Virus record (IMG/VR): IMGVR_UViG_3300029319_000003
Coordinates: 1-64,000 of that record
Strand: one strand, 5' to 3'
Origin: a virus
DNA: 64,000 bases
Under the pieces are notes generated by a model, which saw only the letters and a program-made list of their open reading frames with translations, searched no databases and had not been told where the DNA came from. Below, in pieces: positions 1-64,000 of the stretch; the stretch's first letter is position 1, and the number at the start of each line of letters is the position of its first letter. A program made the position numbers and the translations under genes.

Positions 1-417
1 CCTTGGAGGCACCGTTACCTGAAGTAGCCCGTTAGTGAACTGTGCGCTAATGTTGGTTAAGTCCAAATTGGCGTCATGGTTCACATACGTCTTTTCAAAG
101 GATCGCCGTGCAATGCGTCGAGAAGGCTGGTTGCCCTCCTCTTCACTATCGCCGTCACCGGTGGTTGCGCGAACAGTGATGCTGTTCTTGTCGGGCTGGA
201 CTTCGATAGAAATTTCTTCCTTCGAAAATCCTGCAAGCGCAAACTCCATTTGAGTGTTGCCTTGTCCGTCTGTGAAAATATCCGCAACCGGATAGCCCTG
301 AATTGTTCTTCGATGAAGAGTGGGAACGTCCCAATCTCCAAAGAAGTCATTAAACAGTGATTGCCCAAGCAAGTTGGGTAGTGCAACTCGACGGTTGCCT
401 CTTACTAGATCATTCAT
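1..417 (-). CDS. HSP20 / alpha-crystallin small heat shock protein, cut by window edge
   Basis: The reading frame opens at 417 and runs off position 1 without a stop, giving 139 residues. It reads as a small heat shock protein: a short N-terminal arm with FNDFFGDWDVP, then an alpha-crystallin beta-sandwich with DIFTDGQGNTQMEFALAGF, KEEISIEV, ITVRA, RRSFEKTYVNHDANLD and the closing FTNGLLQVTVP. The family holds unfolding proteins as an ATP-independent chaperone. The start follows GGAGAATGATAAA. A sigma70-like promoter lies at 498-526 with a palindrome at its start site, so the gene seems separately controlled. It is one of three chaperone genes here, with GroEL (25166-26737) and GroES (41643-41927). 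The C-terminal IxI tail is outside the window. Confidence 0.93.
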   Translation of the reverse strand, partial: MNDLVRGNRRVALPNLLGQSLFNDFFGDWDVPTLHRRTIQGYPVADIFTDGQGNTQMEFALAGFSKEEISIEVQPDKNSITVRATTGDGDSEEEGNQPSRRIARRSFEKTYVNHDANLDLTNISAQFTNGLLQVTVPPR

Positions 418-473
418 TTTATCATTCTCCTTTAGCAATGTTATTTGAATGCATGTCCCTTATTGGCGACATG

Positions 474-490
474 ATGAACATAATGTTCAT
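474..490. promoter_or_regulatory. Palindrome at the HSP20 transcription start (operator-like)
   Basis: ATGAACAT-A-ATGTTCAT is a perfect 8-bp inverted repeat with a one-base centre. It sits just downstream of the -10 hexamer (498-503), over the expected start site, where a repressor dimer could bind. Function is inferred from position only. Confidence 0.45.
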
Positions 491-497
491 ACCCACT

Positions 498-526
498 AAT
501 ATAACCGCTTTTGCGGTTGTTGTCAA
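498..526 (-). promoter_or_regulatory. Sigma70-like promoter for HSP20
   Basis: On the minus strand TTGACA (521-526), a 17-bp spacer, then TATATT (498-503). The spacer contains a hairpin-like repeat AACCGC-TTTT-GCGGTT (503-518). The promoter lies between gene 543-779 and the HSP20 start at 417. Confidence 0.8.
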
Positions 527-542
527 GGGTTTTTTTGACTTT

Positions 543-779
543 TTATTCTTTTTCTTCTCGCACAACGCAAACCACTTCTGATTCGGTTTCAATCCAAACA
601 CGCGCTCCGCACGAAAGGGGCTTGTCTGGAGAATACACAACTTTGCACGGACCATCAATGATCGCCTCATGGCAATAGTCGTTGGACTTATATGTCTTTA
701 CTGTGATTACTGGCTCACGGTTGCCTGTTTTATTGTTGGATCGAATCTTATGCTGATTGACGTGGATTTTCCGCTTCAT
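543..779 (-). CDS. Conserved small phage protein (KRKIHVNQH family)
   Basis: 78 residues, starting MKRKIHVNQHKIRSN and containing VKTYKSNDYCHE and KPLSCGARVWIET. I recognise this as a small protein that recurs in many phages; its function is unknown. It is probably a compact beta-rich fold, basic at the N-terminus and acidic at the C-terminus. It overlaps the end of the upstream gene 748-1050 and would be the last gene of the transcript from the promoter at 1940-1968. Confidence 0.8.
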   Translation of the reverse strand: MKRKIHVNQHKIRSNNKTGNREPVITVKTYKSNDYCHEAIIDGPCKVVYSPDKPLSCGARVWIETESEVVCVVREEKE

Positions 780-1050
780 CGGAAAACTCCTTTACTGCAT
801 CTGCAACATCGGCAAGCGTGACTGCTCTTGTGCGTCGGTTCTGCTCTCGCATCAACCGGTTGTACCGCTTGCGCTCATACTTGACCATATAAAGATCTTC
901 GATACCAAGTGCTTGAAGGCGACGAAGAGAGTTCTTTGTAACCTTCTCCGAGTCTGCCTTAGTAAGAATCTTCTCATCTGCAACGAGATAATCCTCACCT
1001 TTCGCACGATTACCATACCGCAAGTTAATCTTGCTAACGTAATACTTCAT
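748..1050 (-). CDS. Small phage protein, unknown function
   Basis: 100 residues: MKYYVSKINLRYGNRAKGE, then a basic helical middle (KYERKRYNRLMREQNRRTR) and an acidic end. I do not recognise a family. It is packed directly against gene 1054-1269 upstream and overlaps gene 543-779 downstream, as expected for one polycistronic unit. Confidence 0.7.
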   Translation of the reverse strand: MKYYVSKINLRYGNRAKGEDYLVADEKILTKADSEKVTKNSLRRLQALGIEDLYMVKYERKRYNRLMREQNRRTRAVTLADVADAVKEFSDEAENPRQSA

Positions 1051-1053
1051 TTA

Positions 1054-1269
1054 CTATTCCTGTTCCTTCTTGTTTGACAACTTTTCTAACAATGAGCCAT
1101 CTACCCATTCTTTCACTGGGTGATGATACCCCTCTGGAGCCGACCAAAGAATGAAAAATTTTTTCGAACGAAAATCTCCATTCTCTTGCGCCGCGAGGAC
1201 CACGCCGGGTCCGTGCTCGCTGTCGGAGTATAAATAGGGTACGGTTACCAAATCACCCACTTTAATCAC
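1054..1269 (-). CDS. SH3-like VGDLV-family small protein
   Basis: 71 residues with a GTG start: IKVGDLVTVPYLYSD, then GPGVVLAAQENGDF, FFILWSAPEG and EWVDGSLLEKL. This is the layout of the paralogous set in this region: a VGDLV strand, a GxV/GII strand, a VLW strand and a final LEL strand, which suggests a small SH3/KOW-like barrel. Its start overlaps the stop of the 39-residue membrane ORF upstream. Confidence 0.75.
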   Translation of the reverse strand: MIKVGDLVTVPYLYSDSEHGPGVVLAAQENGDFRSKKFFILWSAPEGYHHPVKEWVDGSLLEKLSNKKEQE

Positions 1270-1381
1270 TTGATTGCCGCTTTTTTTCTATATAAGCAAG
1301 GCGACCATAATATTCTACAAAAACACCGGTGATGACTCCAAGCACATACGCCGGCAACATAATCGCAATCACATAACTCAC
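1262..1381 (-). CDS. 39-residue single-pass membrane peptide
   Basis: A short frame with a GTG start that overlaps the stop of gene 1378-1626 (GTGA). It reads MSYVIAIMLPAYVLGVITGV followed by FVEYYGRLAYIEKKRQSSD: one hydrophobic helix (about residues 3-23) and a basic tail. It fills a gap between two genes exactly and is translationally coupled at both ends, which is the main support. Function unknown. Confidence 0.6.
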   Translation of the reverse strand: MSYVIAIMLPAYVLGVITGVFVEYYGRLAYIEKKRQSSD

Positions 1382-1626
1382 TGGGTCACCAACTTGACGT
1401 GGTGCAGCCATGAAGTATGCTTTTCACCGTTCGCCCACAAGTCAGCAACTTGACGTGGCTGTTTTGGAAGGTGCGCCGGAGTACCCGGTGTAATTACATC
1501 CAGAGCAGCCACATCGGCTGGGTTGTCATGACAGCCCAAATAAATACCAACCAAAGTCTCATTGCCATAGCCGGTAGGGAAGCGAACTAAGTCACCTACC
1601 TCTACGCCATGTTTCATAACTTTCAT
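1378..1626 (-). CDS. SH3-like VGDLV-family small protein
   Basis: 82 residues. I place the start at 1626 (MKVMKHGVEVGDLVRFPTG) rather than at an upstream in-frame codon because GGAGGAACG precedes it and the ATG overlaps the stop of gene 1623-1892 (ATGA). VEVGDLVRF, LVGIYLG, ADLWANGEK and HHVKLV show the family pattern. Function unknown. Confidence 0.78.
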   Translation of the reverse strand: MKVMKHGVEVGDLVRFPTGYGNETLVGIYLGCHDNPADVAALDVITPGTPAHLPKQPRQVADLWANGEKHTSWLHHVKLVTQ

Positions 1627-1892
1627 CGTTCCTCCCAGAGTCGCCACCCTCCCTGAGACAGACCACCATTAGCAAGCACACGCTGCTTCTTGTGAGAGGC
1701 GAAAACCTCGGTACCGTTTGGAAGCCGAAGCAGATACTGAGAGCCACGGATGTGCTCTACAACCAGCGCACCCTCAAACCCTTCTTGGGTGATGAGTTTG
1801 CCGACAAGAGCCTGTCGCTCGCGAGCGAACTGGGCTCTCTGTTCTGCGGTGAGGCGCTGCCGCCCACCAGTCCTACGTCGTCGTCTTTCCAT
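1623..1892 (-). CDS. Small basic protein with SH3-like C-terminal half
   Basis: 89 residues: a very basic N-terminus (MERRRRRTGGRQRLT) and helix, then LVGKLITQEGFEGALVVEHI and YLLRLPNGTEVFA, a possible beta barrel. The charge suggests nucleic-acid binding, but that is inference. The start has GGAGG in front. It is the first gene of the transcript from the promoter at 1940-1968. Confidence 0.72.
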   Translation of the reverse strand: MERRRRRTGGRQRLTAEQRAQFARERQALVGKLITQEGFEGALVVEHIRGSQYLLRLPNGTEVFASHKKQRVLANGGLSQGGWRLWEER

Positions 1893-1930
1893 GTATTCCT
1901 CCTTCGGAATCTATCTCTCTGTCCACTCGG

Positions 1931-1945
1931 TACATTAGTAATGTA
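1931..1945. promoter_or_regulatory. Palindrome over a -10 element (operator-like)
   Basis: TACATTA-G-TAATGTA, a perfect 7-bp inverted repeat with a one-base centre, overlaps the -10 hexamer at 1940-1945. A repressor there would block the promoter. Inference from position only. Confidence 0.45.
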
Positions 1946-1968
1946 ACATAGCCGGCTTTCATTGTCAA
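1940..1968 (-). promoter_or_regulatory. Sigma70-like promoter
   Basis: TTGACA (1963-1968), 17 bp, TACATT (1940-1945) on the minus strand, upstream of gene 1623-1892 and the small genes that follow it down to 543. Confidence 0.78.
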
Positions 1969-1982
1969 GCAGTTTTTTGAAA

Positions 1983-2249
1983 TTATTTGCCCTTGCTGAC
2001 TAAAATTATATTTCTTCGCAGAATGTTTCCAACCTTCCCGTCGGGATGCAGCACTTTCGCACAACTATAATATTCACCTTCCTCTTCACCATCTACGATG
2101 TGCCACTTAATAAATACCGAGGGTGGCTGCTGTGGCTCCATAGTATTTATATCATACTCCTCTTCGTCGTAATAGTCGTAGCGTTCGTAATATGGAAAAG
2201 AAGGCAAGGAATACAACCCTGAGTCTCTAACCAAGTCACCACTTTTCAT
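1983..2249 (-). CDS. SH3-like VGDLV-family small protein
   Basis: 88 residues: MKSGDLVRDSGLY, a Tyr/Asp/Glu-rich insert (YYERYDYYDEEEYD), then PSVFIKWHIVDG and NILRRNIILVSKG. Same strand order as its neighbours. The last codons lie just before the promoter at 1940-1968. Starts within the ATGA overlap with gene 2246-2470. Confidence 0.75.
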   Translation of the reverse strand: MKSGDLVRDSGLYSLPSFPYYERYDYYDEEEYDINTMEPQQPPSVFIKWHIVDGEEEGEYYSCAKVLHPDGKVGNILRRNIILVSKGK

Positions 2250-2470
2250 TTTGAATCAACCTCGCAAGTGATCTGAGCATGCTCCATGCTCTTGTCTTTA
2301 ACTACATAAATCTTTTTGCCGACGGCGATCTCACATGGAATCGCAGAGTTTTGTATTACTGCCATCGCTGGACCGCCGTTGACTGCTGGATTAAGATTAA
2401 ACTCAACTGTCGAAAGAACATCATCATGAGAAATAATGACCCCAATCAATACAAACGTCTCAAGAGCCAC
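2246..2470 (-). CDS. Conserved small phage protein (EFNLNPAVNGG family)
   Basis: 74 residues: MALETFVLIGVIISHDD, VEFNLNPAVNGGPAMAVI, NSAIPCEIAVGKKIYVVKD. I recognise the EFNLNPAVNGGP...AIPCE pattern as one that recurs in phage small proteins. Mostly beta strands are expected. No known function. It sits inside the run of VGDLV-type genes but is not an obvious member. Confidence 0.75.
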   Translation of the reverse strand: MALETFVLIGVIISHDDVLSTVEFNLNPAVNGGPAMAVIQNSAIPCEIAVGKKIYVVKDKSMEHAQITCEVDSK

Positions 2471-2678
2471 TGATGACCTCCATTAAGGACTCGGCAATAT
2501 CATACATCCTGCCCACTTTGGGGTAGTAAACCGTTATGCAGGGATGACTTGGGTTGCCTGCCATTTGCTTTGACAAGATGATGCCATGCCCAAGTTCTCT
2601 GCGCTGTCTCAGCGCAGGGGCAAGTCGGGCTGATCCTCGCTCGGGGATCTTTCTTATGACCAGATTACCGACCTGCAC
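2460..2678 (-). CDS. SH3-like VGDLV-family small protein
   Basis: 72 residues: MQVGNLVIRKIPERGS, a basic loop (RLAPALRQRRELG), HGIILSKQMAG, ITVYYPKVGRMYDI and a closing LMEVI. It overlaps both neighbours by about 11-14 bases, like the rest of this array. Confidence 0.75.
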   Translation of the reverse strand: MQVGNLVIRKIPERGSARLAPALRQRRELGHGIILSKQMAGNPSHPCITVYYPKVGRMYDIAESLMEVISGS

Positions 2679-2847
2679 TAACCAACTCCAATAGGTTTTC
2701 TTGAATCGAACTTATTCTACCGTCAGCCCATCTGACTATAGGAAACGTCAAAGGATTAGTATCCTTATCGAAAGTATGCCATCTTAAAAAGATGCCAATC
2801 TCTCCACTCTCTGAGTTTTTATTTCTTACCAAATCACCCGGCTTCAT
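2665..2847 (-). CDS. SH3-like VGDLV-family small protein
   Basis: 60 residues, one of the most compact copies: MKPGDLVRNKNSESGEIGIF, LRWHTFDK, FPIVRWADGRI, ENLLELVSAG. It shows the core of the family best: xGDLV, GIxL, VxW and LELV. Overlaps gene 2844-3035 by four bases. Confidence 0.8.
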   Translation of the reverse strand: MKPGDLVRNKNSESGEIGIFLRWHTFDKDTNPLTFPIVRWADGRISSIQENLLELVSAGR

Positions 2848-3035
2848 GCTGCATACCCAACCAGTTCAATGCTGCTCCACAGCACCCACTCTTTGGTACC
2901 GGGTCCAAACAAGGACTCGCCTTGCGTTGTCCACAAGACATGATACTGTGGCTGGGCAAGTCCGATCTCTGCGACTTCAATTATAATTCCCAACTGCTCT
3001 GTCAAGAAGTGTTGGACCAAATCACCGACTTGCAC
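2844..3035 (-). CDS. SH3-like VGDLV-family small protein
   Basis: 63 residues: MQVGDLVQHFLTEQLGIIIE, YHVLWTTQGE, EWVLWSSIELVG. Clear member of the local paralogous set. Function unknown. Confidence 0.8.
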   Translation of the reverse strand: MQVGDLVQHFLTEQLGIIIEVAEIGLAQPQYHVLWTTQGESLFGPGTKEWVLWSSIELVGYAA

Positions 3036-3210
3036 TTACAACCCCCACAAGATGTGACTCAATCCAAGTTGTATGTCCGTCGGACCACAACACAACTGGA
3101 TGGTTCGTTCCTTGATTGTTGTTAGGCCACTTGTTATCTGTCCAATCGACAATTAGACCAAGCAGACCCCGTTTAGACTTAAGGTTTTTTACAACATCAC
3201 CGACTTTCAT
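3022..3210 (-). CDS. SH3-like VGDLV-family small protein
   Basis: 62 residues from the ATG at 3210 (MKVGDVVKNLKSKRGLLGLI). I reject a longer in-frame start because the family motif begins at this Met and the overlap with gene 3197-3415 is then only 14 bases, as for the other pairs. NHPVVLWSDG and HLVGVVS complete the pattern. Confidence 0.8.
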   Translation of the reverse strand: MKVGDVVKNLKSKRGLLGLIVDWTDNKWPNNNQGTNHPVVLWSDGHTTWIESHLVGVVSASR

Positions 3211-3415
3211 TGACCAACTCCAGTGCCTCTGTTCGGACCCATTGTTTTGTATTGTTGTGGCTAAACAACACCTCAACCCAATCTAAGGATGCTTCCCAGT
3301 CCAACATGAGAACTGGGATGTGTTCGCCACTTCGCGACTCGTACATTGCCAAGGATCCCTTTCTCCAACGAGAGTGAAGGGGGCATTTAATAAGTGGTGT
3401 CGTGGTGTATTTCAT
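3197..3415 (-). CDS. Small protein, possible divergent SH3-like family member
   Basis: 72 residues from the ATG at 3415, which overlaps the stop of gene 3412-3606 (ATGA). KGSLAMYESRSGEHIPVLML, WVEVLFSHN and ALELVNES suggest a divergent copy that lacks the VGDLV signature. Conservation was not tested. Confidence 0.68.
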   Translation of the reverse strand: MKYTTTPLIKCPLHSRWRKGSLAMYESRSGEHIPVLMLDWEASLDWVEVLFSHNNTKQWVRTEALELVNESR

Positions 3416-3606
3416 GCAGCCGCCAAGAGTTGTTGTTGCGCCTCTTGAGGGATCAGCCACATGTGAGCCTCCTCGTCATCATCGCGAACAAACTTAAGAC
3501 CAGCGCTGTGTCCTTGTGCCTGCCATTCTCGCAACCAGCGAAACGCATCATCATTGCTTCGGGTCATCTCCCAAAACACACCATTAATGAACAATAAATA
3601 AGTCAC
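3412..3606 (-). CDS. Small protein, unknown function
   Basis: 64 residues: MTYLLFINGVFWEMTRSNDD, FRWLREWQAQGH, HMWLIPQEAQQQLLAAA. No family recognised. It is the first gene downstream of the promoter at 3626-3654 and begins the array of small overlapping genes that runs to 1983. Confidence 0.7.
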   Translation of the reverse strand: MTYLLFINGVFWEMTRSNDDAFRWLREWQAQGHSAGLKFVRDDDEEAHMWLIPQEAQQQLLAAA

Positions 3607-3625
3607 TTCTTTCCCTCACATATAT

Positions 3626-3654
3626 AATATAGCACGTTATGCGCCCATATGCAA
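3626..3654 (-). promoter_or_regulatory. Sigma70-like promoter
   Basis: TTGCAT (3649-3654), 17 bp, TATATT (3626-3631). The -10 context GCTATATTATATATG is nearly the same as that of the promoter at 3977-4005. Confidence 0.65.
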
Positions 3655-3693
3655 GAAAAAGCCGGACAAAATATGTCCGATCATGAAAATAAT

Positions 3694-3876
3694 TTACTCC
3701 TCGATCTCCCACCACCGCTCGGGATCGAGACGGCGAAGCAACTCATGAATAGCATCGGTAGCAAGACCATTGCGAATATCGTTGAACTGCATTTCTGCCA
3801 ATGCTTCTTCCAGAGATTCGACCAGAGCGGGAACCTCTTGTTCGGTAATAGTGACAAGGTGTTTAAGATGGTTCAT
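3694..3876 (-). CDS. Small acidic helical protein, unknown function
   Basis: 60 residues: MNHLKHLVTITEQEVPALVE, then amphipathic helices and DPERWWEIEE. GAGGTAAAC precedes the start. Together with the 24-residue peptide upstream it forms a short transcript from the promoter at 3977-4005. Confidence 0.7.
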   Translation of the reverse strand: MNHLKHLVTITEQEVPALVESLEEALAEMQFNDIRNGLATDAIHELLRRLDPERWWEIEE

Positions 3877-3878
3877 GT

Positions 3879-3953
3879 TTACCTCGCAAACATTGCAGTG
3901 TTAATGTGAATGATGGGAACCATCGTGACAAGAATGATAATTGCAATACCCAT
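3879..3953 (-). CDS. 24-residue hydrophobic peptide
   Basis: MGIAIIILVTMVPIIHINTA followed by MFAR and a stop, preceded by GAGGGGGAACTA. It is almost entirely hydrophobic, enough for one membrane helix. It lies between the promoter at 3977-4005 and gene 3694-3876. Very short, so support is the Shine-Dalgarno sequence and position only. Confidence 0.45.
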   Translation of the reverse strand: MGIAIIILVTMVPIIHINTAMFAR

Positions 3954-3976
3954 TAGTTCCCCCTCAATACATATAT

Positions 3977-4005
3977 AATATAGCATAGAGGTTCTAATCA
4001 CACAA
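3977..4005 (-). promoter_or_regulatory. Probable sigma70-like promoter
   Basis: TTGTGT (4000-4005), 17 bp, TATATT (3977-3982). The -35 is weak, but the -10 context GCTATATTATATATGT matches the promoter at 3626-3654. Confidence 0.55.
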
Positions 4006-4030
4006 GGTCAATAAGTGTCCGCTTTATAAA

Positions 4031-4243
4031 TCACTGCTCCTCTTCAACTTCAATCCGAATAACATTGCCGTCACGCAGCGTGTGAATGAGCCTTGCCATC
4101 ACCACTTCGACCTGATTGATGCGCTGCTCGATCTCTGTGAACTTCTCAAGCAACCGCTCCTCAAGCATGGAAGGGCGAAACTCCTCGCCGTTTACATACA
4201 CCACGTTGTCGCCAGTGCTCGTTGTCATATCGTTACTACTCAT
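4031..4243 (-). CDS. Small coiled-coil protein, unknown function
   Basis: 70 residues from the ATG at 4243 (MSSNDMTTSTGDNVVYVNG), chosen because GAGGAG precedes it and the upstream gene stops at 4245. Residues about 25-60 form an amphipathic helix (LEERLLEKFTEIEQRINQVE). Function unknown. Confidence 0.7.
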   Translation of the reverse strand: MSSNDMTTSTGDNVVYVNGEEFRPSMLEERLLEKFTEIEQRINQVEVVMARLIHTLRDGNVIRIEVEEEQ

Positions 4244-4244
4244 T

Positions 4245-4421
4245 TTAGTACTCCTCTTCTTTTGGTTTTGGTGGCGTGCCACCTTCTTCTAAATTAATAA
4301 TTTCCCATTGCGGGTTCGCGTTCTCTAATACTTCCAGAACTCTCTTGCGAGTGTAGCCTTGCGCTTCGATTAGCCGCGTCTTGACCTCGCCCATTTCGCG
4401 GAAGGTGACTGTCCAGTACAT
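4245..4421 (-). CDS. Small protein, unknown function
   Basis: 58 residues from the ATG at 4421 (MYWTVTFREMGEVKTRLIEA), with GGGAGAGG in front and a TAATG overlap with the membrane ORF 4421-4561. The protein looks like an alpha-beta mini-domain (beta strand, RKRVLEVLENANPQWEIINL). No family recognised. Confidence 0.7.
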   Translation of the reverse strand: MYWTVTFREMGEVKTRLIEAQGYTRKRVLEVLENANPQWEIINLEEGGTPPKPKEEEY

Positions 4422-4561
4422 TATCGAATCCTCTCCCAAACCCACACGCCAGCACACCAAAGCAGCACGCCGGGTGTGCCAAGCCAATTGTTCATAATCA
4501 GCAAACCCGCAAATGCCAATGACGCATCTTTAATTACTTTTGCTCTTTCCCATGAATACAT
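4421..4561 (-). CDS. 46-residue membrane protein
   Basis: MYSWERAKVIKDASLAFAGL, LIMNNWLGTPGVLLWCAGVW, VWERIR. One or two hydrophobic helices with a charged N-terminus. GGGAGGG precedes the ATG and the stop overlaps the next start (TAATG). It overlaps the end of gene 4534-4809 by 28 bases. Function unknown. Confidence 0.6.
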   Translation of the reverse strand: MYSWERAKVIKDASLAFAGLLIMNNWLGTPGVLLWCAGVWVWERIR

Positions 4562-4809
4562 TGTGCCCTCCCTTTTGATATTAAATCCACCTTGTCCCAG
4601 CGACCATGCGTGTCCAAAGTTATATTTTTTATTCTACCATCCATCAACCTTACTTTTAAAACAGTGGCGAAATCATATGAATCTGTGAGTATGTCAATGA
4701 TGATACCTATGGGATGATAATCATACACACCAAAGGCTCCATCCCCATCACCAAACACATCGGACCCCATAGAGACACGAACCAAGTCGCCACGCTCAAA
4801 AACAACCAC
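4534..4809 (-). CDS. SH3-like VGDLV-family small protein, probable GTG start
   Basis: About 91 residues. FERGDLVRVSMGSDVFGDG, IGIIIDILTDSYD, VLKVRLMDGRI and WDKVDLISKG show the family pattern. I place the start at the GTG at 4809 (VVVFERGDLV); an in-frame GTG at 4836 would give 100 residues and a longer overlap with gene 4796-5125. The exact start is uncertain. Confidence 0.7.
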   Translation of the reverse strand: MVVFERGDLVRVSMGSDVFGDGDGAFGVYDYHPIGIIIDILTDSYDFATVLKVRLMDGRIKNITLDTHGRWDKVDLISKGRAQCIHGKEQK

Positions 4810-5125
4810 AGTTGCCGCCCGTGAGAGCGTGGACACCCCCAGCCCAGAACTGCCAAGTCAACGTCCAGTACATCATAAATGCAGCGTAAGCCCCAACCTG
4901 TGCGATTGGCATGTATCTATATTTCCATAGAATATAAGTGCCGCCGGCGACCAGCGCCGTCTTTGTCATCACAAATGGGATCACGCCCCATCGAAGGGCA
5001 GTGTCCATGAGAAGATTAACCTCCTCAATGCCGCCAAAAGAAATCAAGGCAACAGAAGCACAGGCATCCACCACGTTGAATATCAACGTGAACCAAAGCA
5101 GAAGTTTAATAAACTTCTCGCTCAC
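4796..5125 (-). CDS. Three-helix membrane protein, DUF5658-like
   Basis: 109 residues with three hydrophobic segments (about 6-27, 46-64, 75-95). IFNVVDACASVALISFGGIE and EVNLLM resemble the NxxDxxxT...G..E.NP region of DUF5658-type membrane proteins; I infer that similarity from memory. The protein ends GGNCGCF. Overlaps gene 5122-5454 by four bases. Confidence 0.7.
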   Translation of the reverse strand: MSEKFIKLLLWFTLIFNVVDACASVALISFGGIEEVNLLMDTALRWGVIPFVMTKTALVAGGTYILWKYRYMPIAQVGAYAAFMMYWTLTWQFWAGGVHALTGGNCGCF

Positions 5126-5454
5126 TCTTCCCCCGGCTCTTCTTCATCGCCCTCTTGTTCAGCCATCTGACCTAAAATATCAGCGTAACTTTCCATAGCC
5201 TGTACGCTAACCTCCAAAGCATCTGCAAGAATACCCATCATCTTGTTGACGTTTGCATCGCTTGGCAACGTGACCTTGTAGGCATTTAGCAGTTTTTCAA
5301 ATGCTTCATTCTGTGCTGCCTGCTCTTGAACACGACGGTTGTGAAGTTCACGATCATGCTCTTCTTGTTTAGCCTCAACCTTACGTCGATACTCTTCCAG
5401 TTCATCTAATCGCTTTTTCATACTCTCAAAGTCGATTACGTTGTCATCGTTCAT
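5122..5454 (-). CDS. Coiled-coil protein, unknown function
   Basis: 110 residues from the ATG at 5454, which follows AGGAGAGG. MNDDNVIDFESMKKRLDELE, a charged coiled coil (about 10-55), then SDANVNKMMGILADALE and an acidic end DEEEPGEE. Coupled (ATGA) to the membrane protein 4796-5125. Function unknown. Confidence 0.72.
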   Translation of the reverse strand: MNDDNVIDFESMKKRLDELEEYRRKVEAKQEEHDRELHNRRVQEQAAQNEAFEKLLNAYKVTLPSDANVNKMMGILADALEVSVQAMESYADILGQMAEQEGDEEEPGEE

Positions 5455-5484
5455 GTGTCCTCTCCTGTGGTACAATTGTTAATT

Positions 5485-5628
5485 TTAGACTGGCTGACTG
5501 GGGAAATGCACCTCATGGTTGCCTTTGACCAACACCACGATCTGCAATGCTTCGGGTTGGATAATCTCTTCAACCTTTTCCTGCATCGCAAGCCCACCAT
5601 GTGGTCCCATCATCGTGCGTCTTTCCAT
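5485..5628 (-). CDS. 47-residue small protein
   Basis: MERRTMMGPHGGLAMQEKVE, ALQIVVLVKGNHEVHFP. I chose the ATG at 5628, directly after the stop of the sulfotransferase gene and preceded by AGGGTGAT. A longer frame from 5673 exists but would overlap that gene. Unknown function. Confidence 0.5.
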   Translation of the reverse strand: MERRTMMGPHGGLAMQEKVEEIIQPEALQIVVLVKGNHEVHFPSQPV

Positions 5629-5629
5629 A

Positions 5630-6529
5630 TCACCCTGCTGGTTTTGCAGAATTGCGGTCCACATCATTGTCATTTTCTTGTTCCTTCTTTAGTAAAGAAT
5701 AAAGTTCTAAATCTTTGGCGTAATAATCAAGCACAACCCTTAGCGAGTCTTTGGTCAACTCATTGTGATAGTCTGCAATGCTTGAGGTGCCGACATTTTC
5801 ACGACCAATCTGCAAACCCGGCAAGAACTCAGTGATCTCTTCAGCCTTTTCAATTCGGAACAGGGCATCCACTGCCAGTTCGCCACTCTCATCCGTAATC
5901 CATGAAACCTGCGGCTCCAACAGATGGTACGGACAATCAGAGTGCTCGCACCCAGTCTGACCATGTACCGTCGCTTCGTTAATCCAGTCATGAAAGTTTA
6001 AACTTAAAAACTTGTCAACCTCTTCAGGGGTCGTCCAGTGGTAACAATTATCGCGTTTTTGAGGTTCTATACGCTCCTCGGCGGTGCCGAGTTGCGCGGA
6101 AGCACAAGCCTTCCCATACTTCGCTAGTGACTGATTAAACTGCTCCGTTGTCACAGCCGCCGCAGCACTCCCAAGCGGATCCCAACAATATCTGCCCTTT
6201 TCTGGGTGGACGCCATCGAACCAACCGGGCATCTCAGTGATAGCCTTCATCGTTTTTTGACGATACTTCAACCACGACACTGCTCGATAAATAGGATTTC
6301 GCATAACACTAAATTTAATTAAACTATTGGTCTGCTCCTCACCGAACCTCTGTGTATACCAGTTGTTGATCTCGGTAACGCTTTCATGCTTGCGCCACGT
6401 TCTAACCTCTCCGTCATAACCCTCGCCGTCTTGTTGTTCAACCACATACTCTTCCAAAGCGTTGGTCAAACTCGTCCCGCCGCACTTTGGAATATGCACA
6501 AATGCAATTTTATCTAAATATACTGGCAC
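5630..6529 (-). CDS. Sulfotransferase-family protein
   Basis: 299 residues, GTG start after GGAGG. KIAFVHIPKCGGTSLTNALE is the 5'-phosphosulfate loop of the carbohydrate sulfotransferase (Sulfotransfer_2-like) family, and FSVMRNPIYRAVSWLKYR is the 3'-phosphate motif (R..P..R..S). Family members move a sulfuryl group from PAPS to sugars or other acceptors. Cysteines in the C-terminal half (CYHWTTPEEVDKFL, CEHSDCPYH) may stabilise it. The full length suggests an active enzyme. In a phage it could modify host glycans or its own virion; the substrate is unknown. Confidence 0.82.
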   Translation of the reverse strand: MPVYLDKIAFVHIPKCGGTSLTNALEEYVVEQQDGEGYDGEVRTWRKHESVTEINNWYTQRFGEEQTNSLIKFSVMRNPIYRAVSWLKYRQKTMKAITEMPGWFDGVHPEKGRYCWDPLGSAAAAVTTEQFNQSLAKYGKACASAQLGTAEERIEPQKRDNCYHWTTPEEVDKFLSLNFHDWINEATVHGQTGCEHSDCPYHLLEPQVSWITDESGELAVDALFRIEKAEEITEFLPGLQIGRENVGTSSIADYHNELTKDSLRVVLDYYAKDLELYSLLKKEQENDNDVDRNSAKPAG

Positions 6530-6644
6530 TATTTGCCTCCTTTTTTCTGCTGTTCCTGACTGAAATTGCGACGATTACTATTCCCAGCGCCGTCCCGGCA
6601 CCCCACGTTGTAAGCAACTCAGCCCTTGTTTTTAGTTTCTTCAT
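6510..6644 (-). CDS. 44-residue single-pass membrane peptide
   Basis: MKKLKTRAELLTTWGAGTAL, GIVIVAISVRNSRKKEANSA, SIFR. A basic N-terminus, one hydrophobic helix (about 14-28) and a basic tail. It bridges the gap between gene 6619-7449 and the sulfotransferase, overlapping both. Function unknown. Confidence 0.55.
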   Translation of the reverse strand: MKKLKTRAELLTTWGAGTALGIVIVAISVRNSRKKEANSASIFR

Positions 6645-7449
6645 GAATCCACCCATGCAAGTCTTCATCATACGCTCCTGTGAGTGGTTGTGTCATTAGA
6701 TCGAGTTCGAACGGGTCCACGCTTTGGACTTCGCTTCGGGCAGTCTCAGTCTTTGCATCAAAAAACGGACTGCCATAGGCAGCATAGCCGCTGCCAACGC
6801 CGGGATGTGTGTCCCGCACTGGTGTTCTCTTTGGTGTCGCAAATCCTGTTGCATCGGTCTTAATCTTGATAGCCTCTTGAAGTTGATCCAGCGAATATTG
6901 CTCTGCAAGCGTCTCTGCAATATCGAGTTGTGTCTTTTTATTCATTATACCCTCTCTCTCCTTTTGTGTTAATACTTTTTTACTTATGTGATGCAGTACG
7001 CCGGGTGACAGATCGCATCGATCATATATTTTTATCTCTCGCCAGTGGAACACACCGGCAATTCTAAATGCATAAGCAATCCACTCACTGCAATACCATT
7101 TTTCACGTCGCTTTATCGAAAACGGCAAAAACTGTGATGCGATCATCCCAACCCAATCATAGCCGCAGCCTTTTGTGTCATCAAAGAAGTTAAGTATAAC
7201 CCGCAATTGCGAATTTGTTATGGTAAATTCAAGAAAATCCCACTTTTCTGGATCGTAACTTGTTTTTTCTCTTGCCGCGACTCGCGAAGATAACATGGGG
7301 CTAATACTCACCCATGTCTTATCGTCTGGCAGCACTAACTCCGCATGCGAGTACTCGCTCTTTGTCCACCACCTAATTGTTTTATTTCGCCAGTCGCCCT
7401 GCCCTTTGTAAAAGGCAATTTTAACTTTCGCCTCCTGCTGCACCTTCAT
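6619..7449 (-). CDS. Permuted papain-fold hydrolase (NlpC/P60-like, YiiX-type) with C-terminal extension
   Basis: 276 residues from the ATG at 7449 (start uncertain). Residues about 8-150 read as a circularly permuted NlpC/P60 domain: KIAFYKGQGDWRNKTIRWWT, KSEYSHAELVLPDD with the catalytic His, DWVGMIASQFLPF, and KWYCSEWIAYAF with the catalytic Cys. Such enzymes cleave peptide or lipid-linked amide bonds. The last 108 residues begin with an internal ATG at 6945 behind AAAGGAGAGAGAGGG and look like a separate helical, proline-containing protein, so this may be a read-through fusion or a gene with a nested second start. Confidence 0.72.
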   Translation of the reverse strand: MKVQQEAKVKIAFYKGQGDWRNKTIRWWTKSEYSHAELVLPDDKTWVSISPMLSSRVAAREKTSYDPEKWDFLEFTITNSQLRVILNFFDDTKGCGYDWVGMIASQFLPFSIKRREKWYCSEWIAYAFRIAGVFHWREIKIYDRCDLSPGVLHHISKKVLTQKEREGIMNKKTQLDIAETLAEQYSLDQLQEAIKIKTDATGFATPKRTPVRDTHPGVGSGYAAYGSPFFDAKTETARSEVQSVDPFELDLMTQPLTGAYDEDLHGWIHEETKNKG

Positions 7450-7627
7450 CTTCTTTGTCCCTGCACACTCCTGCTTCAATTAATCGCATGGCTGTTCGAC
7501 CGAACCAACCCTGCAACTGCCACGCCAGCCCAGTATCAATTAACTGCTGCCACGCTTCAGTAACCTGCTCTTCGCTTTCTGCTTCAATAAATCCTTCTGC
7601 AATGCCTATTGCCTGATGATTTGTCAC
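7421..7627 (-). CDS. Conserved small phage protein (NHQAIGIAEGFIE family)
   Basis: 68 residues with a GTG start at 7627 placed by GGAGGTG five bases upstream. VTNHQAIGIAEGFIEAESEE, WQQLIDTGLAWQLQGWFGRT, AMRLIEAGVC. I recognise this as a small protein found repeatedly in phages: a helical domain with a Trp-rich WQLQGWFGR core. Function unknown. Confidence 0.78.
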   Translation of the reverse strand: MTNHQAIGIAEGFIEAESEEQVTEAWQQLIDTGLAWQLQGWFGRTAMRLIEAGVCRDKEDEGAAGGES

Positions 7628-7629
7628 AA

Positions 7630-7962
7630 TTACACCTCCACCAAAACGGCGCAAATATTATTAGAAAGCAGCCGCTTCAATTCTGCAACAGCATCAGCAC
7701 GCCGTTGAAATTTAAAAGTTGTCCAAGCGCTTTCGTATTGAGCGCGGACTTCATATTGGTGGTGTTTGGACTTCTCGTCATAACCCCACTTATCCATATG
7801 GCTTTTACAATACTGCCGCCACTCCTCAAGATGGTAATCATTCTTCTCGTCCCACGATCCGAACAGTGCATCCATTTTAACGGCGTTCTTCCACAAACCC
7901 TGCTCTGCCTCGACAGAGTAGCAGTCTGCTAGTTTATTCTTGTCATACTTATATGTGTGCAT
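7630..7962 (-). CDS. Small protein, unknown function
   Basis: 110 residues: MHTYKYDKNKLADCYSVEAE, WDEKNDYHLEEWRQYCKSHM, YESAWTTFKFQRRADAVAEL. Aromatic and charged, helical. First gene downstream of the promoter at 7985-8013; AAGGTGAT precedes the start. A TTG three bases earlier is also possible. No family recognised. Confidence 0.7.
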   Translation of the reverse strand: MHTYKYDKNKLADCYSVEAEQGLWKNAVKMDALFGSWDEKNDYHLEEWRQYCKSHMDKWGYDEKSKHHQYEVRAQYESAWTTFKFQRRADAVAELKRLLSNNICAVLVEV

Positions 7963-7984
7963 CAATCACCTTATACTCCTACCC

Positions 7985-8013
7985 AATATAACAGGTTAAG
8001 AGTAAATTGTCAA
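7985..8013 (-). promoter_or_regulatory. Sigma70-like promoter
   Basis: Consensus TTGACA (8008-8013), 17 bp, consensus-like TATATT (7985-7990). It would drive gene 7630-7962 and the genes after it down to about 4031. Confidence 0.85.
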
Positions 8014-8032
8014 GCGTTAATTTAAAAAAGTT

Positions 8033-8260
8033 TTAGGCTTCATACGAAGCAGAAGGAAGCGTTGCTTCCAATGCCTGCTCCATAATAGCAATAGTCTGAT
8101 GCTCATAACTACTGGAAGCCGTGAGGCGCATCTGCTCAAGTTCGTCCATGCCCTCGGCATATGCCAACGCGGACACAAGGCTGTGCCCAAACTGCGCTGC
8201 CTGCACGCATGCATGCTCAAGCGGGGTCAAATCCTTAAGTACTTCTTCTTGTTTGCTCAT
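8033..8260 (-). CDS. Small helical protein, unknown function
   Basis: 75 residues: MSKQEEVLKDLTPLEHACVQ, LVSALAYAEGMDELEQMRL, IAIMEQALEATLPSASYEA. A GTG six bases upstream (8266) is closer to the ideal distance from AGGAG and could be the true start. The gene sits alone between two promoters (8312-8340 and 7985-8013). Confidence 0.68.
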   Translation of the reverse strand: MSKQEEVLKDLTPLEHACVQAAQFGHSLVSALAYAEGMDELEQMRLTASSSYEHQTIAIMEQALEATLPSASYEA

Positions 8261-8311
8261 CACCACATCATCTCCTGTTTGTAACTAGGGAACAATTATT
8301 TCTTTACCAAT

Positions 8312-8340
8312 AATATAACTGCATTTAGCGATGGTGTCAA
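8312..8340 (-). promoter_or_regulatory. Sigma70-like promoter
   Basis: TTGACA (8335-8340), 17 bp, TATATT (8312-8317), directly upstream of gene 8033-8260. Confidence 0.85.
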
Positions 8341-8356
8341 GCAATTTTTTTATTTT

Positions 8357-8632
8357 TTATTCGACGGGGCGAATATAAACCGGGCGCATCAGAGTTGGTC
8401 CGTCGTCCGAATCAATCTCAAAATAATACTCACCAGTAATATACGCGGGAGTTGCCGGCGCTTCTTGGGACTGTTGCGTCCAATAACTTCCATCAATCAT
8501 GACAAACGGCACACGCGCTGTCAACTCTGGATTAACCGCTGCTTGAGCGGTGGTGGCTTCGCGGCTAGCCATGTGTGCTGGAGCGCACGAACTCAGCATC
8601 AACGATACCACGACTGCAAATACTTTCAACAT
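8357..8632 (-). CDS. Small lipoprotein
   Basis: 91 residues: MLKVFAVVVSLMLSSCAPAH is a lipoprotein signal with the lipobox LSSC. The mature part is about 75 residues: an Ala/Gln/Pro-rich linker, VPFVMIDGSYWTQQSQ, AYITGEYYFEIDSDDGPTL. It would be anchored in an outer or inner membrane of a Gram-negative host. It is not clearly an Rz1-type spanin: it is not proline-rich enough and no Rz partner is visible. Possible roles are superinfection exclusion or envelope change, both speculative. Confidence 0.75.
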   Translation of the reverse strand: MLKVFAVVVSLMLSSCAPAHMASREATTAQAAVNPELTARVPFVMIDGSYWTQQSQEAPATPAYITGEYYFEIDSDDGPTLMRPVYIRPVE

Positions 8633-8691
8633 ATCCAATTCCCTCCTTTGGGTACGACTATAAATAGCAACTGGCGCACAAAACGCCAGTT

Positions 8692-9045
8692 TTATCTATT
8701 CATAACAGTCCAGTAATCATAACTCCAAATATTATACCAATGCTGCTCATCCGTGTTCATCTCATCGCTCTCTTCCAACTCCGTAGACCACTGAATTCGC
8801 AGTTGTTTTAGCGCAGGAGCATCACCACGATTTAAAACTGGGTCCACTCTAGTTTCCAACACAAGTCCATAGTATTTCTTTCTTGCTCCCGGTCTTGAAT
8901 ACTCCACAAGGTCACCGGCTCGGATTGTGTTTAGAAAGTGTTTCTGTAGTTCGCGCTGTTTGACATACCACTCTATTTCCTCGGGTGAGGACGCCTTGAG
9001 GCGCGATGGTATTCGCCCATATGGTCCGAACTTGTCATGTGCCAT
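8692..9045 (-). CDS. SH3-like family protein with N-terminal extension
   Basis: 117 residues. A basic, helical N-terminal part (MAHDKFGPYGRIPSRLKASS ... WYVKQRELQKHFL) precedes a VGDLV-type barrel: IRAGDLVEYSRPGARKKYYG, LVLETRV, LRIQWSTELEES. This copy shows that the module can be attached to other segments. Overlaps gene 9035-9367 by 11 bases. Confidence 0.75.
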   Translation of the reverse strand: MAHDKFGPYGRIPSRLKASSPEEIEWYVKQRELQKHFLNTIRAGDLVEYSRPGARKKYYGLVLETRVDPVLNRGDAPALKQLRIQWSTELEESDEMNTDEQHWYNIWSYDYWTVMNR

Positions 9046-9367
9046 TTTTGACCTCGCTGACTAGAACCAATTCGGTGCTGAACATCCACACCGGTCTGTT
9101 CGATTCAGTCGATGGATCTCCGCTCTGCCATAACACCAAATAGATTGGCTTGTAAAGCAAATATTCAGGAATCTCTTCTATATCCCACAGATCATGATTA
9201 GGTGTGAACTCATATGGGACATTTGTTTGCCGCTCATGAAACAAATCAACAACATCACCGTTGTTAGATCTTGTCTCGACAATGAGCCCAACACCTACAT
9301 CCAATTCAATATCATCTTTTAACCGGACAAGATCCCCAACATTAATTTTTATCTTTTGATCTGTCAC
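9035..9367 (-). CDS. SH3-like VGDLV-family protein, long form
   Basis: 110 residues with a GTG start at 9367, placed by GGGGGTG. KIKINVGDLVRLKDDIELDV, GVGLIVETRSNNG, IYLVLWQSGD, MFSTELVLVSEV. The same strands as the short copies, with a 40-residue insert (VPYEFTPNHDLWDIEEIPEY) before the VLW strand. Confidence 0.77.
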   Translation of the reverse strand: MTDQKIKINVGDLVRLKDDIELDVGVGLIVETRSNNGDVVDLFHERQTNVPYEFTPNHDLWDIEEIPEYLLYKPIYLVLWQSGDPSTESNRPVWMFSTELVLVSEVKNGT

Positions 9368-9383
9368 GGCGCACCCCCACAAA

Positions 9384-9737
9384 CTATGCCTCACCTACAT
9401 CATCTGTAATAATTATAGATGCCAGCAGTTCTTCTTCAGTTGGCTGCAAGACTTCCGCTAAGTTTTTTAAAAATTGTCCAGTCTGACTCTCTGCTTGTTG
9501 TAGATCATCAAGCAATGAAAACGCCATCGCGGCTTCATCGGCAACTCGATCATTCTCTTTAATGAGGTCGGCATTCGCGGCTTTTAATTCTTCGACCTGC
9601 ACCTTCAACTGAGCGATCATGTCGTCCTTTCGAAAGAACTCTTTCTTCGCCCTCATCAATCCTTTGGTATAGGTCACCTTCAGAACAGACATACCTTTTA
9701 ATAACTTCTGCACTGTCTCCGAGTTGAGATATTTCAT
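9384..9737 (-). CDS. Coiled-coil protein, unknown function
   Basis: 117 residues: MKYLNSETVQKLLKGMSVLK, then a long charged coiled coil (FFRKDDMIAQLKVQVEELKA, ADLIKENDRV) and an acidic C-terminus. It overlaps gene 9559-9876 by about 179 bases in another frame. An internal ATG at 9656 behind AAAGGA could be the true start and would shorten the overlap. Confidence 0.65.
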   Translation of the reverse strand: MKYLNSETVQKLLKGMSVLKVTYTKGLMRAKKEFFRKDDMIAQLKVQVEELKAANADLIKENDRVADEAAMAFSLLDDLQQAESQTGQFLKNLAEVLQPTEEELLASIIITDDVGEA

Positions 9738-9876
9738 AATTCCACTCCCATGTCACCGCCCGCTCTGTCTTGCCGCTTCCAATCGGAAACCGGCTGGTGA
9801 TGACAAACAACGCGCCATGATAAAACTCTGATCTGATCAGTGACCCGACTTGATACTTTGGTTTGCTTAACTTCAC
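9559..9876 (-). CDS. SH3-like VGDLV-family protein, C-terminus uncertain
   Basis: 105 residues, GTG start after GGGAGAAGTA. KYQVGSLIRSEFYHGALFVI and ERAVTWEWNYEIS match the family up to about residue 55. The rest (ending in an Arg-rich KGRHDRSVEGAGRRIKSREC) overlaps gene 9384-9737 and looks less like a folded domain. Confidence 0.62.
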   Translation of the reverse strand: MKLSKPKYQVGSLIRSEFYHGALFVITSRFPIGSGKTERAVTWEWNYEISQLGDSAEVIKRYVCSEGDLYQRIDEGEERVLSKGRHDRSVEGAGRRIKSRECRPH

Positions 9877-9890
9877 TACTTCTCCCGTGT

Positions 9891-10448
9891 CTAGTAGTCT
9901 TGGATTGAATCATTTTCTTTGTCATAATAGGCAAATGGAATATCTGGATACTTATCCTTCATCCACTTAATCTCAAAACGTGGGGGTTGCTTAAGGTAAA
10001 CAACCTTTTGAACGTGCTTGAAGGGAATAGTGGTGCCCAAAGCATCCACTTGAGGATCGATGCCACTTCCAGAGCCAGCAGCAGAGTCTCGCATGGTCAC
10101 CCGAATCTCCGCTTCATTTGGCGCTGTTGGGTGCTGGACCGACCTAAACTCATAATTGCCGTCAGCAGCCAAGCCCGGTCCTTCAAGGACCAGCACCAGA
10201 TTTCCAAAGTTGCCACCTTTGACAACATCAAAATCTGTGGTAAGGGAGACGCCTTCTTGACCACCGCCGTGGCGGCTCTCTGCCTTATCGGTGATACCGC
10301 CTTCGTGTATCGAAGTAAATCTTGTAGGCTGGGTCGCGTGATAAAGTTCACCGGGAATCTCTGATGGCTGGAGCAGCCCAGCATCAGGGTCTTCCTCCAT
10401 TGTAGATTCCGTTAAGAACTTACGCCAGTTTTCAATTATAAGTTTCAT
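9891..10448 (-). CDS. Head-tag protein with ADP-ribosyltransferase-like domain
   Basis: 185 residues. Residues 1-14 are the tag MKLIIENWRKFLTE, followed by S, so the predicted cleavage is FLTE|S. After that comes an ART-like fold: ELYHATQPTRFTSIHEGGI (the first H/R motif strand and helix), GVSLTTDFDVVKGGNFGNLV (second motif) and PNEAEIRVT, where a Glu sits at the catalytic position. ARTs move ADP-ribose from NAD to a target. T4 packages an ART, Alt, by a cleaved N-terminal tag and injects it to modify host RNA polymerase; this protein fits that role. The ART call is from motif order only and the fold needs a structural test. Confidence 0.6.
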   Translation of the reverse strand: MKLIIENWRKFLTESTMEEDPDAGLLQPSEIPGELYHATQPTRFTSIHEGGITDKAESRHGGGQEGVSLTTDFDVVKGGNFGNLVLVLEGPGLAADGNYEFRSVQHPTAPNEAEIRVTMRDSAAGSGSGIDPQVDALGTTIPFKHVQKVVYLKQPPRFEIKWMKDKYPDIPFAYYDKENDSIQDY

Positions 10449-10460
10449 TGCCCGTTCCTT

Positions 10461-10916
10461 CTATACATTGTATGTTTTTTGCTTGCCGCCCTTGGAGGCA
10501 AAATTGTCTGTCTTAAAATCATCCTTACGCATAACTGTAATAATCTTCATGCTGTCTGGACCTTTTACCATGTTCAGTACAGCAATGACATTCAGCGCTG
10601 GCACGTTGCCAGACTTACCCTTCATGCGAATATGAAATGGCTCTTCGTTTGCCAACTCGCCGTTAGCATAGTCGTTCATAATCAAGCCCATTGCGCGATC
10701 TACTGCCTGAACAATAGAGTCTTTGGAAATCTTGCTGCCCTTGCCACCCTGCTTGTGACGGAAGCGCCGCTCCTCGCCATGCTTAGTGGGCTCCAAGTCT
10801 AAATCTTCAATGTCGATACGAACATTGCCAACCTTGATCATCTGACTTTGACCACCGAGATTCTTGTAGGACTCTTCCCCAAGATAACTCCTCCAGTTTT
10901 CCATAAGATTCTTCAT
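10461..10916 (-). CDS. Head-tag protein with BECR/EndoU-like nuclease-type domain
   Basis: 151 residues from the ATG at 10916, which starts the tag MKNLMENWRSYLGE|E; an upstream in-frame extension is rejected because the tag defines the start. The rest reads PTKHGEERRFRHKQGGKGSK, ISKDSIVQAVDRAMGLIM, and MKIITVMRKDDFKT. The H..ER...I..D.I..A pattern and the closing strand recall the Barnase-EndoU-ColicinE5-RelE (BECR) nuclease group seen in phage and toxin proteins. If so it would cut RNA, but the assignment is tentative. Confidence 0.6.
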   Translation of the reverse strand: MKNLMENWRSYLGEESYKNLGGQSQMIKVGNVRIDIEDLDLEPTKHGEERRFRHKQGGKGSKISKDSIVQAVDRAMGLIMNDYANGELANEEPFHIRMKGKSGNVPALNVIAVLNMVKGPDSMKIITVMRKDDFKTDNFASKGGKQKTYNV

Positions 10917-10917
10917 T

Positions 10918-11721
10918 CTACCAATCCTTGCAAGACCAGTAGCCTGCTGACAACTTGTCTTTCTTTTCATCGCAGTTGTGGCGGCTCCTAAAATTCTTCT
11001 TGCTGTCCTTGTCGTCGCTCTTGTTTTCCATCTTGGCATCACCAAAGCGGATGATCTTTTCCTTGTCACCATCGCAAGCCTTAACAACCTTCTGCTTCTT
11101 TCCGTAACCGGGTTCGCCTTCTTTGATATACCGAGGCGAGTTGCACTTCATGCGGTCCTTGTCTGTCTCTTCAAAGATGGTGTTCGTAAAGAGTGTGTTA
11201 ATTTCTTCTTTCTGAAGCATCTTCTTCATGCCCCTCTTACGGCTGGCTTCGTTTTCTTTCTCTACCTCATCGTCATACTTGTCCAAGACTTTGGCTTCGT
11301 CCTGCTGCGGTACACAATTTGGAACTTTGCCGCCGTCCTTGCCGGGTTTCATGCCAATCTGCTCATAGCCATCCTGACACGGATCATCTTCCCGCTTGTA
11401 CTTCGCCTCATCCACGTCCAAAGTTTCTGGATAGTCGTCGTCACCGGGCTTTGCTTTCTTTTCTCCCGATCCCGCTTTCATTCTTTTCTTCTTCGCGTGG
11501 ATGTTTGCCCACAGCCCCTTGTTCTTGCCTTCATCAACCTCGGGCTTGTCGTGCCCCCAGCCCTTCTTGTCAAGTTCGACATGCTGCTCATAGGTTTCGG
11601 CTTTCTTGCCTTCGCCCGTCTCAGGATCATACATCATGTGAGGCTCAAACTCCTCTTCTTCCTTAGACTTTTCCTTTTCTTCATTGACGAATCGTCGCCA
11701 ATTCTCCATCAAATGCTTCAT
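10918..11721 (-). CDS. Head-tag protein, lysine-rich, with marine-phage C-terminal domain
   Basis: 267 residues from the ATG at 11721 behind GGAGAAG. Tag MKHLMENWRRFVNE|E. Then a long Lys/Glu/Asp-rich part with KGLWANIHAKKKRMKAGSGE, DPCQDGYEQIGMKPGKDGG and KVPNCVPQ, and a C-terminal Cys-containing domain (MKCNSPRYIKEGEPGYGKKQ, FRSRHNCDEKKDKLSAGYWS, CKDW). I recognise these modules as recurring in large marine phages; the RHNC...YWSC pattern suggests a metal or disulfide site. The highly charged composition fits a DNA-associated internal head protein. Confidence 0.75.
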   Translation of the reverse strand: MKHLMENWRRFVNEEKEKSKEEEEFEPHMMYDPETGEGKKAETYEQHVELDKKGWGHDKPEVDEGKNKGLWANIHAKKKRMKAGSGEKKAKPGDDDYPETLDVDEAKYKREDDPCQDGYEQIGMKPGKDGGKVPNCVPQQDEAKVLDKYDDEVEKENEASRKRGMKKMLQKEEINTLFTNTIFEETDKDRMKCNSPRYIKEGEPGYGKKQKVVKACDGDKEKIIRFGDAKMENKSDDKDSKKNFRSRHNCDEKKDKLSAGYWSCKDW

Positions 11722-12065
11722 AGGTATCTTCTCCACGCCCAAAAGGGTCTTTGTTCTAAATAGTTTTCATTATACTGACAAGTATATGCTTCTTTTTCAA
11801 AAGGGTTTTCAAAGTAAGCAATCGCCCCATTTCTAGTCTTTGCATATCCAATCAGCCAAAATAATCCATACATCAGCCACTGCCCGACAAATCCCATTTC
11901 TACTTGCTGCTTGTAGTGAATAGTTTCATGCCGCTTAAGACGGTCGTCCATCTCGCCTCTCGACCAAACCCAGATGCCAAAACTGATCGCACCAATTTCA
12001 ATTGGGGAGATTTTTGAAAGCCAAACAGGGACTTTGCTGTTTTCTATAAAGATAGGTAAGTTCAT
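11718..12065 (-). CDS. HETIH metallopeptidase-like protein without head tag
   Basis: 115 residues from the ATG at 12065 (ATGA overlap, GGAGAAAG in front). MNLPIFIENSKVPVWLSKIS, GAISFGIWVWSRGEMDDRLK, RHETIHYKQQVEMGFVGQWL. HETIH is an HExxH zinc motif; a Glu downstream (NPFEKEAYTCQYN) could be the third ligand. A hydrophobic segment follows the motif. I recognise the family in large phages as an uncharacterised minimal zincin. It sits between two tagged proteins but has no tag, so it may act in the infected cell. Confidence 0.7.
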   Translation of the reverse strand: MNLPIFIENSKVPVWLSKISPIEIGAISFGIWVWSRGEMDDRLKRHETIHYKQQVEMGFVGQWLMYGLFWLIGYAKTRNGAIAYFENPFEKEAYTCQYNENYLEQRPFWAWRRYL

Positions 12066-12868
12066 GCTTTCTCCTTTGATTGACTGATGATCTGAGTATA
12101 AAGTTTTTTCCAAAACTTCTGCATCTCTTCTGGCTTGTCTCCGAGCGCCTGCTCGTAGTCGCCAACAACGCCACCAAGTTTAGAATCCTTTCTCTTAATT
12201 AGTTCTAAAGCCTGTTCCGGCGTGTACTTATCTAATAATTCTTCTGCTGCCTCATGGGCGAATGCGTCCACCTCGTTGTGACGACTAAGATACCCAGCCC
12301 TTGTTCCGGTCTTATCGATCTGCTTTGGATCTTCGATCATTTGTTCGAAAGCCTCTTCCTCTGGGATTCCCTTGCTAGCAGCCTGCTTCTTCAACTGGTT
12401 GTAATGAACCAATTCGTGGTTAAGCGTTGTTGAAATCTTCTTTACCAGTTCACTTGGATCAAGGTCGTTCATATCAAACTCTTCTGAGATGGGGCGTAAC
12501 TCAATCCACACATCGTGTAGTCCGTTTTTTGGTCCACGATACTGCCCTTGCATCATCCAGTTGTTCGGGTATCCTCCGAACTGATCATCGGGTGCAAGTT
12601 CGTAGCCGGCTTCAGTGGTTACCGTAATAATAAAGTTTAAATCTGTGTTGAGTTCTTCAGCCTTTGCATTGAGCGCAGACATGAGGGCTTCACTGGCAGG
12701 CGATCCCATGTTGGCAGTGCCGCCGACTTCATCCACATCGTCTTCTGTGTGTGGCTGGGTCCAGAAGTTGGAGTCAATCATTGCCTGACGAAATCCTTTC
12801 TTCTGTTCTGGTGGAACATCCGTCGCCTCTACGAGAAAGCGCCTCCAATTTTCCATCAACTGCTTCAT
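12062..12868 (-). CDS. Head-tag zinc metallopeptidase-like protein (HELVH)
   Basis: 268 residues from the ATG at 12868. Tag MKQLMENWRRFLVE|A. About residues 150-230 hold the zincin core: LVKKISTTLNHELVHYNQLK with HELVH, then RHNEVDAFAHEAAEEL, where the Glu of NEVDAF is the probable third zinc ligand. Upstream are beta strands (NFIITVTTEAGYEL, GLHDVWIELRPISEE). A secreted or packaged protease that acts on a host protein after injection is the simplest reading. Confidence 0.75.
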   Translation of the reverse strand: MKQLMENWRRFLVEATDVPPEQKKGFRQAMIDSNFWTQPHTEDDVDEVGGTANMGSPASEALMSALNAKAEELNTDLNFIITVTTEAGYELAPDDQFGGYPNNWMMQGQYRGPKNGLHDVWIELRPISEEFDMNDLDPSELVKKISTTLNHELVHYNQLKKQAASKGIPEEEAFEQMIEDPKQIDKTGTRAGYLSRHNEVDAFAHEAAEELLDKYTPEQALELIKRKDSKLGGVVGDYEQALGDKPEEMQKFWKKLYTQIISQSKEKA

Positions 12869-13269
12869 CCTCCTTTCTCCCACGGACCTTCGTGTCCCGA
12901 CTTCATACAATTAATCATAGATTCTTCAGCGTTATACTCTGCATGTATCTCTGGCTGGTAAAGTTCATAGTATGCGTCCTTTGGAATCCCGTCTGGCTTG
13001 GTGAACTTTGTCTGATCATCAAAGACCAAATCTCCCATCTCAACCCAAGCGTGATTATAACTCTCTCCACTAAATTTGTCTGTGACTTTACCGTGAACAA
13101 CTTTGAATTTATCTTTATCGTCAATATCTGGGTGTACCTTCCCATCGTCACCGATGTGATCATTTGACCACTTGGTTGCCATTCTGTTCGCAAACGGATA
13201 GCACTGACCGACTGCAATTGTACCGCCCTCTGTCAAATACTTTCGCCACTGTTCCATAATAAGTTTCAT
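12865..13269 (-). CDS. Head-tag papain/transglutaminase-like cysteine hydrolase
   Basis: 134 residues. Tag MKLIMEQWRKYLTE|G. The body shows a Cys-His-Asp order: GQCYPFANRMATKW (Cys at the start of a helix), VVHGKVTDKF, YNHAWVEMGDLVFDDQT (His and Asp on adjacent strands). This layout is that of small transglutaminase/papain-like enzymes of phages. Likely a protease or amidase. The short body (about 120 residues) is a complete minimal domain. Confidence 0.7.
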   Translation of the reverse strand: MKLIMEQWRKYLTEGGTIAVGQCYPFANRMATKWSNDHIGDDGKVHPDIDDKDKFKVVHGKVTDKFSGESYNHAWVEMGDLVFDDQTKFTKPDGIPKDAYYELYQPEIHAEYNAEESMINCMKSGHEGPWEKGG

Positions 13270-13895
13270 GATACACCCTTCCCTACCTTTAGTTTGCCCA
13301 TGCCGAGCAACTTTTCCATTGTTGGGTTGCCCTTCGCTCTAAAAATTCTTGAAGTGGGCGCGTCATACCACTCACCTTTGTTGTAATCTGTCCACACAAT
13401 AGAAGTGTGTTGACCACAGTCGTCGCTTGGGTCATCTGGGGTTAGTTGCTTCAACATTCTGTGTTGTACAATATCTAACTGTGCGCTTTCAATATCGGAT
13501 CGGTTCTCGTCATAATATTTCCACACTGCATGGGCATCCTTGGAAACTGAGCCCCTGTCTGCCATCAGCCCGCCACCTTTGTGTGTTGCCCATTCCATAG
13601 CAAGATCATAAAGCATCGGACCCCAGCCACTCGCAGCGTCAGCAGCCTTTACATAATACCCGTCAAGACAGTCGCCGTAATTCATATCTTTGGCTTTCAC
13701 AACCGCAACATATCCTGATGGTCCTCCGCTGTCTGCCGAGCCGCCCCATTGTTTACCGCCATCTTTAGTATAAATAAAATAGAATACGCCCCCCTGCTCC
13801 TTGCTCACCTCGATACCATAACCTTCCGGTATTTCATCAGGAGTTTTCATTCCTTCGGATAGGAAGTTGCGCCATGTCTCCATCAATAGTCTCAT
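13266..13895 (-). CDS. Head-tag GNAT-like acyltransferase (paralogue 1)
   Basis: 209 residues. Tag MRLLMETWRNFLSE|G. The core VAVVKAKDMNYGDCLDGYYV, KAADAASGWGPMLYDLAMEW, GGGLMADRGSVSKDAHAVWK matches that of the next gene and follows the acetyltransferase order: substrate strand, G-x-G-P-like CoA loop before a helix, then a strand and helix. QLTPDDPSDDCGQHTS is also shared. Family members acetylate proteins or small molecules; the target is unknown. Confidence 0.68.
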   Translation of the reverse strand: MRLLMETWRNFLSEGMKTPDEIPEGYGIEVSKEQGGVFYFIYTKDGGKQWGGSADSGGPSGYVAVVKAKDMNYGDCLDGYYVKAADAASGWGPMLYDLAMEWATHKGGGLMADRGSVSKDAHAVWKYYDENRSDIESAQLDIVQHRMLKQLTPDDPSDDCGQHTSIVWTDYNKGEWYDAPTSRIFRAKGNPTMEKLLGMGKLKVGKGVS

Positions 13896-14620
13896 ACCAC
13901 AATCAATCTCCCGGCTGCTTTGAGCGCCTGCATAACTTCTGGGTTAGGTTTGTAATACATCTTGGACACTGGCAAGGCTGCCCACTCCTCTCCAGCAGCA
14001 GCGACCGCCTTACCCTGATCGCAATCATCTTCCGGCTTGTCTGGTGTCAACTGAGGGAATTGCTTCTGTTTCTCTCTCGTTCCAGACAAGCCGTGGTCAA
14101 TGTCCATCTGCTTCGCTTCCACGTCTCCGCGCTTCTCGTACTTTGCCCACACTGCCATCGCCTTGTCGGACACAATTCCACGGTCAGCGGTCAAGCCACC
14201 GCCCTTCTGTGATGCCCACTCAAGCGCGACCTCGTACAGCAGTGGACCCCAGCCCTGCTCGGCTCCGGTGGCTAAAATAATATACCCATCGTAACACTCA
14301 CCATCCGCTGTTGGCTCCGACTTGTAAATCTCGACCTGACCATACAATTCATACTTCTCTCGGTTTTCATAGAAATCATCCTCAAAGTATTCCTCTGCTT
14401 GCCCCGGTTGGAGGTCGCCGGGAAATGCCATGTCGTGGAATTGTGGAGGGTCTGCCTCGGGGTCTGTGATTAGAACGTACTTGAATGCTTTGCCGAAGCC
14501 ATCGCTTGTAATCGCTACACCGATATTCTCATACGCAATCAAATTATCTAATTGCTTTTGGATACGCGGATCGATTCCCTCGTTCAAGAACCTACGCCAA
14601 TTTTCAAATAAGAGTTTCAT
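13892..14620 (-). CDS. Head-tag GNAT-like acyltransferase (paralogue 2)
   Basis: 242 residues from the ATG at 14620, defined by the tag MKLLFENWRRFLNE|G and an ATGA overlap. Core: ECYDGYIILATGAEQGWGPL, LYEVALEWASQKGGGLTADR, GIVSDKAMAVWAKYEKR, QLTPDKPEDDCDQG. Tandem paralogue of gene 13266-13895; the similarity begins with the tag, and the middle has an insert. Probably arose by duplication of tag plus enzyme. Confidence 0.68.
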   Translation of the reverse strand: MKLLFENWRRFLNEGIDPRIQKQLDNLIAYENIGVAITSDGFGKAFKYVLITDPEADPPQFHDMAFPGDLQPGQAEEYFEDDFYENREKYELYGQVEIYKSEPTADGECYDGYIILATGAEQGWGPLLYEVALEWASQKGGGLTADRGIVSDKAMAVWAKYEKRGDVEAKQMDIDHGLSGTREKQKQFPQLTPDKPEDDCDQGKAVAAAGEEWAALPVSKMYYKPNPEVMQALKAAGRLIVV

Positions 14621-15477
14621 CTTGGCCATCCCTCTGGATCTCTTTCCACAATCACATGTGGAATAAACATGTCGTCTTCTGGATCTGCAAGGTATTCCCA
14701 CACCACAAAATCCATTTCCTGCTCTACCCTGCTCTGTCCTTCTGAAGATTTAATAATCTCTACCAACTCGGGCATCAGCAACTTTACAACATCGCGCTTT
14801 GCTTGCTCTATTTCAGGCTTAAGGTCTTGAATTGCCGCGAGCCACATTTCCATGACCCGTGGAATTAATTCTTTTTCTAATCGCCCTGCGCTTGCTTGTG
14901 TAAGTAAATACTTCTGAATAATATCTTTTGGTTGTTTGCCGGTGGCTTCAGCCCGCGCCAGAATTCCCGAGGCAAAAGCCTCAACTTCAACATTGGTGCC
15001 GTAGTATTCGATCTCTTCTGGATCAGGAGTAACAATCCCCATCTCTTCCTGCCCCAGATGTGTAACTTCGTGCTGAATGATCTCGATCAACTCCTCTTCA
15101 ATCTCTGATAAAAAAGTTTGAAGGTCTTGCGTCGGATCTATTTCAATAAAAAACTTAATCTCTGGAATCGCATCATCTCGCAATCCGGCTTCGCCACGGA
15201 TATTCCAATGTACACCAGAACCCTCTTCCGCTTCCATCAACGGAGGTGCTGCACCGGGTGGTGCGCTCTTGGATCGCGCCTTTGGCGGGTTGCGGTCATA
15301 AGGACCACCGCCCTTTTTCTTCTTACCCTTAGTAGATAGTCGCTTCGAAGCGTGACCTTTCTTCATCTTGTTTTGGAATTCATTGTCGCCTTTGTCTGAA
15401 GTGTCAACCCAAGACTTACGTCCGTGTCGAGTCTCTTCAGCCACAAATCGCCGCCAATTTTCCATGATCACCTTCAT
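14617..15477 (-). CDS. Head-tag zinc metallopeptidase-like protein (HEVTH)
   Basis: 286 residues. Tag MKVIMENWRRFVAE|E, then a basic low-complexity stretch (GKKKKGGGPYDRNPPKARSK) and a zincin core: EEELIEIIQHEVTHLGQEEM with HEVTH and GTNVEVEAFASGILARAEA with a probable Glu ligand. The C-terminal 100 residues are helical. Same arrangement as gene 12062-12868 but with little other similarity, so a second packaged protease with its own target. Confidence 0.74.
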   Translation of the reverse strand: MKVIMENWRRFVAEETRHGRKSWVDTSDKGDNEFQNKMKKGHASKRLSTKGKKKKGGGPYDRNPPKARSKSAPPGAAPPLMEAEEGSGVHWNIRGEAGLRDDAIPEIKFFIEIDPTQDLQTFLSEIEEELIEIIQHEVTHLGQEEMGIVTPDPEEIEYYGTNVEVEAFASGILARAEATGKQPKDIIQKYLLTQASAGRLEKELIPRVMEMWLAAIQDLKPEIEQAKRDVVKLLMPELVEIIKSSEGQSRVEQEMDFVVWEYLADPEDDMFIPHVIVERDPEGWPR

Positions 15478-15704
15478 TAACTTTCTGCTCCAACATCAAA
15501 CGGGGCTTCCAGAAAATGGTTTGTTAAAATAATCTCTTTGTTAGTACGATCATAATACATCATCACCATATCCTTTCCAGTTACTCCATCCATTTCCGCT
15601 TCGGAAATCTTAATCTCACCGCCTTCACGCTTGACTAATGCCGTCATCATTGTGAACAGCATTTGTTCGTTGCTTAGTGCGCCTCGTTCATCGTTCTCGC
15701 TCAT
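15477..15704 (-). CDS. Small protein, unknown function
   Basis: 75 residues: MSENDERGALSNEQMLFTMM, LVKREGGEIKISEAEMDGVT, MVMMYYDRTNKEIILTNHFL. An alpha-beta mini-domain. It ends at the start codon of the HEVTH protein gene. No tag. Confidence 0.7.
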   Translation of the reverse strand: MSENDERGALSNEQMLFTMMTALVKREGGEIKISEAEMDGVTGKDMVMMYYDRTNKEIILTNHFLEAPFDVGAES

Positions 15705-15867
15705 CGATCCTCACTAGTCCTATAGATAGGCACGCTGCTGAAACAGCAGCAAGTAAAACAATATCTCCATCACCGTGGACAATACCGAAACAAGCCATTG
15801 CAATGTTGAGTGCAAGTGCCCCCATCATCACACGCTTGTCCATTAAAAACTCTTTAAACCTGCTCAT
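15688..15867 (-). CDS. 59-residue two-helix membrane protein
   Basis: MSRFKEFLMDKRVMMGALAL, NIAMACFGIVHGDGDIVLLA, AVSAACLSIGLVRIDERER. Two hydrophobic helices (about 13-30 and 36-52) joined by HGDGD. The ATG overlaps the stop of gene 15864-16586 (ATGA). Holin-like in size and topology, but that is only a possibility. Confidence 0.65.
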   Translation of the reverse strand: MSRFKEFLMDKRVMMGALALNIAMACFGIVHGDGDIVLLAAVSAACLSIGLVRIDERER

Positions 15868-16586
15868 GTCGGTTCTCCTACAAAGCCGTTTTCAATATCT
15901 TTTATTACACTCTGTAGTAAAGCGATCAATTCAGGATTCTGGATACCGTTATCATACAAGTCATTAAGGATCTCTTCAATCTTTTGTTGAGCCGGCTCGA
16001 TGATGAGGTGTTCGTTCCCGGTGTACTCTTCCGACAACTCCTTTTCAAACTTGTCGTTAATATCCTCTTCGATCTCTTCTTCAATCGCAGCAGTGGATTG
16101 AGGATGCAGTGCCGATAGTGCCCCTTGGACAGCGGTCGAGCGCTTCTGTTGTGCTCGCGCCCACTCACGATCAACGCGGTTCGGAAACTCGCGACGACCT
16201 TTTCTCGCCCGCATTGCAGCACGCTTCTTCCAGTAAGAAGACAACCTAACTTCTTGCAACATGTCTGGACCGACCCCAAGGATCTCTCCGGCAATTGAAA
16301 GTGCCTGATCTGCAATCTGCCAACGCTCTTCTTCTGTTGGAGGTGGAACCATACCATCCATCACTGCGTGAATCTCGTTTTCAATGGCTGCGCCGTCGGG
16401 ACTTCCGACTGCCTCGGCTGCGTCCTGAGCAAGCATCTGAGCCAGTTCGCCACTCGCGTGCGCCTGTTCAAGCCGACCCGAACCGCGTGATCTATTGGAT
16501 GGTCGCTCTGGACTCTCATTGAGTGCCGCCGATTCGCGCCAAGCATCCCAGTTCTTGTTTATTTTTTTAAATTCCTTAAGTTTCAT
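15864..16586 (-). CDS. Helical protein with divergent head-tag-like N-terminus
   Basis: 240 residues from the ATG at 16586 behind GGAGGAGAATCAG. MKLKEFKKINKNWDAWRESA ends in ALNE|S: the NW..W and LxE|S features recall the tag in stretched form. The rest is charged helix with SYWKKRAAMRARKGRREFPN (basic) and two EEIEEDINDKFEKE-type acidic segments. Function unknown; it may be an internal head protein. Confidence 0.65.
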   Translation of the reverse strand: MKLKEFKKINKNWDAWRESAALNESPERPSNRSRGSGRLEQAHASGELAQMLAQDAAEAVGSPDGAAIENEIHAVMDGMVPPPTEEERWQIADQALSIAGEILGVGPDMLQEVRLSSYWKKRAAMRARKGRREFPNRVDREWARAQQKRSTAVQGALSALHPQSTAAIEEEIEEDINDKFEKELSEEYTGNEHLIIEPAQQKIEEILNDLYDNGIQNPELIALLQSVIKDIENGFVGEPT

Positions 16587-16938
16587 CTGATTCTCCTCCG
16601 AATGTTTCTTGTTCCCCATCTTGATAAGTGATTATTGTCTTGTTTACTGGGTGTGGGTGGATATGAACCCTGATAAAATCAGACATAGAGTCAAAAATAG
16701 CGATGCCGCCGCGTGGTGGCGGGTAGAGCCAGTGTACAATACACTGCCCAGTCGCGAGGACGGCACCTTCAATAACCACACCAGTGCCGGAGACACCGGT
16801 TTCGTCCATTCGCCTTGCAACGGTAAATACCCGGATACCCTCCGGTGCTAAACGAGCCGGGGCTTTTGGAATAAGCGACTCCGGCGCAAACTCTTCCGAC
16901 CCAGATTGCTCTGCGCTACCATCTACATCATCAGTCAT
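16576..16938 (-). CDS. Conserved phage protein (GVSGTGVV family)
   Basis: 120 residues. Disordered acidic N-terminus, then IRVFTVARRMDETGVSGTGV, VIEGAVLATGQCIVHWLYPP, AIFDSMSDFIRVHIHPHP. The ...D.TGVSGTGVV..G......V..W...S...F.S..... H pattern is one I recognise in many phage and plasmid ORFs, a small beta-rich domain of unknown role. Confidence 0.75.
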   Translation of the reverse strand: MTDDVDGSAEQSGSEEFAPESLIPKAPARLAPEGIRVFTVARRMDETGVSGTGVVIEGAVLATGQCIVHWLYPPPRGGIAIFDSMSDFIRVHIHPHPVNKTIITYQDGEQETFGGESDET

Positions 16939-17230
16939 TGGTGCTTCCTTCCTTTAATGAATATAGGCTTTCAAGTTGTTGGCGTGTTCTCGCTGCCCGC
17001 GCAACTAGTTTTTTTTTATTTTCGCGCTGATCGGCAATTCTATTCATCTTCTTTCGCACACCTTCAATACTCATACTCTCTGGGGTGGGCAACAAGCCTG
17101 CCGTTAATCCATGAATAAGCAACAGCACACCAGATGATACCATAAAGGTTCCCAACTTAAAAGTAAACCAAAAATGTTCCATCACTGTTTCATCCACCTC
17201 TTGGGTGTGTCTGGTGTAGACTCTAAACAT
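16931..17230 (-). CDS. DUF6356-like membrane protein
   Basis: 99 residues: HTQEVDETVMEHFWFTFKLG, TFMVSSGVLLLIHGLTAGLL, PTPESMSIEGVRKKMNRI, then a basic coiled tail. The H....ET..EH...........G..LLIHG..P...... pattern resembles DUF6356. One strong membrane helix. The Shine-Dalgarno sequence is weak, and a start at 17182 is possible, but it would cut the family region. Confidence 0.65.
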   Translation of the reverse strand: MFRVYTRHTQEVDETVMEHFWFTFKLGTFMVSSGVLLLIHGLTAGLLPTPESMSIEGVRKKMNRIADQRENKKKLVARAARTRQQLESLYSLKEGSTND

Positions 17231-17247
17231 CGCATACTGTCATCCAT

Positions 17248-19005
17248 TTAAATAATATTTGCGAGGCGCATCAAGCGGTGGCGTAGTGCCTCCTGCTGTG
17301 CTGCGGCTTCTTCCTCGCCGCCGGCATCTTCAGCAGCGGCTTCGGCTTCAGCGGCTTTCGCCTCTTCCTCGGCGGCTTTCTCTTCTTCTTCTGCCTTCTT
17401 CTCTTCTTCTTCTGCCTTTGCCTTTTCCTCTTCTTCCTTCGCCCGCTCTTCGTCTTCCTTCTGACGCTCGGCTTCTTCGGCTTCTGCTTCGGCTTCCTCC
17501 GCTGCTTCTTCCTCTTCCTCGGCTGCGGCTTCTTCTTCTGCTGCCGCCTCCTCTTCGTCTGCCGCCGTTTCAGCCTCATCAGCCTCATCTTCAAGCGCAC
17601 CAGACAACTCACTGTTCGCCTTTTCGAACTCGGCTTCTAACTTCGATGCTTCATCTGCTGCTTTCTGGGCGTCTTTGAGAGCGTCCTGCTTCGACTTCAT
17701 GGCTGCTGCAAGATCTTTATCGAGTTGCATCGCATCCTTCGCAAGTTCGGCTTCAGTTGCCGCCAATTCTTGAGCAGCCTCGACAGCCTTAGTTTGAAGT
17801 TTGGCGGCTTCTTGAGCAGCCTTTACTGCCTCTTCCTTTTCATCGTTAGCATCAGCGGCGAGGTCTGCTGCGCTCTCTTTGTCCTTTCCCACCTTTTCAA
17901 CTTCCTTGTGGTACTTCTCTCTTTCCTTTGCAACGTCCTCTTCTTCTTTCGCTGCTGCTGATAAATCTTGAATTGCTTTCGATTTAGTCTTCGCGGCATC
18001 CGCTGCTTGAGAGTGGAGATCCGCTAAAGCCTGCTGCTCTTCTGGACCCTCGCCAAGCACACGCTTGATGTGGTCAATAGTTGTTCTGATAATACGCTCT
18101 TCAAGCGACTCTTTGTTCAATATGTGTGCGTACTTAGCCTCATCGTCCGAGTCCTGCTCACCGCGTTGCCAGCCACGCATGTAGTGCTCATCCTCTGGCA
18201 TTCTAGGTTCAGCAAATTTTGGATCTTCTCTTCTCTTCATAAACCATTGACCAGACTTTGCATAACGATCCTGCCAGCCCAGAACCTCAACATCATTCTG
18301 TGCCCACTTCAAATCCTTACATGCTTTGCACTCTGTGCCGTCTGGGTTCATCTTTTTCTTACCAAAGCCAAACAACTCGTTCATAGAGGGATTCCGTGCC
18401 ACCGTCAACACCCGTGGATCGTGGCGTGCTTGACCTCCACTGTCCCACATAACAAGAACAACCCCGGCAGCGTGATCGTGAGCCACAACCCTGCCTTGAC
18501 CACGCTCAGGTTCTTGGTCGTGTGTCACCCTGTCGCCAGTTCGTGGCAAGCCTGCACCCCCTTCGTGAATCTTGTTTCTTTTACGGCTCTCGCTGTACGT
18601 TGACTCAAAATCAAATTCGCCATCGTCTTCATATTCTTCTTCAGCATCAGGATCGGCAACTTGCTCGACCTCCAATCCATTCATCTTAGCCCACATCGCA
18701 ATAATTTTTTCAGTGTCTGCATCATAATAGTCCTCAAACACATTGCTGTCCCATCTTTGCATCCCACCTTGGTTTTTGCGCGGGTCTGCATTCACAGCCA
18801 TCATTCTATCAATCTGCTCTTCAGGAGCCCAGCCTCCGACGCCAGCGTCCACCAAGTCAAGCACCATCATGCCAAGGCTTTGATCTGCCTGTTCGCCTGA
18901 TTCGTCAAAGAATTGATACTGGTTGCCATAGCCGGTGTTGGACACCGAATACTTCATCTTGCCTTCTGTTAGATACTTTCTCCAATTCTCAAATAATAAC
19001 TTCAT
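17248..19005 (-). CDS. Head-tag protein with SH3-like middle and long Glu/Ala coiled coil
   Basis: 585 residues. Tag MKLLFENWRKYLTE|G. About residues 150-205 hold a KOW/SH3-like segment (RTGDRVTHDQEPERGQGRVV, GVVLVMWDSGGQARHDPRVL). KACKDLKWAQNDVEVL and MPEDEHYMRGWQRGEQD form a small Cys-containing module. From about 320 to the end it is one highly charged coiled coil dominated by EEEAAAEEE, ending ALRHRLMRLANII. This is the only tagged protein with a long filament-like domain; scaffold or core protein is one option, DNA-mimic another. GC-rich repeats in the 3' half create long shadow frames on both strands. Confidence 0.75.
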   Translation of the reverse strand: MKLLFENWRKYLTEGKMKYSVSNTGYGNQYQFFDESGEQADQSLGMMVLDLVDAGVGGWAPEEQIDRMMAVNADPRKNQGGMQRWDSNVFEDYYDADTEKIIAMWAKMNGLEVEQVADPDAEEEYEDDGEFDFESTYSESRKRNKIHEGGAGLPRTGDRVTHDQEPERGQGRVVAHDHAAGVVLVMWDSGGQARHDPRVLTVARNPSMNELFGFGKKKMNPDGTECKACKDLKWAQNDVEVLGWQDRYAKSGQWFMKRREDPKFAEPRMPEDEHYMRGWQRGEQDSDDEAKYAHILNKESLEERIIRTTIDHIKRVLGEGPEEQQALADLHSQAADAAKTKSKAIQDLSAAAKEEEDVAKEREKYHKEVEKVGKDKESAADLAADANDEKEEAVKAAQEAAKLQTKAVEAAQELAATEAELAKDAMQLDKDLAAAMKSKQDALKDAQKAADEASKLEAEFEKANSELSGALEDEADEAETAADEEEAAAEEEAAAEEEEEAAEEAEAEAEEAERQKEDEERAKEEEEKAKAEEEEKKAEEEEKAAEEEAKAAEAEAAAEDAGGEEEAAAQQEALRHRLMRLANII

Positions 19006-19253
19006 TTCTTTGATTCTCCAATTCCTAAAAATGCTTCAAAGCGAGAGGTCGCCTTGTTAATAACTTGCCTGCGGACACGCTCAACATCTTGTGGGTCGCC
19101 GGGGTTAACCTGCATTTTCATCATATATTGATCGATGTATTCATCGAGCGCTCGATTGAGGGCGTTCTCTGTGTCGGGATTGGCAAACTCATCGAGGGCT
19201 CTCGCTGTCTCCTCTTTGACAATCTCAATTAATTCTTTTCTACTGATTTTCAT
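19002..19253 (-). CDS. Small helical protein with tag-like N-terminus (MKISRKELIEIVKEE)
   Basis: 83 residues. MKISRKELIEIVKE|ET resembles the MKITxxxLxxIIxEE start common in proteins of large marine phages and has a length similar to the local tag. The rest is helical (LNRALDEYIDQYMMKMQVNP, VERVRRQVINKATSRFEAFL). Lies between two tagged genes. Confidence 0.65.
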   Translation of the reverse strand: MKISRKELIEIVKEETARALDEFANPDTENALNRALDEYIDQYMMKMQVNPGDPQDVERVRRQVINKATSRFEAFLGIGESKK

Positions 19254-19506
19254 TGTCCGACTTCTCCTCTTTTTCGGCGTCTAATGTCTTCTTGCTTTTC
19301 TTGCTATCGGGCAGGTGCTTCTCGATTCTAAACTTTAAAAGAGGCTTGCCGTTGATTGTCGGCTGACCGATTTCATCAGTACCAATCTCTTTCACCTCGA
19401 TTCTTTTATTTTTATATTTGCCGCCGAGCACAATATCGCCAACTTCAATGTCGAGGGTGATTGCCTCTTGCAAAAACCTTCGCCAGTTTTCCATTATCAA
19501 CTTCAT
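19240..19506 (-). CDS. Head-tag protein with small SH3-like domain
   Basis: 88 residues. Tag MKLIMENWRRFLQE|A, then DIEVGDIVLGGKYKNKRIEV, KEIGTDEIGQPTINGKPLLK and a charged tail. The body looks like the VGDLV barrel of the 1-10 kb region joined to the tag, linking the two repeated modules of this genome. First gene of the tagged cassette in transcription order; a terminator lies upstream. Confidence 0.7.
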   Translation of the reverse strand: MKLIMENWRRFLQEAITLDIEVGDIVLGGKYKNKRIEVKEIGTDEIGQPTINGKPLLKFRIEKHLPDSKKSKKTLDAEKEEKSDNENQ

Positions 19507-19562
19507 AAAACGCTCGCTCCCAATAAATAGAATTGCACGTTATAATTAGTGCCTTAAACGTG

Positions 19563-19584
19563 AAAAGGGGCTATAAGTAGCCCC
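19563..19584 (-). terminator. Rho-independent terminator
   Basis: On the minus strand GGGGCTA-CTTA-TAGCCCC (19567-19584) followed by TTTT (19563-19566), just downstream of the stop of gene 19593-19784. It separates the cupin/Dam operon from the tagged cassette. Confidence 0.75.
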
Positions 19585-19592
19585 CCGCCCAA

Positions 19593-19784
19593 TCAACTTT
19601 TTGAGCGTTTACTAAGCATTCTAGAATCGATAGCGCGTTCGACTTCTTCTGTGGGAAGATCGTATGCATCTTTCAACTCTAAAAGTGATTTAGCAATTTC
19701 ATCAGTAACATCCGCATCCTCTGGAATGTCGTCAGCGCGAACCGCAACGGGCTCGCGTGGAATGTATTTTATTCGCTTAATCAT
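19593..19784 (-). CDS. Small protein, unknown function
   Basis: 63 residues from the ATG at 19784 behind AAGGAGAGAAGAGG: MIKRIKYIPREPVAVRADDI, PEDADVTDEIAKSLLELKDA. Starts inside the last codons of the cupin gene (GATGATTAA). Last gene before the terminator at 19563-19584. Confidence 0.7.
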   Translation of the reverse strand: MIKRIKYIPREPVAVRADDIPEDADVTDEIAKSLLELKDAYDLPTEEVERAIDSRMLSKRSKS

Positions 19785-20127
19785 CCTCTTCTCTCCTTCC
19801 ATAATCATCTTCAAGGCGCACCACGTCATCAATTTGCGGCGTAGATACCTCGACAAGTGTGCAGCCATCAGACGGCGCTGCAAACCGGTGTACAACATGC
19901 GGCTGGATTCTCCATGTCCCACCCGCCTTCAAAATAACCTTTTCAATCTCGTCGCCCATCCCCAATTCCAAAACCAATGTGCCGTCGAGCACATAAATGC
20001 TTTCGTCTTTAACTTGGTGATACTGTCTAGACAATCGGTGTCCCGGCTCGATTCGAAGAATCTTTCCCAAATAACTGTCAGTGATCGCCCACCGAATTTC
20101 ATGACCCCAAGGCTTTTCTACTTTCAT
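19777..20127 (-). CDS. Cupin, mannose-6-phosphate isomerase type II-like
   Basis: 116 residues: MKVEKPWGHEIRWAITDSYL, GKILRIEPGHRLSRQYHQVK, DESIYVLDGTLVLELG, GTWRIQPHVVHRF. PWGHE, the H.H....E metal motif region and the G.......P...H second motif are those of the single-domain mannose-6-phosphate isomerase/GDP-mannose pyrophosphorylase cupins. It may act on sugar phosphates for glycan synthesis; with the sulfotransferase it is one of two possible glycan-modifying enzymes here. Confidence 0.82.
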   Translation of the reverse strand: MKVEKPWGHEIRWAITDSYLGKILRIEPGHRLSRQYHQVKDESIYVLDGTLVLELGMGDEIEKVILKAGGTWRIQPHVVHRFAAPSDGCTLVEVSTPQIDDVVRLEDDYGRREEDD

Positions 20128-20128
20128 T

Positions 20129-20476
20129 TTATCTCCAAAAAAATTGAATTGCCATGATTACCATAGCCAACCCAGTACACATCATTGTCTTCCAAGTGAA
20201 CATACTTTCATGTGCCAACCACCATGTAAGCAGCGGGAACACCAAATAAGAAGACGCAAACCCAATAAATCGTGCCGACCAAAGAGACTCTGTTTCGCCC
20301 ACGATCAGTTTCGTGCCATACCACCAGCAGATTCCTGCTGGGATTGCGTAAAGGCAAACTGCTGCAAGAGGCTTGTCCTTCCACCAATCCCACACAAACT
20401 GCGAATTGATCTGGAACCATATCAGACCCTGCCCAAGTGCAAAGAGTCCCAAGCCGGCTAACATGTTAAAATTCAT
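20129..20476 (-). CDS. Four-helix membrane protein
   Basis: 115 residues: MNFNMLAGLGLFALGQGLIW, FQINSQFVWDWWKDKPLAAV, ICWWYGTKLIVGETESLWSA, FIGFASSYLVFPLLTWWL and a last hydrophobic segment. I recognise the type from large marine phages, with FALGQGLIWFQ.N.QF conserved. Function unknown. It overlaps the Dam gene by four bases. Confidence 0.75.
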   Translation of the reverse strand: MNFNMLAGLGLFALGQGLIWFQINSQFVWDWWKDKPLAAVCLYAIPAGICWWYGTKLIVGETESLWSARFIGFASSYLVFPLLTWWLAHESMFTWKTMMCTGLAMVIMAIQFFWR

Positions 20477-21252
20477 TTTGCTATAATTAAAACCTCTTTT
20501 GAGTCTTTATCCTGTGACATTCCATAACTCCAATCAGGATAGTAAATTTCATAATCTTTGTACAGTTCTAAGATCTCTGGACAGTTGTTATACGACAGCA
20601 TCCAATTTCCTCGACTACTCAAAAGACTGTGAAGAGCCAGATGATCAAACCCTCGATGAGCACTGCCCTTGTCTCCATATAAATTATTGCGCTCCTTCTT
20701 AAGCATGTATGGTGGATCACAATATAAAAACACATCTCTGTGGCATGGAATTGAATCTTTAAAATCTGCTTTTTGGACCGCGAAATTTTTTAAAGGAAAG
20801 TCCCTAACGCGATCAATTGAACTGATAGTAAACCGCTTGGCTGCTGCCTCTTCAGACATTCCTCCCGAAAGGGTCGTACCAGAAAAACTGCACCGGTTTA
20901 GAATAAAAAAGATTGCTGCGAGCCTAAAACTAAATTCTTCTTCGGTGTCACATGCCTCCGACAGTACCGTCTGGAAGTGCTTAAACTTTTCCTTACCGGA
21001 CAAAGGGTGGTGGACCTCAATCATTTGTGACAGCATCTTTGGATCTCGCAATACCGCCTGCCAGAAATATACCACCGGCGTGAACACGTCATACCCGTGG
21101 ACTCTTATTCCGCGCTCGACACATGCCAACTCCAAGGCACCGCCACCAAAGAATGGAGCACACATTTCAGTTGTATCACCGGGAACAAAGGGCAGCAAGT
21201 GCTTTACTGCTCTGGATTTACCGCCGGGATAACGCAAAAGCGTCCTAGCCAT
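20473..21252 (-). CDS. dam: DNA adenine methylase, D12 class
   Basis: 259 residues, ATG at 21252 overlapping the upstream stop (TGATG). LLRYPGGKSRAVKHLLPFVP is motif X/I-like, FFGGGALELACVERG the SAM-binding FxGxG motif, and VFLYCDPPYM the DPPY catalytic motif IV. Class D12 enzymes (Dam, T4 Dam) methylate N6 of adenine, often at GATC. Size is normal for the class. Probably protects phage DNA. A second, unrelated Dam-type gene is at 34447-34938. Confidence 0.92.
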   Translation of the reverse strand: MARTLLRYPGGKSRAVKHLLPFVPGDTTEMCAPFFGGGALELACVERGIRVHGYDVFTPVVYFWQAVLRDPKMLSQMIEVHHPLSGKEKFKHFQTVLSEACDTEEEFSFRLAAIFFILNRCSFSGTTLSGGMSEEAAAKRFTISSIDRVRDFPLKNFAVQKADFKDSIPCHRDVFLYCDPPYMLKKERNNLYGDKGSAHRGFDHLALHSLLSSRGNWMLSYNNCPEILELYKDYEIYYPDWSYGMSQDKDSKEVLIIAK

Positions 21253-21623
21253 CAATGCACCTCAAATAGTATCTTGTATTTTTCTTTCAAATCATAACGA
21301 TATTGTTCAAGTGCGACTACCGTAGTGTTTATCAATGTCAACTCCATTTCTGAAAAAGGCACACAGCCGGGTTTTGCGTTCTGGACCTCTTCGGTTGTGG
21401 GCTTCAAGATCTTCTGAACAAGAAGTTCTTTTAACTGGCGGGCACAACTATACAAATCAATCAACAGTGCCACCGGGCTGTCGTCCCATTCGCTTGGCTC
21501 AAATTTTGTAATGTAATGAGCCAAGTTTCCCGCTGCATGCAGCAGCATTGTGTCTGCATGATCTAAGAACTTTTCAAGGCTCTCGACTTTAACCTGTTGA
21601 TATTTACTACCCGCTGATGACAT
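21252..21623 (-). CDS. Helical protein, unknown function
   Basis: 123 residues: MSSAGSKYQQVKVESLEKFL, DHADTMLLHAAGNLAHYITK, LYSCARQLKELLVQKILKPT. All helical. Short 25-base gap to gene 21649-22086. No family recognised. Confidence 0.7.
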   Translation of the reverse strand: MSSAGSKYQQVKVESLEKFLDHADTMLLHAAGNLAHYITKFEPSEWDDSPVALLIDLYSCARQLKELLVQKILKPTTEEVQNAKPGCVPFSEMELTLINTTVVALEQYRYDLKEKYKILFEVH

Positions 21624-21648
21624 AGTAACTGTAAATAGTTGTAGTCAT

Positions 21649-22086
21649 CTATACTCTCACCCCTTCTCCCCAAAAGTGGCGATTTTTCTTTCGGTCAGTT
21701 ACTATCATCGCCTGAATGTAGGTTCTCTCCTCTTCACCGGGGAAAGTTTTTTTCATCAAGCGCCACTGCACGGGCATCGCATCAAGATTTCCATACAACG
21801 GGCGAGGTGTCCGTCGAGCATACTTCTTCCGGCGGGGAGGCTTGTTCAAAAACTCTATACAGCCGGCAACAATTTGCTCTTCAGTATAGCCCTCTGATAA
21901 GTACTTATCCAAGTCGGTTTCGATGTAAACACCAACAACCCACTTGGTTTTGCCCATACCCTCGACATTCCACATGCTGCCGTGATAGCGACCAGACTTC
22001 TTTTTATCTGGATTCCAATTTGGCAACAACTCACCCCACTCTCGGGTTGGATGCAGTTGGCAAGTAATATCGCTACGCTCATCCAT
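21649..22086 (-). CDS. Protein of unknown function
   Basis: 145 residues: MDERSDITCQLHPTREWGEL, WVVGVYIETDLDKYLSEGYT, KPPRRKKYARRTPRPLYGNL, RTYIQAMIVTDRKKNRHFWG. A basic alpha-beta protein. Overlaps the glutaredoxin gene by eight bases. I do not recognise the family. Confidence 0.7.
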   Translation of the reverse strand: MDERSDITCQLHPTREWGELLPNWNPDKKKSGRYHGSMWNVEGMGKTKWVVGVYIETDLDKYLSEGYTEEQIVAGCIEFLNKPPRRKKYARRTPRPLYGNLDAMPVQWRLMKKTFPGEEERTYIQAMIVTDRKKNRHFWGEGVRV

Positions 22087-22351
22087 CGGCTTCGCCTCTC
22101 AAATACTCAACCAAGTCAGTAAACCCGCCGACAAATCTTTCATGGATATAGCCGGCTTCATCGACCTGCACATGATTGATAATCGGAACAGTCTTCCAAT
22201 TGTAATTCTTCTTTGCTTCGTTCAACTGCTGTGAGTTTCTATCAAAGGTTTCGGATTCAATATCTCGACCTCGCTCCTTCAGCAGTCTCACAGCGTTATC
22301 ACAATACGGGCAGTTAGGTCGCCCAATGACATGAAAATATTCCCGCTTCAT
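22079..22351 (-). CDS. Glutaredoxin
   Basis: 90 residues: FHVIGRPNCPYCDNAVRLLK has the CPYC active site after the first strand, KTVPIINH the cis-Pro loop, and FVGGFTDLVEYL the glutathione-binding GG motif. Full-length single-domain glutaredoxin. It probably supplies electrons to the phage ribonucleotide reductase (42902-45319), as phage glutaredoxins do. Confidence 0.92.
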   Translation of the reverse strand: MKREYFHVIGRPNCPYCDNAVRLLKERGRDIESETFDRNSQQLNEAKKNYNWKTVPIINHVQVDEAGYIHERFVGGFTDLVEYLRGEADG

Positions 22352-22352
22352 C

Positions 22353-22673
22353 TTATCCCCTCAATAAAGTTTTAGCACTACGCTCTGTCGCCTCAAATAG
22401 TTTTTGTTCAATGAGCGATGTGTTTCCAACAACAACCAAGTCAATGCCTGCCTGACCTCGGTTCATATGCACTCGCGTAAACTGCTGGCGCTTGTCTAGA
22501 TCACTCGGAAGATAGCCTTCAGTCAACATTCGATCCATTCTAGGCTCGGCTCGCAAGCAAACAACGTGATCCGGGTTAACCAAGATCTCTCTCAAAGTGT
22601 ATTTCTTTTCGCGTACTGATGTTCCAACGCGGGCGGTTGAATCCTCTACCACCTCAGTAAGTCTGACTAACAT
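22353..22673 (-). CDS. Small phage protein, unknown function
   Basis: 106 residues from the ATG at 22673, which follows AGGAGGTGATA. MLVRLTEVVEDSTARVGTSV, YTLREILVNPDHVVCLRAEP, FTRVHMNRGQAGIDLVVVGN. Mostly beta strands with a final helix. I recall similar proteins in other phages but no function. Confidence 0.72.
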   Translation of the reverse strand: MLVRLTEVVEDSTARVGTSVREKKYTLREILVNPDHVVCLRAEPRMDRMLTEGYLPSDLDKRQQFTRVHMNRGQAGIDLVVVGNTSLIEQKLFEATERSAKTLLRG

Positions 22674-22887
22674 TATCACCTCCTGTATGATAAACTCCTG
22701 TGCTTTTGACATGCCAGTGTTGCCCAGCATGTAGCACTTTATAATAACCATCTGTCGAATCAAGGACAAGTAGATTCTTTGGCTTTTTTAAATCAACAAA
22801 TTTAACCGGCGTCCCTTGTTCATCCAGTTTATACAATCGCGACTGGCTGGGTACATAAACCATGTCGCCTTTTTTAAAGATTTTCAT
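22654..22887 (-). CDS. Small KOW/SH3-like protein
   Basis: 77 residues from the ATG at 22887. MKIFKKGDMVYVPSQSRLYK, GTPVKFVDLKKPKNLLVLDS, KVLHAGQHWHVKSTGVY. A KGDMV start like the VGDLV family, then short strands. It overlaps both neighbours by 14-20 bases. Confidence 0.7.
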   Translation of the reverse strand: MKIFKKGDMVYVPSQSRLYKLDEQGTPVKFVDLKKPKNLLVLDSTDGYYKVLHAGQHWHVKSTGVYHTGGDNVSQTY

Positions 22888-23257
22888 CTGGAGCCTCTTC
22901 GGTGCCAGCAGCCAATTGTTGCTGAAGCGCGTCCAGTTTGCTAACAGTTTCATTTAGCGCGTCATAGTTTGGCTGTGCATAGGCTTGCGGCTGTGGTGCC
23001 GCCTCGGCTTGCAGCAATTGCACATAACCCTCCAGAATACCATGTGCATCCGCAAGCGTCTCGTCTGCTGCTTTAAGTTTTTGGCGCACACTATCAATCT
23101 GGACGAGCGTTACCTGCTCCTCATTTCGACCTACACATCTTGCCTCTGCAAGAGTGTCTAGGGCGTCTTGCAAAACATCTTCTGCCGCGCTGATAACCTC
23201 GGAAACTTTCTCCGGTACGTCTTTTATATCAATTGTATAACTTACTTTTACTCTCAT
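22874..23257 (-). CDS. Coiled-coil protein, unknown function
   Basis: 127 residues: MRVKVSYTIDIKDVPEKVSE, a beta strand followed by helices (VISAAEDVLQDALDTLAEAR, VRQKLKAADETLADAHGILE), a Gln/Pro/Ala linker and a closing helix. The VSYTIDIKDVP start recurs in phage proteins. Function unknown. The 71-base gap downstream has no clear signal. Confidence 0.72.
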   Translation of the reverse strand: MRVKVSYTIDIKDVPEKVSEVISAAEDVLQDALDTLAEARCVGRNEEQVTLVQIDSVRQKLKAADETLADAHGILEGYVQLLQAEAAPQPQAYAQPNYDALNETVSKLDALQQQLAAGTEEAPDENL

Positions 23258-23328
23258 TGTCCCATCCTAGATGTGCAGATGCGGGTACACACCCCAGCGG
23301 GTGCATACCTCATGATTAATTAATTTCC

Positions 23329-24108
23329 CTACTTAGCCTTTGGAGCCCTCTTTAGGTGCCTTTCTTCAACCGTAATTGGGACCGGGCTTCCGACGGGCAA
23401 GATCAAATACTTCTTGCCGCCACGGGCAGCGGAAGTAACTGGCTCATGACCAACCTTCATAACGAAACCTCGCACGTTACGCAGTGCGTAAGGAGCAGAT
23501 GCCCGACCCATGACTTGCTGCCCAGTGGCGAACTTTGGATCAGACTTTGTTTCTGCCAACACCTTGAGCGCATACTTGTTAGTAGTCATCGAGCGATACT
23601 GCTTTTCAGTTGGAACAAAGGCAGGGTCGTTGATGACACGCTCGGCAAGGTCACGGTAGTATGGAGGGTTAGCCAGATAGTACGCGGCAATAATCCGCAT
23701 ATCTTCACGCTCCGCATCACCGTATGTAGACTCAAAAGCCTCACGACGAGCGATAGCAACGTCAGAAGTGCGCTCTTCAATCTTACCAAGAATCTCCATC
23801 TGACGAGGAGACAGAGCCCCCTGCTGCTGGTTACGCACCTGCACGGACTCAAGAAACCCGTGATCCCAAGTATTGGGCTGAACCCGATCAAGGCAGACCG
23901 CAATGCGAGTAGCCAACGCAGTGTCGGTGTTATCCGGCGCGTCAGCAGCATAGCGAACTTCAAGTTTGAGCAACCAGTTTTTACGACCGGCAGTCAGGCG
24001 ACCAGTCCGATCATAATAGGCTTTCAGGGACTCAGCAAAATTCTTATCAGTAGAACGCTGCAAGCGTTCATTGGAAACAAGAGCCTCAAGTCGTTGACGA
24101 AGATTCAT
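23329..24108 (-). CDS. Large-phage protein with possible SH3-like C-terminus
   Basis: 259 residues: MNLRQRLEALVSNERLQRST, ALATRIAVCLDRVQPNTWDH, a helical middle, and a strand-rich end (GFVMKVGHEP, GGKKYLILPVGSPVPITVEE). The last 70 residues resemble a KOW/SH3-like barrel. It has its own consensus promoter at 24137-24165, and lies next to the structured RNA locus. Conserved in type with proteins of large marine phages; function unknown. Confidence 0.75.
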   Translation of the reverse strand: MNLRQRLEALVSNERLQRSTDKNFAESLKAYYDRTGRLTAGRKNWLLKLEVRYAADAPDNTDTALATRIAVCLDRVQPNTWDHGFLESVQVRNQQQGALSPRQMEILGKIEERTSDVAIARREAFESTYGDAEREDMRIIAAYYLANPPYYRDLAERVINDPAFVPTEKQYRSMTTNKYALKVLAETKSDPKFATGQQVMGRASAPYALRNVRGFVMKVGHEPVTSAARGGKKYLILPVGSPVPITVEERHLKRAPKAK

Positions 24109-24136
24109 GATAGGAAACCTCTCTCCTTACAATAAT

Positions 24137-24165
24137 AATATAGCACTCTAGGCACTATCTGTCAA
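24137..24165 (-). promoter_or_regulatory. Sigma70-like promoter
   Basis: TTGACA (24160-24165), 17 bp, TATATT (24137-24142), upstream of gene 23329-24108 and immediately past the T8 run that ends the RNA locus. Confidence 0.85.
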
Positions 24166-24186
24166 GCATTATTTTAAACTTTTTTG

Positions 24187-24585
24187 AAAAAAAAGGGAGA
24201 GATAAGAGTCCGTTGACGAGATGCGAAACATAAGGTTGGTGCATATGCCTCTCAGGACTGAAGACGTTTTGCGTCCACCAATTCGACGCTCACTCCAGTA
24301 TCTTTGTCACTGCCGCTGCCGACCCCTATCGACTCCATAGCCGCTAAACTATGGCTCCCTGTTAAAAGGTGTATTGAGGGTTCCCATCTTCCCTCAACTG
24401 ACTGTAGCCTGCCCTGAGTATCACACTCACGCTTACGCAACCACGGAATGGCTTACTGCTCGTAAGACTTACCCACCATTCACTCTGGTCTACAGCCCCC
24501 ACGGGCTTTTCAAAGAACAAGGTGATGGGTGTCACTGGGACCACACGCGAATGAAGCCGACACCGACTGTCACCGCCCCCATCAC
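24187..24585 (-). ncRNA. Putative structured non-coding RNA, about 400 nt
   Basis: The only stretch over 300 bases without a convincing gene. It starts about seven bases after a -10 (24592-24597) and ends at T8 (24187-24194, read on the minus strand). Helices visible by eye: 24570-24574/24521-24525 enclosing 24559-24564/24528-24533; 24476-24481/24446-24451 enclosing 24462-24466/24452-24456; 24391-24397/24374-24380; 24349-24354/24335-24340; 24285-24289/24271-24275; and a self-complementary GCATATGC at 24241-24248. Short frames inside are not supported by a Shine-Dalgarno sequence. It lacks the tmRNA end signature, the RNase P core and a tRNA T-arm, so the class is unknown. Confidence 0.6.
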
Positions 24586-24591
24586 TCTTAT

Positions 24592-24620
24592 AATATATCA
24601 GACGGCTATGACAATTGCAA
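24592..24620 (-). promoter_or_regulatory. Promoter of the structured RNA locus
   Basis: TTGCAA (24615-24620), 17 bp, TATATT (24592-24597). Same spacing and -10 as the other promoters of this window, placed right before the non-coding locus. Confidence 0.65.
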
Positions 24621-24642
24621 GTACTTTCTTGTCAAGAAAATG

Positions 24643-25107
24643 TCAAGAAGCCACGGTCATCATTTCGAACATTGCTTTGACTATCATCGCCGTCAAGCCA
24701 GATCCAAAAAGCCACATAATTTTATTTAATATTGCCACACGCTCTTTGAGAAGAGTTATTTCTTTCTTTTGTTGTTCATCGCTTTGTAGCAACTCCTTCA
24801 TTGCTTCCATGCGAAACAGCATTTGCTGGTGTTCTTTGAATGCAGGCTCAACAACATCCTGAAGATAACGATTGCGCTCGGCGTTTGCCGCTTCCAATTG
24901 CATTACACGGTGTGCAACACCCAGCCGCTCGCCGTCACCAAGGACAATCTTTTTAATGTCGGACACGTCACCGTGCATGGCTTCAACCGTTGTGACCAAC
25001 CTATCAAAGCCCCCATTAAGAGACGGCGCGTGCTCTATCCTGCGAAAAAGCCGATCCAACTGAGAACTTAAATTCTCTAAATCCTTTCTAATATCATCCT
25101 GCGACAT
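24643..25107 (-). CDS. Coiled-coil protein with C-terminal membrane segment (XhlA-like)
   Basis: 154 residues: MSQDDIRKDLENLSSQLDRL, RLVTTVEAMHGDVSDIKKIV, a coiled coil to about 130 (EQQKKEITLLKERVAILNKI), then a hydrophobic end MWLFGSGLTAMIVKAMFEMM. The order long coiled coil plus C-terminal membrane helix resembles haemolysin XhlA-type or accessory lysis proteins. Its Shine-Dalgarno GGGGGTGG lies within the hairpin at 25114-25153. Confidence 0.68.
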   Translation of the reverse strand: MSQDDIRKDLENLSSQLDRLFRRIEHAPSLNGGFDRLVTTVEAMHGDVSDIKKIVLGDGERLGVAHRVMQLEAANAERNRYLQDVVEPAFKEHQQMLFRMEAMKELLQSDEQQKKEITLLKERVAILNKIMWLFGSGLTAMIVKAMFEMMTVAS

Positions 25108-25113
25108 AACAAA

Positions 25114-25153
25114 ACCACCCCCGTGCTGTGTTTTTAATTAGTTCGGGGGTGGT
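25114..25153 (-). terminator. Strong hairpin after groEL (terminator or ribosome-site-masking stem)
   Basis: ACCACCCCCG (minus strand from 25153) pairs with CGGGGGTGGT (to 25114) over 10 bp with a 20-nt A/C-rich loop. After the stem comes TTTGTTATG. It could terminate transcription behind groEL, but the T-run is short, and the 3' arm holds the only Shine-Dalgarno sequence of gene 24643-25107, so translational control is as likely. The outer CATAAC/GTTATG can extend the pairing over the ATG. Confidence 0.55.
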
Positions 25154-25165
25154 GTTATGGCAAAA

Positions 25166-26737
25166 CTACCCAATTTCTACAATAGCGTGCCCACTGGTCA
25201 TAAGCGTTGCGGCAGCAGATGCAGCATTTTGTAATGCTGTTCGCGTTACCTTCGCTGGATCGATAATACCCTCGGAGTACATGTCAACCAAAGTATCGTT
25301 TGTAAAGTCATAACCCACGGATCCATCTGCCGACTGCACTTGATTCACCACCAAATCTGCGGATCGGTCTGCGTTTCTTGCCATCTGACGAACCGGCTCA
25401 CTTGCTGCTGCTAAGATAATTTCAACACCAAGCCGCTGGTCTGCGTTCTCGACTTCAACCTCCAGACCTTCTGATGCTCGGATGAGTGCCACGCCACCAC
25501 CGGGCACCACCCCTTCAGTCTGCGCTGATTTGACAGCCTCCAAGGCATCTTCAATGCGGTGCTTTCTTTCATTCATGTCAATTGCAGTAGTCCCACCCAC
25601 GCGAATAATTGCCACGCCAGATGCCAACTTTGTGATGCGCTCTTGCAGTCGCTCACACTCCATCAAATCATCTGTTTGCTGCAATTGTGTCTTAAGGGTG
25701 TCGATGCGCTTATCAACCTCTTCAAAGTCTCCCTTGCCTCCAACAATCGTTGTCCAGTTTCGCAAGGAATCAATTTTCTTTGCTTCGCCAAGATGGCTCA
25801 ACTTAACATCTCGGAGGCGCAAGCCTGTACCTCGGGTAATAAAGGTGGCACCCGTCGAAAGACTAAGATCATCAAGAATATTCTTTCTCTCCTCGCCGTA
25901 GCGCGGTGCCTTGATCGCAGCCACGCGCATACTACCTCGCATGGTGTTCATGATCAACGCTGCGAGCGCTTGATTCTTAACCTCTTCTGCAACAATTACC
26001 AGTGGTCGGTTTTCGCGTGCAACCTGCTCCAAGATCGGAAGCAGATCATCCAAGTTGTCAATCGCATAGTCTGTAATCAAAAACAGAGCATCATTGTATA
26101 CAAGTGCGCCTCGCCGTTCATCAGTAATAAACTCAGTAGAGATATACCCTGAATCAAACTGAAACCCCTCAACGACCTCAAGTGTTGTGTCGATGGAGCG
26201 CCCTTCTTCAATAGAAATCGCACCGTCCTTTCCAACTGAGTCAATAGCCTTTGCGATAATCTTTCCGATCATCGAGTCGCCATTAGCAGAAATTGTGGCA
26301 ATATTGGCAATCTCTTCAAAACTAGAGATAGGCGTTGCCATGTCAGTGATCTTTTTGGAAAGTTCTGTGACTGCCTTGTAAATGCCTCGGCGCATTTCAA
26401 TTGGCGATGCACCAGCGGCAAGATGCCGTTGGGCGTGGGTCAAGATAGCCCGCGCCAACACTGTCGATGTGGTTGTACCATCACCGGCATTTGAGTTTGT
26501 AACTTGCGCCGCCTGCTTGATCACTTGAGCACCCACGTTTTCAAAGGGATCCTCAAGTTCAACAAAGGTGGCAACAGTTACTCCGTCTTTAGTGATCAGG
26601 GGGCGTTTCTCTTTCTGAGAAAGAATAACATTTCTTCCTCGCGGTCCATACGTCGCTGCCACATAATCAGCGAGTGTATTTACGCCCTGCAAAATCTTTT
26701 CGTTAAGTTCGTTTCCGTGTTTATAGACAGTCTTCAC
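25166..26737 (-). CDS. groEL: GroEL chaperonin (phage-encoded)
   Basis: 523 residues, GTG start behind GGAGGAACA. Domains are in the normal order: equatorial (YGPRGRNVILSQKEKRPLIT, KDGVTVA, NAGDGTTTSTVLARAIL with the ATP-phosphate motif), intermediate, apical (FDSGYISTEFITDERRGALV, VEEVKNQALAALI, VKAPRYGEERKNILDD-like with AAIKAPRYGEER), then PGGGVALIRA and the closing equatorial part. The GGM-repeat tail of bacterial GroEL is absent. A partner GroES is at 41643-41927. Probably folds phage capsid or other proteins, as for phage EL-type chaperonins. Confidence 0.96.
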   Translation of the reverse strand: MKTVYKHGNELNEKILQGVNTLADYVAATYGPRGRNVILSQKEKRPLITKDGVTVATFVELEDPFENVGAQVIKQAAQVTNSNAGDGTTTSTVLARAILTHAQRHLAAGASPIEMRRGIYKAVTELSKKITDMATPISSFEEIANIATISANGDSMIGKIIAKAIDSVGKDGAISIEEGRSIDTTLEVVEGFQFDSGYISTEFITDERRGALVYNDALFLITDYAIDNLDDLLPILEQVARENRPLVIVAEEVKNQALAALIMNTMRGSMRVAAIKAPRYGEERKNILDDLSLSTGATFITRGTGLRLRDVKLSHLGEAKKIDSLRNWTTIVGGKGDFEEVDKRIDTLKTQLQQTDDLMECERLQERITKLASGVAIIRVGGTTAIDMNERKHRIEDALEAVKSAQTEGVVPGGGVALIRASEGLEVEVENADQRLGVEIILAAASEPVRQMARNADRSADLVVNQVQSADGSVGYDFTNDTLVDMYSEGIIDPAKVTRTALQNAASAAATLMTSGHAIVEIG

Positions 26738-26751
26738 TGTTCCTCCAATAT

Positions 26752-26904
26752 TTATTCGTCGTCTTCATCGACTGCTTCCGCAGCCTTAAACAGCAAGCCC
26801 GAGACAGCCTCTCTAGCCTTGCCAACCAAACCAAGCATATGCTCGGCTACCATGCCGCCCGCAACTGCGACGGCAATATAAACTACATGCATTAAAACAT
26901 CCAT
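26752..26904 (-). CDS. 50-residue membrane protein
   Basis: MDVLMHVVYIAVAVAGGMVA, EHMLGLVGKAREAVSGLLFK, AAEAVDEDDE. One membrane helix (about 5-22), an amphipathic helix and an acidic end. TAGGAGAAGAG precedes the start. Sits between groEL and gene 26917-28449. Confidence 0.65.
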   Translation of the reverse strand: MDVLMHVVYIAVAVAGGMVAEHMLGLVGKAREAVSGLLFKAAEAVDEDDE

Positions 26905-26916
26905 TTTACTCTTCTC

Positions 26917-28449
26917 CTACTCTTTTGGCTTGATTGAAAGTAACTCAACCAAGTAATCCATTTTCTCAACATAATGTCGAATTGGTCCAAGACCCTCTTT
27001 TTCAACCTTTGGTCGAATCTGAATTAGGGCATTGTCTTTACTTGGGCTAGCGCCCTTGTTCCCATCAAAAATATACAAATAAGGAGTTCCACCTGAGTTG
27101 ACCAGCAACTTTGCAGCAAAGTTAACCTTGTTTGCGATTACATCATCCAGTGTATCATAAAAGTCCAAAACTTTAAAGGTTTTATGAGAAAGATGAACCA
27201 ATTCGACGCCGCCTTCTTCCAAAACTGCTTGGTATCGAATACCTGCTGCGAACCTTTCCAAGAACTCCTTTTCAGCCTCGGCATCATCCCCGCTTAACTG
27301 GGCTTGAATAAGGCTTTCGGCTTCAGCATAAATTTCTTGTGCCGCCATACGAACGGAGGCGCTGCCCTTATTCTTCTGCCCAAGATCCGCGTTGGTGTCC
27401 TTTGAGGTTTTCTGTTCCCAGTTTTGTTTCTGCCTATCAGAGAGTTGAACACCAAATAAAGTGTTAAACATGCCACTTAGACTTTCAAATGTCTTACCGA
27501 TCTGACCCAACTGCTTGGTAGCGCCCGCTTTCAGAGAAATCTTACCAATGCTAATTTCAGCGCCATTGTCTAAAATTCTTACGTCAACCTTTGTACCCTT
27601 CTGATCCGATGTTCCATCTGCAATGACCTGAATCTTATTCTCAACATTGTTGACAAACCATTCAATTGTCTGATCCAGTACTCTGCCTGAATTGGCATAT
27701 TCAACTGAAGATGCAAATAGATCGCTAACGCTTCCACGTTTCTCAGCGCTCATAAGATCTGTAAAGTTATTCTTTGACAAGCCAATTACAAGTGTTACTT
27801 GATCTGTCACGGAGCCATCTGCATTCTTCGATGGACTCATAACAAGTGTTTTTTTAATCGTATTTGCACTAGAACTCTCGTTGTCTTTTGCATTAAGTTG
27901 ATCCAAAAGTGTAACCACTTCTTGCTGAGTCACAGGAGAACCATCCTCGGGCTTTGCAAAGCGTGCTGCCAGTGCTGCTGAAAGAATGCCCTCTGCTACA
28001 TCTCCTCGATTAGCAACAGACGCGCCGGATGCTGATCCTTGGGCTAGCAATATGATAACTTCTGTATCACCAGAACCCACCTTAACTCCAAGCACCATGC
28101 CTTCTTCTTCTCGGGCTGATTCGAACGATAGTTTGCCTTTAAATCGAGCAATGACTTGTTGCCATGCTTCGTCTCTTTGGGCACGGTTTCCAGTGTTGGT
28201 TAGGATAGCCTGTTGTTTTTTAGGCATCCACTTTTTAACTTCGATACCGGGAAAGATTTCTTTAAGGGCGGTCATCACGACTTGAACTAACTGCTGTGGA
28301 TCGCCGGCTGCATCAGAGCCCGCGTCCTGTTGTGGCTCTGGTTGTTCCTGCTCACCATCCATCGCTGTTTCGACCTCTTCCAACAGAGATACACGCGGGT
28401 TGCGCTTGCGACGGTAGTAATCTTCAATGAAAGAATTTAAATCTGACAT
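26917..28449 (-). CDS. Large protein with possible PD-(D/E)xK nuclease-like core
   Basis: 510 residues: an acidic Gln/Pro-rich linker (about 30-55), an alpha-beta domain with DTEVIILLAQGSASGAS, VIGLSKNNF, then GTKVDVRILDNGAEISIGKI and SLKAGATKQLGQIGK, then helices and a beta-rich end (VHLSHKTFKVLDFYDTLDDV, TPYLYIFDG). The KVDVR...ISLK arrangement resembles the D...(E/S)xK strand pair of restriction-like nucleases found in large phages. Nuclease activity is inference. It could process DNA or act as a structural protein. Confidence 0.65.
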   Translation of the reverse strand: MSDLNSFIEDYYRRKRNPRVSLLEEVETAMDGEQEQPEPQQDAGSDAAGDPQQLVQVVMTALKEIFPGIEVKKWMPKKQQAILTNTGNRAQRDEAWQQVIARFKGKLSFESAREEEGMVLGVKVGSGDTEVIILLAQGSASGASVANRGDVAEGILSAALAARFAKPEDGSPVTQQEVVTLLDQLNAKDNESSSANTIKKTLVMSPSKNADGSVTDQVTLVIGLSKNNFTDLMSAEKRGSVSDLFASSVEYANSGRVLDQTIEWFVNNVENKIQVIADGTSDQKGTKVDVRILDNGAEISIGKISLKAGATKQLGQIGKTFESLSGMFNTLFGVQLSDRQKQNWEQKTSKDTNADLGQKNKGSASVRMAAQEIYAEAESLIQAQLSGDDAEAEKEFLERFAAGIRYQAVLEEGGVELVHLSHKTFKVLDFYDTLDDVIANKVNFAAKLLVNSGGTPYLYIFDGNKGASPSKDNALIQIRPKVEKEGLGPIRHYVEKMDYLVELLSIKPKE

Positions 28450-28457
28450 GTGAATAA

Positions 28458-29408
28458 TTAGTCCTTCAGCGAGTCTTTGACTTCTTTTAATATGCCTTCC
28501 AAGTCCAGCCCAGCACAGTCAATTTTATTTTTAGTATAGTGGTAGTGACACACAAAGCCAGAAAAGGTTCCAGCAACCGCCGCCTTTAGTACCGTGTCAT
28601 GCTGCGGTGTTTGCAAGGGAACGCCGACGCCCTGATGAAGCGCTTTCCACAATGCCTTAAGGGCATTGATTTGAGCGGGATAAAACCCAAGATGAGGAGC
28701 CAACGTCTTGCCATGAACTTTGGAATTCGATAGAACTGGGCGTTCACCGAAATCGTTTTTTACATACCAGTTTTGATATTTGGGATAATAAGCATTAGAA
28801 ATTTCAACACCAATGGAATTATGATTCGCCTTGCGCTGACCAGCGTGCCATGCACCATGCTGGGTGTCGAGCGTTTGGTATATTGTCCCATCGTTGTCTA
28901 TTAGAAAATGAACTGAGATTCCGCGCTTATTTAAAACATTGGCACAATCCTCTGATGACAGGCAAACATCCCAATGGTTCACAAAAACTTGTGGCTGGCG
29001 GTCTGGCTTGCCAGAATAATCATAATAATTTCCCTTCTTTGCTTTAAAGCCCCCGCGCTCGTCCCAGAGGACAACTCGACCCCAATCGATAGGAATAAAT
29101 TTTCCATTATGAACGATATGCTTTTGAGAATCACAAGAGGGCGCTTTGCGCCAAAGGTTTTTCCATGTCGGCTGCTGCTCAAACGGCGCAACTGAAGGTT
29201 TATAATCAGAAATATTTGCCTGACGATCTGTCCACAAGCGTCGATAAGTCATCGGTCCCACCAACCCATCGACGGGCACTCCATGCTCCTCTTGCCACTC
29301 CTTAACAATGGCAACAAGTTCTGCACCATGCTCCGAGCAACCAAACCAACTCGGCTCCCAGCCGTACTTTTTGGCGCTTTCAACATTATAACTAATAATC
29401 TCTTGCAC
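28458..29408 (-). CDS. N-acetylmuramoyl-L-alanine amidase, endolysin
   Basis: 316 residues. Residues about 20-60 form a peptidoglycan-binding domain (LVAIVKEWQEEHGVPVDGLV, GPMTYRRLW). The catalytic amidase_2 domain follows: QVFVNHWDVCLSSEDCANVL (first zinc His), HFLIDNDGTIYQTLD, GAWHAGQRKANHNSIGVEIS (catalytic Glu), GFVCHYHYTKNKIDCAGLD (last zinc ligand region, His and Cys/Asp). It cuts the MurNAc-L-Ala bond. Binding domain first and enzyme second is a globular-endolysin layout typical of phages of Gram-negative hosts. No signal peptide, so it needs a holin for export. Confidence 0.92.
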   Translation of the reverse strand: MQEIISYNVESAKKYGWEPSWFGCSEHGAELVAIVKEWQEEHGVPVDGLVGPMTYRRLWTDRQANISDYKPSVAPFEQQPTWKNLWRKAPSCDSQKHIVHNGKFIPIDWGRVVLWDERGGFKAKKGNYYDYSGKPDRQPQVFVNHWDVCLSSEDCANVLNKRGISVHFLIDNDGTIYQTLDTQHGAWHAGQRKANHNSIGVEISNAYYPKYQNWYVKNDFGERPVLSNSKVHGKTLAPHLGFYPAQINALKALWKALHQGVGVPLQTPQHDTVLKAAVAGTFSGFVCHYHYTKNKIDCAGLDLEGILKEVKDSLKD

Positions 29409-29421
29409 GACAAGTTCTCCT

Positions 29422-30135
29422 TTAAAATACTTCGTCTGCTATTCCGTATTCCACGGCTTGTTCTGCTGAAATGTAAACGTCCTCTTTTCTGTTAAAAAGT
29501 TTTTTAATGTGGCGCTTCGTCATATCTGTTTCCGCAGCAAGACAAGTGATGTACACTTCTTGAAGATTTTTAATTTCAGCAACTTCGTTCTCCATAGAAG
29601 ACACTGTGCCGGCATGACCAGAAGACACTTGGTGGATCATCACCCGCGTGTGCTTTCCGATGCGGCGGTTGCCTTTGGTGCCGGCTGCTAACAGCAGGAC
29701 TCCTGCCGACATGACCTTTCCGATGCCAACCGTGTTGATCTCAAAATCTTCAGACTGCAAAAACCTCATCATGTCGTAAATGCCAAACATCTCTGAAGCG
29801 GAACCACCGTGGGTAGATACCACAAATTCCATTGGCTGCTTGACCTCATCGAACCCAGCGTCCAGATCATCAAGATCCTTTGGAACCTTTTTGATGCCAG
29901 TGTGTCGCATCATCAACATCCCACTAAGGATTTCTCCTGACTTTTCTTCGTTTAGATCGCCAATCAGCCCAACTGTTCGCATCGAGGGCGGCTCATCCTC
30001 GGATGAACCTCTTCCACCGAGAACAATAATTGGCTGGGTGAGTTGTTCGACCTCTTCTTCTAAATTTTCTTCTGCGGTGTCGGCTACTTCTTCTTCGCCA
30101 ACAGATTCATCTTCACTTTTCTTTGTTAATCTCAT
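29422..30135 (-). CDS. ClpP-family serine protease (S14)
   Basis: 237 residues. An acidic 50-residue N-terminus (EDESVGEEEVADTAEENLEE) precedes the protease: RTVGLIGDLNEEKSGEILSG, MEFVVSTHGGSASEMFGIYD (oxyanion-loop GGSAS), VGIGKVMSAGVLLLAAGTKG with the nucleophile Ser in MSAG, RVMIHQVSSGHAG with the His, and EDVYISAEQAVEYGIADEVF with an Asp. ClpP-fold enzymes serve some phages as head-maturation proteases. As no T4 gp21-type gene is visible in this window, this is a candidate for tag cleavage, but it lies beside the endolysin and not a capsid gene. Confidence 0.85.
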   Translation of the reverse strand: MRLTKKSEDESVGEEEVADTAEENLEEEVEQLTQPIIVLGGRGSSEDEPPSMRTVGLIGDLNEEKSGEILSGMLMMRHTGIKKVPKDLDDLDAGFDEVKQPMEFVVSTHGGSASEMFGIYDMMRFLQSEDFEINTVGIGKVMSAGVLLLAAGTKGNRRIGKHTRVMIHQVSSGHAGTVSSMENEVAEIKNLQEVYITCLAAETDMTKRHIKKLFNRKEDVYISAEQAVEYGIADEVF

Positions 30136-30138
30136 GCA

Positions 30139-31386
30139 TCACCCAACTGTTTCTTTGATTGCAGTTCTAACAATATCAAACAACTGCTCTCTTGTTAAGA
30201 CAGATTCTGTCATGCGCCCGCTTTCCTCGCCAGAGGCTAGCCCGCGTAGAGTGCGCCCCTTGTCCTTTCCACCGCCACGAATCGCCGGTGAAATAGCCTG
30301 CTGATCTGCGGATCCACCCTTTGCGCGGCGGGGCTTGCCGTCCTTACCCGGCTCTAGGGTGACACCACCAAGTTCTTCAATCATCTTAACGCCCTTTTGG
30401 ATAACCTCATCGTCTGCGTATTCGGGAAGGACGCCGGCAACACCAAGGTCAAGCATGTTTTGTCCAAGACTACCACCCGACGCTTGAACCAACTTCTTCA
30501 TCGCTGCGAGCATCGCCTTGCCACGGGGATTGTTTGGCTCAGAGTTTAACCACTTATCGGTCTTTGCCTTTGCCTGATCCAAGATCGCCTTCTGCTGCTT
30601 AAAAGCAGCCGGGTTCTTCTCGGGATTAAGTTCATCGGGCAACATATCAGGCGTGATCGCAGTAGGAACTTGAAGCAATTCTCCAGAGCGCAAATCAAAA
30701 ATATTATTGTACGGCTCGTCTGTCATAAAGGTGACGCCATCAATGCCATCGAGTTGTTTCTGATAGCCCTTCATCTTTACCACTTCCTGTTGATAGTTCT
30801 GAGAAATATCAGTTGTGATTTCATCTCCAACAGTTCGTTTTCTCTGTGCATCTCGCTCGACGGATGCTTGAGTTGGCACGTTGTTCATAAACACAGCCAC
30901 GTCATACCCCAACTTGACCAACTGCTTCATTCGTTGAGCCATTTTACCAACATCTTCACCGGTGGTGTCAAAAATTAGCGGGTTTGCAATACCAATTAGG
31001 TTTGCTGTGTGACCTCGGGATGCCATCTGGACGACCTTGCGTGCCATCTGTTCCTGATACTTCTTCTCTTCTAACTCTGGATCGCCAGCAGTCTTGTTGA
31101 CAAACTTCATTGAGATACCGAATCTCGGAAACTGCTCTTCAATTTGCTCATCGGGATTGCGAGTTTTAAAATCTTTCGGAAGTTTCAACATGTTCTTAAG
31201 CAGAAACCCCTTTCCAGAACCAGCGGGTCCGAACATAAAGAACGCCTTAAATGGGTACTTGTTCTTAAGAATCGATGCTTCTTCAATAACCTCTGGTGAT
31301 TCAAGTAGGGGGTAGTAATCCTTCAGAGTGTCGGCAACCAGTGCCCGAATCTCGTCCAGTGAGATTTTATTCTTTTCATTTGCCAT
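30139..31386 (-). CDS. P-loop ATPase / zeta-toxin-like kinase
   Basis: 415 residues. KAFFMFGPAGSGKGFLLKNM is Walker A; LIGIANPLIFDTTGEDVGKM is Walker B, followed by VAVFMNNVPTQASVERDAQR, the helix where zeta-toxin and related kinases bind substrate. The C-terminal 200 residues are helical and low in complexity, ending ESVLTREQLFDIVRTAIKET, which resembles the MKISRKELIEIVKEE start of gene 19002-19253. Function unknown; kinase or ATPase. Confidence 0.75.
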   Translation of the reverse strand: MANEKNKISLDEIRALVADTLKDYYPLLESPEVIEEASILKNKYPFKAFFMFGPAGSGKGFLLKNMLKLPKDFKTRNPDEQIEEQFPRFGISMKFVNKTAGDPELEEKKYQEQMARKVVQMASRGHTANLIGIANPLIFDTTGEDVGKMAQRMKQLVKLGYDVAVFMNNVPTQASVERDAQRKRTVGDEITTDISQNYQQEVVKMKGYQKQLDGIDGVTFMTDEPYNNIFDLRSGELLQVPTAITPDMLPDELNPEKNPAAFKQQKAILDQAKAKTDKWLNSEPNNPRGKAMLAAMKKLVQASGGSLGQNMLDLGVAGVLPEYADDEVIQKGVKMIEELGGVTLEPGKDGKPRRAKGGSADQQAISPAIRGGGKDKGRTLRGLASGEESGRMTESVLTREQLFDIVRTAIKETVG

Positions 31387-31774
31387 CTGCTTTTCTCCTG
31401 TTTTGATGCTTTCTTCTTAGAACTTCATTTTGAAAATAATTCATTGCGGTTTTCCAGTTGTACCAATGTGCTAACTGCGAAAATGGACCATATGATTCAA
31501 GCAATGACTTTGCGGTTTCCTTTTGCCACTCCTTGTGATTAAACTCAATTTCATTGCGAACGATTTTAATCCTCTGAGTGTCACCAGTTGCTTCTGCTGC
31601 CATATCTAACATTGTTCTTGCTTGCCAAATATGCTCTTCTGCTCTGGATAAGATTTTCAGTGCTTGAAACTCTGCTGTGTAAAATATTAAAGCGATCCTC
31701 CCAGCCATAAATAGTGCTTGCAAGCCTCTAGTGACAATTACGCCCAAGAAAAAATATAAAAGGTTTTCGACCAC
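31376..31774 (-). CDS. Membrane-anchored helical protein
   Basis: 132 residues from the GTG at 31774 behind GGGAGGTGATA. VVENLLYFFLGVIVTRGLQA is a membrane segment; the rest is helical and charged (LKILSRAEEHIWQARTMLDM, YNWKTAMNYFQNEVLRRKHQ). A terminator lies between this gene and gene 31848-32402. Function unknown. Confidence 0.72.
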   Translation of the reverse strand: MVENLLYFFLGVIVTRGLQALFMAGRIALIFYTAEFQALKILSRAEEHIWQARTMLDMAAEATGDTQRIKIVRNEIEFNHKEWQKETAKSLLESYGPFSQLAHWYNWKTAMNYFQNEVLRRKHQNRRKADGK

Positions 31775-31791
31775 TATCACCTCCCATAAAT

Positions 31792-31830
31792 AAAAAAGCA
31801 CAGAGGTGAAATATACCTCACCCCTGTGCT
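31792..31830 (-). terminator. Rho-independent terminator
   Basis: AGCACAGGGGTGA (31830-31818) pairs with TCACCTCTGTGCT (31809-31797) with one mismatch and an 8-nt loop, followed by T6. It lies directly after gene 31848-32402. Confidence 0.88.
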
Positions 31831-31847
31831 AGTGATATAGGATTTAT

Positions 31848-32402
31848 TTACTTACGCCGGCGAGATTCACGGACCAAACGTGCAGCCACACGGCGAGCGA
31901 CTTCTGCAACCAATTCATCTTCTGTTAGTTCTAAATTGACATTGGCAGCAGCAAGAGCCTTTTCGACCTCCTCAAGCGGAGCCTCATCATCCATTGGCTC
32001 CTCGGCGGCGGCATCAACCGGGGCGGCGTCATCGACAGGCATTTCATCATCAACAGGGGCAGCGTCAGCATCTTCGCCACCCTCAACGGGGGTACCTGTC
32101 ACATCGGAAACAGCACCAGCAATTGCATCTACAATCGCAGCGACGGCTTCAGGTGGAACCTCTTTAGCAGCGGCTTCACCGTCTCCAGCAGGTGCGGCTT
32201 CGGCGGCGGGGTCTTCAGCAGCCATTGGATCTTCCGCAGCAGCGGGGTCTTCCATAGCAGCAGGATCCTCGACGGGAGCCTCCTCTTCCTCTTCTTCGAA
32301 CATAGCCTGATTGCTATCGAAGTAGTTTTCAGTCAGGGCTCCGATGTTCGCCAACTTCATGAATCGACGGATGGTGCCTTCGTTTAGTGTTTTCTTAGCC
32401 AT
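31848..32402 (-). CDS. Acidic Ala/Asp/Pro-rich protein (RRFMKLANI family)
   Basis: 184 residues. MAKKTLNEGTIRRFMKLANI is a start I recognise from proteins of large marine phages. Then a 110-residue Ala/Asp/Glu/Pro-rich stretch with EDPAAAEDPMAAEDP repeats, and a helical C-terminus (ELVAEVARRVAARLVRESRR). The shape, acidic middle with a basic end, fits a scaffolding or core protein, but that is inference. ALRHRLMRLANII at the end of the tagged protein 17248-19005 is similar to RRFMKLANI. Bounded by a terminator downstream. Confidence 0.72.
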   Translation of the reverse strand: MAKKTLNEGTIRRFMKLANIGALTENYFDSNQAMFEEEEEEAPVEDPAAMEDPAAAEDPMAAEDPAAEAAPAGDGEAAAKEVPPEAVAAIVDAIAGAVSDVTGTPVEGGEDADAAPVDDEMPVDDAAPVDAAAEEPMDDEAPLEEVEKALAAANVNLELTEDELVAEVARRVAARLVRESRRRK

Positions 32403-32502
32403 TTTGTAATTTCTCCTACATCACAAGTGTTTTGCCATAAGCGGCATTTTACGATATTAAATAGTTCCGTTATTTGGAAAAGAAACAAAGAATCGACAAC
32501 TT

Positions 32503-32760
32503 TTACTCATAATCAACCAGTCGCTTTCTCAGTTTATCCTTTGCGGCGTCCTCGATTTGCTTAATTCTTACAAAACTGACGCCCTCGCGTTTTGCAATTT
32601 CTCTCAACGTCATCTCGCCATGCTTCTCTACTGCAATGTTTGTGCAGTTCAAATCTTCTTCATAATCAATCCACATGCGGCAAGTTTTATTGGGGCATGA
32701 CACCTCATACCCCTTGCAGGCGGCAACGCAACTCTTGTACTTCTCTTCTGTTTTGCTCAT
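32503..32760 (-). CDS. Small Cys-containing HTH protein, sigma70 region 4-like
   Basis: 85 residues. CVAACKGYEVSCPNKTCRMW places four Cys for a possible zinc or Fe-S site; EMTLREIAKREGVSFVRIKQ, IEDAAKDKLRK is a helix-turn-helix like sigma70 region 4.2. It may direct host RNA polymerase to phage promoters. The combination occurs in large marine phages. Overlaps gene 32757-33080 by four bases. Confidence 0.72.
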   Translation of the reverse strand: MSKTEEKYKSCVAACKGYEVSCPNKTCRMWIDYEEDLNCTNIAVEKHGEMTLREIAKREGVSFVRIKQIEDAAKDKLRKRLVDYE

Positions 32761-33080
32761 AGGTCTGGATGTTCCTTTTCTAAAATATCAAAAATATCTT
32801 CTATCTCTTGTTCGTTTAGCGCGAACTGACTTTTTGTAGATTCTGCGCCTTCTGTCTCTTCGCGCCAAATCTTTCTTTGACGATTGCTTCCAGAATTGGA
32901 CTCTTCACGGGTCGAGTGAATAAACTCCATAATCAGCGGATTGTCAGACAAATACCCGCCGACAATAGTTCTAAAGAAATCGCTTTGTGTCATTCCATCG
33001 TATTGCAATTTCACACGAAGATCCGCATGCCGCTTCGTTGAGTCGTAAAATACAACTTTCTTTTTACTTTCTTGCGTCAC
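32757..33080 (-). CDS. Small protein, unknown function
   Basis: 107 residues: a basic start (SKKKVVFYDSTKRHADLRVK), LQYDGMTQSDFFRTIVGGYL, and an acidic end (LNEQEIEDIFDILEKEHPDL). The DFFRTIVGGYL helix resembles ribbon-helix-helix DNA-binding proteins, a suggestion only. Coupled to the sigma-like gene and to IMPDH/GMPR. Confidence 0.7.
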   Translation of the reverse strand: MTQESKKKVVFYDSTKRHADLRVKLQYDGMTQSDFFRTIVGGYLSDNPLIMEFIHSTREESNSGSNRQRKIWREETEGAESTKSQFALNEQEIEDIFDILEKEHPDL

Positions 33081-34108
33081 CCTTTGTCTCCCAAGATATG
33101 TGGGCGACTCTCCGTAACACTTGCTGGGGATTGTCTTACAAATCTTGCTTTCGCCTGAAGTTCAGCAATGCTCCTCGCGCCGGAATACGAAAGACCCGAC
33201 CGGACGCCTCGACTCAGCCGATCAACAACACCCCTAACCGGACCCTTGAAGTCAACTGTTGTCGTCACACCCTCAAGCGATGAGGCATGACCTCGCCAGT
33301 CATTCTGAGCGTCCTCTGAAGCCATACCACGATACACCTTTTTACGAACCGTGTTGTTGTAAGAGTGCAATAGGTCGCCGGGTGTTTCGACGGTGCCAGC
33401 CAAAAGAGATCCAACCATCACCACATCAGCGCCGGCTGCGAGCGCTTTGACAATATCTCCAGATGATCGAATACCCCCATCTGCAATGATGGGCACATCG
33501 CGATCTGTCTTTGCACATTCAAAAATTGTGTGCAGTCCCGGCAAACCGTGACCAGTTTGCACACGGGTAGAGCAAATGGAGCCACCGCCAATGTTGCAAC
33601 GAACAGAGTCTGCCCCCCAATCAGCAAGAGCATTGAACCCTTCCAGTGTAGCCACGTTTCCAGCCATGATATGAACATGCTCCCCAAATGAACCTCGCAA
33701 GACCTGCAAAGCCTTTCGGACATTTTCATGATGACCATGAGCCACGTCAACACACAGCACGCGACAGCCCGCGTCAAGCAGGGCAGTTGCACGCTCAAGA
33801 TAGTCGCCGGTGACACCGACCGCAGCACCAACTACCGCGAGGGTTCCATTTTTACGCTTAACCTCTTTGACCATTTCAGCCTGTCTTTCAATTGAATTAT
33901 ACCGATGCAAAATTCCAAGACCGCCCAACTTATTCATCTCCATTGCCATCGAGCCTTCCGTAACTGTGTCCATCGGGCTTGAAATAATTGGAATCTCCAA
34001 TTTGAGATGAGCGCCCATATCTACAGAAATATCAATTTCTGAACGGCTGGAAATATCACTGTACTGTGGCTCAAGCAGTACATCATCGTAACTCAGTGTT
34101 TCTTTCAT
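33077..34108 (-). CDS. IMP dehydrogenase / GMP reductase
   Basis: 343 residues: [86 protein letters not shown] with the catalytic Cys, then [34 protein letters not shown] barrel without CBS domains, so closer to GMP reductase in length. The enzymes interconvert GMP and IMP or make XMP. The sequence alone does not settle which. It supports purine supply during infection. Confidence 0.9.
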
Positions 34109-34109
34109 T

Positions 34110-34436
34110 CTATCCCTCTTCTTTCTTCTTTGCAGTGCGACGGGTACGACGCTTTGGTTCTGGCTCGGGTTCTGGCTCGGGTTCTGGCTCGGGTTCTGGT
34201 ACCGGCTCAGGGGCGGGCTGCGGTTCTTGTGGTTGTTGGTTGGACTTCTGAAGGTTCATCAACATCCCTTCAGTCTCCTGCGCCCGTAGTAGTTCAGCAA
34301 CCAAATCATAAATTCTTTCTTGCTGTTCGGGAGAGCCATCCACTGGTTCCTCCAGTAAACTTACAAGGGCTGAAAGAGCCGTTGTTCCCCGATGGGTTGT
34401 ATATTTTCTCATAACGTCAAGTAAATTAGCATTCAT
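34110..34436 (-). CDS. Small protein with Pro-Glu repeat tail
   Basis: 108 residues from the ATG at 34436, just after the stop of the Dam-type gene. MNANLLDVMRKYTTHRGTTA, helical to about 70, then PEPVPEPEPEPEPEPEPEP and a basic end KRRTRRTAKKKEEG. The repeat is coded by an exact 12-base tandem repeat. Possibly a linker plus DNA-binding tail; function unknown. Confidence 0.7.
   Translation of the reverse strand: MNANLLDVMRKYTTHRGTTALSALVSLLEEPVDGSPEQQERIYDLVAELLRAQETEGMLMNLQKSNQQPQEPQPAPEPVPEPEPEPEPEPEPEPKRRTRRTAKKKEEG
34156..34200. repeat. 12-bp tandem repeat coding for PEPE
   Basis: GGTTCTGGCTCG is repeated three times exactly plus nine bases. It encodes the Pro-Glu repeat of gene 34110-34436 and can expand or shrink in steps of four codons. 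Confidence 0.9.
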
Positions 34437-34446
34437 TTTGTTTTCC

Positions 34447-34938
34447 TCATTTTTGCATAGTGCCAAACACCTGTGGCTTGGCTCGATCATATTTAGTTTT
34501 GTCTCCGTCAAATACCACTACTGCTGAAGGGAAAGGAGCAGAATTCTTGCCCTCACCAAACTTAAGCCTGCCTTTGATAAAGTACACCTCGCTCGCCTTC
34601 ATGACATATTGGTGCCAGTACTTTGTATCTGTCCTTGCAGGAATCAACATGACAACTCTTGTGTCTGCATACTTGCCAGATTCATACGCTTTTTTAATCC
34701 ACTTATCAATTCCACGACCATACGGAGGATTAACAAAGACAACATTGCCGAGCCAGTCTTGATCCAGCCCATTGTCTTTCACAGTGTAAAACCTTGCACA
34801 CTTGGCGTTGTCTGCGTTTGCACATGGGTCGAGAGTAAACGGTCCAAACCTCCAGTTGAGTTTGTCAAAAAAATCTTGTGGGGTTGCCCACTCACCAGTA
34901 GCACTGGAAAACATAATCTTTTGTGTTGCTGTGTTCAC
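34447..34938 (-). CDS. Phage N6-adenine DNA methyltransferase (Dam-type, PF05869-like)
   Basis: 163 residues: SSATGEWATPQDFFDKLNWR, FGPFTLDPCANADNAKCARF, GNVVFVNPPYGRGIDKWI, VVMLIPARTDTKYWHQYV, SAVVVFDG. WATPQDFFD, FTLDPCA and NPPYG define the short phage Dam family. Second methylase beside the D12 enzyme at 20473-21252. Overlaps dUTPase by four bases. Confidence 0.92.
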   Translation of the reverse strand: MNTATQKIMFSSATGEWATPQDFFDKLNWRFGPFTLDPCANADNAKCARFYTVKDNGLDQDWLGNVVFVNPPYGRGIDKWIKKAYESGKYADTRVVMLIPARTDTKYWHQYVMKASEVYFIKGRLKFGEGKNSAPFPSAVVVFDGDKTKYDRAKPQVFGTMQK

Positions 34939-35393
34939 TTGTCTGTACTCCCCAGAGCGCCGTGTCCTCGGTCGCTAATTGTGATTGAACTCCAGCCATA
35001 AAGGTTGTCCGTTGGTGTCTCCATCGCCCGAAAATGCACAACGGGAATCATTACCAACTGTGCAATTTTCGTGCCAACTTCAACAACTTGCGTTACTTGA
35101 CCGACATTGTGCAAATTAATAAAAACCTCGCCGTTGTAGCCTGAATCAATTACATGCGCCCCAACGATAAGGCTTCGCTTTGCAGCAACGCTTGACCGGT
35201 TCTTGACCTCCAACATGTAGCCGTGCGGAACACCGAATTTCAAGCCAGTGGGTAGCACCACGCTGTCACCCGGCAAGATGCGAATTGCATCGCTGTCATC
35301 AGGACAGAAGTATACATCCAGCCCCGCATCGCTTGGATTTGCTCGCGACGGGGGGATAGCCTGTGGTCGAACTCTAAAGTACTCTAGCATCAT
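34935..35393 (-). CDS. dut: dUTPase (dUTP diphosphatase)
   Basis: 152 residues with the five motifs: SDAGLDVYF (1), NRSSVAAKRSLIV (2), AHVIDSGYNGEVFINLHN (3), KIAQLVMIP (4) and RGHGALGSTD (5). Trimeric enzyme that hydrolyses dUTP to dUMP, keeping uracil out of DNA and feeding dTMP synthesis. Motif 3 has D-S-G-Y for the common D-x-D-Y. Starts at an ATGATG; either ATG is possible. Confidence 0.93.
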   Translation of the reverse strand: MMLEYFRVRPQAIPPSRANPSDAGLDVYFCPDDSDAIRILPGDSVVLPTGLKFGVPHGYMLEVKNRSSVAAKRSLIVGAHVIDSGYNGEVFINLHNVGQVTQVVEVGTKIAQLVMIPVVHFRAMETPTDNLYGWSSITISDRGHGALGSTDK

Positions 35394-35817
35394 TTTTTTT
35401 AATCTCCTCTGTGATATATTCTACAACTTCTTGGAAGCCATCGAAAGAAAAAGTATTCCTTCCAAAGTTAGCGATTCGGCAGCAAATCACAATATTGTCT
35501 TTAGAGTAATCGCCGTCGTCATCAATCCGGTCAACACTCAAAGCCAGTGGGTGCCGCTTTTCATAAATCCAATCAGGGTCGAGTGGAATGCCAAACCAAT
35601 AGCATCTCTCCTGCTGCCGGTTATACCAAATGTCCTTTAGATCTTCTTTTGAGATATAAATTTTGGCTGGTTCCCAGTTGCCCGACCATGCTCCATTGCC
35701 CTTCCACCGGTCCATATTTGTTTTTGAAGAAATCTTCCACTCGCCATCCTTAAGAAAAGCGCCACACTGTTTGACATTGCCAAAAAGTTTATTAAATGGA
35801 TCCCTTTGTCGTCCCAT
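35374..35817 (-). CDS. HNH-like endonuclease
   Basis: 147 residues. CYWFGIPLDPDW, then PLALSVDRIDDDGDYSKDNI, VICCRIANFGRN, which is the HNH pattern (SxDRID..GY..DN....C...N) with a Cys/Gly in place of the first zinc pair. Many phages carry such small nucleases, free-standing or mobile. It follows DnaE directly; no intron is visible. Confidence 0.72.
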   Translation of the reverse strand: MGRQRDPFNKLFGNVKQCGAFLKDGEWKISSKTNMDRWKGNGAWSGNWEPAKIYISKEDLKDIWYNRQQERCYWFGIPLDPDWIYEKRHPLALSVDRIDDDGDYSKDNIVICCRIANFGRNTFSFDGFQEVVEYITEEIKKNDARVL

Positions 35818-35820
35818 TTC

Positions 35821-38800
35821 TCACCCTAATAGTTTAAAGTTATACCTGATGGAGCGTGTGCTAAAGCCCCACTTCGGATCATAGTCAAGTTTCGCCATGT
35901 ATGGTTTATTAATATGAACCAAGTCAACACCGGGCTTGACCCCCCAGCATTTAATAGAAGTCATTGTGCTTGTTGAATCTGTTACCCGAACAATCCAATA
36001 CGCTTTACCATTCTTTGTCTTCTTTGGTATAACCTCGCGAGGAACAAACCACGCGACCAACAAGTCTGGATCATAGTTGCCCAACGGTGGGACGGCATGT
36101 CCCTCAAGTTTATCTTGAATGCTGCTGTTTAGCACTAAGTGCATAGGAAACACCCCTGTCAAACTGACAAGATATTCAATCTTTTCCTCAACAGAGAAGT
36201 CTCCTTCAGGCTTGTAGAGGTCAATATTCTCAGCGAACTTTTTCTTGTTCTTTGGTCTGTCAACCGCCACCGCAGACCAAAAGTGCTTGAGTCCGGTGAA
36301 CCTGTCATCCATCAAACAATTCAGCGCCTGCGAACGAGTAAGCACGTCGATAACTCTTTTGTTTAGTTTACTATAAGACACGTCCTCATTAAAGAGAAAA
36401 TCTTCAATATTTTGAAATGGACGATTCGCAATAATCTGTTGAATCGCGGCATCGCCAACCCCCTTGACAGAGGTGAATGGCTGGATAAGTGTTTTATCGT
36501 TTGGTCCAATCTCCCACTCAACACCTGAAGTATTAATGTCTAGCGGCTGAATTCTAAAGCCCATCTTCTTAGCGATATTAATTGCCTTCTCCTTGCGGGA
36601 CTCGGGCTCCTTGTCAAGAAAGGAAGCCATCCACTCAACCGGATAGTAGTTAAACAACCAAGCGCACTGATATGAAAGCATGCTGTACGAAACGGCGTGG
36701 GACTTATTGAAACCATATCCTGAGAAGTATTCAAACTTGTCCCACATGCTATCGGCGTCCGACTTTGAGATACCCTTGTCTTCGCAGCCGGAGACAAACT
36801 TATCATAGATCTTCTTCTTCTCAGAGGCACCTTTGCCAGTGCCCTTCTTTGTGAGAAGTTTACGCAAGAGATTACCCTCGTCCAGACTCAAATCGTCTCC
36901 CAGCAAATGAGCAAGAAGCGCGATCTGCTCTTGGAAAATCAGGAACCCGTGAGTCTCTTCAGTGACGCTCCGCACAGTATCATTAAGATACTTAACCATA
37001 GTGTGATTGACCTTGGCATTAACATAGTGCTTGTCAACACCCGCCGACAAAGGACCGGGACGGAAGATTGACGTAATAGCAGCAATGTCAATAATGCTTT
37101 CTGGCTTCGCGCTTACGCAGAACTTTTGTGCGCCGGGTTCAGTGAACTGGAAAATGCCAGCCCACCGACCTTTGTGAAAAACATTCTTAAATACATTCTG
37201 GTCATTAAAGTCAATGGTGTCTGGATGGAGCCTTTCGTTGTAGAACTTTCGCACCTGCTCAAATGTCGGCTCTTCAATATTGTGATGCCGCTTGAGGATA
37301 TGACGAATAGCAGTTTCAATCATACGCAGCGTACCAAGCCCAAGAATATCAAACTTAATAAACCCCATTGGCTCCAAGTGGCGAACATTCTGCCCCTCTG
37401 ACCAAGGCGTCTGGCGCACACCACCAGAATTAATCAGCGGCATACGAGTATCAAGATCCTCGCCAACAACAATGCCGCCGGCATGTCGGGAGCAACTGCG
37501 TACTTGTCCGTACAGGGCGTTAATATGCTCTTTAATATGCGGATACTTCTTCAAGAACGCGCCGAGTGATTCGCTAAACTCCATAACCTCTTCAAAGGTG
37601 GGGTTATAGACACCAGCAGTAATGCCATGCTTCTTCTTCGCCTTGGGCGTTGCCTCATGCAACATGCGCGAAGTTACTTGATTGACCTCAGTAAAAGGAA
37701 TTCGATAGAACTTTGAAATATCTTTAATCAACGACCGCAACTGGAGAGTGTTCCAGTTAGAGATCGGCACCACGCGGCTTTCGCCCCACTCCTGTGAAAG
37801 AATCTCTTTGAGCACCATCGGATCAGACACATCGTAATCAATGTCTGGGTAATCCTTTGCATCAGCCCGCAAGAACCGACTAAACAGCAGTCCATATTTA
37901 ATCGGATCGACCTGCGTGATGCCCAACACATAAGCAACCAGTGAGCCAGCGGCAGATCCGCGACCGGGACCAGCGAGTTGAATTTCTGTTGCCTTGTCGG
38001 CAATCGCCTTCATAGTCAAGAAATACTTGCTGAACCCTCGATCATCAATAACCTGCAACTCACTGCGAAGCCTCTGGATGTATTCGTCGTCCTCCATCTT
38101 TGTCGGGAGTTTTTCACGCATGCCATCCAGACACATCGCTGTCAGTGCCTGTGTCGCGGTCTTGCCCGGTGGCACAACAAAATCAGGAAGGCGAACTTCA
38201 TTGTCAGGAAGGAACGAATCGATACGCTCATGAGCAATCGTGTGAGTTTCAACCAATGACTGACGAATCAGATCATCGTCATATTCAACGCCCGCTCCTT
38301 CCGAATAGTGCTTATATGCTTTCCACATTTCTTCACCATTCTTCGGGTACAACTCATAACCAACCTCATCCACATCAACGGGCAAGTCTGTTGCCATTTC
38401 AAGGTTTTTGCCAAGCCAACCCAACTTCTTGTACAGCAACCTATCCTTCCAAGCGGTCTGGCTCGGATAATGACTGTCGGCAGTAGAAACAAGCGGGATG
38501 CCAAACTCTTGGTGCATCTGGATCACATATTTATTTAATTCATGCTGCTCCGGCACTGCGTTCCACTGGAGTTCCCCATACCAGCGGTCACCAAACACTT
38601 CAATCATCTGCCGGGTGGTTTCGCGCATCGCCTCTAGAATCGCTTCTGAGCCGTCCTCGCGGTTGTCCCACATGTTACCAGCATAAACACCGCCGAGGCA
38701 GGCTGACATGGCAATGATGCCCTCGCTGTGCTCCTTCAGCATCGCATAGTCCATGCGTGGGAACCGATAGAAGTTATCGCCCTCATAGGACTCGGAAATC

Positions 38801-39231
38801 AATTTAAAAATGTTCTCAAGCCCAGTCTGGTTCTGCGCCAAAAGAATAAGGTGGCTACGCTTCTTAATCTTATCCTTGGCAGAGCGATCTTCGTCTTCGA
38901 CCACCGTACCAGCAGAGCCTTGCTTTTTAATTTTTTGCGCTTGCTTCTTGTTCTCTTGTGCCTCTTCGTAGTCCCGTGACCACTGCTCAAGGTTTGGATG
39001 AAAATACGCCTCGACGCCGAAGATAGGTTTGAAGTCTTTGCCTTCCGCTTTCATCTTCTTTGCGTGCAAGACCTGATAAGCCAAGCCGTTACAGTTGCCG
39101 TGATCAGTCAGCGCCAGCGCATCCATACCGTTTTCATATGCAAAGTCCATATGCTCGCCGGGATAGCCAAGACCATCGAACGGAGAGCCCGCAACGCTAT
39201 GGGCGTGGAGCCCAACAAAAGGAATCTTCAT
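35821..39231 (-). CDS. dnaE: DNA polymerase III alpha subunit-like polymerase (DnaE, family C)
   Basis: 1136 residues, close to bacterial DnaE. An N-terminal PHP domain (VGLHAHSVAGSPFDGLG, DALALTDHGNCNGLAYQV, PIFGVEAYF, MSACLGG) is followed by the palm: GPGRGSAAGSLVAYVLGITQ, DYPDIDYDVSD with the two catalytic Asp, and fingers with SYSMLSYQCAWLFNYYPVEW. A helix-hairpin-helix (VKGVGDAAIQQIIANRPFQN) and an OB-like end (DLLVAWFVPREVIPKKTKNG, YWIVRVTDSTS) close it. The main replicative polymerase. A family A polymerase is also encoded (51954-53144). Confidence 0.95.
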   Translation of the reverse strand: MKIPFVGLHAHSVAGSPFDGLGYPGEHMDFAYENGMDALALTDHGNCNGLAYQVLHAKKMKAEGKDFKPIFGVEAYFHPNLEQWSRDYEEAQENKKQAQKIKKQGSAGTVVEDEDRSAKDKIKKRSHLILLAQNQTGLENIFKLISESYEGDNFYRFPRMDYAMLKEHSEGIIAMSACLGGVYAGNMWDNREDGSEAILEAMRETTRQMIEVFGDRWYGELQWNAVPEQHELNKYVIQMHQEFGIPLVSTADSHYPSQTAWKDRLLYKKLGWLGKNLEMATDLPVDVDEVGYELYPKNGEEMWKAYKHYSEGAGVEYDDDLIRQSLVETHTIAHERIDSFLPDNEVRLPDFVVPPGKTATQALTAMCLDGMREKLPTKMEDDEYIQRLRSELQVIDDRGFSKYFLTMKAIADKATEIQLAGPGRGSAAGSLVAYVLGITQVDPIKYGLLFSRFLRADAKDYPDIDYDVSDPMVLKEILSQEWGESRVVPISNWNTLQLRSLIKDISKFYRIPFTEVNQVTSRMLHEATPKAKKKHGITAGVYNPTFEEVMEFSESLGAFLKKYPHIKEHINALYGQVRSCSRHAGGIVVGEDLDTRMPLINSGGVRQTPWSEGQNVRHLEPMGFIKFDILGLGTLRMIETAIRHILKRHHNIEEPTFEQVRKFYNERLHPDTIDFNDQNVFKNVFHKGRWAGIFQFTEPGAQKFCVSAKPESIIDIAAITSIFRPGPLSAGVDKHYVNAKVNHTMVKYLNDTVRSVTEETHGFLIFQEQIALLAHLLGDDLSLDEGNLLRKLLTKKGTGKGASEKKKIYDKFVSGCEDKGISKSDADSMWDKFEYFSGYGFNKSHAVSYSMLSYQCAWLFNYYPVEWMASFLDKEPESRKEKAINIAKKMGFRIQPLDINTSGVEWEIGPNDKTLIQPFTSVKGVGDAAIQQIIANRPFQNIEDFLFNEDVSYSKLNKRVIDVLTRSQALNCLMDDRFTGLKHFWSAVAVDRPKNKKKFAENIDLYKPEGDFSVEEKIEYLVSLTGVFPMHLVLNSSIQDKLEGHAVPPLGNYDPDLLVAWFVPREVIPKKTKNGKAYWIVRVTDSTSTMTSIKCWGVKPGVDLVHINKPYMAKLDYDPKWGFSTRSIRYNFKLLG

Positions 39232-39863
39232 AGTGCAATCTCTCCCTTCTCAAACATGTCCATGAGTTCTGATAATGTTAATTTAACACCTTTTACCAAA
39301 ATATGCAAGTCCAAATCGTGAGAAACTTCAAAAATTTCTTTAAGAGAGATGGAAATCGAATCGCGTGGAATACGACGACCGATAGTCTCATACATTTCAA
39401 AGACTACCATAGCCTCTTCCTGCTTTTTAGCAATCAGGTTTTTCTTAATACTTTCGACCGACCTCGGAGCATCCACATACACAAGCAGTACTGGTTCTGG
39501 ATCCAAATACCGATGAATGTGAAATCCAAAAGCATCATATTTCATCACAGCCTCGCGTCGAACTGGATCATTCTGCTTGTCAAACTGAAAGTTCACGCAA
39601 TCCTTAAGGCGCAGGTGGTGGATAGTCTTCTTGGGAGTCACCTTGCAAGACTTAAACTCAATCTGCTGAAACTGTTTGGATGTGGCATCGGCACCGTGAC
39701 GACCAGTGAGGCGCTCAATCGAGGGATTAAAATTCTTTTTTACTTGTGCAATTGCACCAATCTCACGAAAAGAATAATTATCTATAGGGTTCTCGCCAGT
39801 CTGTTCATGATATTGCCGCAAGCACTCAAACGCCTTTGATAGCAGTTGATCAGAGTTTTGCAT
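39228..39863 (-). CDS. PD-(D/E)xK nuclease-like protein
   Basis: 211 residues. ERLTGRHGADATSKQFQQIE followed by FKSCKVTPKKTIHHL gives a D...ExK strand pair (ADAT, IEFKS), the mark of restriction-endonuclease-like folds. A short strand and helix region and a helical end follow. Immediately upstream of dnaE (ATGA overlap), so it may act with replication or repair. Function inferred. Confidence 0.68.
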   Translation of the reverse strand: MQNSDQLLSKAFECLRQYHEQTGENPIDNYSFREIGAIAQVKKNFNPSIERLTGRHGADATSKQFQQIEFKSCKVTPKKTIHHLRLKDCVNFQFDKQNDPVRREAVMKYDAFGFHIHRYLDPEPVLLVYVDAPRSVESIKKNLIAKKQEEAMVVFEMYETIGRRIPRDSISISLKEIFEVSHDLDLHILVKGVKLTLSELMDMFEKGEIAL

Positions 39864-40083
39864 TCGTCACTTCCTTTACCGTCTCTTTCATTTCGGATAC
39901 AAGGTCTGACATTTCTTCCGTCAACCTCGCAACTTCTTCAACACTCTCATCATAGCGTATTTCAAGCAGCGCGTCAACAAAAATCTTCTGATCAACTGTT
40001 AATTGATAATAGTGCAGGGGAAAGCCGGCGAAATCTTTAATGTGCAAAGGTAGTTTTTCATAATAATCAATCGTCTTCATCAT
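39850..40083 (-). CDS. Small helical protein, unknown function
   Basis: 77 residues: MMKTIDYYEKLPLHIKDFAG, FPLHYYQLTVDQKIFVDALL, a coiled-coil end (VARLTEEMSDLVSEMKETVK). The start may be the second ATG (40080). Overlaps both neighbours. No family recognised. Confidence 0.7.
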   Translation of the reverse strand: MMKTIDYYEKLPLHIKDFAGFPLHYYQLTVDQKIFVDALLEIRYDESVEEVARLTEEMSDLVSEMKETVKEVTNAKL

Positions 40084-40945
40084 CCTGCCCTATTGGGTTC
40101 CATTCGTGATACTCCAACCAATCTGGACGAGTCATTTCGTTCACATCGTTGGAGCCTATATATGTTTTATATCCTTGCCAGTCATCAATTTGGTGATACC
40201 AATCGACTTGGGCAGAATTTGCAGTAGTGAGATCAAGCCCCTCAAACACCACGTCAAGCGGGAAGAAACGGGCTGAGTAGCGTTCATGCAGTGGAAGCCT
40301 CTTGCCGTCGTCGCCAAGGAGCACACTTCCTTTCTCCCTTACGATCTGACGGCATCGCTTAAAATCCTCTCCATCAAACGTGAATCCCAAATACTTACCT
40401 AACTTAACCGACTCACCGGCGTGTGTCAAGTAAAATTTTTCTTTACTAGAAATTTTTGTGCGATGCTCTCGCACCGACTCTATCGGGTACACTCCATAGG
40501 GAAACGCCGTATAATACTTGTCGGGAATAACCCACTTGCTCATCTTTCGACTAATGTGATATGCCGACAGTGCGCCATACAACACGCTCCAGCCCAAGCA
40601 ATCTCGCTTGTATCGATCTTTAGGATGTATGGGAACATAAAAAATAGGGACTCGGCGCTTTCGTTCAGCCGGGTATGGTCCCTGTCCCAATGAAGCGGGA
40701 TCGTACACCCACTCTCCAAGCCGGTGACGAATCAGCGGTTGCATATCCTTGTGGCAGACAATCCATATTGTCTCGCATCCTGCGGCAGCGCACTCACAAA
40801 CGGCTCGCTCGACAGCCAAGTAATCAACTGACAAAGGCATCAGCGAATCATGCCACGGAAACTTGAACTCCAACTCCTGACCGGCAACAGGAACAATGCC
40901 AGCCAAATGAAATGCGTTAGTGTTTTGTGCGCCAGTTTCAATCAT
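40067..40945 (-). CDS. Nucleotidyltransferase-like protein (GT-A fold)
   Basis: 292 residues. FHLAGIVPVAGQELEFKFPW, HDSLMPLSVDYLAVERAVCE, CAAAGCETIWIVCHKDMQPL, IRHRLGEWVYDP resembles the N-terminal half of sugar-phosphate nucleotidyltransferases (pattern G..P..G.....K..P......L..A...A..AG...I.IVC...M), with GQE in place of the glycine-rich loop. The C-terminal half is unknown. I have seen this protein type in large marine phages. Catalytic activity is not certain. Confidence 0.65.
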   Translation of the reverse strand: MIETGAQNTNAFHLAGIVPVAGQELEFKFPWHDSLMPLSVDYLAVERAVCECAAAGCETIWIVCHKDMQPLIRHRLGEWVYDPASLGQGPYPAERKRRVPIFYVPIHPKDRYKRDCLGWSVLYGALSAYHISRKMSKWVIPDKYYTAFPYGVYPIESVREHRTKISSKEKFYLTHAGESVKLGKYLGFTFDGEDFKRCRQIVREKGSVLLGDDGKRLPLHERYSARFFPLDVVFEGLDLTTANSAQVDWYHQIDDWQGYKTYIGSNDVNEMTRPDWLEYHEWNPIGQDDEDD

Positions 40946-41643
40946 AAGAATTTAATTCGCTCTGTGTCTTCGTATAAGTTCTTACCCAGCCATCGTGTCT
41001 CTCGACCTGTGGGTTCGATTTTAATAGAGTAGTGTTTGCCCTTTCCCGCTGACTGTCCTTTGATACCCGCCTCTCTCATCATGTATAAAACTTTAAACTT
41101 CGCGTAAACTTCTGAGTACTTTGGATCTGCAAGTTGCGCTTCAGGCATATAAGAAACCGCCACCAAATCCTTTTTATTGTGATTGCCATCAATCCGTTCT
41201 GATGGGTAAAAGTCAATCCACTTAACAAAGTCTGATGTTGACTCCAACCTGTCATGCTCATGCGTTGTCCCGCTACGAACATTCATCCAGTCAAACACTT
41301 CGTATAAATCTGAAGTCTTACCAATGGGTTCCGGCAAGCCGACAATATTTTTGTCATCGAACACATAAAGCACCTGACAAGAAACATCATATGCTTTCAT
41401 GCCAGCGATGACCGCTGCTCCCTCTTCCGTAAGTCGGATGGATGAAACCTTGTCAGCAAACGGCAACAGCCCTGCCAAACTTAGATTAAAGCAGAGCCAT
41501 TCCCATCTTTTTATTTCCTGTTCTGTGCTACCACCATAGCCGATGGGGCGCTTGGGCTCACAGTATACTGCTGGTATTTCATTGTCCCATGCATACTGAA
41601 GAGCCGCAAGCGAACCACCTATGACCACCTCTTGGTGGCGCAC
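40942..41643 (-). CDS. Conserved large-phage protein with dinucleotide-binding-like start
   Basis: 233 residues: MRHQEVVIGGSLAALQYAWD, NEIPAVYCEPKRP resembles a Rossmann-type beta-alpha-beta with GGS. The middle has WEWLCFNLSLAGLLPFADKV, the end GKHYSIKIEPTGRETRWLGK. Overlaps gene 40067-40945 (TATGA), with which it probably works. Function unknown. Confidence 0.68.
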   Translation of the reverse strand: MRHQEVVIGGSLAALQYAWDNEIPAVYCEPKRPIGYGGSTEQEIKRWEWLCFNLSLAGLLPFADKVSSIRLTEEGAAVIAGMKAYDVSCQVLYVFDDKNIVGLPEPIGKTSDLYEVFDWMNVRSGTTHEHDRLESTSDFVKWIDFYPSERIDGNHNKKDLVAVSYMPEAQLADPKYSEVYAKFKVLYMMREAGIKGQSAGKGKHYSIKIEPTGRETRWLGKNLYEDTERIKFL

Positions 41644-41927
41644 TAAGCCCCCGGTGCAACGACGCCCATAACAACATTCTCAGGGACGAGAAAGTACTTC
41701 GTGTCGCCAACCGGCACCTCATGAATCATATGCGATGCAACCACCAGCGTATGACCCACTTCGCCATTAAATTTTTCTGAATCGGGTGCTACTGCCAAAA
41801 GCGTAACCAACTCAAACTCATCACGCGATGAACTCTTGTAACCGTCGGGCAGAATCACTCCACCCGATTCATTATTTTCACTTGCCACCGGCTGAACGAG
41901 TAGGTGGCGATTGTATGGAATCAACAA
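41643..41927 (-). CDS. groES: GroES-like co-chaperonin (Cpn10), TTG start
   Basis: 94 residues. The start is TTG at 41927, placed by GGAGG five bases upstream (GGAGGTAAAATTG); a longer open frame upstream lacks sense. LLIPYNRHLLVQPVASENNE, SGGVILPDGYKSSSRDEFEL, VTLLAVAPDSEKFNGEVGHT, LVVASHMIHEVPVGDTKYFL, VPENVVMGVV follows GroES strand by strand, with SGGVILPDG as the mobile loop that binds GroEL. Partner of the phage GroEL at 25166-26737, though 15 kb apart, or of host GroEL, as T4 gp31. Confidence 0.85.
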   Translation of the reverse strand: MLIPYNRHLLVQPVASENNESGGVILPDGYKSSSRDEFELVTLLAVAPDSEKFNGEVGHTLVVASHMIHEVPVGDTKYFLVPENVVMGVVAPGA

Positions 41928-41929
41928 TT

Positions 41930-42250
41930 TTACCTCCGACCCGTGTAGCGATAATGCCCCGGCACCCAACGGCGATGAGGACCGTAGCCCACATAGCGTC
42001 CCGGCACCCAAACCCGAACAGGCTGACGATACGGGCGGGCGTGCTGACGCACATATCCGTACTGCGGGTGTGACCAGTAGCCGGGTTGGTATCGAACTCC
42101 AACCCAAACACCGGGCACCCAAACCCAACCCACGGCTACAGCCGGAACAGGCTTCCGATGGTGATGGTGCTTATGGGAACGGTGAGCCTCGGCAGGACCG
42201 GAGGCGACAAGCCCTGCTCCAATTAGCAAGGCAAACAGTGTCTTCTTCAT
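41930..42250 (-). CDS. Secreted protein with WxPGxY repeats (YXWGXW-like)
   Basis: 106 residues from the ATG at 42250 behind GGAGAGTG. MKKTLFALLIGAGLVASGPA is a Sec signal, with cleavage after AEA. The mature part is His/Arg/Tyr/Trp-rich: HRSHKHHHHRKPVP, VWVPGVWVGVRYQPGYWSHP, VWVPGRYVGYGPHRRWVPGH. WVPG/WxxGxW-type repeats occur in small envelope proteins of proteobacteria. Periplasmic or surface, likely acquired from a host. It overlaps no neighbour; GroES starts two bases after its stop. Confidence 0.72.
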   Translation of the reverse strand: MKKTLFALLIGAGLVASGPAEAHRSHKHHHHRKPVPAVAVGWVWVPGVWVGVRYQPGYWSHPQYGYVRQHARPYRQPVRVWVPGRYVGYGPHRRWVPGHYRYTGRR

Positions 42251-42270
42251 TTTACACTCTCCTTCGCGTA

Positions 42271-42555
42271 TCAACGCTTGAATGTATCTTGAACCTTCTC
42301 ATAAAAGTCAAGAAGTTGGTCAATGTCTACGTCACCACGAAGAAGACGATAGGCGCGTACTGCTACTCGCTGATCTTCCTTTGTAAGCCATCCGTTAGTC
42401 GCATAGTTTTCACGAAGAGCACGCTTCTGCTCCTTGAACGGCTCCATGCTTTCTTCAATCGCTGCAAGCGACTTAATATAGTTTTCAATATAACCTTCCT
42501 TCTGGATGGTTTCTTCGTCTGTATCAATAGTGTCTGTGTTGTTGCGTACTCGCAT
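42271..42555 (-). CDS. Small helical protein, GapR/DUF2312-like
   Basis: 94 residues: ENYIKSLAAIEESMEPFKEQ, KRALRENYATNGWLTKEDQR, VAVRAYRLLRGDVDIDQLLD. The order coiled helix, K.....YA...G.L....R..V..YR....D resembles GapR-type proteins, which bind DNA, but the match is partial. First gene from the promoter at 42582-42610. Confidence 0.68.
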   Translation of the reverse strand: MRVRNNTDTIDTDEETIQKEGYIENYIKSLAAIEESMEPFKEQKRALRENYATNGWLTKEDQRVAVRAYRLLRGDVDIDQLLDFYEKVQDTFKR

Positions 42556-42575
42556 TTTCTCTCCTTTGGTTGAGT

Positions 42576-42590
42576 GTCTATACTATAGAC
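42576..42590. promoter_or_regulatory. Palindrome over a -10 element (operator-like)
   Basis: GTCTATA-C-TATAGAC, a perfect 7-bp inverted repeat that covers the -10 hexamer at 42582-42587 of the promoter for gene 42271-42555. Possible repressor site. Confidence 0.45.
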
Positions 42591-42610
42591 TATTTTTATC
42601 TTGTTGTCAA
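42582..42610 (-). promoter_or_regulatory. Sigma70-like promoter
   Basis: TTGACA (42605-42610), 17 bp, TATAGT (42582-42587). Its -35 lies within the last codons of gene 42596-42850. Drives the GapR-like gene, the secreted protein and GroES. Confidence 0.8.
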
Positions 42611-42850
42611 GCGATTTCTAGAAATATTTAAAGATTTTTCAATCAATGACTTTTGTGTCTCATGTTCAGACTTTGACAAAAAAATATAATGGGACTCGCC
42701 GCACCGTTCGCAGCGCATTTGCACTCCAAAGTTGCCGCCCAATTTTGCTTCGGGCTCCATCGCCGGCACCCAATAGTGCTGCTTATTTGTGCCGCGACAC
42801 AACTGACTTTGTAGCGGCTTGGGGAGCAAGTGGTTGAGTTTAATGTTCAT
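42596..42850 (-). CDS. Small protein with Cys pair, unknown function
   Basis: 84 residues: MNIKLNHLLPKPLQSQLCRG, TNKQHYWVPAMEPEAKLGGN, FGVQMRCERCGESHYIFLSK. CERCGE resembles half of a zinc ribbon. It has its own promoter (42860-42888). Function unknown. Confidence 0.7.
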   Translation of the reverse strand: MNIKLNHLLPKPLQSQLCRGTNKQHYWVPAMEPEAKLGGNFGVQMRCERCGESHYIFLSKSEHETQKSLIEKSLNISRNRLTTR

Positions 42851-42859
42851 TGTTGCCTC

Positions 42860-42888
42860 AATATAACATAAATAGAACCAGTTGGCAA
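42860..42888 (-). promoter_or_regulatory. Sigma70-like promoter
   Basis: TTGCCA (42883-42888), 17 bp, TATATT (42860-42865), directly upstream of gene 42596-42850 and after the stop of the ribonucleotide reductase gene. Confidence 0.72.
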
Positions 42889-42901
42889 GTTTTTATTTTA
42901 T

Positions 42902-45319
42902 TTATCCGCAGGCTGCATATCCGCATGTGGTGCATGTCTTGCAACCCTCGCGGTAAACCAAGGTTTCTGCACCACAACTTGAGCACATTTTATCACTGGG
43001 AATCTCGCCATCGCCAATGTAGTTCTTGAGGATCCTCGCGATGCATCTTGCAAAACTAAACATATCACTATCCTTATCCTTTTGCAGTTGCTCCACCATA
43101 AACCGTGGTTTCGCGCCGTGGCGAAGCCCCAAAGAAATCATGCGAGTAAACCCTGCATTGTTCGGATTGTCAAACACCTTTACAACATCATTAATTGTAA
43201 TGGTGTCGCCATTATACCCAAACGACAAGTCGTAACGATTGTTCTTTGTCTTGAAGTTTCGCTTCGTCAGGCGACCTGTATCATATTTTTTCGGAATCTC
43301 AATCAAACTAGCCTCGCCGCCAAGAACCTCGTATGGTCTGCCATCGAGAAGCCCAATAAGTACAACCCACTTTTCGCCTTTTATAGTTGTGTGGTGAATG
43401 TCACAATCCAAAACTTCTGGTCGAGAAGGCGCTGCTCGCTGTGGGAACACTTCTTCAGATTGCTCAGTGTTGGTAACCAAAACCCCTGTACGACTGCCGT
43501 CCACATAGACGGTCACACCCTTAAGCCCGCGTTTCCACCCTTGGCGATAAATCTGTGCAACGACCTCTGGATCAGTGCCGGCTGGCAAGTTGATTGTTGA
43601 ACTAATCGCATGATCAATAGAACGCTGAATCATCGACTGGACCTCTACGCGCTTGATCCAATCAATGCTATCGCTCTCAACAAAAAAGTCAGGAAGTTCT
43701 GTGTCTTCTCCAAACATCTCTCGCCACTCTTGTGCATTGTGGTGAAATACCGTAAACTCTTTCCAGCGGTCACCGAGGGCATCTACAAAATCAGCCTCCC
43801 CCTCTGTAGTGTCCAACTTGCGACGGCGAATGTACTTGTTTCGGAAAACAGGCTCAATGCCAGAACTAGTCTGCGACATGATTGATACCGACCCAGTAGG
43901 AGCGTTCGTAAGAATAGAAATGTTCCTTCTTCCGTACTCTGCAATCAACTGAGTAATATCGGTAGGGAGGTTTTTAATAAACTCACTGTTCTGGTCCTTG
44001 TTCCAATCAAAAATTGGAAACGCTCCGCGCTCCCGAGCGAGGATAACACTCTCCCTATACGCTTCATTACGAAGCGTCTCGTAAATGGTCCCAACAACCT
44101 TTAGCGCATCGTCTGAATCGTATGATAAGTTCATGCAAGCAAGAGCATCAGCCAACCCATGCGTGCCCAGTCCGGTCCTTCGTCCCTGATGGCAGGCATT
44201 CAAAAGTTTGTTCCACATGACCTTTTCGTCGTCGGTGTCCGCGCTCTCGATGATGGTCGTCAACTTCTCTGTCTCTAGTTCGACCAAATCATCGGACAGT
44301 CGCATCGCAATCGACACTGTGCTGGCGAAGCCTTCATAATCGAACTCTGCATCTGGAGTGAATCTATTGTTCACAAAGTTTTTCAAATTAATGGAAATAA
44401 GCCGACAACTATCATATGCAGAAAGAGGGATCTCTCCACACGGATTGGTAGAGATTGTCTTAAACCCGTCACTGGCATATGCATCTGCGGGCAGGAACCT
44501 TTCCACGTTCCCCCACATAAGAAGTCCCGGCTCCGCTGTCGTTGTCGCAGACTCTACAATTGTTTGCCACAAAGAGGATGCCTCGATCTCCCTTGTCACT
44601 GTTGGGGTGTCAGAATTAACCGGGTATTGCAGTGTAAACGATTCATTGTTCTCCACAGCAAGCATAAACTCGTCGCTTATCTTGATTGATACGTTAGCGC
44701 CCGTGACCTTAGTCAAGTCGTGCTTCATCGTAACAAACTTTTCAATGTCAGGATGCTTAATGTCCATAGTGATCATAAGAGCACCACGCCGTCCGTTCTG
44801 ACCAATCATCCGGCAAATATAAGAATATAAATCTGCAAACGACCAAGCGCCCGTTGTAGTTCCAGCGGAGTTGTTTACTGGTGTCCCGTCTGGTCGAAGC
44901 CCAGATATGTCAAGACCAACACCGCAGCGGCGCTTAAATAAATTTGCAAGATCTCTTCCGGTGTTAACGATGGAAGAGATGTTGTCGGAAGGTGATTCAA
45001 CCACCACGCAGTTTGATAGCGATACATTGACGTAATCATTCCCAATACCCATCATGGGCGAGCCTTGGGGTACAATTTTATTAAAACCCTTTAGATGCTC
45101 GTAGATCTGCTCTTCAGTAAGAGCACGCGACCCTCCAAATTTCTCCTCCATGCGAGCGAACTCACTCGCCATGCGGCGGTGCATATCATCGGGCGTTTGT
45201 TCAACAAAATTACCCAACTTATCCTTGAGAGCATACTTTGTCATGAAGACATTTGCTGCTAACTCATCGCCACCAAAATATTCTAGAGTGGCTTTCTTGA
45301 CCTCATCATTATTATACAT
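42902..45319 (-). CDS. nrdJ: Ribonucleotide reductase, class II (adenosylcobalamin-dependent)
   Basis: 805 residues. KIVPQGSPMMGIGNDYVNVS, LSNCVVVESPSDNIS, GVGLDISGLRPDGTPVNNSA, NPCGEIPLSAYDSC (active-site Cys), ILTNAPTGSVSIMSQTSSGI, EPVFRNKYIRRRK are the class II hallmarks. The end CSSCGAETLVYREGCKTCTT, CGYAACG is the Cys-rich tail that is reduced by thioredoxin or glutaredoxin. No class I small subunit is visible, as expected. It makes deoxyribonucleotides and would depend on host B12. It overlaps the helicase gene by eight bases. Confidence 0.94.
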   Translation of the reverse strand: MYNNDEVKKATLEYFGGDELAANVFMTKYALKDKLGNFVEQTPDDMHRRMASEFARMEEKFGGSRALTEEQIYEHLKGFNKIVPQGSPMMGIGNDYVNVSLSNCVVVESPSDNISSIVNTGRDLANLFKRRCGVGLDISGLRPDGTPVNNSAGTTTGAWSFADLYSYICRMIGQNGRRGALMITMDIKHPDIEKFVTMKHDLTKVTGANVSIKISDEFMLAVENNESFTLQYPVNSDTPTVTREIEASSLWQTIVESATTTAEPGLLMWGNVERFLPADAYASDGFKTISTNPCGEIPLSAYDSCRLISINLKNFVNNRFTPDAEFDYEGFASTVSIAMRLSDDLVELETEKLTTIIESADTDDEKVMWNKLLNACHQGRRTGLGTHGLADALACMNLSYDSDDALKVVGTIYETLRNEAYRESVILARERGAFPIFDWNKDQNSEFIKNLPTDITQLIAEYGRRNISILTNAPTGSVSIMSQTSSGIEPVFRNKYIRRRKLDTTEGEADFVDALGDRWKEFTVFHHNAQEWREMFGEDTELPDFFVESDSIDWIKRVEVQSMIQRSIDHAISSTINLPAGTDPEVVAQIYRQGWKRGLKGVTVYVDGSRTGVLVTNTEQSEEVFPQRAAPSRPEVLDCDIHHTTIKGEKWVVLIGLLDGRPYEVLGGEASLIEIPKKYDTGRLTKRNFKTKNNRYDLSFGYNGDTITINDVVKVFDNPNNAGFTRMISLGLRHGAKPRFMVEQLQKDKDSDMFSFARCIARILKNYIGDGEIPSDKMCSSCGAETLVYREGCKTCTTCGYAACG

Positions 45320-46697
45320 TTTCCCCTCGGCTTTTTCTAAATTTCTTATATTTCTCTTTTAATGTCTCGGCTTGATCTTTCGCAGTTGTCGCAAAGACAG
45401 AAGTTATATCTGTAGTGTTTTGTGGAAGAACATTGATTTTAACAATGCTTGTGTCCATTTCAATTGGGAAGATCAAGCCGTCCGGTCCATTTCTGTTTTT
45501 CGCGATGAAGGCACGTCCAGTGTTGTTGTTCTTATCAATCACTGTTCGTGAAACAGTAAAAATAAAATCAGAAACAAAGCACTTATTAAATGCTTCCGAG
45601 ATTGCTTCCATCGTAATCACTTCTGCGTTCAGCCCAGAGCGATTCGTTTGGCTAGCAGTCCAGACCGGACATTCATGGATTTGTGCCAACCCCCTTAACT
45701 CTTCGTAAATAGATTCCAGTTCGGTTCTTTTCTCTTTTCTTGCCTTAATAGGTCGCAATAGATCACCATAATCAACAATGACCATATCGACCTTAATATC
45801 TTGCGCCTTCAGTTTGTCGAGATGCACCTTGATGGTCTGAGTGGAGGCTGTTTTCGTTGGGTACTCTTTAACGATCAGCCGACCGGGAATCTTCTTGACC
45901 ATCTCATATACATCATCTTTGCGAGTCAGTACTTGTCCAAGAGGAATGCTGGTAAGCCGGCTATCATAGCGAGTTGCAACAACAGTATCTGCCAACTCCA
46001 GTGTATAGTGAACAACTGTCTTGCCGCGAGCAACTGCCTCCGCTCCAAGATGAACAAGAACCATTGATTTGCCGGCTCCCGTGGGGGCAATAACACAACC
46101 CAGTTCGCCACTGCCGAGCCCGCCGCCGGAAAGTTTATCAAACTCAGCCCAGCCTGTGCTAATCGGATTTCTTGCCTTGATTTCGAATCGGCGCTCAAAA
46201 TCTTTCAAGTAATCATAGCCAAAATTATTATTTTGCCCCAACTTGAGGGCATCATTGATAATTGTGGAAATTTCTTCATAAGAAGATTTCTGGATCAGCG
46301 GCACAGTCTTGAGCATAGCCTCCTTCAACTTCTGCTTCTTACAAAAATCCAATGCTGTTGATTTAATATAATCAGAGTCGCCAACTCCATCTGTGGTGGA
46401 CAAGATGCGAGCAAAGTATTCTCGGACTTGCTTCCTGCTCATTGGCGACTCGTCATCCAAGTCGGTTCGCAGTATAGTTGTCAGCGTGTCTCTTGATGGG
46501 TGTGAGCCATACTTCTCACGATAATCTAAAAGTTTAGTTACGAAGATTCGGAGATACTTCAACTCCAAAAACTCTATATCCAAAACCTCAGAAATCTGAT
46601 CAGTAAAAGCCCGGTCATCAAGGATCACTTGACAAAGATTTTCTTGAAATCTTGTCCCATACTTGGAAAAAGAAATACTCTCTTCTGGTGTTGTCAT
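45312..46697 (-). CDS. Replicative DNA helicase (DnaB/T4 gp41-like)
   Basis: 461 residues from the ATG at 46697. RecA-type core: GGGLGSGELGCVIAPTGAGK (Walker A APTGAGKS), TVVHYTLELADTVVATRYDS, DMVIVDYGDLLRPIKAR (Walker B), CPVWTASQTNRSGLN (Q loop). N-terminal 150 residues are helical, like the gp41/DnaB N-domain. Hexameric 5'-3' helicase expected. No separate primase is recognised in this window. Confidence 0.9.
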   Translation of the reverse strand: MTTPEESISFSKYGTRFQENLCQVILDDRAFTDQISEVLDIEFLELKYLRIFVTKLLDYREKYGSHPSRDTLTTILRTDLDDESPMSRKQVREYFARILSTTDGVGDSDYIKSTALDFCKKQKLKEAMLKTVPLIQKSSYEEISTIINDALKLGQNNNFGYDYLKDFERRFEIKARNPISTGWAEFDKLSGGGLGSGELGCVIAPTGAGKSMVLVHLGAEAVARGKTVVHYTLELADTVVATRYDSRLTSIPLGQVLTRKDDVYEMVKKIPGRLIVKEYPTKTASTQTIKVHLDKLKAQDIKVDMVIVDYGDLLRPIKARKEKRTELESIYEELRGLAQIHECPVWTASQTNRSGLNAEVITMEAISEAFNKCFVSDFIFTVSRTVIDKNNNTGRAFIAKNRNGPDGLIFPIEMDTSIVKINVLPQNTTDITSVFATTAKDQAETLKEKYKKFRKSRGENV

Positions 46698-46704
46698 GTT
46701 GCCC

Positions 46705-47670
46705 CTAATTGTCAAATGCGATTTTATTTAAATGCTGAAAGAGATCACTCCAGTTCCACTCTCCGAAGCCGTCTTCGATCATCATGGCACGGACGCCGGT
46801 CTTATTGAAAGACCACTCGATGTTGTCCAGCGCAAATTGAAGTTTGCGACGACCCTGCACAGAAATGCTTGGAGAATACAACTGCATCATCTTGTAGTTT
46901 AACTCAATTGTGTCTCGACTTTCAATGATATTTGTAAATACTTTTAATTTAGACTCTGCAAGGATCTCTGAGTGGCAATGATCCATCAGAGCGTCAATTG
47001 TGCAAACCTCTTCGGTCTTCATAAACGGAAACCTTTTAGCCACTGTCGCCAAGCCTACACCGGGCACACCCGGCAGGTTGTCAGACTTATCACCAGCCAC
47101 GGCGCGTGCTAATGCAAAGTTGCCGGGATGGATATTGAACTTTTCAATAATAGAGTTCTTGTTCAAGACCTCTTTCTGAATAGGTCGAAACACCACAGTC
47201 TCATCGTCACACAACTGGAAAAAATCTTTATCACTGGATACAATTACTTTTTGCCAGCCAGAGTATTTCTCAGAGCCGACGACATAGGAAATTATATCAT
47301 CTGCCTCGACGCTCTCCAGCATCAGTTGCATAATCGGCATTTCGTTCAGCAACTCAACGAGCCTTGTCTGTTGCCAGATTTTATTTTCGACCTCTTCATT
47401 TTCCGTCATGTTGCGGATTTCACGATTCAGGCGAATCGGCTTGCGACCTTCTTTATAGCCCTTTGCAAGAGTCTTTCGCTTTTGTGAACCTCCGGCTCCA
47501 TCCCAGCAAATAACAATCTGATCGGGCTTTGTTTCACGCACCAACTTCTGAAGGATCTTTAAGAAGCCCTTGACCCCGCCGATTGGCTGACCGTTTGTTG
47601 AAAGGCTGGGGTCTACGATATAGGCGCGGAAATACATGTTCAGCGCATCAATAACTAACAATCGTTTCAT
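46705..47670 (-). CDS. 5'-3' exonuclease / flap endonuclease (T5 D15- or T4 RNase H-like)
   Basis: 321 residues: LLVIDALNMYFRAYI, PDQIVICWDGAGGSQKRKTL, AKGYKEGRK, ESVEADDIISYVVG, KVIVSSDKDFFQLCDDETVV, ARAVAGDKSDNLPGVPGVGL (metal site and H3TH). All the acidic residues of the FEN/PIN-like 5' nuclease family appear present. It removes RNA primers and flaps and so completes the lagging strand beside DnaE. Overlaps uvdE by four bases. Confidence 0.92.
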   Translation of the reverse strand: MKRLLVIDALNMYFRAYIVDPSLSTNGQPIGGVKGFLKILQKLVRETKPDQIVICWDGAGGSQKRKTLAKGYKEGRKPIRLNREIRNMTENEEVENKIWQQTRLVELLNEMPIMQLMLESVEADDIISYVVGSEKYSGWQKVIVSSDKDFFQLCDDETVVFRPIQKEVLNKNSIIEKFNIHPGNFALARAVAGDKSDNLPGVPGVGLATVAKRFPFMKTEEVCTIDALMDHCHSEILAESKLKVFTNIIESRDTIELNYKMMQLYSPSISVQGRRKLQFALDNIEWSFNKTGVRAMMIEDGFGEWNWSDLFQHLNKIAFDN

Positions 47671-48587
47671 GCTGCCATCCTCTTGCGGTACTCCAGCAGT
47701 GCAATTTCTTTGTGTTTGGCTTCGATCATAACGTCAAGATCGTGACCGTAGTCATCGAACGGATGAATAATACGGTCAGAGTGTGCTTGCGGCTTGATCT
47801 TAGGGTTGTTGTGCTCCACTGACCGTGACTCTGCATAGTGTACGACTGGCTTGATATTACCCCACGTCGATAGGGCGAGTTCAAGTGCCTCTTGCTCTGT
47901 TTGACCACCGGGGTGGAGCATGTGGTGGTGGTAGTCAAATACGATAGGAATACCAATGCGCTTGTATACGCCCTCATACAACTCTAGGGTTGAATACAGT
48001 GATTCCTTGTCGTCGTTCTCGACAGTTAGACGAGAGCGAACGGACTCTGGTAGGCGCTCAAAGTTGCGACAGAAGTTGTCAAGCGCAAACGGCTTGTCAC
48101 CGTAGGCTGCGCCGACATGAATATTTAGTTTTGCGTATGGTGTGCGTGGCAATCCGATCATGTCGAACAAGTCAGCATGGACCTTGAGATCTGATAGCGT
48201 GAGTTGAAAGACGCGCTCTTTGGGAGATGCAAGTTTGTTGAATGGACCCGGATGGGATGTTAGGCGCATATTGTGTTCGCGGGCAAAGTTGCCTGCCTTC
48301 TTACACGCTGCAAGAATCAAATCGTAATCTGGCAAGTCTTGCATATCATACTCGCTCGCCCACGGGATAATGTCTGACGACAAGCGATAGAAATAAATGT
48401 CATTGGCAAGATTCCACTCTAGAATCTTGTACAAATCACGCACATTCTGCAACGCAAGTTGTGACGCATATGAAATGCCGCGCTCCTGAAATGTGCGCTT
48501 GATCATGGTGCGGTTTGTTGTGATCCGCTGCGACTTGGGTCTGGTTGAAAAACCCATGTTGATGCAAGCGTAGCCGTAATTTTTCAT
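47667..48587 (-). CDS. uvdE: UV damage endonuclease UvdE
   Basis: 306 residues from the ATG at 48587 (ATGA overlap). YGYACINMGFSTRPKSQRIT is the typical start, followed by LYKILEWNLANDIYFYRLSS, MRLTSHPGPFNKLASPKERV, KLNIHVGAAYGDK, RLTVENDDKESLYSTLELYE, IPIVFDYHHHML, PVVHYAESRS, HDLDVMIEAKHKEIALLEYR. A TIM-barrel nuclease with His, Glu and Asp metal ligands that nicks 5' to UV photoproducts. Protects phage DNA in sunlit water. Confidence 0.95.
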   Translation of the reverse strand: MKNYGYACINMGFSTRPKSQRITTNRTMIKRTFQERGISYASQLALQNVRDLYKILEWNLANDIYFYRLSSDIIPWASEYDMQDLPDYDLILAACKKAGNFAREHNMRLTSHPGPFNKLASPKERVFQLTLSDLKVHADLFDMIGLPRTPYAKLNIHVGAAYGDKPFALDNFCRNFERLPESVRSRLTVENDDKESLYSTLELYEGVYKRIGIPIVFDYHHHMLHPGGQTEQEALELALSTWGNIKPVVHYAESRSVEHNNPKIKPQAHSDRIIHPFDDYGHDLDVMIEAKHKEIALLEYRKRMAA

Positions 48588-48979
48588 AGTTTTAATGCTC
48601 CTGCGGTTTGTTCGTCTATAGAATATATAACACGTTTGACGCCAACATGCAATAGTGCTTGGTAGCACATTTTACAAGGTTTTGACATTCGGAACTCGCC
48701 CCCCTTGCCAATTCTAACAACATATACAGTTGAACCCGTGGTCACGCTGCGGTCCATGCCAAGGATACAACCCAGTTCTGCATGATGCGTGGCGTGACCG
48801 CAGTTGCGCTGCCGGAAACGATTTCCAAAAGAAACTTGCCGATTTTTGTTAGCGGCTACACTGCGAATCTTATTACCCTTCACTAACACCGCGCCGTGTC
48901 GGTAATCTGGTGAGCACGATGATTCTGCCACTTTGCGGGCAACCTCAAAATGACGTTTTATCTTACCAGAAATCTTCAT
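48584..48979 (-). CDS. dCMP / cytidine deaminase-family protein
   Basis: 131 residues: HFEVARKVAESSCSPDYRHG, AVLVKGNKIRSVAANK, CGHATHHAELGCILGM (HAE zinc motif), MSKPCKMCYQALLHVGVKRV (PCxxC zinc motif). Zinc hydrolase that would turn dCMP to dUMP for dTTP synthesis, in line with dUTPase. The body is short and substrate specificity cannot be read. The promoter at 49007-49035 lies directly upstream. Confidence 0.88.
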   Translation of the reverse strand: MKISGKIKRHFEVARKVAESSCSPDYRHGAVLVKGNKIRSVAANKNRQVSFGNRFRQRNCGHATHHAELGCILGMDRSVTTGSTVYVVRIGKGGEFRMSKPCKMCYQALLHVGVKRVIYSIDEQTAGALKL

Positions 48980-48985
48980 AAGGAA

Positions 48986-49025
48986 GCCCCTATTGCGTTA
49001 TATTATAATATATCACAATAGGGGC
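48986..49025. promoter_or_regulatory. 40-bp extended dyad around a promoter start
   Basis: GCCCCTATTG (48986-48995) and CAATAGGGGC (49016-49025) are perfect 10-bp inverted repeats. Between them is the palindrome ATATTATAATAT, which overlaps the -10 at 49007-49012. It could be an operator; as RNA the downstream arm lies in the leader and carries the AGGGGC before the deaminase ATG. Confidence 0.55.
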
Positions 49026-49035
49026 AGGCTGTCAA
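49007..49035 (-). promoter_or_regulatory. Sigma70-like promoter
   Basis: TTGACA (49030-49035), 17 bp, TATATT (49007-49012). Upstream of the deaminase, UvdE, exonuclease, helicase and RNR genes. Confidence 0.85.
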
Positions 49036-49054
49036 GGTGCGAATGCCAAAAAGA

Positions 49055-50188
49055 TCACTCACCTCCTTCTTCGGCAGTGTCGTCTACATCATAAAAATCA
49101 GCAGCATTACCTTCCCTCTTCTCAAAGCGAAGAATAACCTCTTCATCCATGATCTCAAGCACTCTGGCTTTAAATGATTCATCTTGTAGTTTATCGAGCC
49201 ATTGCTTGGTTTGGAACTTATCGGTCTTTCCATCTGCGTGATGCAGGGTAAACCACGCCCCACTGTTTGTCAGAGATTCTGACCCCTTGATAGCCTCAAG
49301 CCAACTCTCTTCATCTTTGATTCCGACTTCGCCGCCCCAAAGAATCTTAAAAGCACACTGACGCCCCTGTGTCCCGAAACGGGACTTTTCTAATTTAACT
49401 TTTACCTCAGAGCCGATTCGGAAACCACGGTCATCCATGATAAATGACGCCTTTGCCTTGCGACCAGTAAGCCAAACGCGAAGACTATAAGTATAGTGCA
49501 TCGCTTTGCCACCCGGTGTAAAGTAAGGGGTGGTCATAGCCTCGGCTACATTACTGGTAATGTTTGTCTTCAACTGATTCAGAACAACCAGCGTGGCTTC
49601 GGCGTTTGCAATTGGCTGGACCAACTTTGCCATGCCTTTTGACAAGATACGCGGCTTGACAGCCATCGAACTTAGAGGATTGAAATCACCCTCAATATCC
49701 GTGGTGCTCGGTGTTAGCGCAAGACTATCCCATACAAACAAAAGTCGATTCTCCGAACTTTCTAGAAGTTCCTCAATCGTCTCCAAGACAAATTCAACTG
49801 ACTCTGCCTGAACGTACAAAATGCGCTCAAGGTCACACCCAGCGGCTTCTAAGAACGCAGGATCGATTGCAGACTCCGCGTCAAAATAAACAACATCAAT
49901 GCCCATCTTTTGGGCGTTTGCAGCGATTTGTGCTGCCATATAACTTTTACCGGTAGACTCAAGACCCGCGATCTCGGTCACCTTCCCAACTGGGACGCCT
50001 GCCAAACGACCTCGGCAGATAATACTGTCGAGCCAGCGACTTCCAGTGGGAATAAATTCTTTTACCTCGGTAGGATTATCATCGGTTAGGTCATATGCAA
50101 CAGCAACCCCAGCCTTCTTGTTAATAATCTTCCGCATATCCGCAATGCTAAGTTTTCCAGCCTTTGCGGTTCGTTTTCGTGCCATCAT
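49055..50188 (-). CDS. RecA/UvsX-like recombinase
   Basis: 377 residues. GRLAGVPVGKVTEIAGLEST, GKSYMAAQIAANAQK (Walker A LESTGKS), IDVVYFDAESAIDPAFLEAA, LLFVWDSLALTPSTTDIEGD (Walker B), LVVLNQLKTNI (strand-exchange loop). Closer to T4 UvsX in length and ending acidic (DVDDTAEEGGE). Binds ssDNA and drives strand exchange in recombination-dependent replication and repair. Lies behind the SSB gene and a terminator. Confidence 0.9.
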   Translation of the reverse strand: MMARKRTAKAGKLSIADMRKIINKKAGVAVAYDLTDDNPTEVKEFIPTGSRWLDSIICRGRLAGVPVGKVTEIAGLESTGKSYMAAQIAANAQKMGIDVVYFDAESAIDPAFLEAAGCDLERILYVQAESVEFVLETIEELLESSENRLLFVWDSLALTPSTTDIEGDFNPLSSMAVKPRILSKGMAKLVQPIANAEATLVVLNQLKTNITSNVAEAMTTPYFTPGGKAMHYTYSLRVWLTGRKAKASFIMDDRGFRIGSEVKVKLEKSRFGTQGRQCAFKILWGGEVGIKDEESWLEAIKGSESLTNSGAWFTLHHADGKTDKFQTKQWLDKLQDESFKARVLEIMDEEVILRFEKREGNAADFYDVDDTAEEGGE

Positions 50189-50202
50189 GTTAACCCCGTT
50201 AT

Positions 50203-50245
50203 AAAAAATAAAAATGTGGCAGACTATTCACAACCCGGTCTGCCA
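50203..50245 (-). terminator. Rho-independent terminator after SSB
   Basis: TGGCAGAC (50245-50238) pairs with GTCTGCCA (50224-50217); a T-rich stretch follows (TTTTTATTTTTT, 50203-50214). Separates SSB from recA/uvsX. Confidence 0.82.
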
Positions 50246-50270
50246 TCGGTTTCCTTTCAAGGGGTTTCAA

Positions 50271-51032
50271 CTACCGCAGAAGGTCGTTAAAAGCCTGCTC
50301 AACGGACGTTGCGTTGTTGCCAGCGCTGTTGTTGTAGCGCGTGGTTTCGCTGGACTGCTCTTCAGCAGATGAGTCATCCGAAAGATACTCATCGAGCAAA
50401 GTCTGAACATCAGCCGCAGTCTTGCGCTCAAAGAGATTGTCGGTATCTGGAATAGTCTCCAGAAGTTCCGCGCACTCTTCAGGCGTAATGTCAGGACAAA
50501 TCGCTGAAGTGCGACGATGTGGCGTCAGCCGAGTCACTGGAAACGACGCACCAGCAGGCTTGCCATACTGAAGAGTCAGGTCAGTGCCGGACTCGGCATC
50601 AGTAATATCGCCGTACTCTGGGTTGAGCACAAGATTAAGCAACTGCTCGTACACAGTCTTTCCATAGCCCCAGATGCGGATGCCCTTGTCCTCTTCACCG
50701 CGCACGATAACGGGTGAGAAGAATCGCTGACGTGCCATAAGGTTCTTTGCCAACTTGGTACTCTCCTCAGTTCCCTCGTTGAAGAGTTGCCGCACAAAAG
50801 AGTCGAGCGGATCATCTTCGCCAAAGTTCTTCTTGGGACTCAGGAAGCCGGCGTTCTTGCCAAGGTTGTAGTGAAACCAAAACTCCTTAAAGGGATCGCC
50901 GTCGGCGGTCGGAACAATCCGAATCACCTGTTCGCCATCCGTTGGACGCCAAAATTGAGAACGGTTACCGCCGCCTCCTCGGTTTTGCAATGCGTTCAAC
51001 TTGTTACGCATCTTCTTTAGATCAATTGCCAT
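50271..51032 (-). CDS. gp32-like single-stranded DNA-binding protein
   Basis: 253 residues: MAIDLKKMRNKLNALQNRGG, SQFWRPTDGEQVIRIVPTAD, GDPFKEFWFHYNLGKNAGFL, an OB-fold core with IWGYGKTVYEQLLNLVLNPE, YGDITDAESGTDLTLQYGKP, and an acidic disordered end closing VEQAFNDLLR. The FWRP.DGEQ.IRI.P region and the order are those of T4-type gp32 proteins; the C-terminal acidic tail recruits partners. Own promoter at 51094-51122 and terminator. Confidence 0.9.
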   Translation of the reverse strand: MAIDLKKMRNKLNALQNRGGGGNRSQFWRPTDGEQVIRIVPTADGDPFKEFWFHYNLGKNAGFLSPKKNFGEDDPLDSFVRQLFNEGTEESTKLAKNLMARQRFFSPVIVRGEEDKGIRIWGYGKTVYEQLLNLVLNPEYGDITDAESGTDLTLQYGKPAGASFPVTRLTPHRRTSAICPDITPEECAELLETIPDTDNLFERKTAADVQTLLDEYLSDDSSAEEQSSETTRYNNSAGNNATSVEQAFNDLLR

Positions 51033-51093
51033 GATTCATTCTCCTTGTTAAAGTCAACTTAGCGAATCTTCCAAGTTGCTATGTTGTTTAGTT

Positions 51094-51122
51094 AATATAA
51101 CACACCCGCTAAGGAGTGTCAA
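51094..51122 (-). promoter_or_regulatory. Sigma70-like promoter for SSB
   Basis: TTGACA (51117-51122), 17 bp, TATATT (51094-51099). It overlaps the last codons of gene 51109-51966. Confidence 0.85.
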
Positions 51123-51966
51123 GCACTTTTTCATAGTTTTTTTGAACTATTTTACTGTGTGCCAAGCAGTAAACGTAATTTTCTTCATAAGATGTAGAGT
51201 GGACCATATAAGAAACAGCGCAGTCTTCGCTTCGTCTGTCTTTAATCTGGCTGCGAATATCTCTAAACAGACTGCCATCCTTTTCTATGGAATCTTTATT
51301 GATAGCATAATAATAACACTTGTCTGCGATTGTGTCAAGAGGAAAAAATAACTTTTCTTCATTTTTTTCAAAATCGACCACGCCGAGCGTTGATATGCGT
51401 GCTGGATTACTCGGCTGTGCGGAAAAATCAATCTCCGGCTTTGTCTTGTTAAAGACGTTGATCATATGAAAAGTCGAGACGACCGTCTGATTGATAGCCT
51501 CATAATAAGAAGACAACGGCACCTCCCCGATAACGTCCTCGACCACCAAATTAGATACCATATACATTCTTTCAAAAACACCAGAACGGGCATACTGCTG
51601 TAAAACACCCGATACCACACGCTCTCTTAGCACGGCTCGCTCGTTCAGCAAATCAACGTCAGGCTGAATGTACAGAATGCTGATATTGTGATCTTTTATA
51701 TTTTTTAGAATTTGCAGTGTTGCACCGGATACTTTGCCGGAACCAGCGAGCACAAATAGTACCTGCCCGCTGGCTTGCTTTAAAAACTTGCCGAGCCCAC
51801 GGAAATTGCCTCTGTCGTATGACTCATGATCTGACCGCTTCGGAAGAGAATAGCAGTTTTCGCCTTTTAACCCTGCGTCAAGTTTTAAAATCTTGTATTG
51901 TGGGTATGCTGCAAAGCGATCTGCAATAGCACACCCAGCAGAGCCGAGTCCAATTATCGTGTCCAC
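51109..51966 (-). CDS. Possible FtsZ/tubulin-superfamily protein
   Basis: 285 residues. MDTIIGLGSAGCAIADRFAA, YPQYKILKLDAG matches the first strand-loop-helix and next strand of FtsZ. GQVLFVLAGSGKVSGATLQI aligns with the tubulin signature loop (GGGTGTG) in position and hydrophobic context, but with AGSGKVSG. ISILYIQPDVDLLNERAVLR matches the VVTxPFxFEG..R segment and EDVIGEVPLSSYYEAINQTV the helix before the switch. The C-terminal half would be the activation domain. It lies next to SSB and DNA polymerase genes. The match is by order of elements, not by the exact motif. Confidence 0.55.
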   Translation of the reverse strand: MDTIIGLGSAGCAIADRFAAYPQYKILKLDAGLKGENCYSLPKRSDHESYDRGNFRGLGKFLKQASGQVLFVLAGSGKVSGATLQILKNIKDHNISILYIQPDVDLLNERAVLRERVVSGVLQQYARSGVFERMYMVSNLVVEDVIGEVPLSSYYEAINQTVVSTFHMINVFNKTKPEIDFSAQPSNPARISTLGVVDFEKNEEKLFFPLDTIADKCYYYAINKDSIEKDGSLFRDIRSQIKDRRSEDCAVSYMVHSTSYEENYVYCLAHSKIVQKNYEKVLDTP

Positions 51967-53144
51967 TCTAACTCCTTCATTTGACCATAATTAGTTCCAA
52001 CAGCGAGATTGACCCTCATTTGACCCAGCGATGTGGCAGAAAAAGTGTTCAACAATTCCCCCAACATCAAGCGATCATCTTGGTGCAAATCAATCACAAC
52101 ACTGTCATGAAGACAGAAACTAATAAATGACTTCTTGCCCTCCAGCAGCCAATTAAGTGCAATCATTTGCCTCAACACCATGTCAGCAGTTGTGCTCTGG
52201 ATCAAATAATTCAAAGCATGATGGGCATCTGAACTAATAGATCGATCCCAAATGGTCGTCACTTGGCTTCCATTGAAGTACTTCTGTACCACCTTGTCTC
52301 GCTCGTACAGCCGACCCGAAAGATGATCATTTGAGTCGGGATTGTATAGCCAAGCAAAAATTCTTTCTTTGGCTTTCTCTCTTGTTCCTGCACCTCGATA
52401 AACATTCTTCAAATTCCAATCGTGTATGTCTTCTGCCGGCTGGTCCTTTCCAGACAAAGCCAGAAGCACTCGCAACTCTGCTGCGTTATAATCCAACTCC
52501 ACAAAATAGTCATTGGTTGGCTTAATAATTTTGCGATTGCGCTTGTCAAGATTGAGTATGGGAAAACTATTTTGCTCCAAACCTAAGCGACCTGTCTTTG
52601 TACCAAAGATATTATATTTTATGTGCTGTGTCGGCTGGGCTGTCATTCGCTGCCACAATCTCCGTGACCGGGGGGAGGCGCGATCAATTAAACTTGGGTC
52701 AATCTTTAACGGGCGGCTGGCAATCTCTGTGGTCAACTCCTGAAGATCTGCCAAAAATCTATAATTTGCTGGCTCATCGTGGGTATCGAAAACATGTTTC
52801 GAAATCTGGCTCTTAATATCGCAATACTCCATCAGAAACCTATGCGGCACCAAGTCAAAGAAGCAATTTTCGTCCAGCGACACCTTGGCGTTGATAAACG
52901 ACCGCAAATACGCCTTCAGGCGGTTAGAAATATAATCCCACTCTCCAGTCAAATCAGAAGGACATGCATCCTGCAAAGAAGCCCCGCCGCAGTACAGCCG
53001 AGCATATTTCACGTCAAGCCCCTTAAGGTAAGGTGCATATGACCATGTTTTTGTAAGACCGTCGGGCAGCGAACCCATCGTCAGTTCACCATCGGCGTAT
53101 ACACCAACGCACTCACCCTTGTCATCAAGAGTTTGAAAAATCAT
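51954..53144 (-). CDS. Compact family A DNA polymerase
   Basis: 396 residues. Motif A: NDYFVELDYNAAELRVLLAL (catalytic Asp and ELR), preceded by YNIFGTKTGRLGLEQNSFPI (thumb/palm T..GRL). Motif B region: GTREKAKERIFAWLYNPDSN (R...K...F...YN). Motif C: SFCLHDSVVIDL, where H-D-S replaces the usual H-D-E. The N-terminal 170 residues do not show the DED exonuclease motifs, so proofreading is probably absent. At 396 residues it is much shorter than T7 polymerase (about 700). The second polymerase besides DnaE; perhaps for repair or for tail-end gap filling. Confidence 0.85.
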   Translation of the reverse strand: MIFQTLDDKGECVGVYADGELTMGSLPDGLTKTWSYAPYLKGLDVKYARLYCGGASLQDACPSDLTGEWDYISNRLKAYLRSFINAKVSLDENCFFDLVPHRFLMEYCDIKSQISKHVFDTHDEPANYRFLADLQELTTEIASRPLKIDPSLIDRASPRSRRLWQRMTAQPTQHIKYNIFGTKTGRLGLEQNSFPILNLDKRNRKIIKPTNDYFVELDYNAAELRVLLALSGKDQPAEDIHDWNLKNVYRGAGTREKAKERIFAWLYNPDSNDHLSGRLYERDKVVQKYFNGSQVTTIWDRSISSDAHHALNYLIQSTTADMVLRQMIALNWLLEGKKSFISFCLHDSVVIDLHQDDRLMLGELLNTFSATSLGQMRVNLAVGTNYGQMKELEWTR

Positions 53145-53153
53145 CGACCCCTC

Positions 53154-54455
53154 TTAGAAGTAAAAAGTACCCGGCTCGTTGCTAAAAGCCATTTCCTCTA
53201 ATATACACGCAATTTCTGCATCTGTCAAGTTTTTTTGATCAAATACTGGAACAGTATAATCGTTTTTGAACTGATTGTTAATATATTTCATTGCAGTCTT
53301 CTTGTCAACATGTCTATTGAAATTTTGTGCTCTTTTCACAATTCTGTCAAACTGCATCTGATCCCAGTTTTTGTTCATTTCATGAGCACGAATAAAAACC
53401 AACATCCGAATCCAATAATCATCAGCATATCTTTCATCCAACTCAGCGCGTGTAATCTTTTTTCTCTCTGATAACACTGTGGTTGTGATCAGGCGACCCT
53501 TGTGCCGGCGAGTGACCAGTTCTTGTACCATTGGAGTCATAGTAACATACGAATTATAAAAGTCAAGCACATATGTTTTTAAAGTGTCCATGTCCGTCAA
53601 ATGAGACTTGTAAAAACCACGCTGGAACGCCTGAGCCGCATTATCGATATTGTACTCTTCCATATATCGCTGCATTGCGGGCGAGTCGAGGTCAGCATAT
53701 AGTCTCCAAGGGGCGTTCTTGTCAACATAAAACCCAAACTGCATGGCGGCTTGCCGGAAGAAACTAAAGTTGGCATTTTTAATAAACCCTCTGTATTTCA
53801 GATCATCATTATCGTGAGGCGCATCTTTTTCTATGTCGATAGCCAGTCCGCTAATCATTGGGTCGCAATACTTCGACATTAACCAATGACTTCTTGTGAC
53901 TGGGAAACCCCTGCCGATAAAGGCAGGGACATATTCATTTACAAAGAGTTGCACAAAAGACTTCCAGTCCACAAGGCGCTGTGCCTTAAGGCTGTTCTGA
54001 AGGAACTTGTCAGTAAACCCGGTGAAAATAAAACTAGCCCATTGATGATATGCCGAATGGGGCGACTGCCAGCCTCTTTTTGGCGCTAACGTCAAATACG
54101 GACCATCTTCCTTACTAATCTTGTTGCCATATGCCGCTTCCTTAAAATACTCTCGCAAGCCTTCGAACGCTTCAGCGACGTAATTCATCACCATATATGT
54201 TTTACCGTCTATGGTTCGTAACTGCTTTAACGGTGCTTCCGATGCAAAAACTGTGTCGCCCTCGGTGTCAATTCTGCCATAAAACGGCTTGTCATACCAA
54301 ACATCAATAGGCTTGGCTCCAATTTCAGGATAAGAATATTTTTTATATTTATCTCTCTGGTGGAACAGTGGATATGTCTTGAGTTTATTCTCTCCCTTGG
54401 GATTTGTAATAACTCTAGCGTTCGGTGTTGGCGGCAATTTTTTATATTTAGACAT
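53154..54455 (-). CDS. Large-phage virion-type protein, unknown function
   Basis: 433 residues: MSKYKKLPPTPNARVITNPK, FHQRDKYKKYSYPEIGAKPI, VMNYVAEAFEGLREYFKE, AYHQWASFIFTGFTDKFLQN, GFPVTRSHWLMSKYCDPMIS, DFYNSYVTMTPMVQELVTRR. Aromatic-rich and helical. I recall such proteins in marine phages but not a proven function. It overlaps the large tail gene upstream by one base, so it may belong to the tail module or be an assembly factor. Confidence 0.7.
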   Translation of the reverse strand: MSKYKKLPPTPNARVITNPKGENKLKTYPLFHQRDKYKKYSYPEIGAKPIDVWYDKPFYGRIDTEGDTVFASEAPLKQLRTIDGKTYMVMNYVAEAFEGLREYFKEAAYGNKISKEDGPYLTLAPKRGWQSPHSAYHQWASFIFTGFTDKFLQNSLKAQRLVDWKSFVQLFVNEYVPAFIGRGFPVTRSHWLMSKYCDPMISGLAIDIEKDAPHDNDDLKYRGFIKNANFSFFRQAAMQFGFYVDKNAPWRLYADLDSPAMQRYMEEYNIDNAAQAFQRGFYKSHLTDMDTLKTYVLDFYNSYVTMTPMVQELVTRRHKGRLITTTVLSERKKITRAELDERYADDYWIRMLVFIRAHEMNKNWDQMQFDRIVKRAQNFNRHVDKKTAMKYINNQFKNDYTVPVFDQKNLTDAEIACILEEMAFSNEPGTFYF

Positions 54456-57151
54456 TATGGCATCTCCATGTCAGCCGGAGCAGTTGGCATGCCATCAGTA
54501 TCTCCGTCGTCACCACAGGATTCCTCTGGGGTGTTTGGATCAGGCTGACCGTCGCCAAAGGCTGTAAATATGCACTCTACATCTGTGCTAAACTTGCCAC
54601 GCTCAATTGCACCCTTAGCCTTGAGGACAGTATAATATCCTCCGAGCCCCATGCCTTTGATTGCGTCAAACGTAGCACCCGGCGCGGAAGAAACGACCAT
54701 CGCCGGATCAACATACAACATCATTCCCGGTTTAAAAATGGAATTTCCGAACATTTCAACATCAACATTATAAGGCATCGGGCGATAATTGGGTGTATCT
54801 CCACCATCGGTGGGGTTTGTCATGTGACTCTCTCTCATGCCGGGTATTTCCATTTTTTTAAATTTCACCTTTTTGGTCAAACCACGATCACAACCCATCT
54901 TAATCCAAGGAATTCCCTCTTCGGCATCGCGTGCCTCTGCCTCTGCGTGACTAGGCTCCCAAGCGTTCAATGACCGTGCGCCTTGAGAGTTTGCATAAAC
55001 AATAAAGTAATCTCCAGACATTAATCCCATCCTGTTTTCTCCAGTTGGAAAAGGCTGGATTTCAGTCACCAGAATATTACCAAACGGCTCTTCAGATGGT
55101 TGATTGGACATTCTGTCTTTCGGACCATCAGCAAACGGCGCATTGACAGTGGTCATGGAAACCCGTGTTCTGGTGCCTCGCATTTCATTGCCAAAGCATC
55201 GCGGAGATAACGCTGGACCGATAAGTGTTGTAATCGTATCTTTAATAAAATCTTTAAGAGCATACTTTTCGCGCTCTGGCTTAACCACCTTATCCAAAAA
55301 CCAGACATTGAACAACTCCAAAGAAATGGGAATGTCTGCGAGGCAGTAGTTTTTGACCTCTTGAGTAAAAGGATCCGATATGCGTATCGGTCCAACTACT
55401 GGTCGTAACTCTTTCAAACTTCTTGGAGCCTCGTCCCGACGCAGAACAGACAGCGCAACATCCAGCAAGTCACCGTAATAAAAGTAAAACATTTTTTCTT
55501 TGGTTGAGGCGGTATCATCAGGGGTCTGCCGATCTCGCAAACGATCTACGTCCTCTGTTCGATGTTCTGCTGTTCTCTCGGCACCTTGGATGCCAAGCGA
55601 GCCACGATCTGCAATATCTGTGCCGATGCCATCCAATTGGCGATTTAAATTTTGTCTACCGCCGGTGGATGCAAAATCCGATTGTGCAGCAGCAACGGCT
55701 GCTTGGTCGTTTCGATCCACAACTTGATTTGCCCATGATGGATTGGGATCACGCCCTCGCTCGGCGCGGCGTTCTGCTGCTGCCCTGTCAGTCAACTGCC
55801 CGCCTCTTATATTAAAATCCGGTCCTACAAGCATGTCTACTTCTGCAAGGACAGCGCCCATCTCTTCGATCTGCTCGTTCTCAAGAGTAATACTAAAAAT
55901 ACCATTTCGATTGTACAACTGCTCCATCATATTACCATAAATAATATTCCTGTTATACATGTTTCGAATTGCAATGTTTTCACGCTCTCTTTCTTGATCT
56001 TCTGTGACCTCTTCCTCATTGTGATTTTCGTCATTATAAGAGCCAAGCCATCCCTGTCGTTGCGTGCCACCGGTGCAGGCGTCTTGCTCTTTTGCATCAG
56101 CCAGTTCATCATCCATTTCTTCTAGTCGCGCAGCATCTGCTGCCATTTGTTCCTGAACGCTTAGATTGGGGTCATTGCCTAATTGCTCTTGTGGAGATTG
56201 ACGGTGCATGCTCAATGAGAACAAACCGGGCTCTTGAGTGAAGCCCCTGTCGGTATTTCCAGAGCCCTCCAGTCCTGCCAAAAGTGCATCTGCTTCTGGA
56301 ACGTCTAAACTCCCTTCGGCAGCGGCAATATAGTCAATCGTTACTTCGCATGAACCGTCATTTTTAAAATCAATTTCATGACCCGTGTAGTTTAAGAAGT
56401 AGGTTGAAGTGGCGTTTAAAACAGCCTCTCGGAATGTTGCAAGATCTTCTGTGGGAGTAGTTATATTTTCACCATAATTTGCCGGCAATGGCGCATAGCC
56501 AACAACAACCTTAAATCGAAAATATTCTGGATTGTAGCCGCCGGCTCTTAAAATTCTTCCTTCCGCTGATGGGTTGAACATCTCTAAAAATCGGAATTGG
56601 TGAAGCCCCCCATTTTCATCGGCTATACCAGTGTGAAGCGTAAACATGTCATCTAAAGACGAAAACCTCAATTTCATCTTTGCCTCAATTACGCGAGATG
56701 CTTCAGCGGGGTTGGATCCCGCAAGTTCCCATTCAAAAGATTTAATTCCATTGCCGGGAACGCGACCGCCATGCCGTGCCGTAATATTCTCGACGGAGGA
56801 TGGATCCATGTGATCATCAAACGGAATCTCTATGTGAGCCTGATTTGTCCCATCTTCGTTCGGATAAAAAACTTTATATACTTTTATGCGAGGCACCAGA
56901 GCAGAAACTTCTGCCGGAGTTGCATTCATTAAGTAGCCGACATTCCCCGGCGACACTAACTTTTGGACCATTGCCTGTGGGGATGACGAAGTATCGGAAC
57001 CCCCCGAATACAGTTTTGCAAAATTTGGATATGGATGACCACTGTTTTTACCACAAAAAAGATCCAAGTAAGTCGTGAAGAAACACTGCTGCTGAAACCT
57101 TACGGATTCTTCGCGCTGCTCGTCATCGCCAATAACTTCATCATCTGCCAT
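54455..57151 (-). CDS. Large tail/baseplate protein (hub candidate)
   Basis: 898 residues. Beta-rich N-terminus (PRIKVYKVFYPNEDGTNQAH, KSFEWELAGSNPAEASRVIE, KMKLRFSSLDDMFTLHTG), a helical and Gln/Arg/Asp-rich middle (about 330-560), and a beta-rich end with FRFKVVVGYAPLPANY, VVGPIRISDPFTQEVKNYCL, MSGDYFIVYANSQGA, FKPGMMLYVDPAMVV, YYTVLKAKGAIERGKFSTDV. Gene order (tape measure, tail protein, LysM protein, this gene) is that of contractile-tail baseplates, where a large hub follows the LysM protein. Function inferred from order. Confidence 0.75.
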   Translation of the reverse strand: MADDEVIGDDEQREESVRFQQQCFFTTYLDLFCGKNSGHPYPNFAKLYSGGSDTSSSPQAMVQKLVSPGNVGYLMNATPAEVSALVPRIKVYKVFYPNEDGTNQAHIEIPFDDHMDPSSVENITARHGGRVPGNGIKSFEWELAGSNPAEASRVIEAKMKLRFSSLDDMFTLHTGIADENGGLHQFRFLEMFNPSAEGRILRAGGYNPEYFRFKVVVGYAPLPANYGENITTPTEDLATFREAVLNATSTYFLNYTGHEIDFKNDGSCEVTIDYIAAAEGSLDVPEADALLAGLEGSGNTDRGFTQEPGLFSLSMHRQSPQEQLGNDPNLSVQEQMAADAARLEEMDDELADAKEQDACTGGTQRQGWLGSYNDENHNEEEVTEDQERERENIAIRNMYNRNIIYGNMMEQLYNRNGIFSITLENEQIEEMGAVLAEVDMLVGPDFNIRGGQLTDRAAAERRAERGRDPNPSWANQVVDRNDQAAVAAAQSDFASTGGRQNLNRQLDGIGTDIADRGSLGIQGAERTAEHRTEDVDRLRDRQTPDDTASTKEKMFYFYYGDLLDVALSVLRRDEAPRSLKELRPVVGPIRISDPFTQEVKNYCLADIPISLELFNVWFLDKVVKPEREKYALKDFIKDTITTLIGPALSPRCFGNEMRGTRTRVSMTTVNAPFADGPKDRMSNQPSEEPFGNILVTEIQPFPTGENRMGLMSGDYFIVYANSQGARSLNAWEPSHAEAEARDAEEGIPWIKMGCDRGLTKKVKFKKMEIPGMRESHMTNPTDGGDTPNYRPMPYNVDVEMFGNSIFKPGMMLYVDPAMVVSSAPGATFDAIKGMGLGGYYTVLKAKGAIERGKFSTDVECIFTAFGDGQPDPNTPEESCGDDGDTDGMPTAPADMEMP

Positions 57152-57166
57152 AATCTATGCTCCTAA

Positions 57167-57508
57167 TCAACCAAGTCGCAACATGTCAAACACCTTATGA
57201 AGCGGCATTGGAATTTTAATCACATCTCCAATCTTAACATGCGCCTCTGTCGGCGTTTGGTTAAACCATGCGATGACCCACCAATACTCTGGCTTGCCAT
57301 AATACTTGTGAGCCAATTTATAAAATCGATCTCCCCGAACCCAAATATGACCATGACGCTCTAATGTGCGAATCTGCTCCACGGTGGGGTGCGACATGTT
57401 CGCAGTCATGTATTGCATAATGTGTTTAACATTCCTTTCACGAAATACCTCACTATACATTCTGCTTTTATTTTTTCTGATCTCACGACCACCGTTTCTT
57501 TTAGCCAT
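57167..57508 (-). CDS. LysM-domain baseplate protein
   Basis: 113 residues. RHGHIWVRGDRFYKLAHKYY, GKPEYWWVIAWFNQTPTEAH, VKIGDVIKIPMP is the LysM-like fold of baseplate proteins such as T4 gp53 or the gpX type (W..GDRF..LA..YYG....WW.IA..N......... GD.I.IP). It connects baseplate parts. Coupled to the downstream hub candidate by a 15-base gap. Confidence 0.85.
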   Translation of the reverse strand: MAKRNGGREIRKNKSRMYSEVFRERNVKHIMQYMTANMSHPTVEQIRTLERHGHIWVRGDRFYKLAHKYYGKPEYWWVIAWFNQTPTEAHVKIGDVIKIPMPLHKVFDMLRLG

Positions 57509-58248
57509 CAGGTTCCCTCCATATCAGCGGCATCTGCTGCTTGCCACGGCATTGCTGAAGGGTCACTATTTGCGTTTCCACCTGAAGCCCAGTCCTCGGG
57601 ACCGGGGGGTGGATCGCCTTGACCTTCTCCATATGGGAAGGGGTCGAACCCTTCCCTTGCACCACCGCCGCTGGAGTATCCAAGGCGGTGAGTGTGTAAA
57701 ACATTTAGATCACACGACAGTTCCAAAATTTTGGGATACAGCAACCCATCAGAAGGAACAAACATGCCTTCATCTAAGTTGGGCGAAAACTCAAACCCTG
57801 AAACAGTACACAACAGCCCAGCAGACTCGGCAGAAGCACCATCAGCGGATGCTCCCATAGCAGCGTCTTGAATTAGGTTTGTAAACTTAACTTTAAACAG
57901 TGGCGCACCGCGCAAACCAGCGGCACCAGCGCCTCCTTCGTCATATGTTGGATACAGCATAGAAAATAATTTTTCACACTTTTGCATATTAAATCGCGCC
58001 TCGTCTGTGTGTGCCGAGACAATCGTCCATCCAATATTCAGCGAACGCTTTGTGCCAGAATAAGTTTGGATTTCATCCATTCGACCATACACCGACTCAG
58101 ACTCCCAAGCGGTTTCATAAGAGTCACTGTAATCGGTAAGCATTGCCCGAAAGGTTACACTCTCGCCCAAAAGAACACTAAAAAACTCAATCGTGAGTTT
58201 TGCGTTCTCTGCAACATTTAAACCTAAGTCTCCGTAGATCTGTGCCAT
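57508..58248 (-). CDS. Tail protein, unknown role (between LysM and tape measure)
   Basis: 246 residues: DLGLNVAENAKLTIEFFSVL, LGESVTFRAMLTDYSDSYET, RSLNIGWTIVSAHTDEARFN, LFKVKFTNLIQDAAMGASAD, then a Pro/Gly/Ser-rich tail. Strand-rich, with VTFRAMLTDYSDSY and SLNIGWTIVSAHTDEA typical of tail-tube or baseplate-tube proteins. Its place next to the tape measure supports a distal tail role. The low-complexity C-terminus is probably disordered. Confidence 0.75.
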   Translation of the reverse strand: MAQIYGDLGLNVAENAKLTIEFFSVLLGESVTFRAMLTDYSDSYETAWESESVYGRMDEIQTYSGTKRSLNIGWTIVSAHTDEARFNMQKCEKLFSMLYPTYDEGGAGAAGLRGAPLFKVKFTNLIQDAAMGASADGASAESAGLLCTVSGFEFSPNLDEGMFVPSDGLLYPKILELSCDLNVLHTHRLGYSSGGGAREGFDPFPYGEGQGDPPPGPEDWASGGNANSDPSAMPWQAADAADMEGT

Positions 58249-58274
58249 TTGCCCACTCCTTATGACCTAACTAG

Positions 58275-61200
58275 TTAACTGCCAAATATAACATTGTTCT
58301 TCTTGTTCATGGCAACCTCGACGGCGCGGGCAAACTCTCTCTCATTGAGGACCATAACAATTTCTTTGTTACTTTCGCTTGATGCCGTCATTGCTTTTGC
58401 ACTGGACTCAAGAGCACGCAAGAAGGGGTCGAACATTGGCCACCTCATGTCATCTTGAATCTCTTCATAGCGCTGTGCCTGATCAACCAATTGCATTGTA
58501 TTATCAACAACTTGTGGAGTGACCTTGACCCCGGCGTCTGCAAGTTTTTCCCAAGAATCGGCATAAACACCGAATGTAATCATCTTCTTCGTCGGCATCA
58601 TCCATAGCGCCCACGCCATCGACCAAATTGCACTCGATAGCATCCAAATTCCAGCCGCCATGCGGAACAATGGAGACTCGGCTATCGTCTGGAACAATTC
58701 CATAAGTTGCTCCATCACATCCATACTGTTTCGCAACTGCTCAAGCGCTTGATGGAAAACTAAGGTGGCTTCGCCCACTCTCTCCATAGAAAATACAAAC
58801 ATATTGAATGCCCACGAACTCTTTGCAATCATCAGCAACGCCAAGTTAAGCGGGAACATGGCATAAGCAATTTTGCGAAGACCCTTCGCAGTCTTCTTCA
58901 TGTTGGTCATGTTTGATAGCGCGGTAAAGATAACGCCTAACGCGGCACCTGTTTCGGGAGGGATTTTAGCAAATGCATCTGCAAGCATATTAATAACTCT
59001 TCCGAGAGAGCGAACACCCTTACTAAAGCCGGGAACCAGCGCTGCGAGTCCGAAAGCGATGAGCCCTGCTCCAAGAACCATCAGAGCCGGTCCTAACATT
59101 AGCAACCCAAGGGCGATTGCGGGCATTGATGACGCAATCGGTCCTAACAGCACCAGCAGGTTTACAAGTTGAGTCAGGGCACTCCCGCCGAGTGTCATGC
59201 CGAGGAAGATAAAAATCATCGCAATAAAAAACAAGACTGCTGCTGGAAGTAAGAATAGTGACCCGATAAAGAAGAAGAAAGCCCCGAACATCAACAATGG
59301 TCCCGCGAGCGCTATAGCCAGTGCAAACGGAATAAGAAGTCCGGTAACAGTTGCAAGAGAAGAACCTCCTAGCATGTTAATTGCCACAGCGAATATTAAG
59401 AATGCGACGGCAGCAATCATCATCGCAACGCCAAGGAAGATCAGCGCCTGCGCCATTATTATCATTGCTGTTGCGGCAACGGGTGCAATCGGAGCCAGAG
59501 CAGCGAAGATCATAATCAACCCTGCCACAACAAGACCCAAAAACAATAATGCCAGCGCAGCCAAGAATGCCTGACCGGGGGTTTGCATCAAAAGCCAAAT
59601 AAGGACAACAAACGACACCACAATCACGATCACGGCAAGAGCAACCATTGCAATCGCAATAGCCAGCGCGATAGCGGCTAACGCCACAAAGATAACAATC
59701 GGAAGAGCCGCATACAACACGGCAGTAAGAGCACCGAACGCAGGAGTTGCACCAGCAGAGGCTACACCTGCGGCTGTCGTTCCAGCAGCAGAGCCACCCA
59801 TCGCTACACCAAAGAAGGTCGCCACACCGGCGGCAATTCCCTTAATAGTCGTTATGACCCCCATGATCATTGCATATGCTTTTGACACCACGGTCAATGT
59901 AATAAAAATACCTACAAGAATACCGAACGCGGTAACGAGGAAATCCGCAACTGGACCCATGCTCAAAAAGCCATCCAACAGAAAGTGGATTCCCGAAACT
60001 AGCGGCTCGACTGCTACTGCCAACATTCCCATGATTGCATGCATTTTATCCATCATGGTTGCCGTTGCCGCTGTCGCTTCTGCAAGTTGTTCTTCGCTAA
60101 CTGCTGCTTCCTCCGCTGCTGCTTGTGCTTCTTGCACCCCGCTAGCACCGGTAGCAAATAATTTTTGTGCCTCTGCCATGTCGGTGATGCCAGCGGCATT
60201 AGCAAGAGCCTTTTGTTCGAACCTATCCATTGAATCCCAAGACTTGCCTGATGCAGCAACTCCGTCGAGGATCATCTGAATTCTTTCGTCTTCCGAGGCG
60301 TTCAACAGATCCATTGAGTTGAGAAGATCGCCGCCGAGGACAGCGTTCAGTTGCCCTGCGGCTTGTGCCGCACCTTCGAACGTATCCATGCCCTCGGTTA
60401 TTGCAATCAAAGACTGGACTTCCAATCCGGTAGCCTTTGCTGTTGCTGCAAGTTTCTTAAACACAGCCGGCGCATCTTTACCATATTTTGCCAAGGTCGG
60501 CATTGCCGCTTCAAAACCAGCCGCCATTTCAGCAGGGGCAATTCCTAGACCAATTGCTGTTCTAGCCAAATCGCTGTTGACAGCCATCGCTTCGTTTGCC
60601 GTCATTCCCATGCCAGTCACAAACTGGTTATTAAGATTTGCGGTTGTCTGGGTTGAAACACCAAGACGATCCAATGCCGCTGCTTGACCGGCGACCGCTG
60701 CTTGGGCTTCGGCTGGCAATCCAGAAAATGCTGCCATGCCACTTTGCAAAGATGCAACCGCTGCACCGGCTTCTGCCATGTTTACACCGAACTGTCTGGT
60801 ATCTGCCTGAACGTCCATCATGACGCCCCGCATTGAGTGACCTTGACCCGTTGCAGCAGCAAGAGAGGCACCTGCTTGATCGACCTCCAGAACCATCATC
60901 ATCGTGGACTGGACAATCTTTGTGCCGATGCTGTAAAGAATGTCGGCTGGGTTTAGCGCTTCTTTAATGCCATCTGTAACAGCACCCCAGCCACCTTCTG
61001 TGGCGAAAACCTGACCTAAATAAGAGTCCTGCCAACTTGAAAGCCCAAGAGCGCCTTGCAGCGTTTTTTTCGATGCGGCGGTGATCCGATCTTGAGCATC
61101 CATCTGCTCATTTTGCTTGTCAAGAATCTCTTCCTGCTTTTGAAGAGTCTTTTCTAATTCTGCATTATAAGTGCCTGCTGCCTGTGCAGCCGCACGAATG

Positions 61201-61442
61201 TTGGCAATCTCAGTTGCTCGCAGATCATTTTGGGCACGTTGTTTATCACGCCCGTCATCCATAAGATCAACAAGGATCTGCTCATTAGCAACGGATTCCT
61301 GTTGAGCAGAGATCGTGTCCCGAATGGCTTGGGCTTTTGCCTTTGCTTTATCAGTACCTTCCTGCTCTAATTGATTAATCCGCTCAAGAATTGCTTCATA
61401 TTCTTCTGCAAGTGCTGGATCTGGTCCATTTCCCTCTGACAT
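58275..61442 (-). CDS. Tail tape-measure protein
   Basis: 1055 residues, the longest structural gene. Residues 1-140 are coiled coil (ILERINQLEQEGTDKAKAKA, YNAELEKTLQKQEEILDKQN), then Ala/Gly-rich helices (about 180-450), then about 400 residues with repeated hydrophobic helices (IIVFVALAAIALAIAIAMVA, IPFALAIALAGPLLMFGAFF), then amphipathic helices. This is the classic tape-measure layout, in which length sets tail length. At about 0.15 nm per residue it would mean a tail of roughly 160 nm. Ends with MNKKNNVIFGS. Confidence 0.92.
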   Translation of the reverse strand: MSEGNGPDPALAEEYEAILERINQLEQEGTDKAKAKAQAIRDTISAQQESVANEQILVDLMDDGRDKQRAQNDLRATEIANIRAAAQAAGTYNAELEKTLQKQEEILDKQNEQMDAQDRITAASKKTLQGALGLSSWQDSYLGQVFATEGGWGAVTDGIKEALNPADILYSIGTKIVQSTMMMVLEVDQAGASLAAATGQGHSMRGVMMDVQADTRQFGVNMAEAGAAVASLQSGMAAFSGLPAEAQAAVAGQAAALDRLGVSTQTTANLNNQFVTGMGMTANEAMAVNSDLARTAIGLGIAPAEMAAGFEAAMPTLAKYGKDAPAVFKKLAATAKATGLEVQSLIAITEGMDTFEGAAQAAGQLNAVLGGDLLNSMDLLNASEDERIQMILDGVAASGKSWDSMDRFEQKALANAAGITDMAEAQKLFATGASGVQEAQAAAEEAAVSEEQLAEATAATATMMDKMHAIMGMLAVAVEPLVSGIHFLLDGFLSMGPVADFLVTAFGILVGIFITLTVVSKAYAMIMGVITTIKGIAAGVATFFGVAMGGSAAGTTAAGVASAGATPAFGALTAVLYAALPIVIFVALAAIALAIAIAMVALAVIVIVVSFVVLIWLLMQTPGQAFLAALALLFLGLVVAGLIMIFAALAPIAPVAATAMIIMAQALIFLGVAMMIAAVAFLIFAVAINMLGGSSLATVTGLLIPFALAIALAGPLLMFGAFFFFIGSLFLLPAAVLFFIAMIFIFLGMTLGGSALTQLVNLLVLLGPIASSMPAIALGLLMLGPALMVLGAGLIAFGLAALVPGFSKGVRSLGRVINMLADAFAKIPPETGAALGVIFTALSNMTNMKKTAKGLRKIAYAMFPLNLALLMIAKSSWAFNMFVFSMERVGEATLVFHQALEQLRNSMDVMEQLMELFQTIAESPLFRMAAGIWMLSSAIWSMAWALWMMPTKKMITFGVYADSWEKLADAGVKVTPQVVDNTMQLVDQAQRYEEIQDDMRWPMFDPFLRALESSAKAMTASSESNKEIVMVLNEREFARAVEVAMNKKNNVIFGS

Positions 61443-61463
61443 GGATGGCGGGCTCCCTTAAAA

Positions 61464-61799
61464 CTAATCTTTAAATGGCCACTTCAGACCCGTAGTCCTT
61501 TCGAACTTACTAATTGACTTATTTAATTTAAACTTGTTCTTGTATGTCCTTGGATCGTTAAGACCATATTTTGCGGCTGACTTCATGTACTTCTTCTCGC
61601 CGCTGAGTGCTCTAGCGAAAGACGAAACTTCACGCTTACTACCCTTTACACGAACAGGAATTGCCGAACCGCCGAACATCGCTTTCATAATAGATTCGAT
61701 GCCAAAGCCAAGCATGCGTAGCCAACTTTCGCTGACCTCGCCTCTTCGGGCAACGCCCAAATCAATCTCAATTGGTGCAATATCATTAGTGTCCTGCAT
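61464..61799 (-). CDS. Conserved small tail-region protein
   Basis: 111 residues: WLRMLGFGIESIMKAMFGGS, AIPVRVKGSKREVSSFARAL, SGEKKYMKSAAKYGLNDPRT, ISKFERTTGLKWPF. I recognise the type from large marine phages, always small and next to tail genes. Possible tape-measure chaperone or tail component. Immediately upstream of the tape measure. Confidence 0.75.
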   Translation of the reverse strand: MQDTNDIAPIEIDLGVARRGEVSESWLRMLGFGIESIMKAMFGGSAIPVRVKGSKREVSSFARALSGEKKYMKSAAKYGLNDPRTYKNKFKLNKSISKFERTTGLKWPFKD

Positions 61800-61899
61800 G
61801 TGGTCTTCTCCTTGAAATATAAAAACGCTTACTCATAAGTAGTGCCGAAATCCAAAAGCCGTCACTCGCATTTCACCATCAGAGGCTCAATCGGGCGAT

Positions 61900-62088
61900 T
61901 TATTCGTCTTCGTTTTTCTTGATAATTTCTTTGCAGACCAGTTCAGAGCGCTTGATACTTCTCATTTTTAAAACTTCTTCAATCAGCGTTTCTCGATCTG
62001 TCTCTTCTTTAATTTTTTTAACGGATTCATCCGTGGCATTCCGCAGATATGCCAATATCTTCCAGTTGAGTTTATCCTCATTATTCAT
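61900..62088 (-). CDS. Small helical protein, unknown function
   Basis: 62 residues: MNNEDKLNWKILAYLRNATD, ESVKKIKEETDRETLIEEVL, IKRSELVCKEIIKKNEDE. Charged helices only. About 100 bases to the next gene downstream contain no clear signal. Confidence 0.65.
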   Translation of the reverse strand: MNNEDKLNWKILAYLRNATDESVKKIKEETDRETLIEEVLKMRSIKRSELVCKEIIKKNEDE

Positions 62089-62123
62089 TGTAGTTTCCCT
62101 CCTACAAAACCTATTCTACAATT

Positions 62124-62354
62124 TTACAGCGCCAGCCATCCTGCGATCCCGAGTATGGATATACCCCCTAATAATGCGGTAATCGCAGTGAACATAAATA
62201 GTTTTTCTGACAGTGAAAGCCTCGGTTTAAAATCTTTTTTCAACATTTCGCGAACTAAAGCATCAAACTCTTCATCAGTACCTTCATGAATTGCACTGGC
62301 AACTCTTTTCTCATCCATAATCTTTTGAAGTTCAATGATGTTGTTCTCTTCCAT
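62124..62354 (-). CDS. Small membrane-anchored protein
   Basis: 76 residues: a charged helical N-terminus (MEENNIIELQKIMDEKRVAS), then KPRLSLSEKLFMFTAITALL, GGISILGIAGWLAL as a C-terminal membrane helix. It starts four bases after the stop of the VWA lipoprotein. Tail-anchored; function unknown. Confidence 0.68.
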   Translation of the reverse strand: MEENNIIELQKIMDEKRVASAIHEGTDEEFDALVREMLKKDFKPRLSLSEKLFMFTAITALLGGISILGIAGWLAL

Positions 62355-62357
62355 GTT

Positions 62358-63389
62358 TTAGGCTCCCGTATCCCCTGTGTCTGCGGAGTCGTCGTCATCT
62401 CCATCTTCGACGGGCTCATAATGATATGCAATCTCCACCAAGACATTGGCACCGGGAATTACCGTAAACTCCACGGAGTTGGTGGCTGGATCGAATACCC
62501 AATCCCAGTTCAGCACGCCGTTGTGAAATACCCGAATTGTGTCTTCATGAGAGGGGATGTGTGTAAGATCCCAGTACTCATGAGGCTCAACGGAGTTTGA
62601 CGCATCGGTTACACCGGGTGCCCAATCTTCGTCGCAAATGTCAACAATGACACCTCCAAAGTAATTTGTAGCCTCGATGTATCGGTCACCAATATTAATT
62701 ATGCTTGGCGGGGAGGCACACACGGAGTCTGCCTGCTCTACGTTCACCACGCTGGCAACAAACGCAGACCCACCACGAAGAGCGCCAAACCAGTTGGTGA
62801 AGTCTACCACATCGATCATGTAGTCATCGCTTTGCTCCTCTTCATCAGAAACAAAGACAACCAACAGCGCAGCGTCGGGACGCAACCAAGTGCTAGCATA
62901 AGAGTTGTTTTGAATATACTCATATACTGCATCGAACCCTTCTTCACGATGACCAGTGCCCATTGCATTGTACATATCAATGGCGTCAGCAATATCATCG
63001 CCGGGTACCAGCGGGAACTGTGATTCGCCAAGAGCCGCAACGGGGTCGTTGCTCATCATGGCGAGCCGCCAGCCTGATTCTGGCAAGGCATTCATCATCG
63101 CCTCGATGCCCAACAACAAATCAGGCTCGTATTGATACATTGATCCAGATGTGTCGATTACCCATAAAATATCGACGCCATCTACACTTGCTGGCTGGAC
63201 AAAGTGATCCACCCAAATTTCACCATAATCAGTCTCGCCGGGGATCTCGACATATTCAGTCTCACCCGGTACTTCTACATAAACTGTTTCGGTTTCAGCA
63301 TACCTTGCTGTAATTGCATAATCAGAACAGCCTACGACACTCCCTGCAAGCAGGAGCATCGCGACTGCAAGCCTCGCGAATTTGCCCAT
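62358..63389 (-). CDS. Lipoprotein with von Willebrand factor A domain
   Basis: 343 residues. MGKFARLAVAMLLLAGSVVG plus C is a lipoprotein signal (lipobox VVGC). VDGVDILWVIDTSGSMYQYE is the first VWA strand with the MIDAS motif DxSGS; MGTGHREEGFDAVYEYIQNN and LLVVFVSDEEEQSDDYMIDV are the later metal-site and strand regions. The C-terminus is beta-rich and ends DDDDSADTGDTG. A surface-bound Ca/Mg-dependent adhesin-like protein. The Asp-rich DDDDSA tail is a feature I associate with deltaproteobacterial/myxobacterial lipoproteins, so it may be a host-derived accessory gene. Confidence 0.85.
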   Translation of the reverse strand: MGKFARLAVAMLLLAGSVVGCSDYAITARYAETETVYVEVPGETEYVEIPGETDYGEIWVDHFVQPASVDGVDILWVIDTSGSMYQYEPDLLLGIEAMMNALPESGWRLAMMSNDPVAALGESQFPLVPGDDIADAIDMYNAMGTGHREEGFDAVYEYIQNNSYASTWLRPDAALLVVFVSDEEEQSDDYMIDVVDFTNWFGALRGGSAFVASVVNVEQADSVCASPPSIINIGDRYIEATNYFGGVIVDICDEDWAPGVTDASNSVEPHEYWDLTHIPSHEDTIRVFHNGVLNWDWVFDPATNSVEFTVIPGANVLVEIAYHYEPVEDGDDDDSADTGDTGA

Positions 63390-63479
63390 TCCATAACTTC
63401 CTCCAGAGACATTGCCCTTGCCTCATTTGTAACTATGAGGAAAAAACACAAATCTCTTAGGAAGTATGAAATAAATATT

Positions 63480-64000
63480 TTATTCGGCTTCGTCTTTTGC
63501 GAGCAGTTCGTCCACCCAGCCTTCAACAAGTTCCTGACTCCACCCGTGGACTCCAGCATGAATGACCATTTCTCGGTCAATAGCAAGAATTGTCGGATAG
63601 CCTGATACTGGGTAACCATCTTCTGCCGAGTAGTCAACAACACTGGAATCGCCCTGCAAAACTGGAGATACGCTGGGGATTCCATAAATGACCGCCCAAT
63701 CTTGCACATCGTGCAGTTCAACTGAACCGCCGGCATGGTCTTGAAGTAAGACCGTAATCCACACCACGCCATCTTCGTTATACTTTGTGACGTGTGAGGC
63801 GACCTGTGATGCCGCCGCTTGGCACGGTCCACACCATACCACCGAAAAGTCTAAAATAATAATTTTTCCGTAGTAGTCGTCATACAAGGACACCATTTCA
63901 TCTGCCTGATCTTTAAAAGAAAAATCACAAGCATGATCTCCAATCTTGCCGCCGCAATCATCCCATGTTATAGGGTTCGGCTCTTCATCTACAACTTCGG
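63480..64000 (-). CDS. TlpA/ResA-like thioredoxin, start outside the window
   Basis: The frame is open to position 64000 (173 codons visible). ITWDDCGGKIGDHACDFSFK, YYGKIIILDFSVVWCGPCQA with the WCGPC active site, ASQVASHVTKYNEDGVVWIT, YPVSGYPTILAIDREMVIHA with the cis-Pro. The W.DCG..IGDHACDF.. lead-in is typical of secreted redoxin lipoproteins of deltaproteobacteria. It would act in the periplasm or at the surface. A signal sequence is expected just beyond the edge. Neighbour of the VWA lipoprotein; together they look like a host-derived envelope module. Confidence 0.85.
   Translation of the reverse strand, partial: EVVDEEPNPITWDDCGGKIGDHACDFSFKDQADEMVSLYDDYYGKIIILDFSVVWCGPCQAAASQVASHVTKYNEDGVVWITVLLQDHAGGSVELHDVQDWAVIYGIPSVSPVLQGDSSVVDYSAEDGYPVSGYPTILAIDREMVIHAGVHGWSQELVEGWVDELLAKDEAE

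Follow-up and report, generated by a model that had tools for sequence, protein, structure and literature searches.

A shared N-terminal tag on unrelated proteins of an uncultured marine phage is a probable capsid-targeting propeptide

Background

Why would ten otherwise dissimilar proteins of a single phage begin with the same 14 residues? The question arises from a run of genes in the first 64,000 nt (the window, that is, the whole stretch of DNA analysed) of IMGVR_UViG_3300029319_000003, a 184,187-bp record of a T4-superfamily phage, an uncultured marine virus of bacteria. A preliminary description of the window read the common start as a T4-type capsid-targeting sequence, carried by a single operon of injected enzymes. 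Such a tag system is not without precedent, because the principle has been published for the internal proteins of T4. Those proteins are injected, and one of them, IPI, blocks a restriction enzyme.

Results

The ten tagged proteins start, as first described, at 10448, 10916, 11721, 12868, 13269, 13895, 14620, 15477, 19005 and 19506 on the minus strand; all ten frames are initiated by the tag, and the common start M-[KR]-x-Φ-Φ-E-x-W-R-x-[FY]-Φ-x-E was confirmed on each. Searched for as a degenerate DNA pattern, the tag is matched exactly 10 times in the window vs 0.00 in shuffles, and with a loose protein pattern no further tags turn up elsewhere in the 184,187-bp record. Amino-acid identity among the ten tags is 64%, while residues 15–44 average 6%. 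This low average agrees with the initial claim that the bodies diverge completely, except that those starting at 13895 and 14620 are paralogues (38% identical). The list of ten, although right, is not closed: the gene starting at 19253 carries a class C tag (MKISRKELIEIVKEE), and a divergent form, MKLKEFKKINKNWDAWRESAALNE, lies near 16619 and in one relative precedes a body that bears the normal tag in the window phage.

Codons for the same amino acid agree at the third base in only 39% of cases among the ten window tags (near-saturated third positions) despite the 64% tag identity, and it is therefore the peptide that is conserved, not the DNA. This bears on the possibility that the stretch works as RNA or DNA, for instance as a translation start signal or a recombination seed. 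The tag does sit exactly at gene starts, and near-identical DNA occurs among some tags of one phage, so that the stretch may also act as a recombination seed; conservation nevertheless follows the amino acids, and a nucleic-acid function in place of the peptide is very improbable.

All features of the run lie on the minus strand. A CTATTTA promoter-like motif (19524..19530) precedes the first tagged gene by 18 nt. This gene encodes protein 1 (88 aa, 19240..19506) with tag MKLIMENWRRFLQE at 19465..19506 and then a small body, DIEVGDIVLGGKYKNKRIEV..., that occurs in L548 as well, there with a class C tag. Separately, in one class-A relative an extra N-terminal part is fused to body 1. The class C tagged protein of the same run (83 aa, 19002..19253) begins with MKISRKELIEIVKEETARALDE. 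Protein 2 (585 aa, 17248..19005; tag MKLLFENWRKYLTE at 18964..19005) has a long, acidic, coiled-coil-like C-terminal half, and its homologue in L621 has another tag, MKLKDFKKLNEGWDRWRLTE. In the divergent-tag protein (15864..16619) the variant start is followed by S and lies within the listed frame. Protein 3 (286 aa, 14617..15477; tag MKVIMENWRRFVAE at 15436..15477) resembles zincin metallopeptidases by its HEVTH motif. Protein 4 (242 aa, 13892..14620; tag MKLLFENWRRFLNE at 14579..14620) has a GNAT-like body, as yet unproven, and protein 5 (209 aa, 13266..13895; tag MRLLMETWRNFLSE at 13854..13895) is its paralogue. Protein 6 (134 aa, 12865..13269; tag MKLIMEQWRKYLTE at 13228..13269) has a body resembling cysteine hydrolases (GQCYPFA...HAWVE), again unproven, and protein 7 (268 aa, 12062..12868; tag MKQLMENWRRFLVE at 12827..12868) is metallopeptidase-like (HELVHYNQ). 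Protein 8 (267 aa, 10918..11721; tag MKHLMENWRRFVNE at 11680..11721) is lysine/glutamate-rich and matches PHROG families of unknown function. Protein 9 (151 aa, 10461..10916; tag MKNLMENWRSYLGE at 10875..10916) has no family match, and protein 10 (185 aa, 9891..10448; tag MKLIIENWRKFLTE at 10407..10448) resembles ADP-ribosyltransferases (ART) by impression only. Because untagged genes are interspersed and a second promoter-like motif, ACTATTTA, lies inside the run (11757..11764, ~40 nt upstream of the gene for protein 8), the single operon originally proposed has not been established.

The enzyme labels initially given to the bodies hold only in part. The two zincins are supported by an HExxH motif and the coiled coil is evident from the sequence; the GNAT assignment is weak, those of ART and cysteine hydrolase are impressions, and a nuclease has no support. 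None of the ten bodies gave anything above threshold against Pfam. HELVH (12868) and HEVTH (15477) are present, with the third zincin ligand not identified; in the family of 12868 the HExxH is conserved, with an invariant stretch containing H/E after it. For the modelled GNAT-like body of the 13895/14620 pair, the best PDB matches by foldseek are GNATs (E=0.17, none significant), and no match was found in cultured phages. The ART-like body (10448) has a 32% relative in L621, no family match and no IMG/VR relatives by peptide patterns; its AlphaFold model, built from two sequences, is unusable (pLDDT 41). Bodies behind tags also include, as judged from their sequences, hydrolases, kinases and acetyltransferase- and phosphatase-like domains.

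The tag itself consists of a fixed part, MKLLxENWRx[YF], and an [LIV]xE site at variable spacing. With residues 10–14 left free, [LIMV]xE ends at residue 13–17 in 145 of 165 tags among the matches listed, compared with 17–22 of 165 in downstream windows of similar length. Where E14 is absent the site is shifted in 24 of 40 tags, against 8.7 in shuffles, and none of 1000 shuffles reaches 24. The residue that follows (P1') is broader than the G, A, S or E first noted, and less restricted than A/G/S: E, S, A, G, D, Q, N and V occur in the listed tags. Class B tags have the same two-part design, and LxE is common to tags of unrelated sequence, where it coincides with the body junction. At least five tag types, each with [LI]xE at its end, precede the GNAT-like body; one zincin body, that of protein 7, stands behind class A and, in L619, behind class C, joined at the LxE junction; and at least 13 body families occur behind more than one tag class.

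It could be argued that the tag is an address for some other phage-made structure or for the membrane during infection, an amphipathic docking helix in which the glutamate of LxE docks and is not cut. The tag is indeed predicted to be helical, and no biochemical cleavage has been shown. However, the position of LxE shifts by one to three residues with respect to the helix, the element recurs in unrelated tags and marks the body junction, and the propeptides of capsid proteins end in the same kind of site; we consider this explanation improbable.

Among the matches listed, the tag is widespread in IMG/VR. As the preliminary description had predicted for a pattern search in other phages, unrelated bodies stand behind the same tag, in at least 119 families from at least 218 ORFs of IMG/VR. 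The several lineage-specific tag classes together precede at least about 290 body families, a lower bound since it comes from a handful of pattern scans. Cargo bodies differ between close relatives. Across 257 Gb of genomes from bacteria and archaea the tag is nearly absent, and two matches on bacterial contigs belong to phage-like genes of metagenome-assembled genomes. In tblastn searches of 50,697 records of cultured phages, doubled-tag queries of classes A, A' and B match nothing and those of class C give only three weak matches (E of 6–7); a local control for class A indicated that most window tags would pass the threshold.

This diversity decides a further alternative, namely that the 14 residues form the opening helix of a common folded domain, which had been named at the outset as a finding that would refute capsid targeting. 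Paralogous bodies do exist (13895, 14620), but with at least 119 unrelated families behind the tag, and with bodies that swap tags, a shared domain is excluded, its remaining probability being negligible. In the model of protein 4, moreover, the tag is a lone, low-confidence helix (residues 2–12) outside the body.

The 184-kb record encodes a gp21-type prohead protease, a gp23 capsid protein, a portal and a terminase. A gp22-like scaffold could be assigned from gene position alone, having no family match, and a gp55-type late sigma factor was not recognised among the few proteins tried. A gp21 gene is present in 15/15 fetched tagged records of ≥130 kb, compared with 4/8 random large records, all eight without the tag. 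It is also present in 12/12 class-B records of ≥119 kb. In 17/17 tagged phages the capsid-protein propeptide ends in LL[RK]E, so that tag and capsid propeptide have, as far as sequence alone can tell, the same kind of LxE site.

The promoter-like motif ACTATTTA is common to the tagged genes, the gp21 operon and the structural operons; in the record, CTATTTA is also found upstream of the tail sheath, head-tail adaptor, decoration and gp21-operon genes. Among the matches listed it lies upstream of 44/211 tags and its reverse complement of 0/211, and it precedes gp21 in 14/15 tagged phages vs 0/4 untagged ones. The T4 late promoter TATAAATA was also considered and had no link to the cassette; the de novo search yielded ACTATTTA instead. 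That ACTATTTA is a late promoter has not been shown, and both the function of the motif and the timing of expression remain unproven. The tagged phages are mutually related, some records being duplicates or fragments of one phage, and the co-occurrence of the tag with gp21 and the motif is therefore not independent evidence.

Discussion

We suggest that the tag very probably is a capsid-targeting propeptide like those of the T4 internal proteins, a proposal of the preliminary description that is supported by the gp21-type protease, the LxE of the capsid protein, the two-part tag, the unrelated bodies behind one tag and tag exchange. What can be read directly from the genomes is the tag, its two-part design, the LxE junction, the protease and capsid genes, the shared promoter-like motif and tag exchange; docking, cleavage, packaging, injection and body function are inferred, and we found no virion proteomics for such uncultured phages. 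The MKLLxENWRx[YF] part, probably one amphipathic helix, would dock the new protein onto the prohead scaffold core, and [LIV]xE at residue 14 would be cut by the gp21-type prohead protease of the phage during head maturation. The freed bodies would remain in the head with the DNA, enter the next host upon infection and may act there before phage gene expression. Tag sequences differ by phage lineage, and bodies moving between lineages would be re-tagged.

Packaging and cleavage could also occur without injection being the main purpose: the proteins may mainly serve the head or its assembly, as core or in DNA condensation, with only some of them injected. Acidic bodies, coiled coils and bodies without any family are common, and IPIII of T4 has been discussed as part of head morphogenesis (PMC9026906). 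Host-directed cargo nevertheless fits better with the enzyme-like domains and with the variation among close relatives, and we regard a chiefly structural role as unlikely, while granting it a real chance.

The tag system resembles that of T4 in several respects. IPI, IPII, IPIII and Alt likewise carry a short N-terminal propeptide, with [LI]xE before A, on otherwise different proteins, and a gp21-type protease, a gp23-type shell and separable targeting and processing parts are found in both systems; experiments in T4 placed targeting in the N-terminal part of the sequence and processing at residues 8 and 10 (PMC9026906). The ipII/ipIII sequence of the T4 genome (MKTYQEFIAE/A, the slash marking the site) and that of ipI, in which the site is shifted, have the same layout as the tag, MK....E..[FYW]...[LI]xE/A, which is too short to show common descent. 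Unlike T4 (MKTYQEFIAE), the present system has MKLLxENWRxYLxE, ten class-A proteins in one phage, several tag classes, at least about 290 body families, and enzyme-like bodies. In phage P1, DarB is similarly sent into the head by an N-terminal signal, reported to be sufficient for a reporter protein; that study found no Dar-wide consensus and judged a separate scaffold absent, and a shared LxE tag is not described in the part of it available to us (PMC9024508). In phages of the phiKZ/SPN3US type a prohead protease (gp175/gp245) also trims N-terminal propeptides of ejected head proteins, and the paralogues gp53 and gp54 have an identical N-terminal stretch, but the cut motif is A/S-x-E, the propeptides are often long, and a large unrelated cargo set behind one short tag is not described in the accessible portion of that work (PMC5694885).

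A wider extension can be offered only tentatively, as something that may or may not hold: T4-superfamily and jumbo phages, chiefly marine, would share a general postal system in which each lineage has one or more tag classes for its own prohead and hundreds of cargo families pass between lineages, to be re-tagged on arrival. A phage with both A and C, such as this one, would then direct two sets of cargo to separate places in the head, or to separate stages of it.

Conclusions

If the tag is a capsid-targeting propeptide, the hard problem of identifying the phage proteins that are injected along with the DNA becomes a sequence search, and the families counted here, at least about 290, are candidate injected proteins from uncultured phages. 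Since injected proteins meet host defences first, this list would be a natural source of new counter-defence and takeover enzymes. The tags could also serve as addresses by which proteins are loaded into phage heads, and their exchange between lineages offers a view of how phages acquire cargo.

The class A tag and its bodies

All ten minus-strand genes singled out in the preliminary description do begin, at the starts assigned to them there, with M-[KR]-x-Φ-Φ-E-x-W-R-x-[FY]-Φ-x-E (the class A tag). As a degenerate DNA pattern the tag gave 10 matches in the window and 0 in shuffles, and a loose protein pattern found no further tags in the rest of the 184,187-bp virus record, whose first 64 kb make up the window. 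Amino acid agreement among the ten tags is 64%, compared with third base agreement in only 39% of codons with an identical amino acid, which argues that selection acts on the tag peptide and not on the tag DNA. Over the 30 residues after the tag, agreement is only 6%; the bodies (the remainder of each protein) are therefore unrelated, as had been claimed, except for the genes starting at 13895 and 14620, which form a paralogous pair.

The enzyme-like character proposed for these bodies is less secure: the two zincin labels rest on motifs alone, the GNAT label rests on a fold match that is not significant, the ART and cysteine hydrolase labels are sequence impressions, and the nuclease found no support. 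The tagged run also contains, at window 11718-12113, a third metallopeptidase-like gene, this one without a tag (HETIHYKQQ; phrog_15610 'protease'). A 'VGDLVR...GIVLE' pattern recurs in many small, paralogue-like proteins encoded at window 1054-9394 and record 170390-182686; these may be relatives of the body of the tagged 19506 protein (EVGDIVLGG).

Distribution and two-part design of the tag

The expectation that other phages would carry unrelated bodies behind the same tag was borne out. Scanning IMG/VR with the tag pattern returned at least 119 stretches, and the matches listed from this and a second scan (described below) comprised 218 distinct frames in 119 body families, 80 of them single-member. 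The contigs analysed are fragments, and in some cases the same phage is present twice. Pfam domains in tagged bodies include M23 peptidase, amidase, NUDIX, GDSL, HAD, exonuclease, HD, AAA_33/zeta-type kinase, acetyltransferase, DUF192 and cytidylyltransferase. The tag was not found in 50,697 phage records, in a search whose threshold most of the window tags would have passed in a local control, and bacterial and archaeal genomes (257 Gb) held 2 pattern occurrences, both phage-like genes. A tagged GNAT-like phage gene lies in a 2.85-Mb metagenome-assembled 'chromosome' (CP070664.1, WOR-3 bin77), through either phage integration or chimeric assembly. Around 9857-9898 of another fetched stretch (L080), a 14-codon frame consists of exactly one tag and a stop codon. 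In L201 (382-1131) and L088 (8079-8828), TAT- or Sec-signal-like stretches follow the tag, as if removal of the tag would expose an export signal; for L201 Pfam gives a weak TAT match.

A second IMG/VR scan fixed residues 1-9 alone, so that the cut site was not built into the query. Pooling its finds with the first-scan loci gave 165 distinct tags among the matches listed, in which [LIMV]xE ends at residue 14 in 121 and at residues 13-17 in 145, compared with 17-22 in control six-residue windows downstream. Since E14 was a search condition for the first-scan loci, the proportion of tags with E14 is somewhat too high; the count of shifted sites among the 40 tags without E14 (24, against 8.7 in shuffles) is unaffected. 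Judged by these shifted and unshifted counts, the tag reads as a fixed first part followed by a movable LxE site.

Other tag classes and exchange between bodies

Two other types of short N-terminal tag (classes B and C) also end in an LxE-type site; the window phage has A and C. Among the matches listed, class B comprised 80 frames in 32 families, with LxE at residue 14 in 62 of the 80, though this was not demanded by the search. It was not found in eight class A records; gp21, the prohead protease, was present in 12/12 class B records of at least 119 kb. Pooled, the three classes amount to 463 sequences in 290 body families among the matches listed, 13 of which occur behind more than one tag class.

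Searched without its tag, the 14620/13895 body yielded 78 loci, where it stands behind at least five short N-terminus types (MKLLMENWRKYLNE, MKKLLTEWRKFLAE, MNLLREYIRELLTE, MKLTEAKLKKLINEVLEE and MKIRIKRKKQIISE), in nearly all with G or A directly after the N-terminus and then the body. In an alignment of 43 such sequences, only M1 and E14 are nearly invariant ahead of the body. The metallopeptidase body of the gene at 12868 is also found joined to a class C tag (MKITSRQLRKIIKEEIYLYE, then S), in a record that lacks class A tags. The window's coil protein has instead a variant tag (MKLKDFKKLNEGWDRWRLTE, then G) in the close relative L621, which carries extra cargo compared with the window phage, one ART-like and one HD-domain protein.

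Five clustered genes whose N-termini are of class C or resemble it occupy record 164485-168851, adjoined by two ACTATTTA motifs (considered below) at 169406 and 169482. One class C protein of 719 aa (record 165036-167195; L011:4536-6695) has a tag-like stretch three times, at residues 2-18, 141-157 and 508-524, all ending LxE or MxE; the protease could cut it into pieces.

Head genes and a shared promoter-like motif

The window phage is a member of the T4 superfamily. Its gp21-type prohead protease (record 81388-81984; phrog_207, E 9e-57; nearest cultured relative a Flavobacterium phage, 49%) lies outside the window, as do the gp23-type major capsid protein, gp20 portal and gp17 terminase. Among tagged records, gp21 was present in 15/15 fetched of at least 130 kb and gp23 in 18/18 tested; eight random large records had gp21 in four and the tag in none (Fisher p 0.008 for gp21, although the phages are related and so not independent). 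The gp23 propeptide ends LL[RK]E in 17/17 tagged phages, the next residue being mostly A or S; because of its position ahead of the conserved shell domain, we infer this end to be the putative counterpart of the T4 gp23 cut. A phage-encoded GroEL chaperonin (window 25166-26737; phrog_5725, E 3e-142) is found ~6 kb upstream of the cassette; gp23, the T4 head protein, needs GroEL.

Among motifs upstream of the record's genes, CTATTTA is the most frequent, chiefly in the form ACTATTTA (12 vs 1.1 expected). It precedes the genes for tail sheath, head-tail adaptor and head decoration and those of the gp21 operon, and stands 18 nt upstream of the first tagged gene. Across phages it lies upstream of 44/211 tags (reverse complement 0/211) and, on the coding strand, upstream of gp21 in 14/15 tagged vs 0/4 untagged phages. 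For phage Aeh1, CTAAATA is described as a late promoter that is T4-like but divergent, and only late genes were reported to have late promoters ahead of them (PMC1524935). ACTATTTA is a putative late promoter, by inference only.

Comparison with T4 internal proteins

T-even internal proteins are a diverse set in which the capsid-targeting sequence (CTS) alone is conserved (PMC3012670). In T4 IPIII no more than the first ten residues are required; targeting relies chiefly on residues 4 and 7 and processing on residues 8 and 10, and the propeptide is taken off by gp21 (PMC9026906). In the T4 genome sequence, ipII and ipIII start MKTYQEFIAE, then A, and ipI starts MKTFKEFTSTTTPVSTITE, then A, with the site further down. 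The window tags are alike in layout but different in sequence. In the predicted model of the 14620 protein, the tag is a lone low-confidence helix, followed by a break and a mostly confident body. Based on the T4 layout and this model, and without detection in virions, the best reading is that the tag helix would dock the protein, the cut would fall at LxE, and the body would be kept in the head and then injected.
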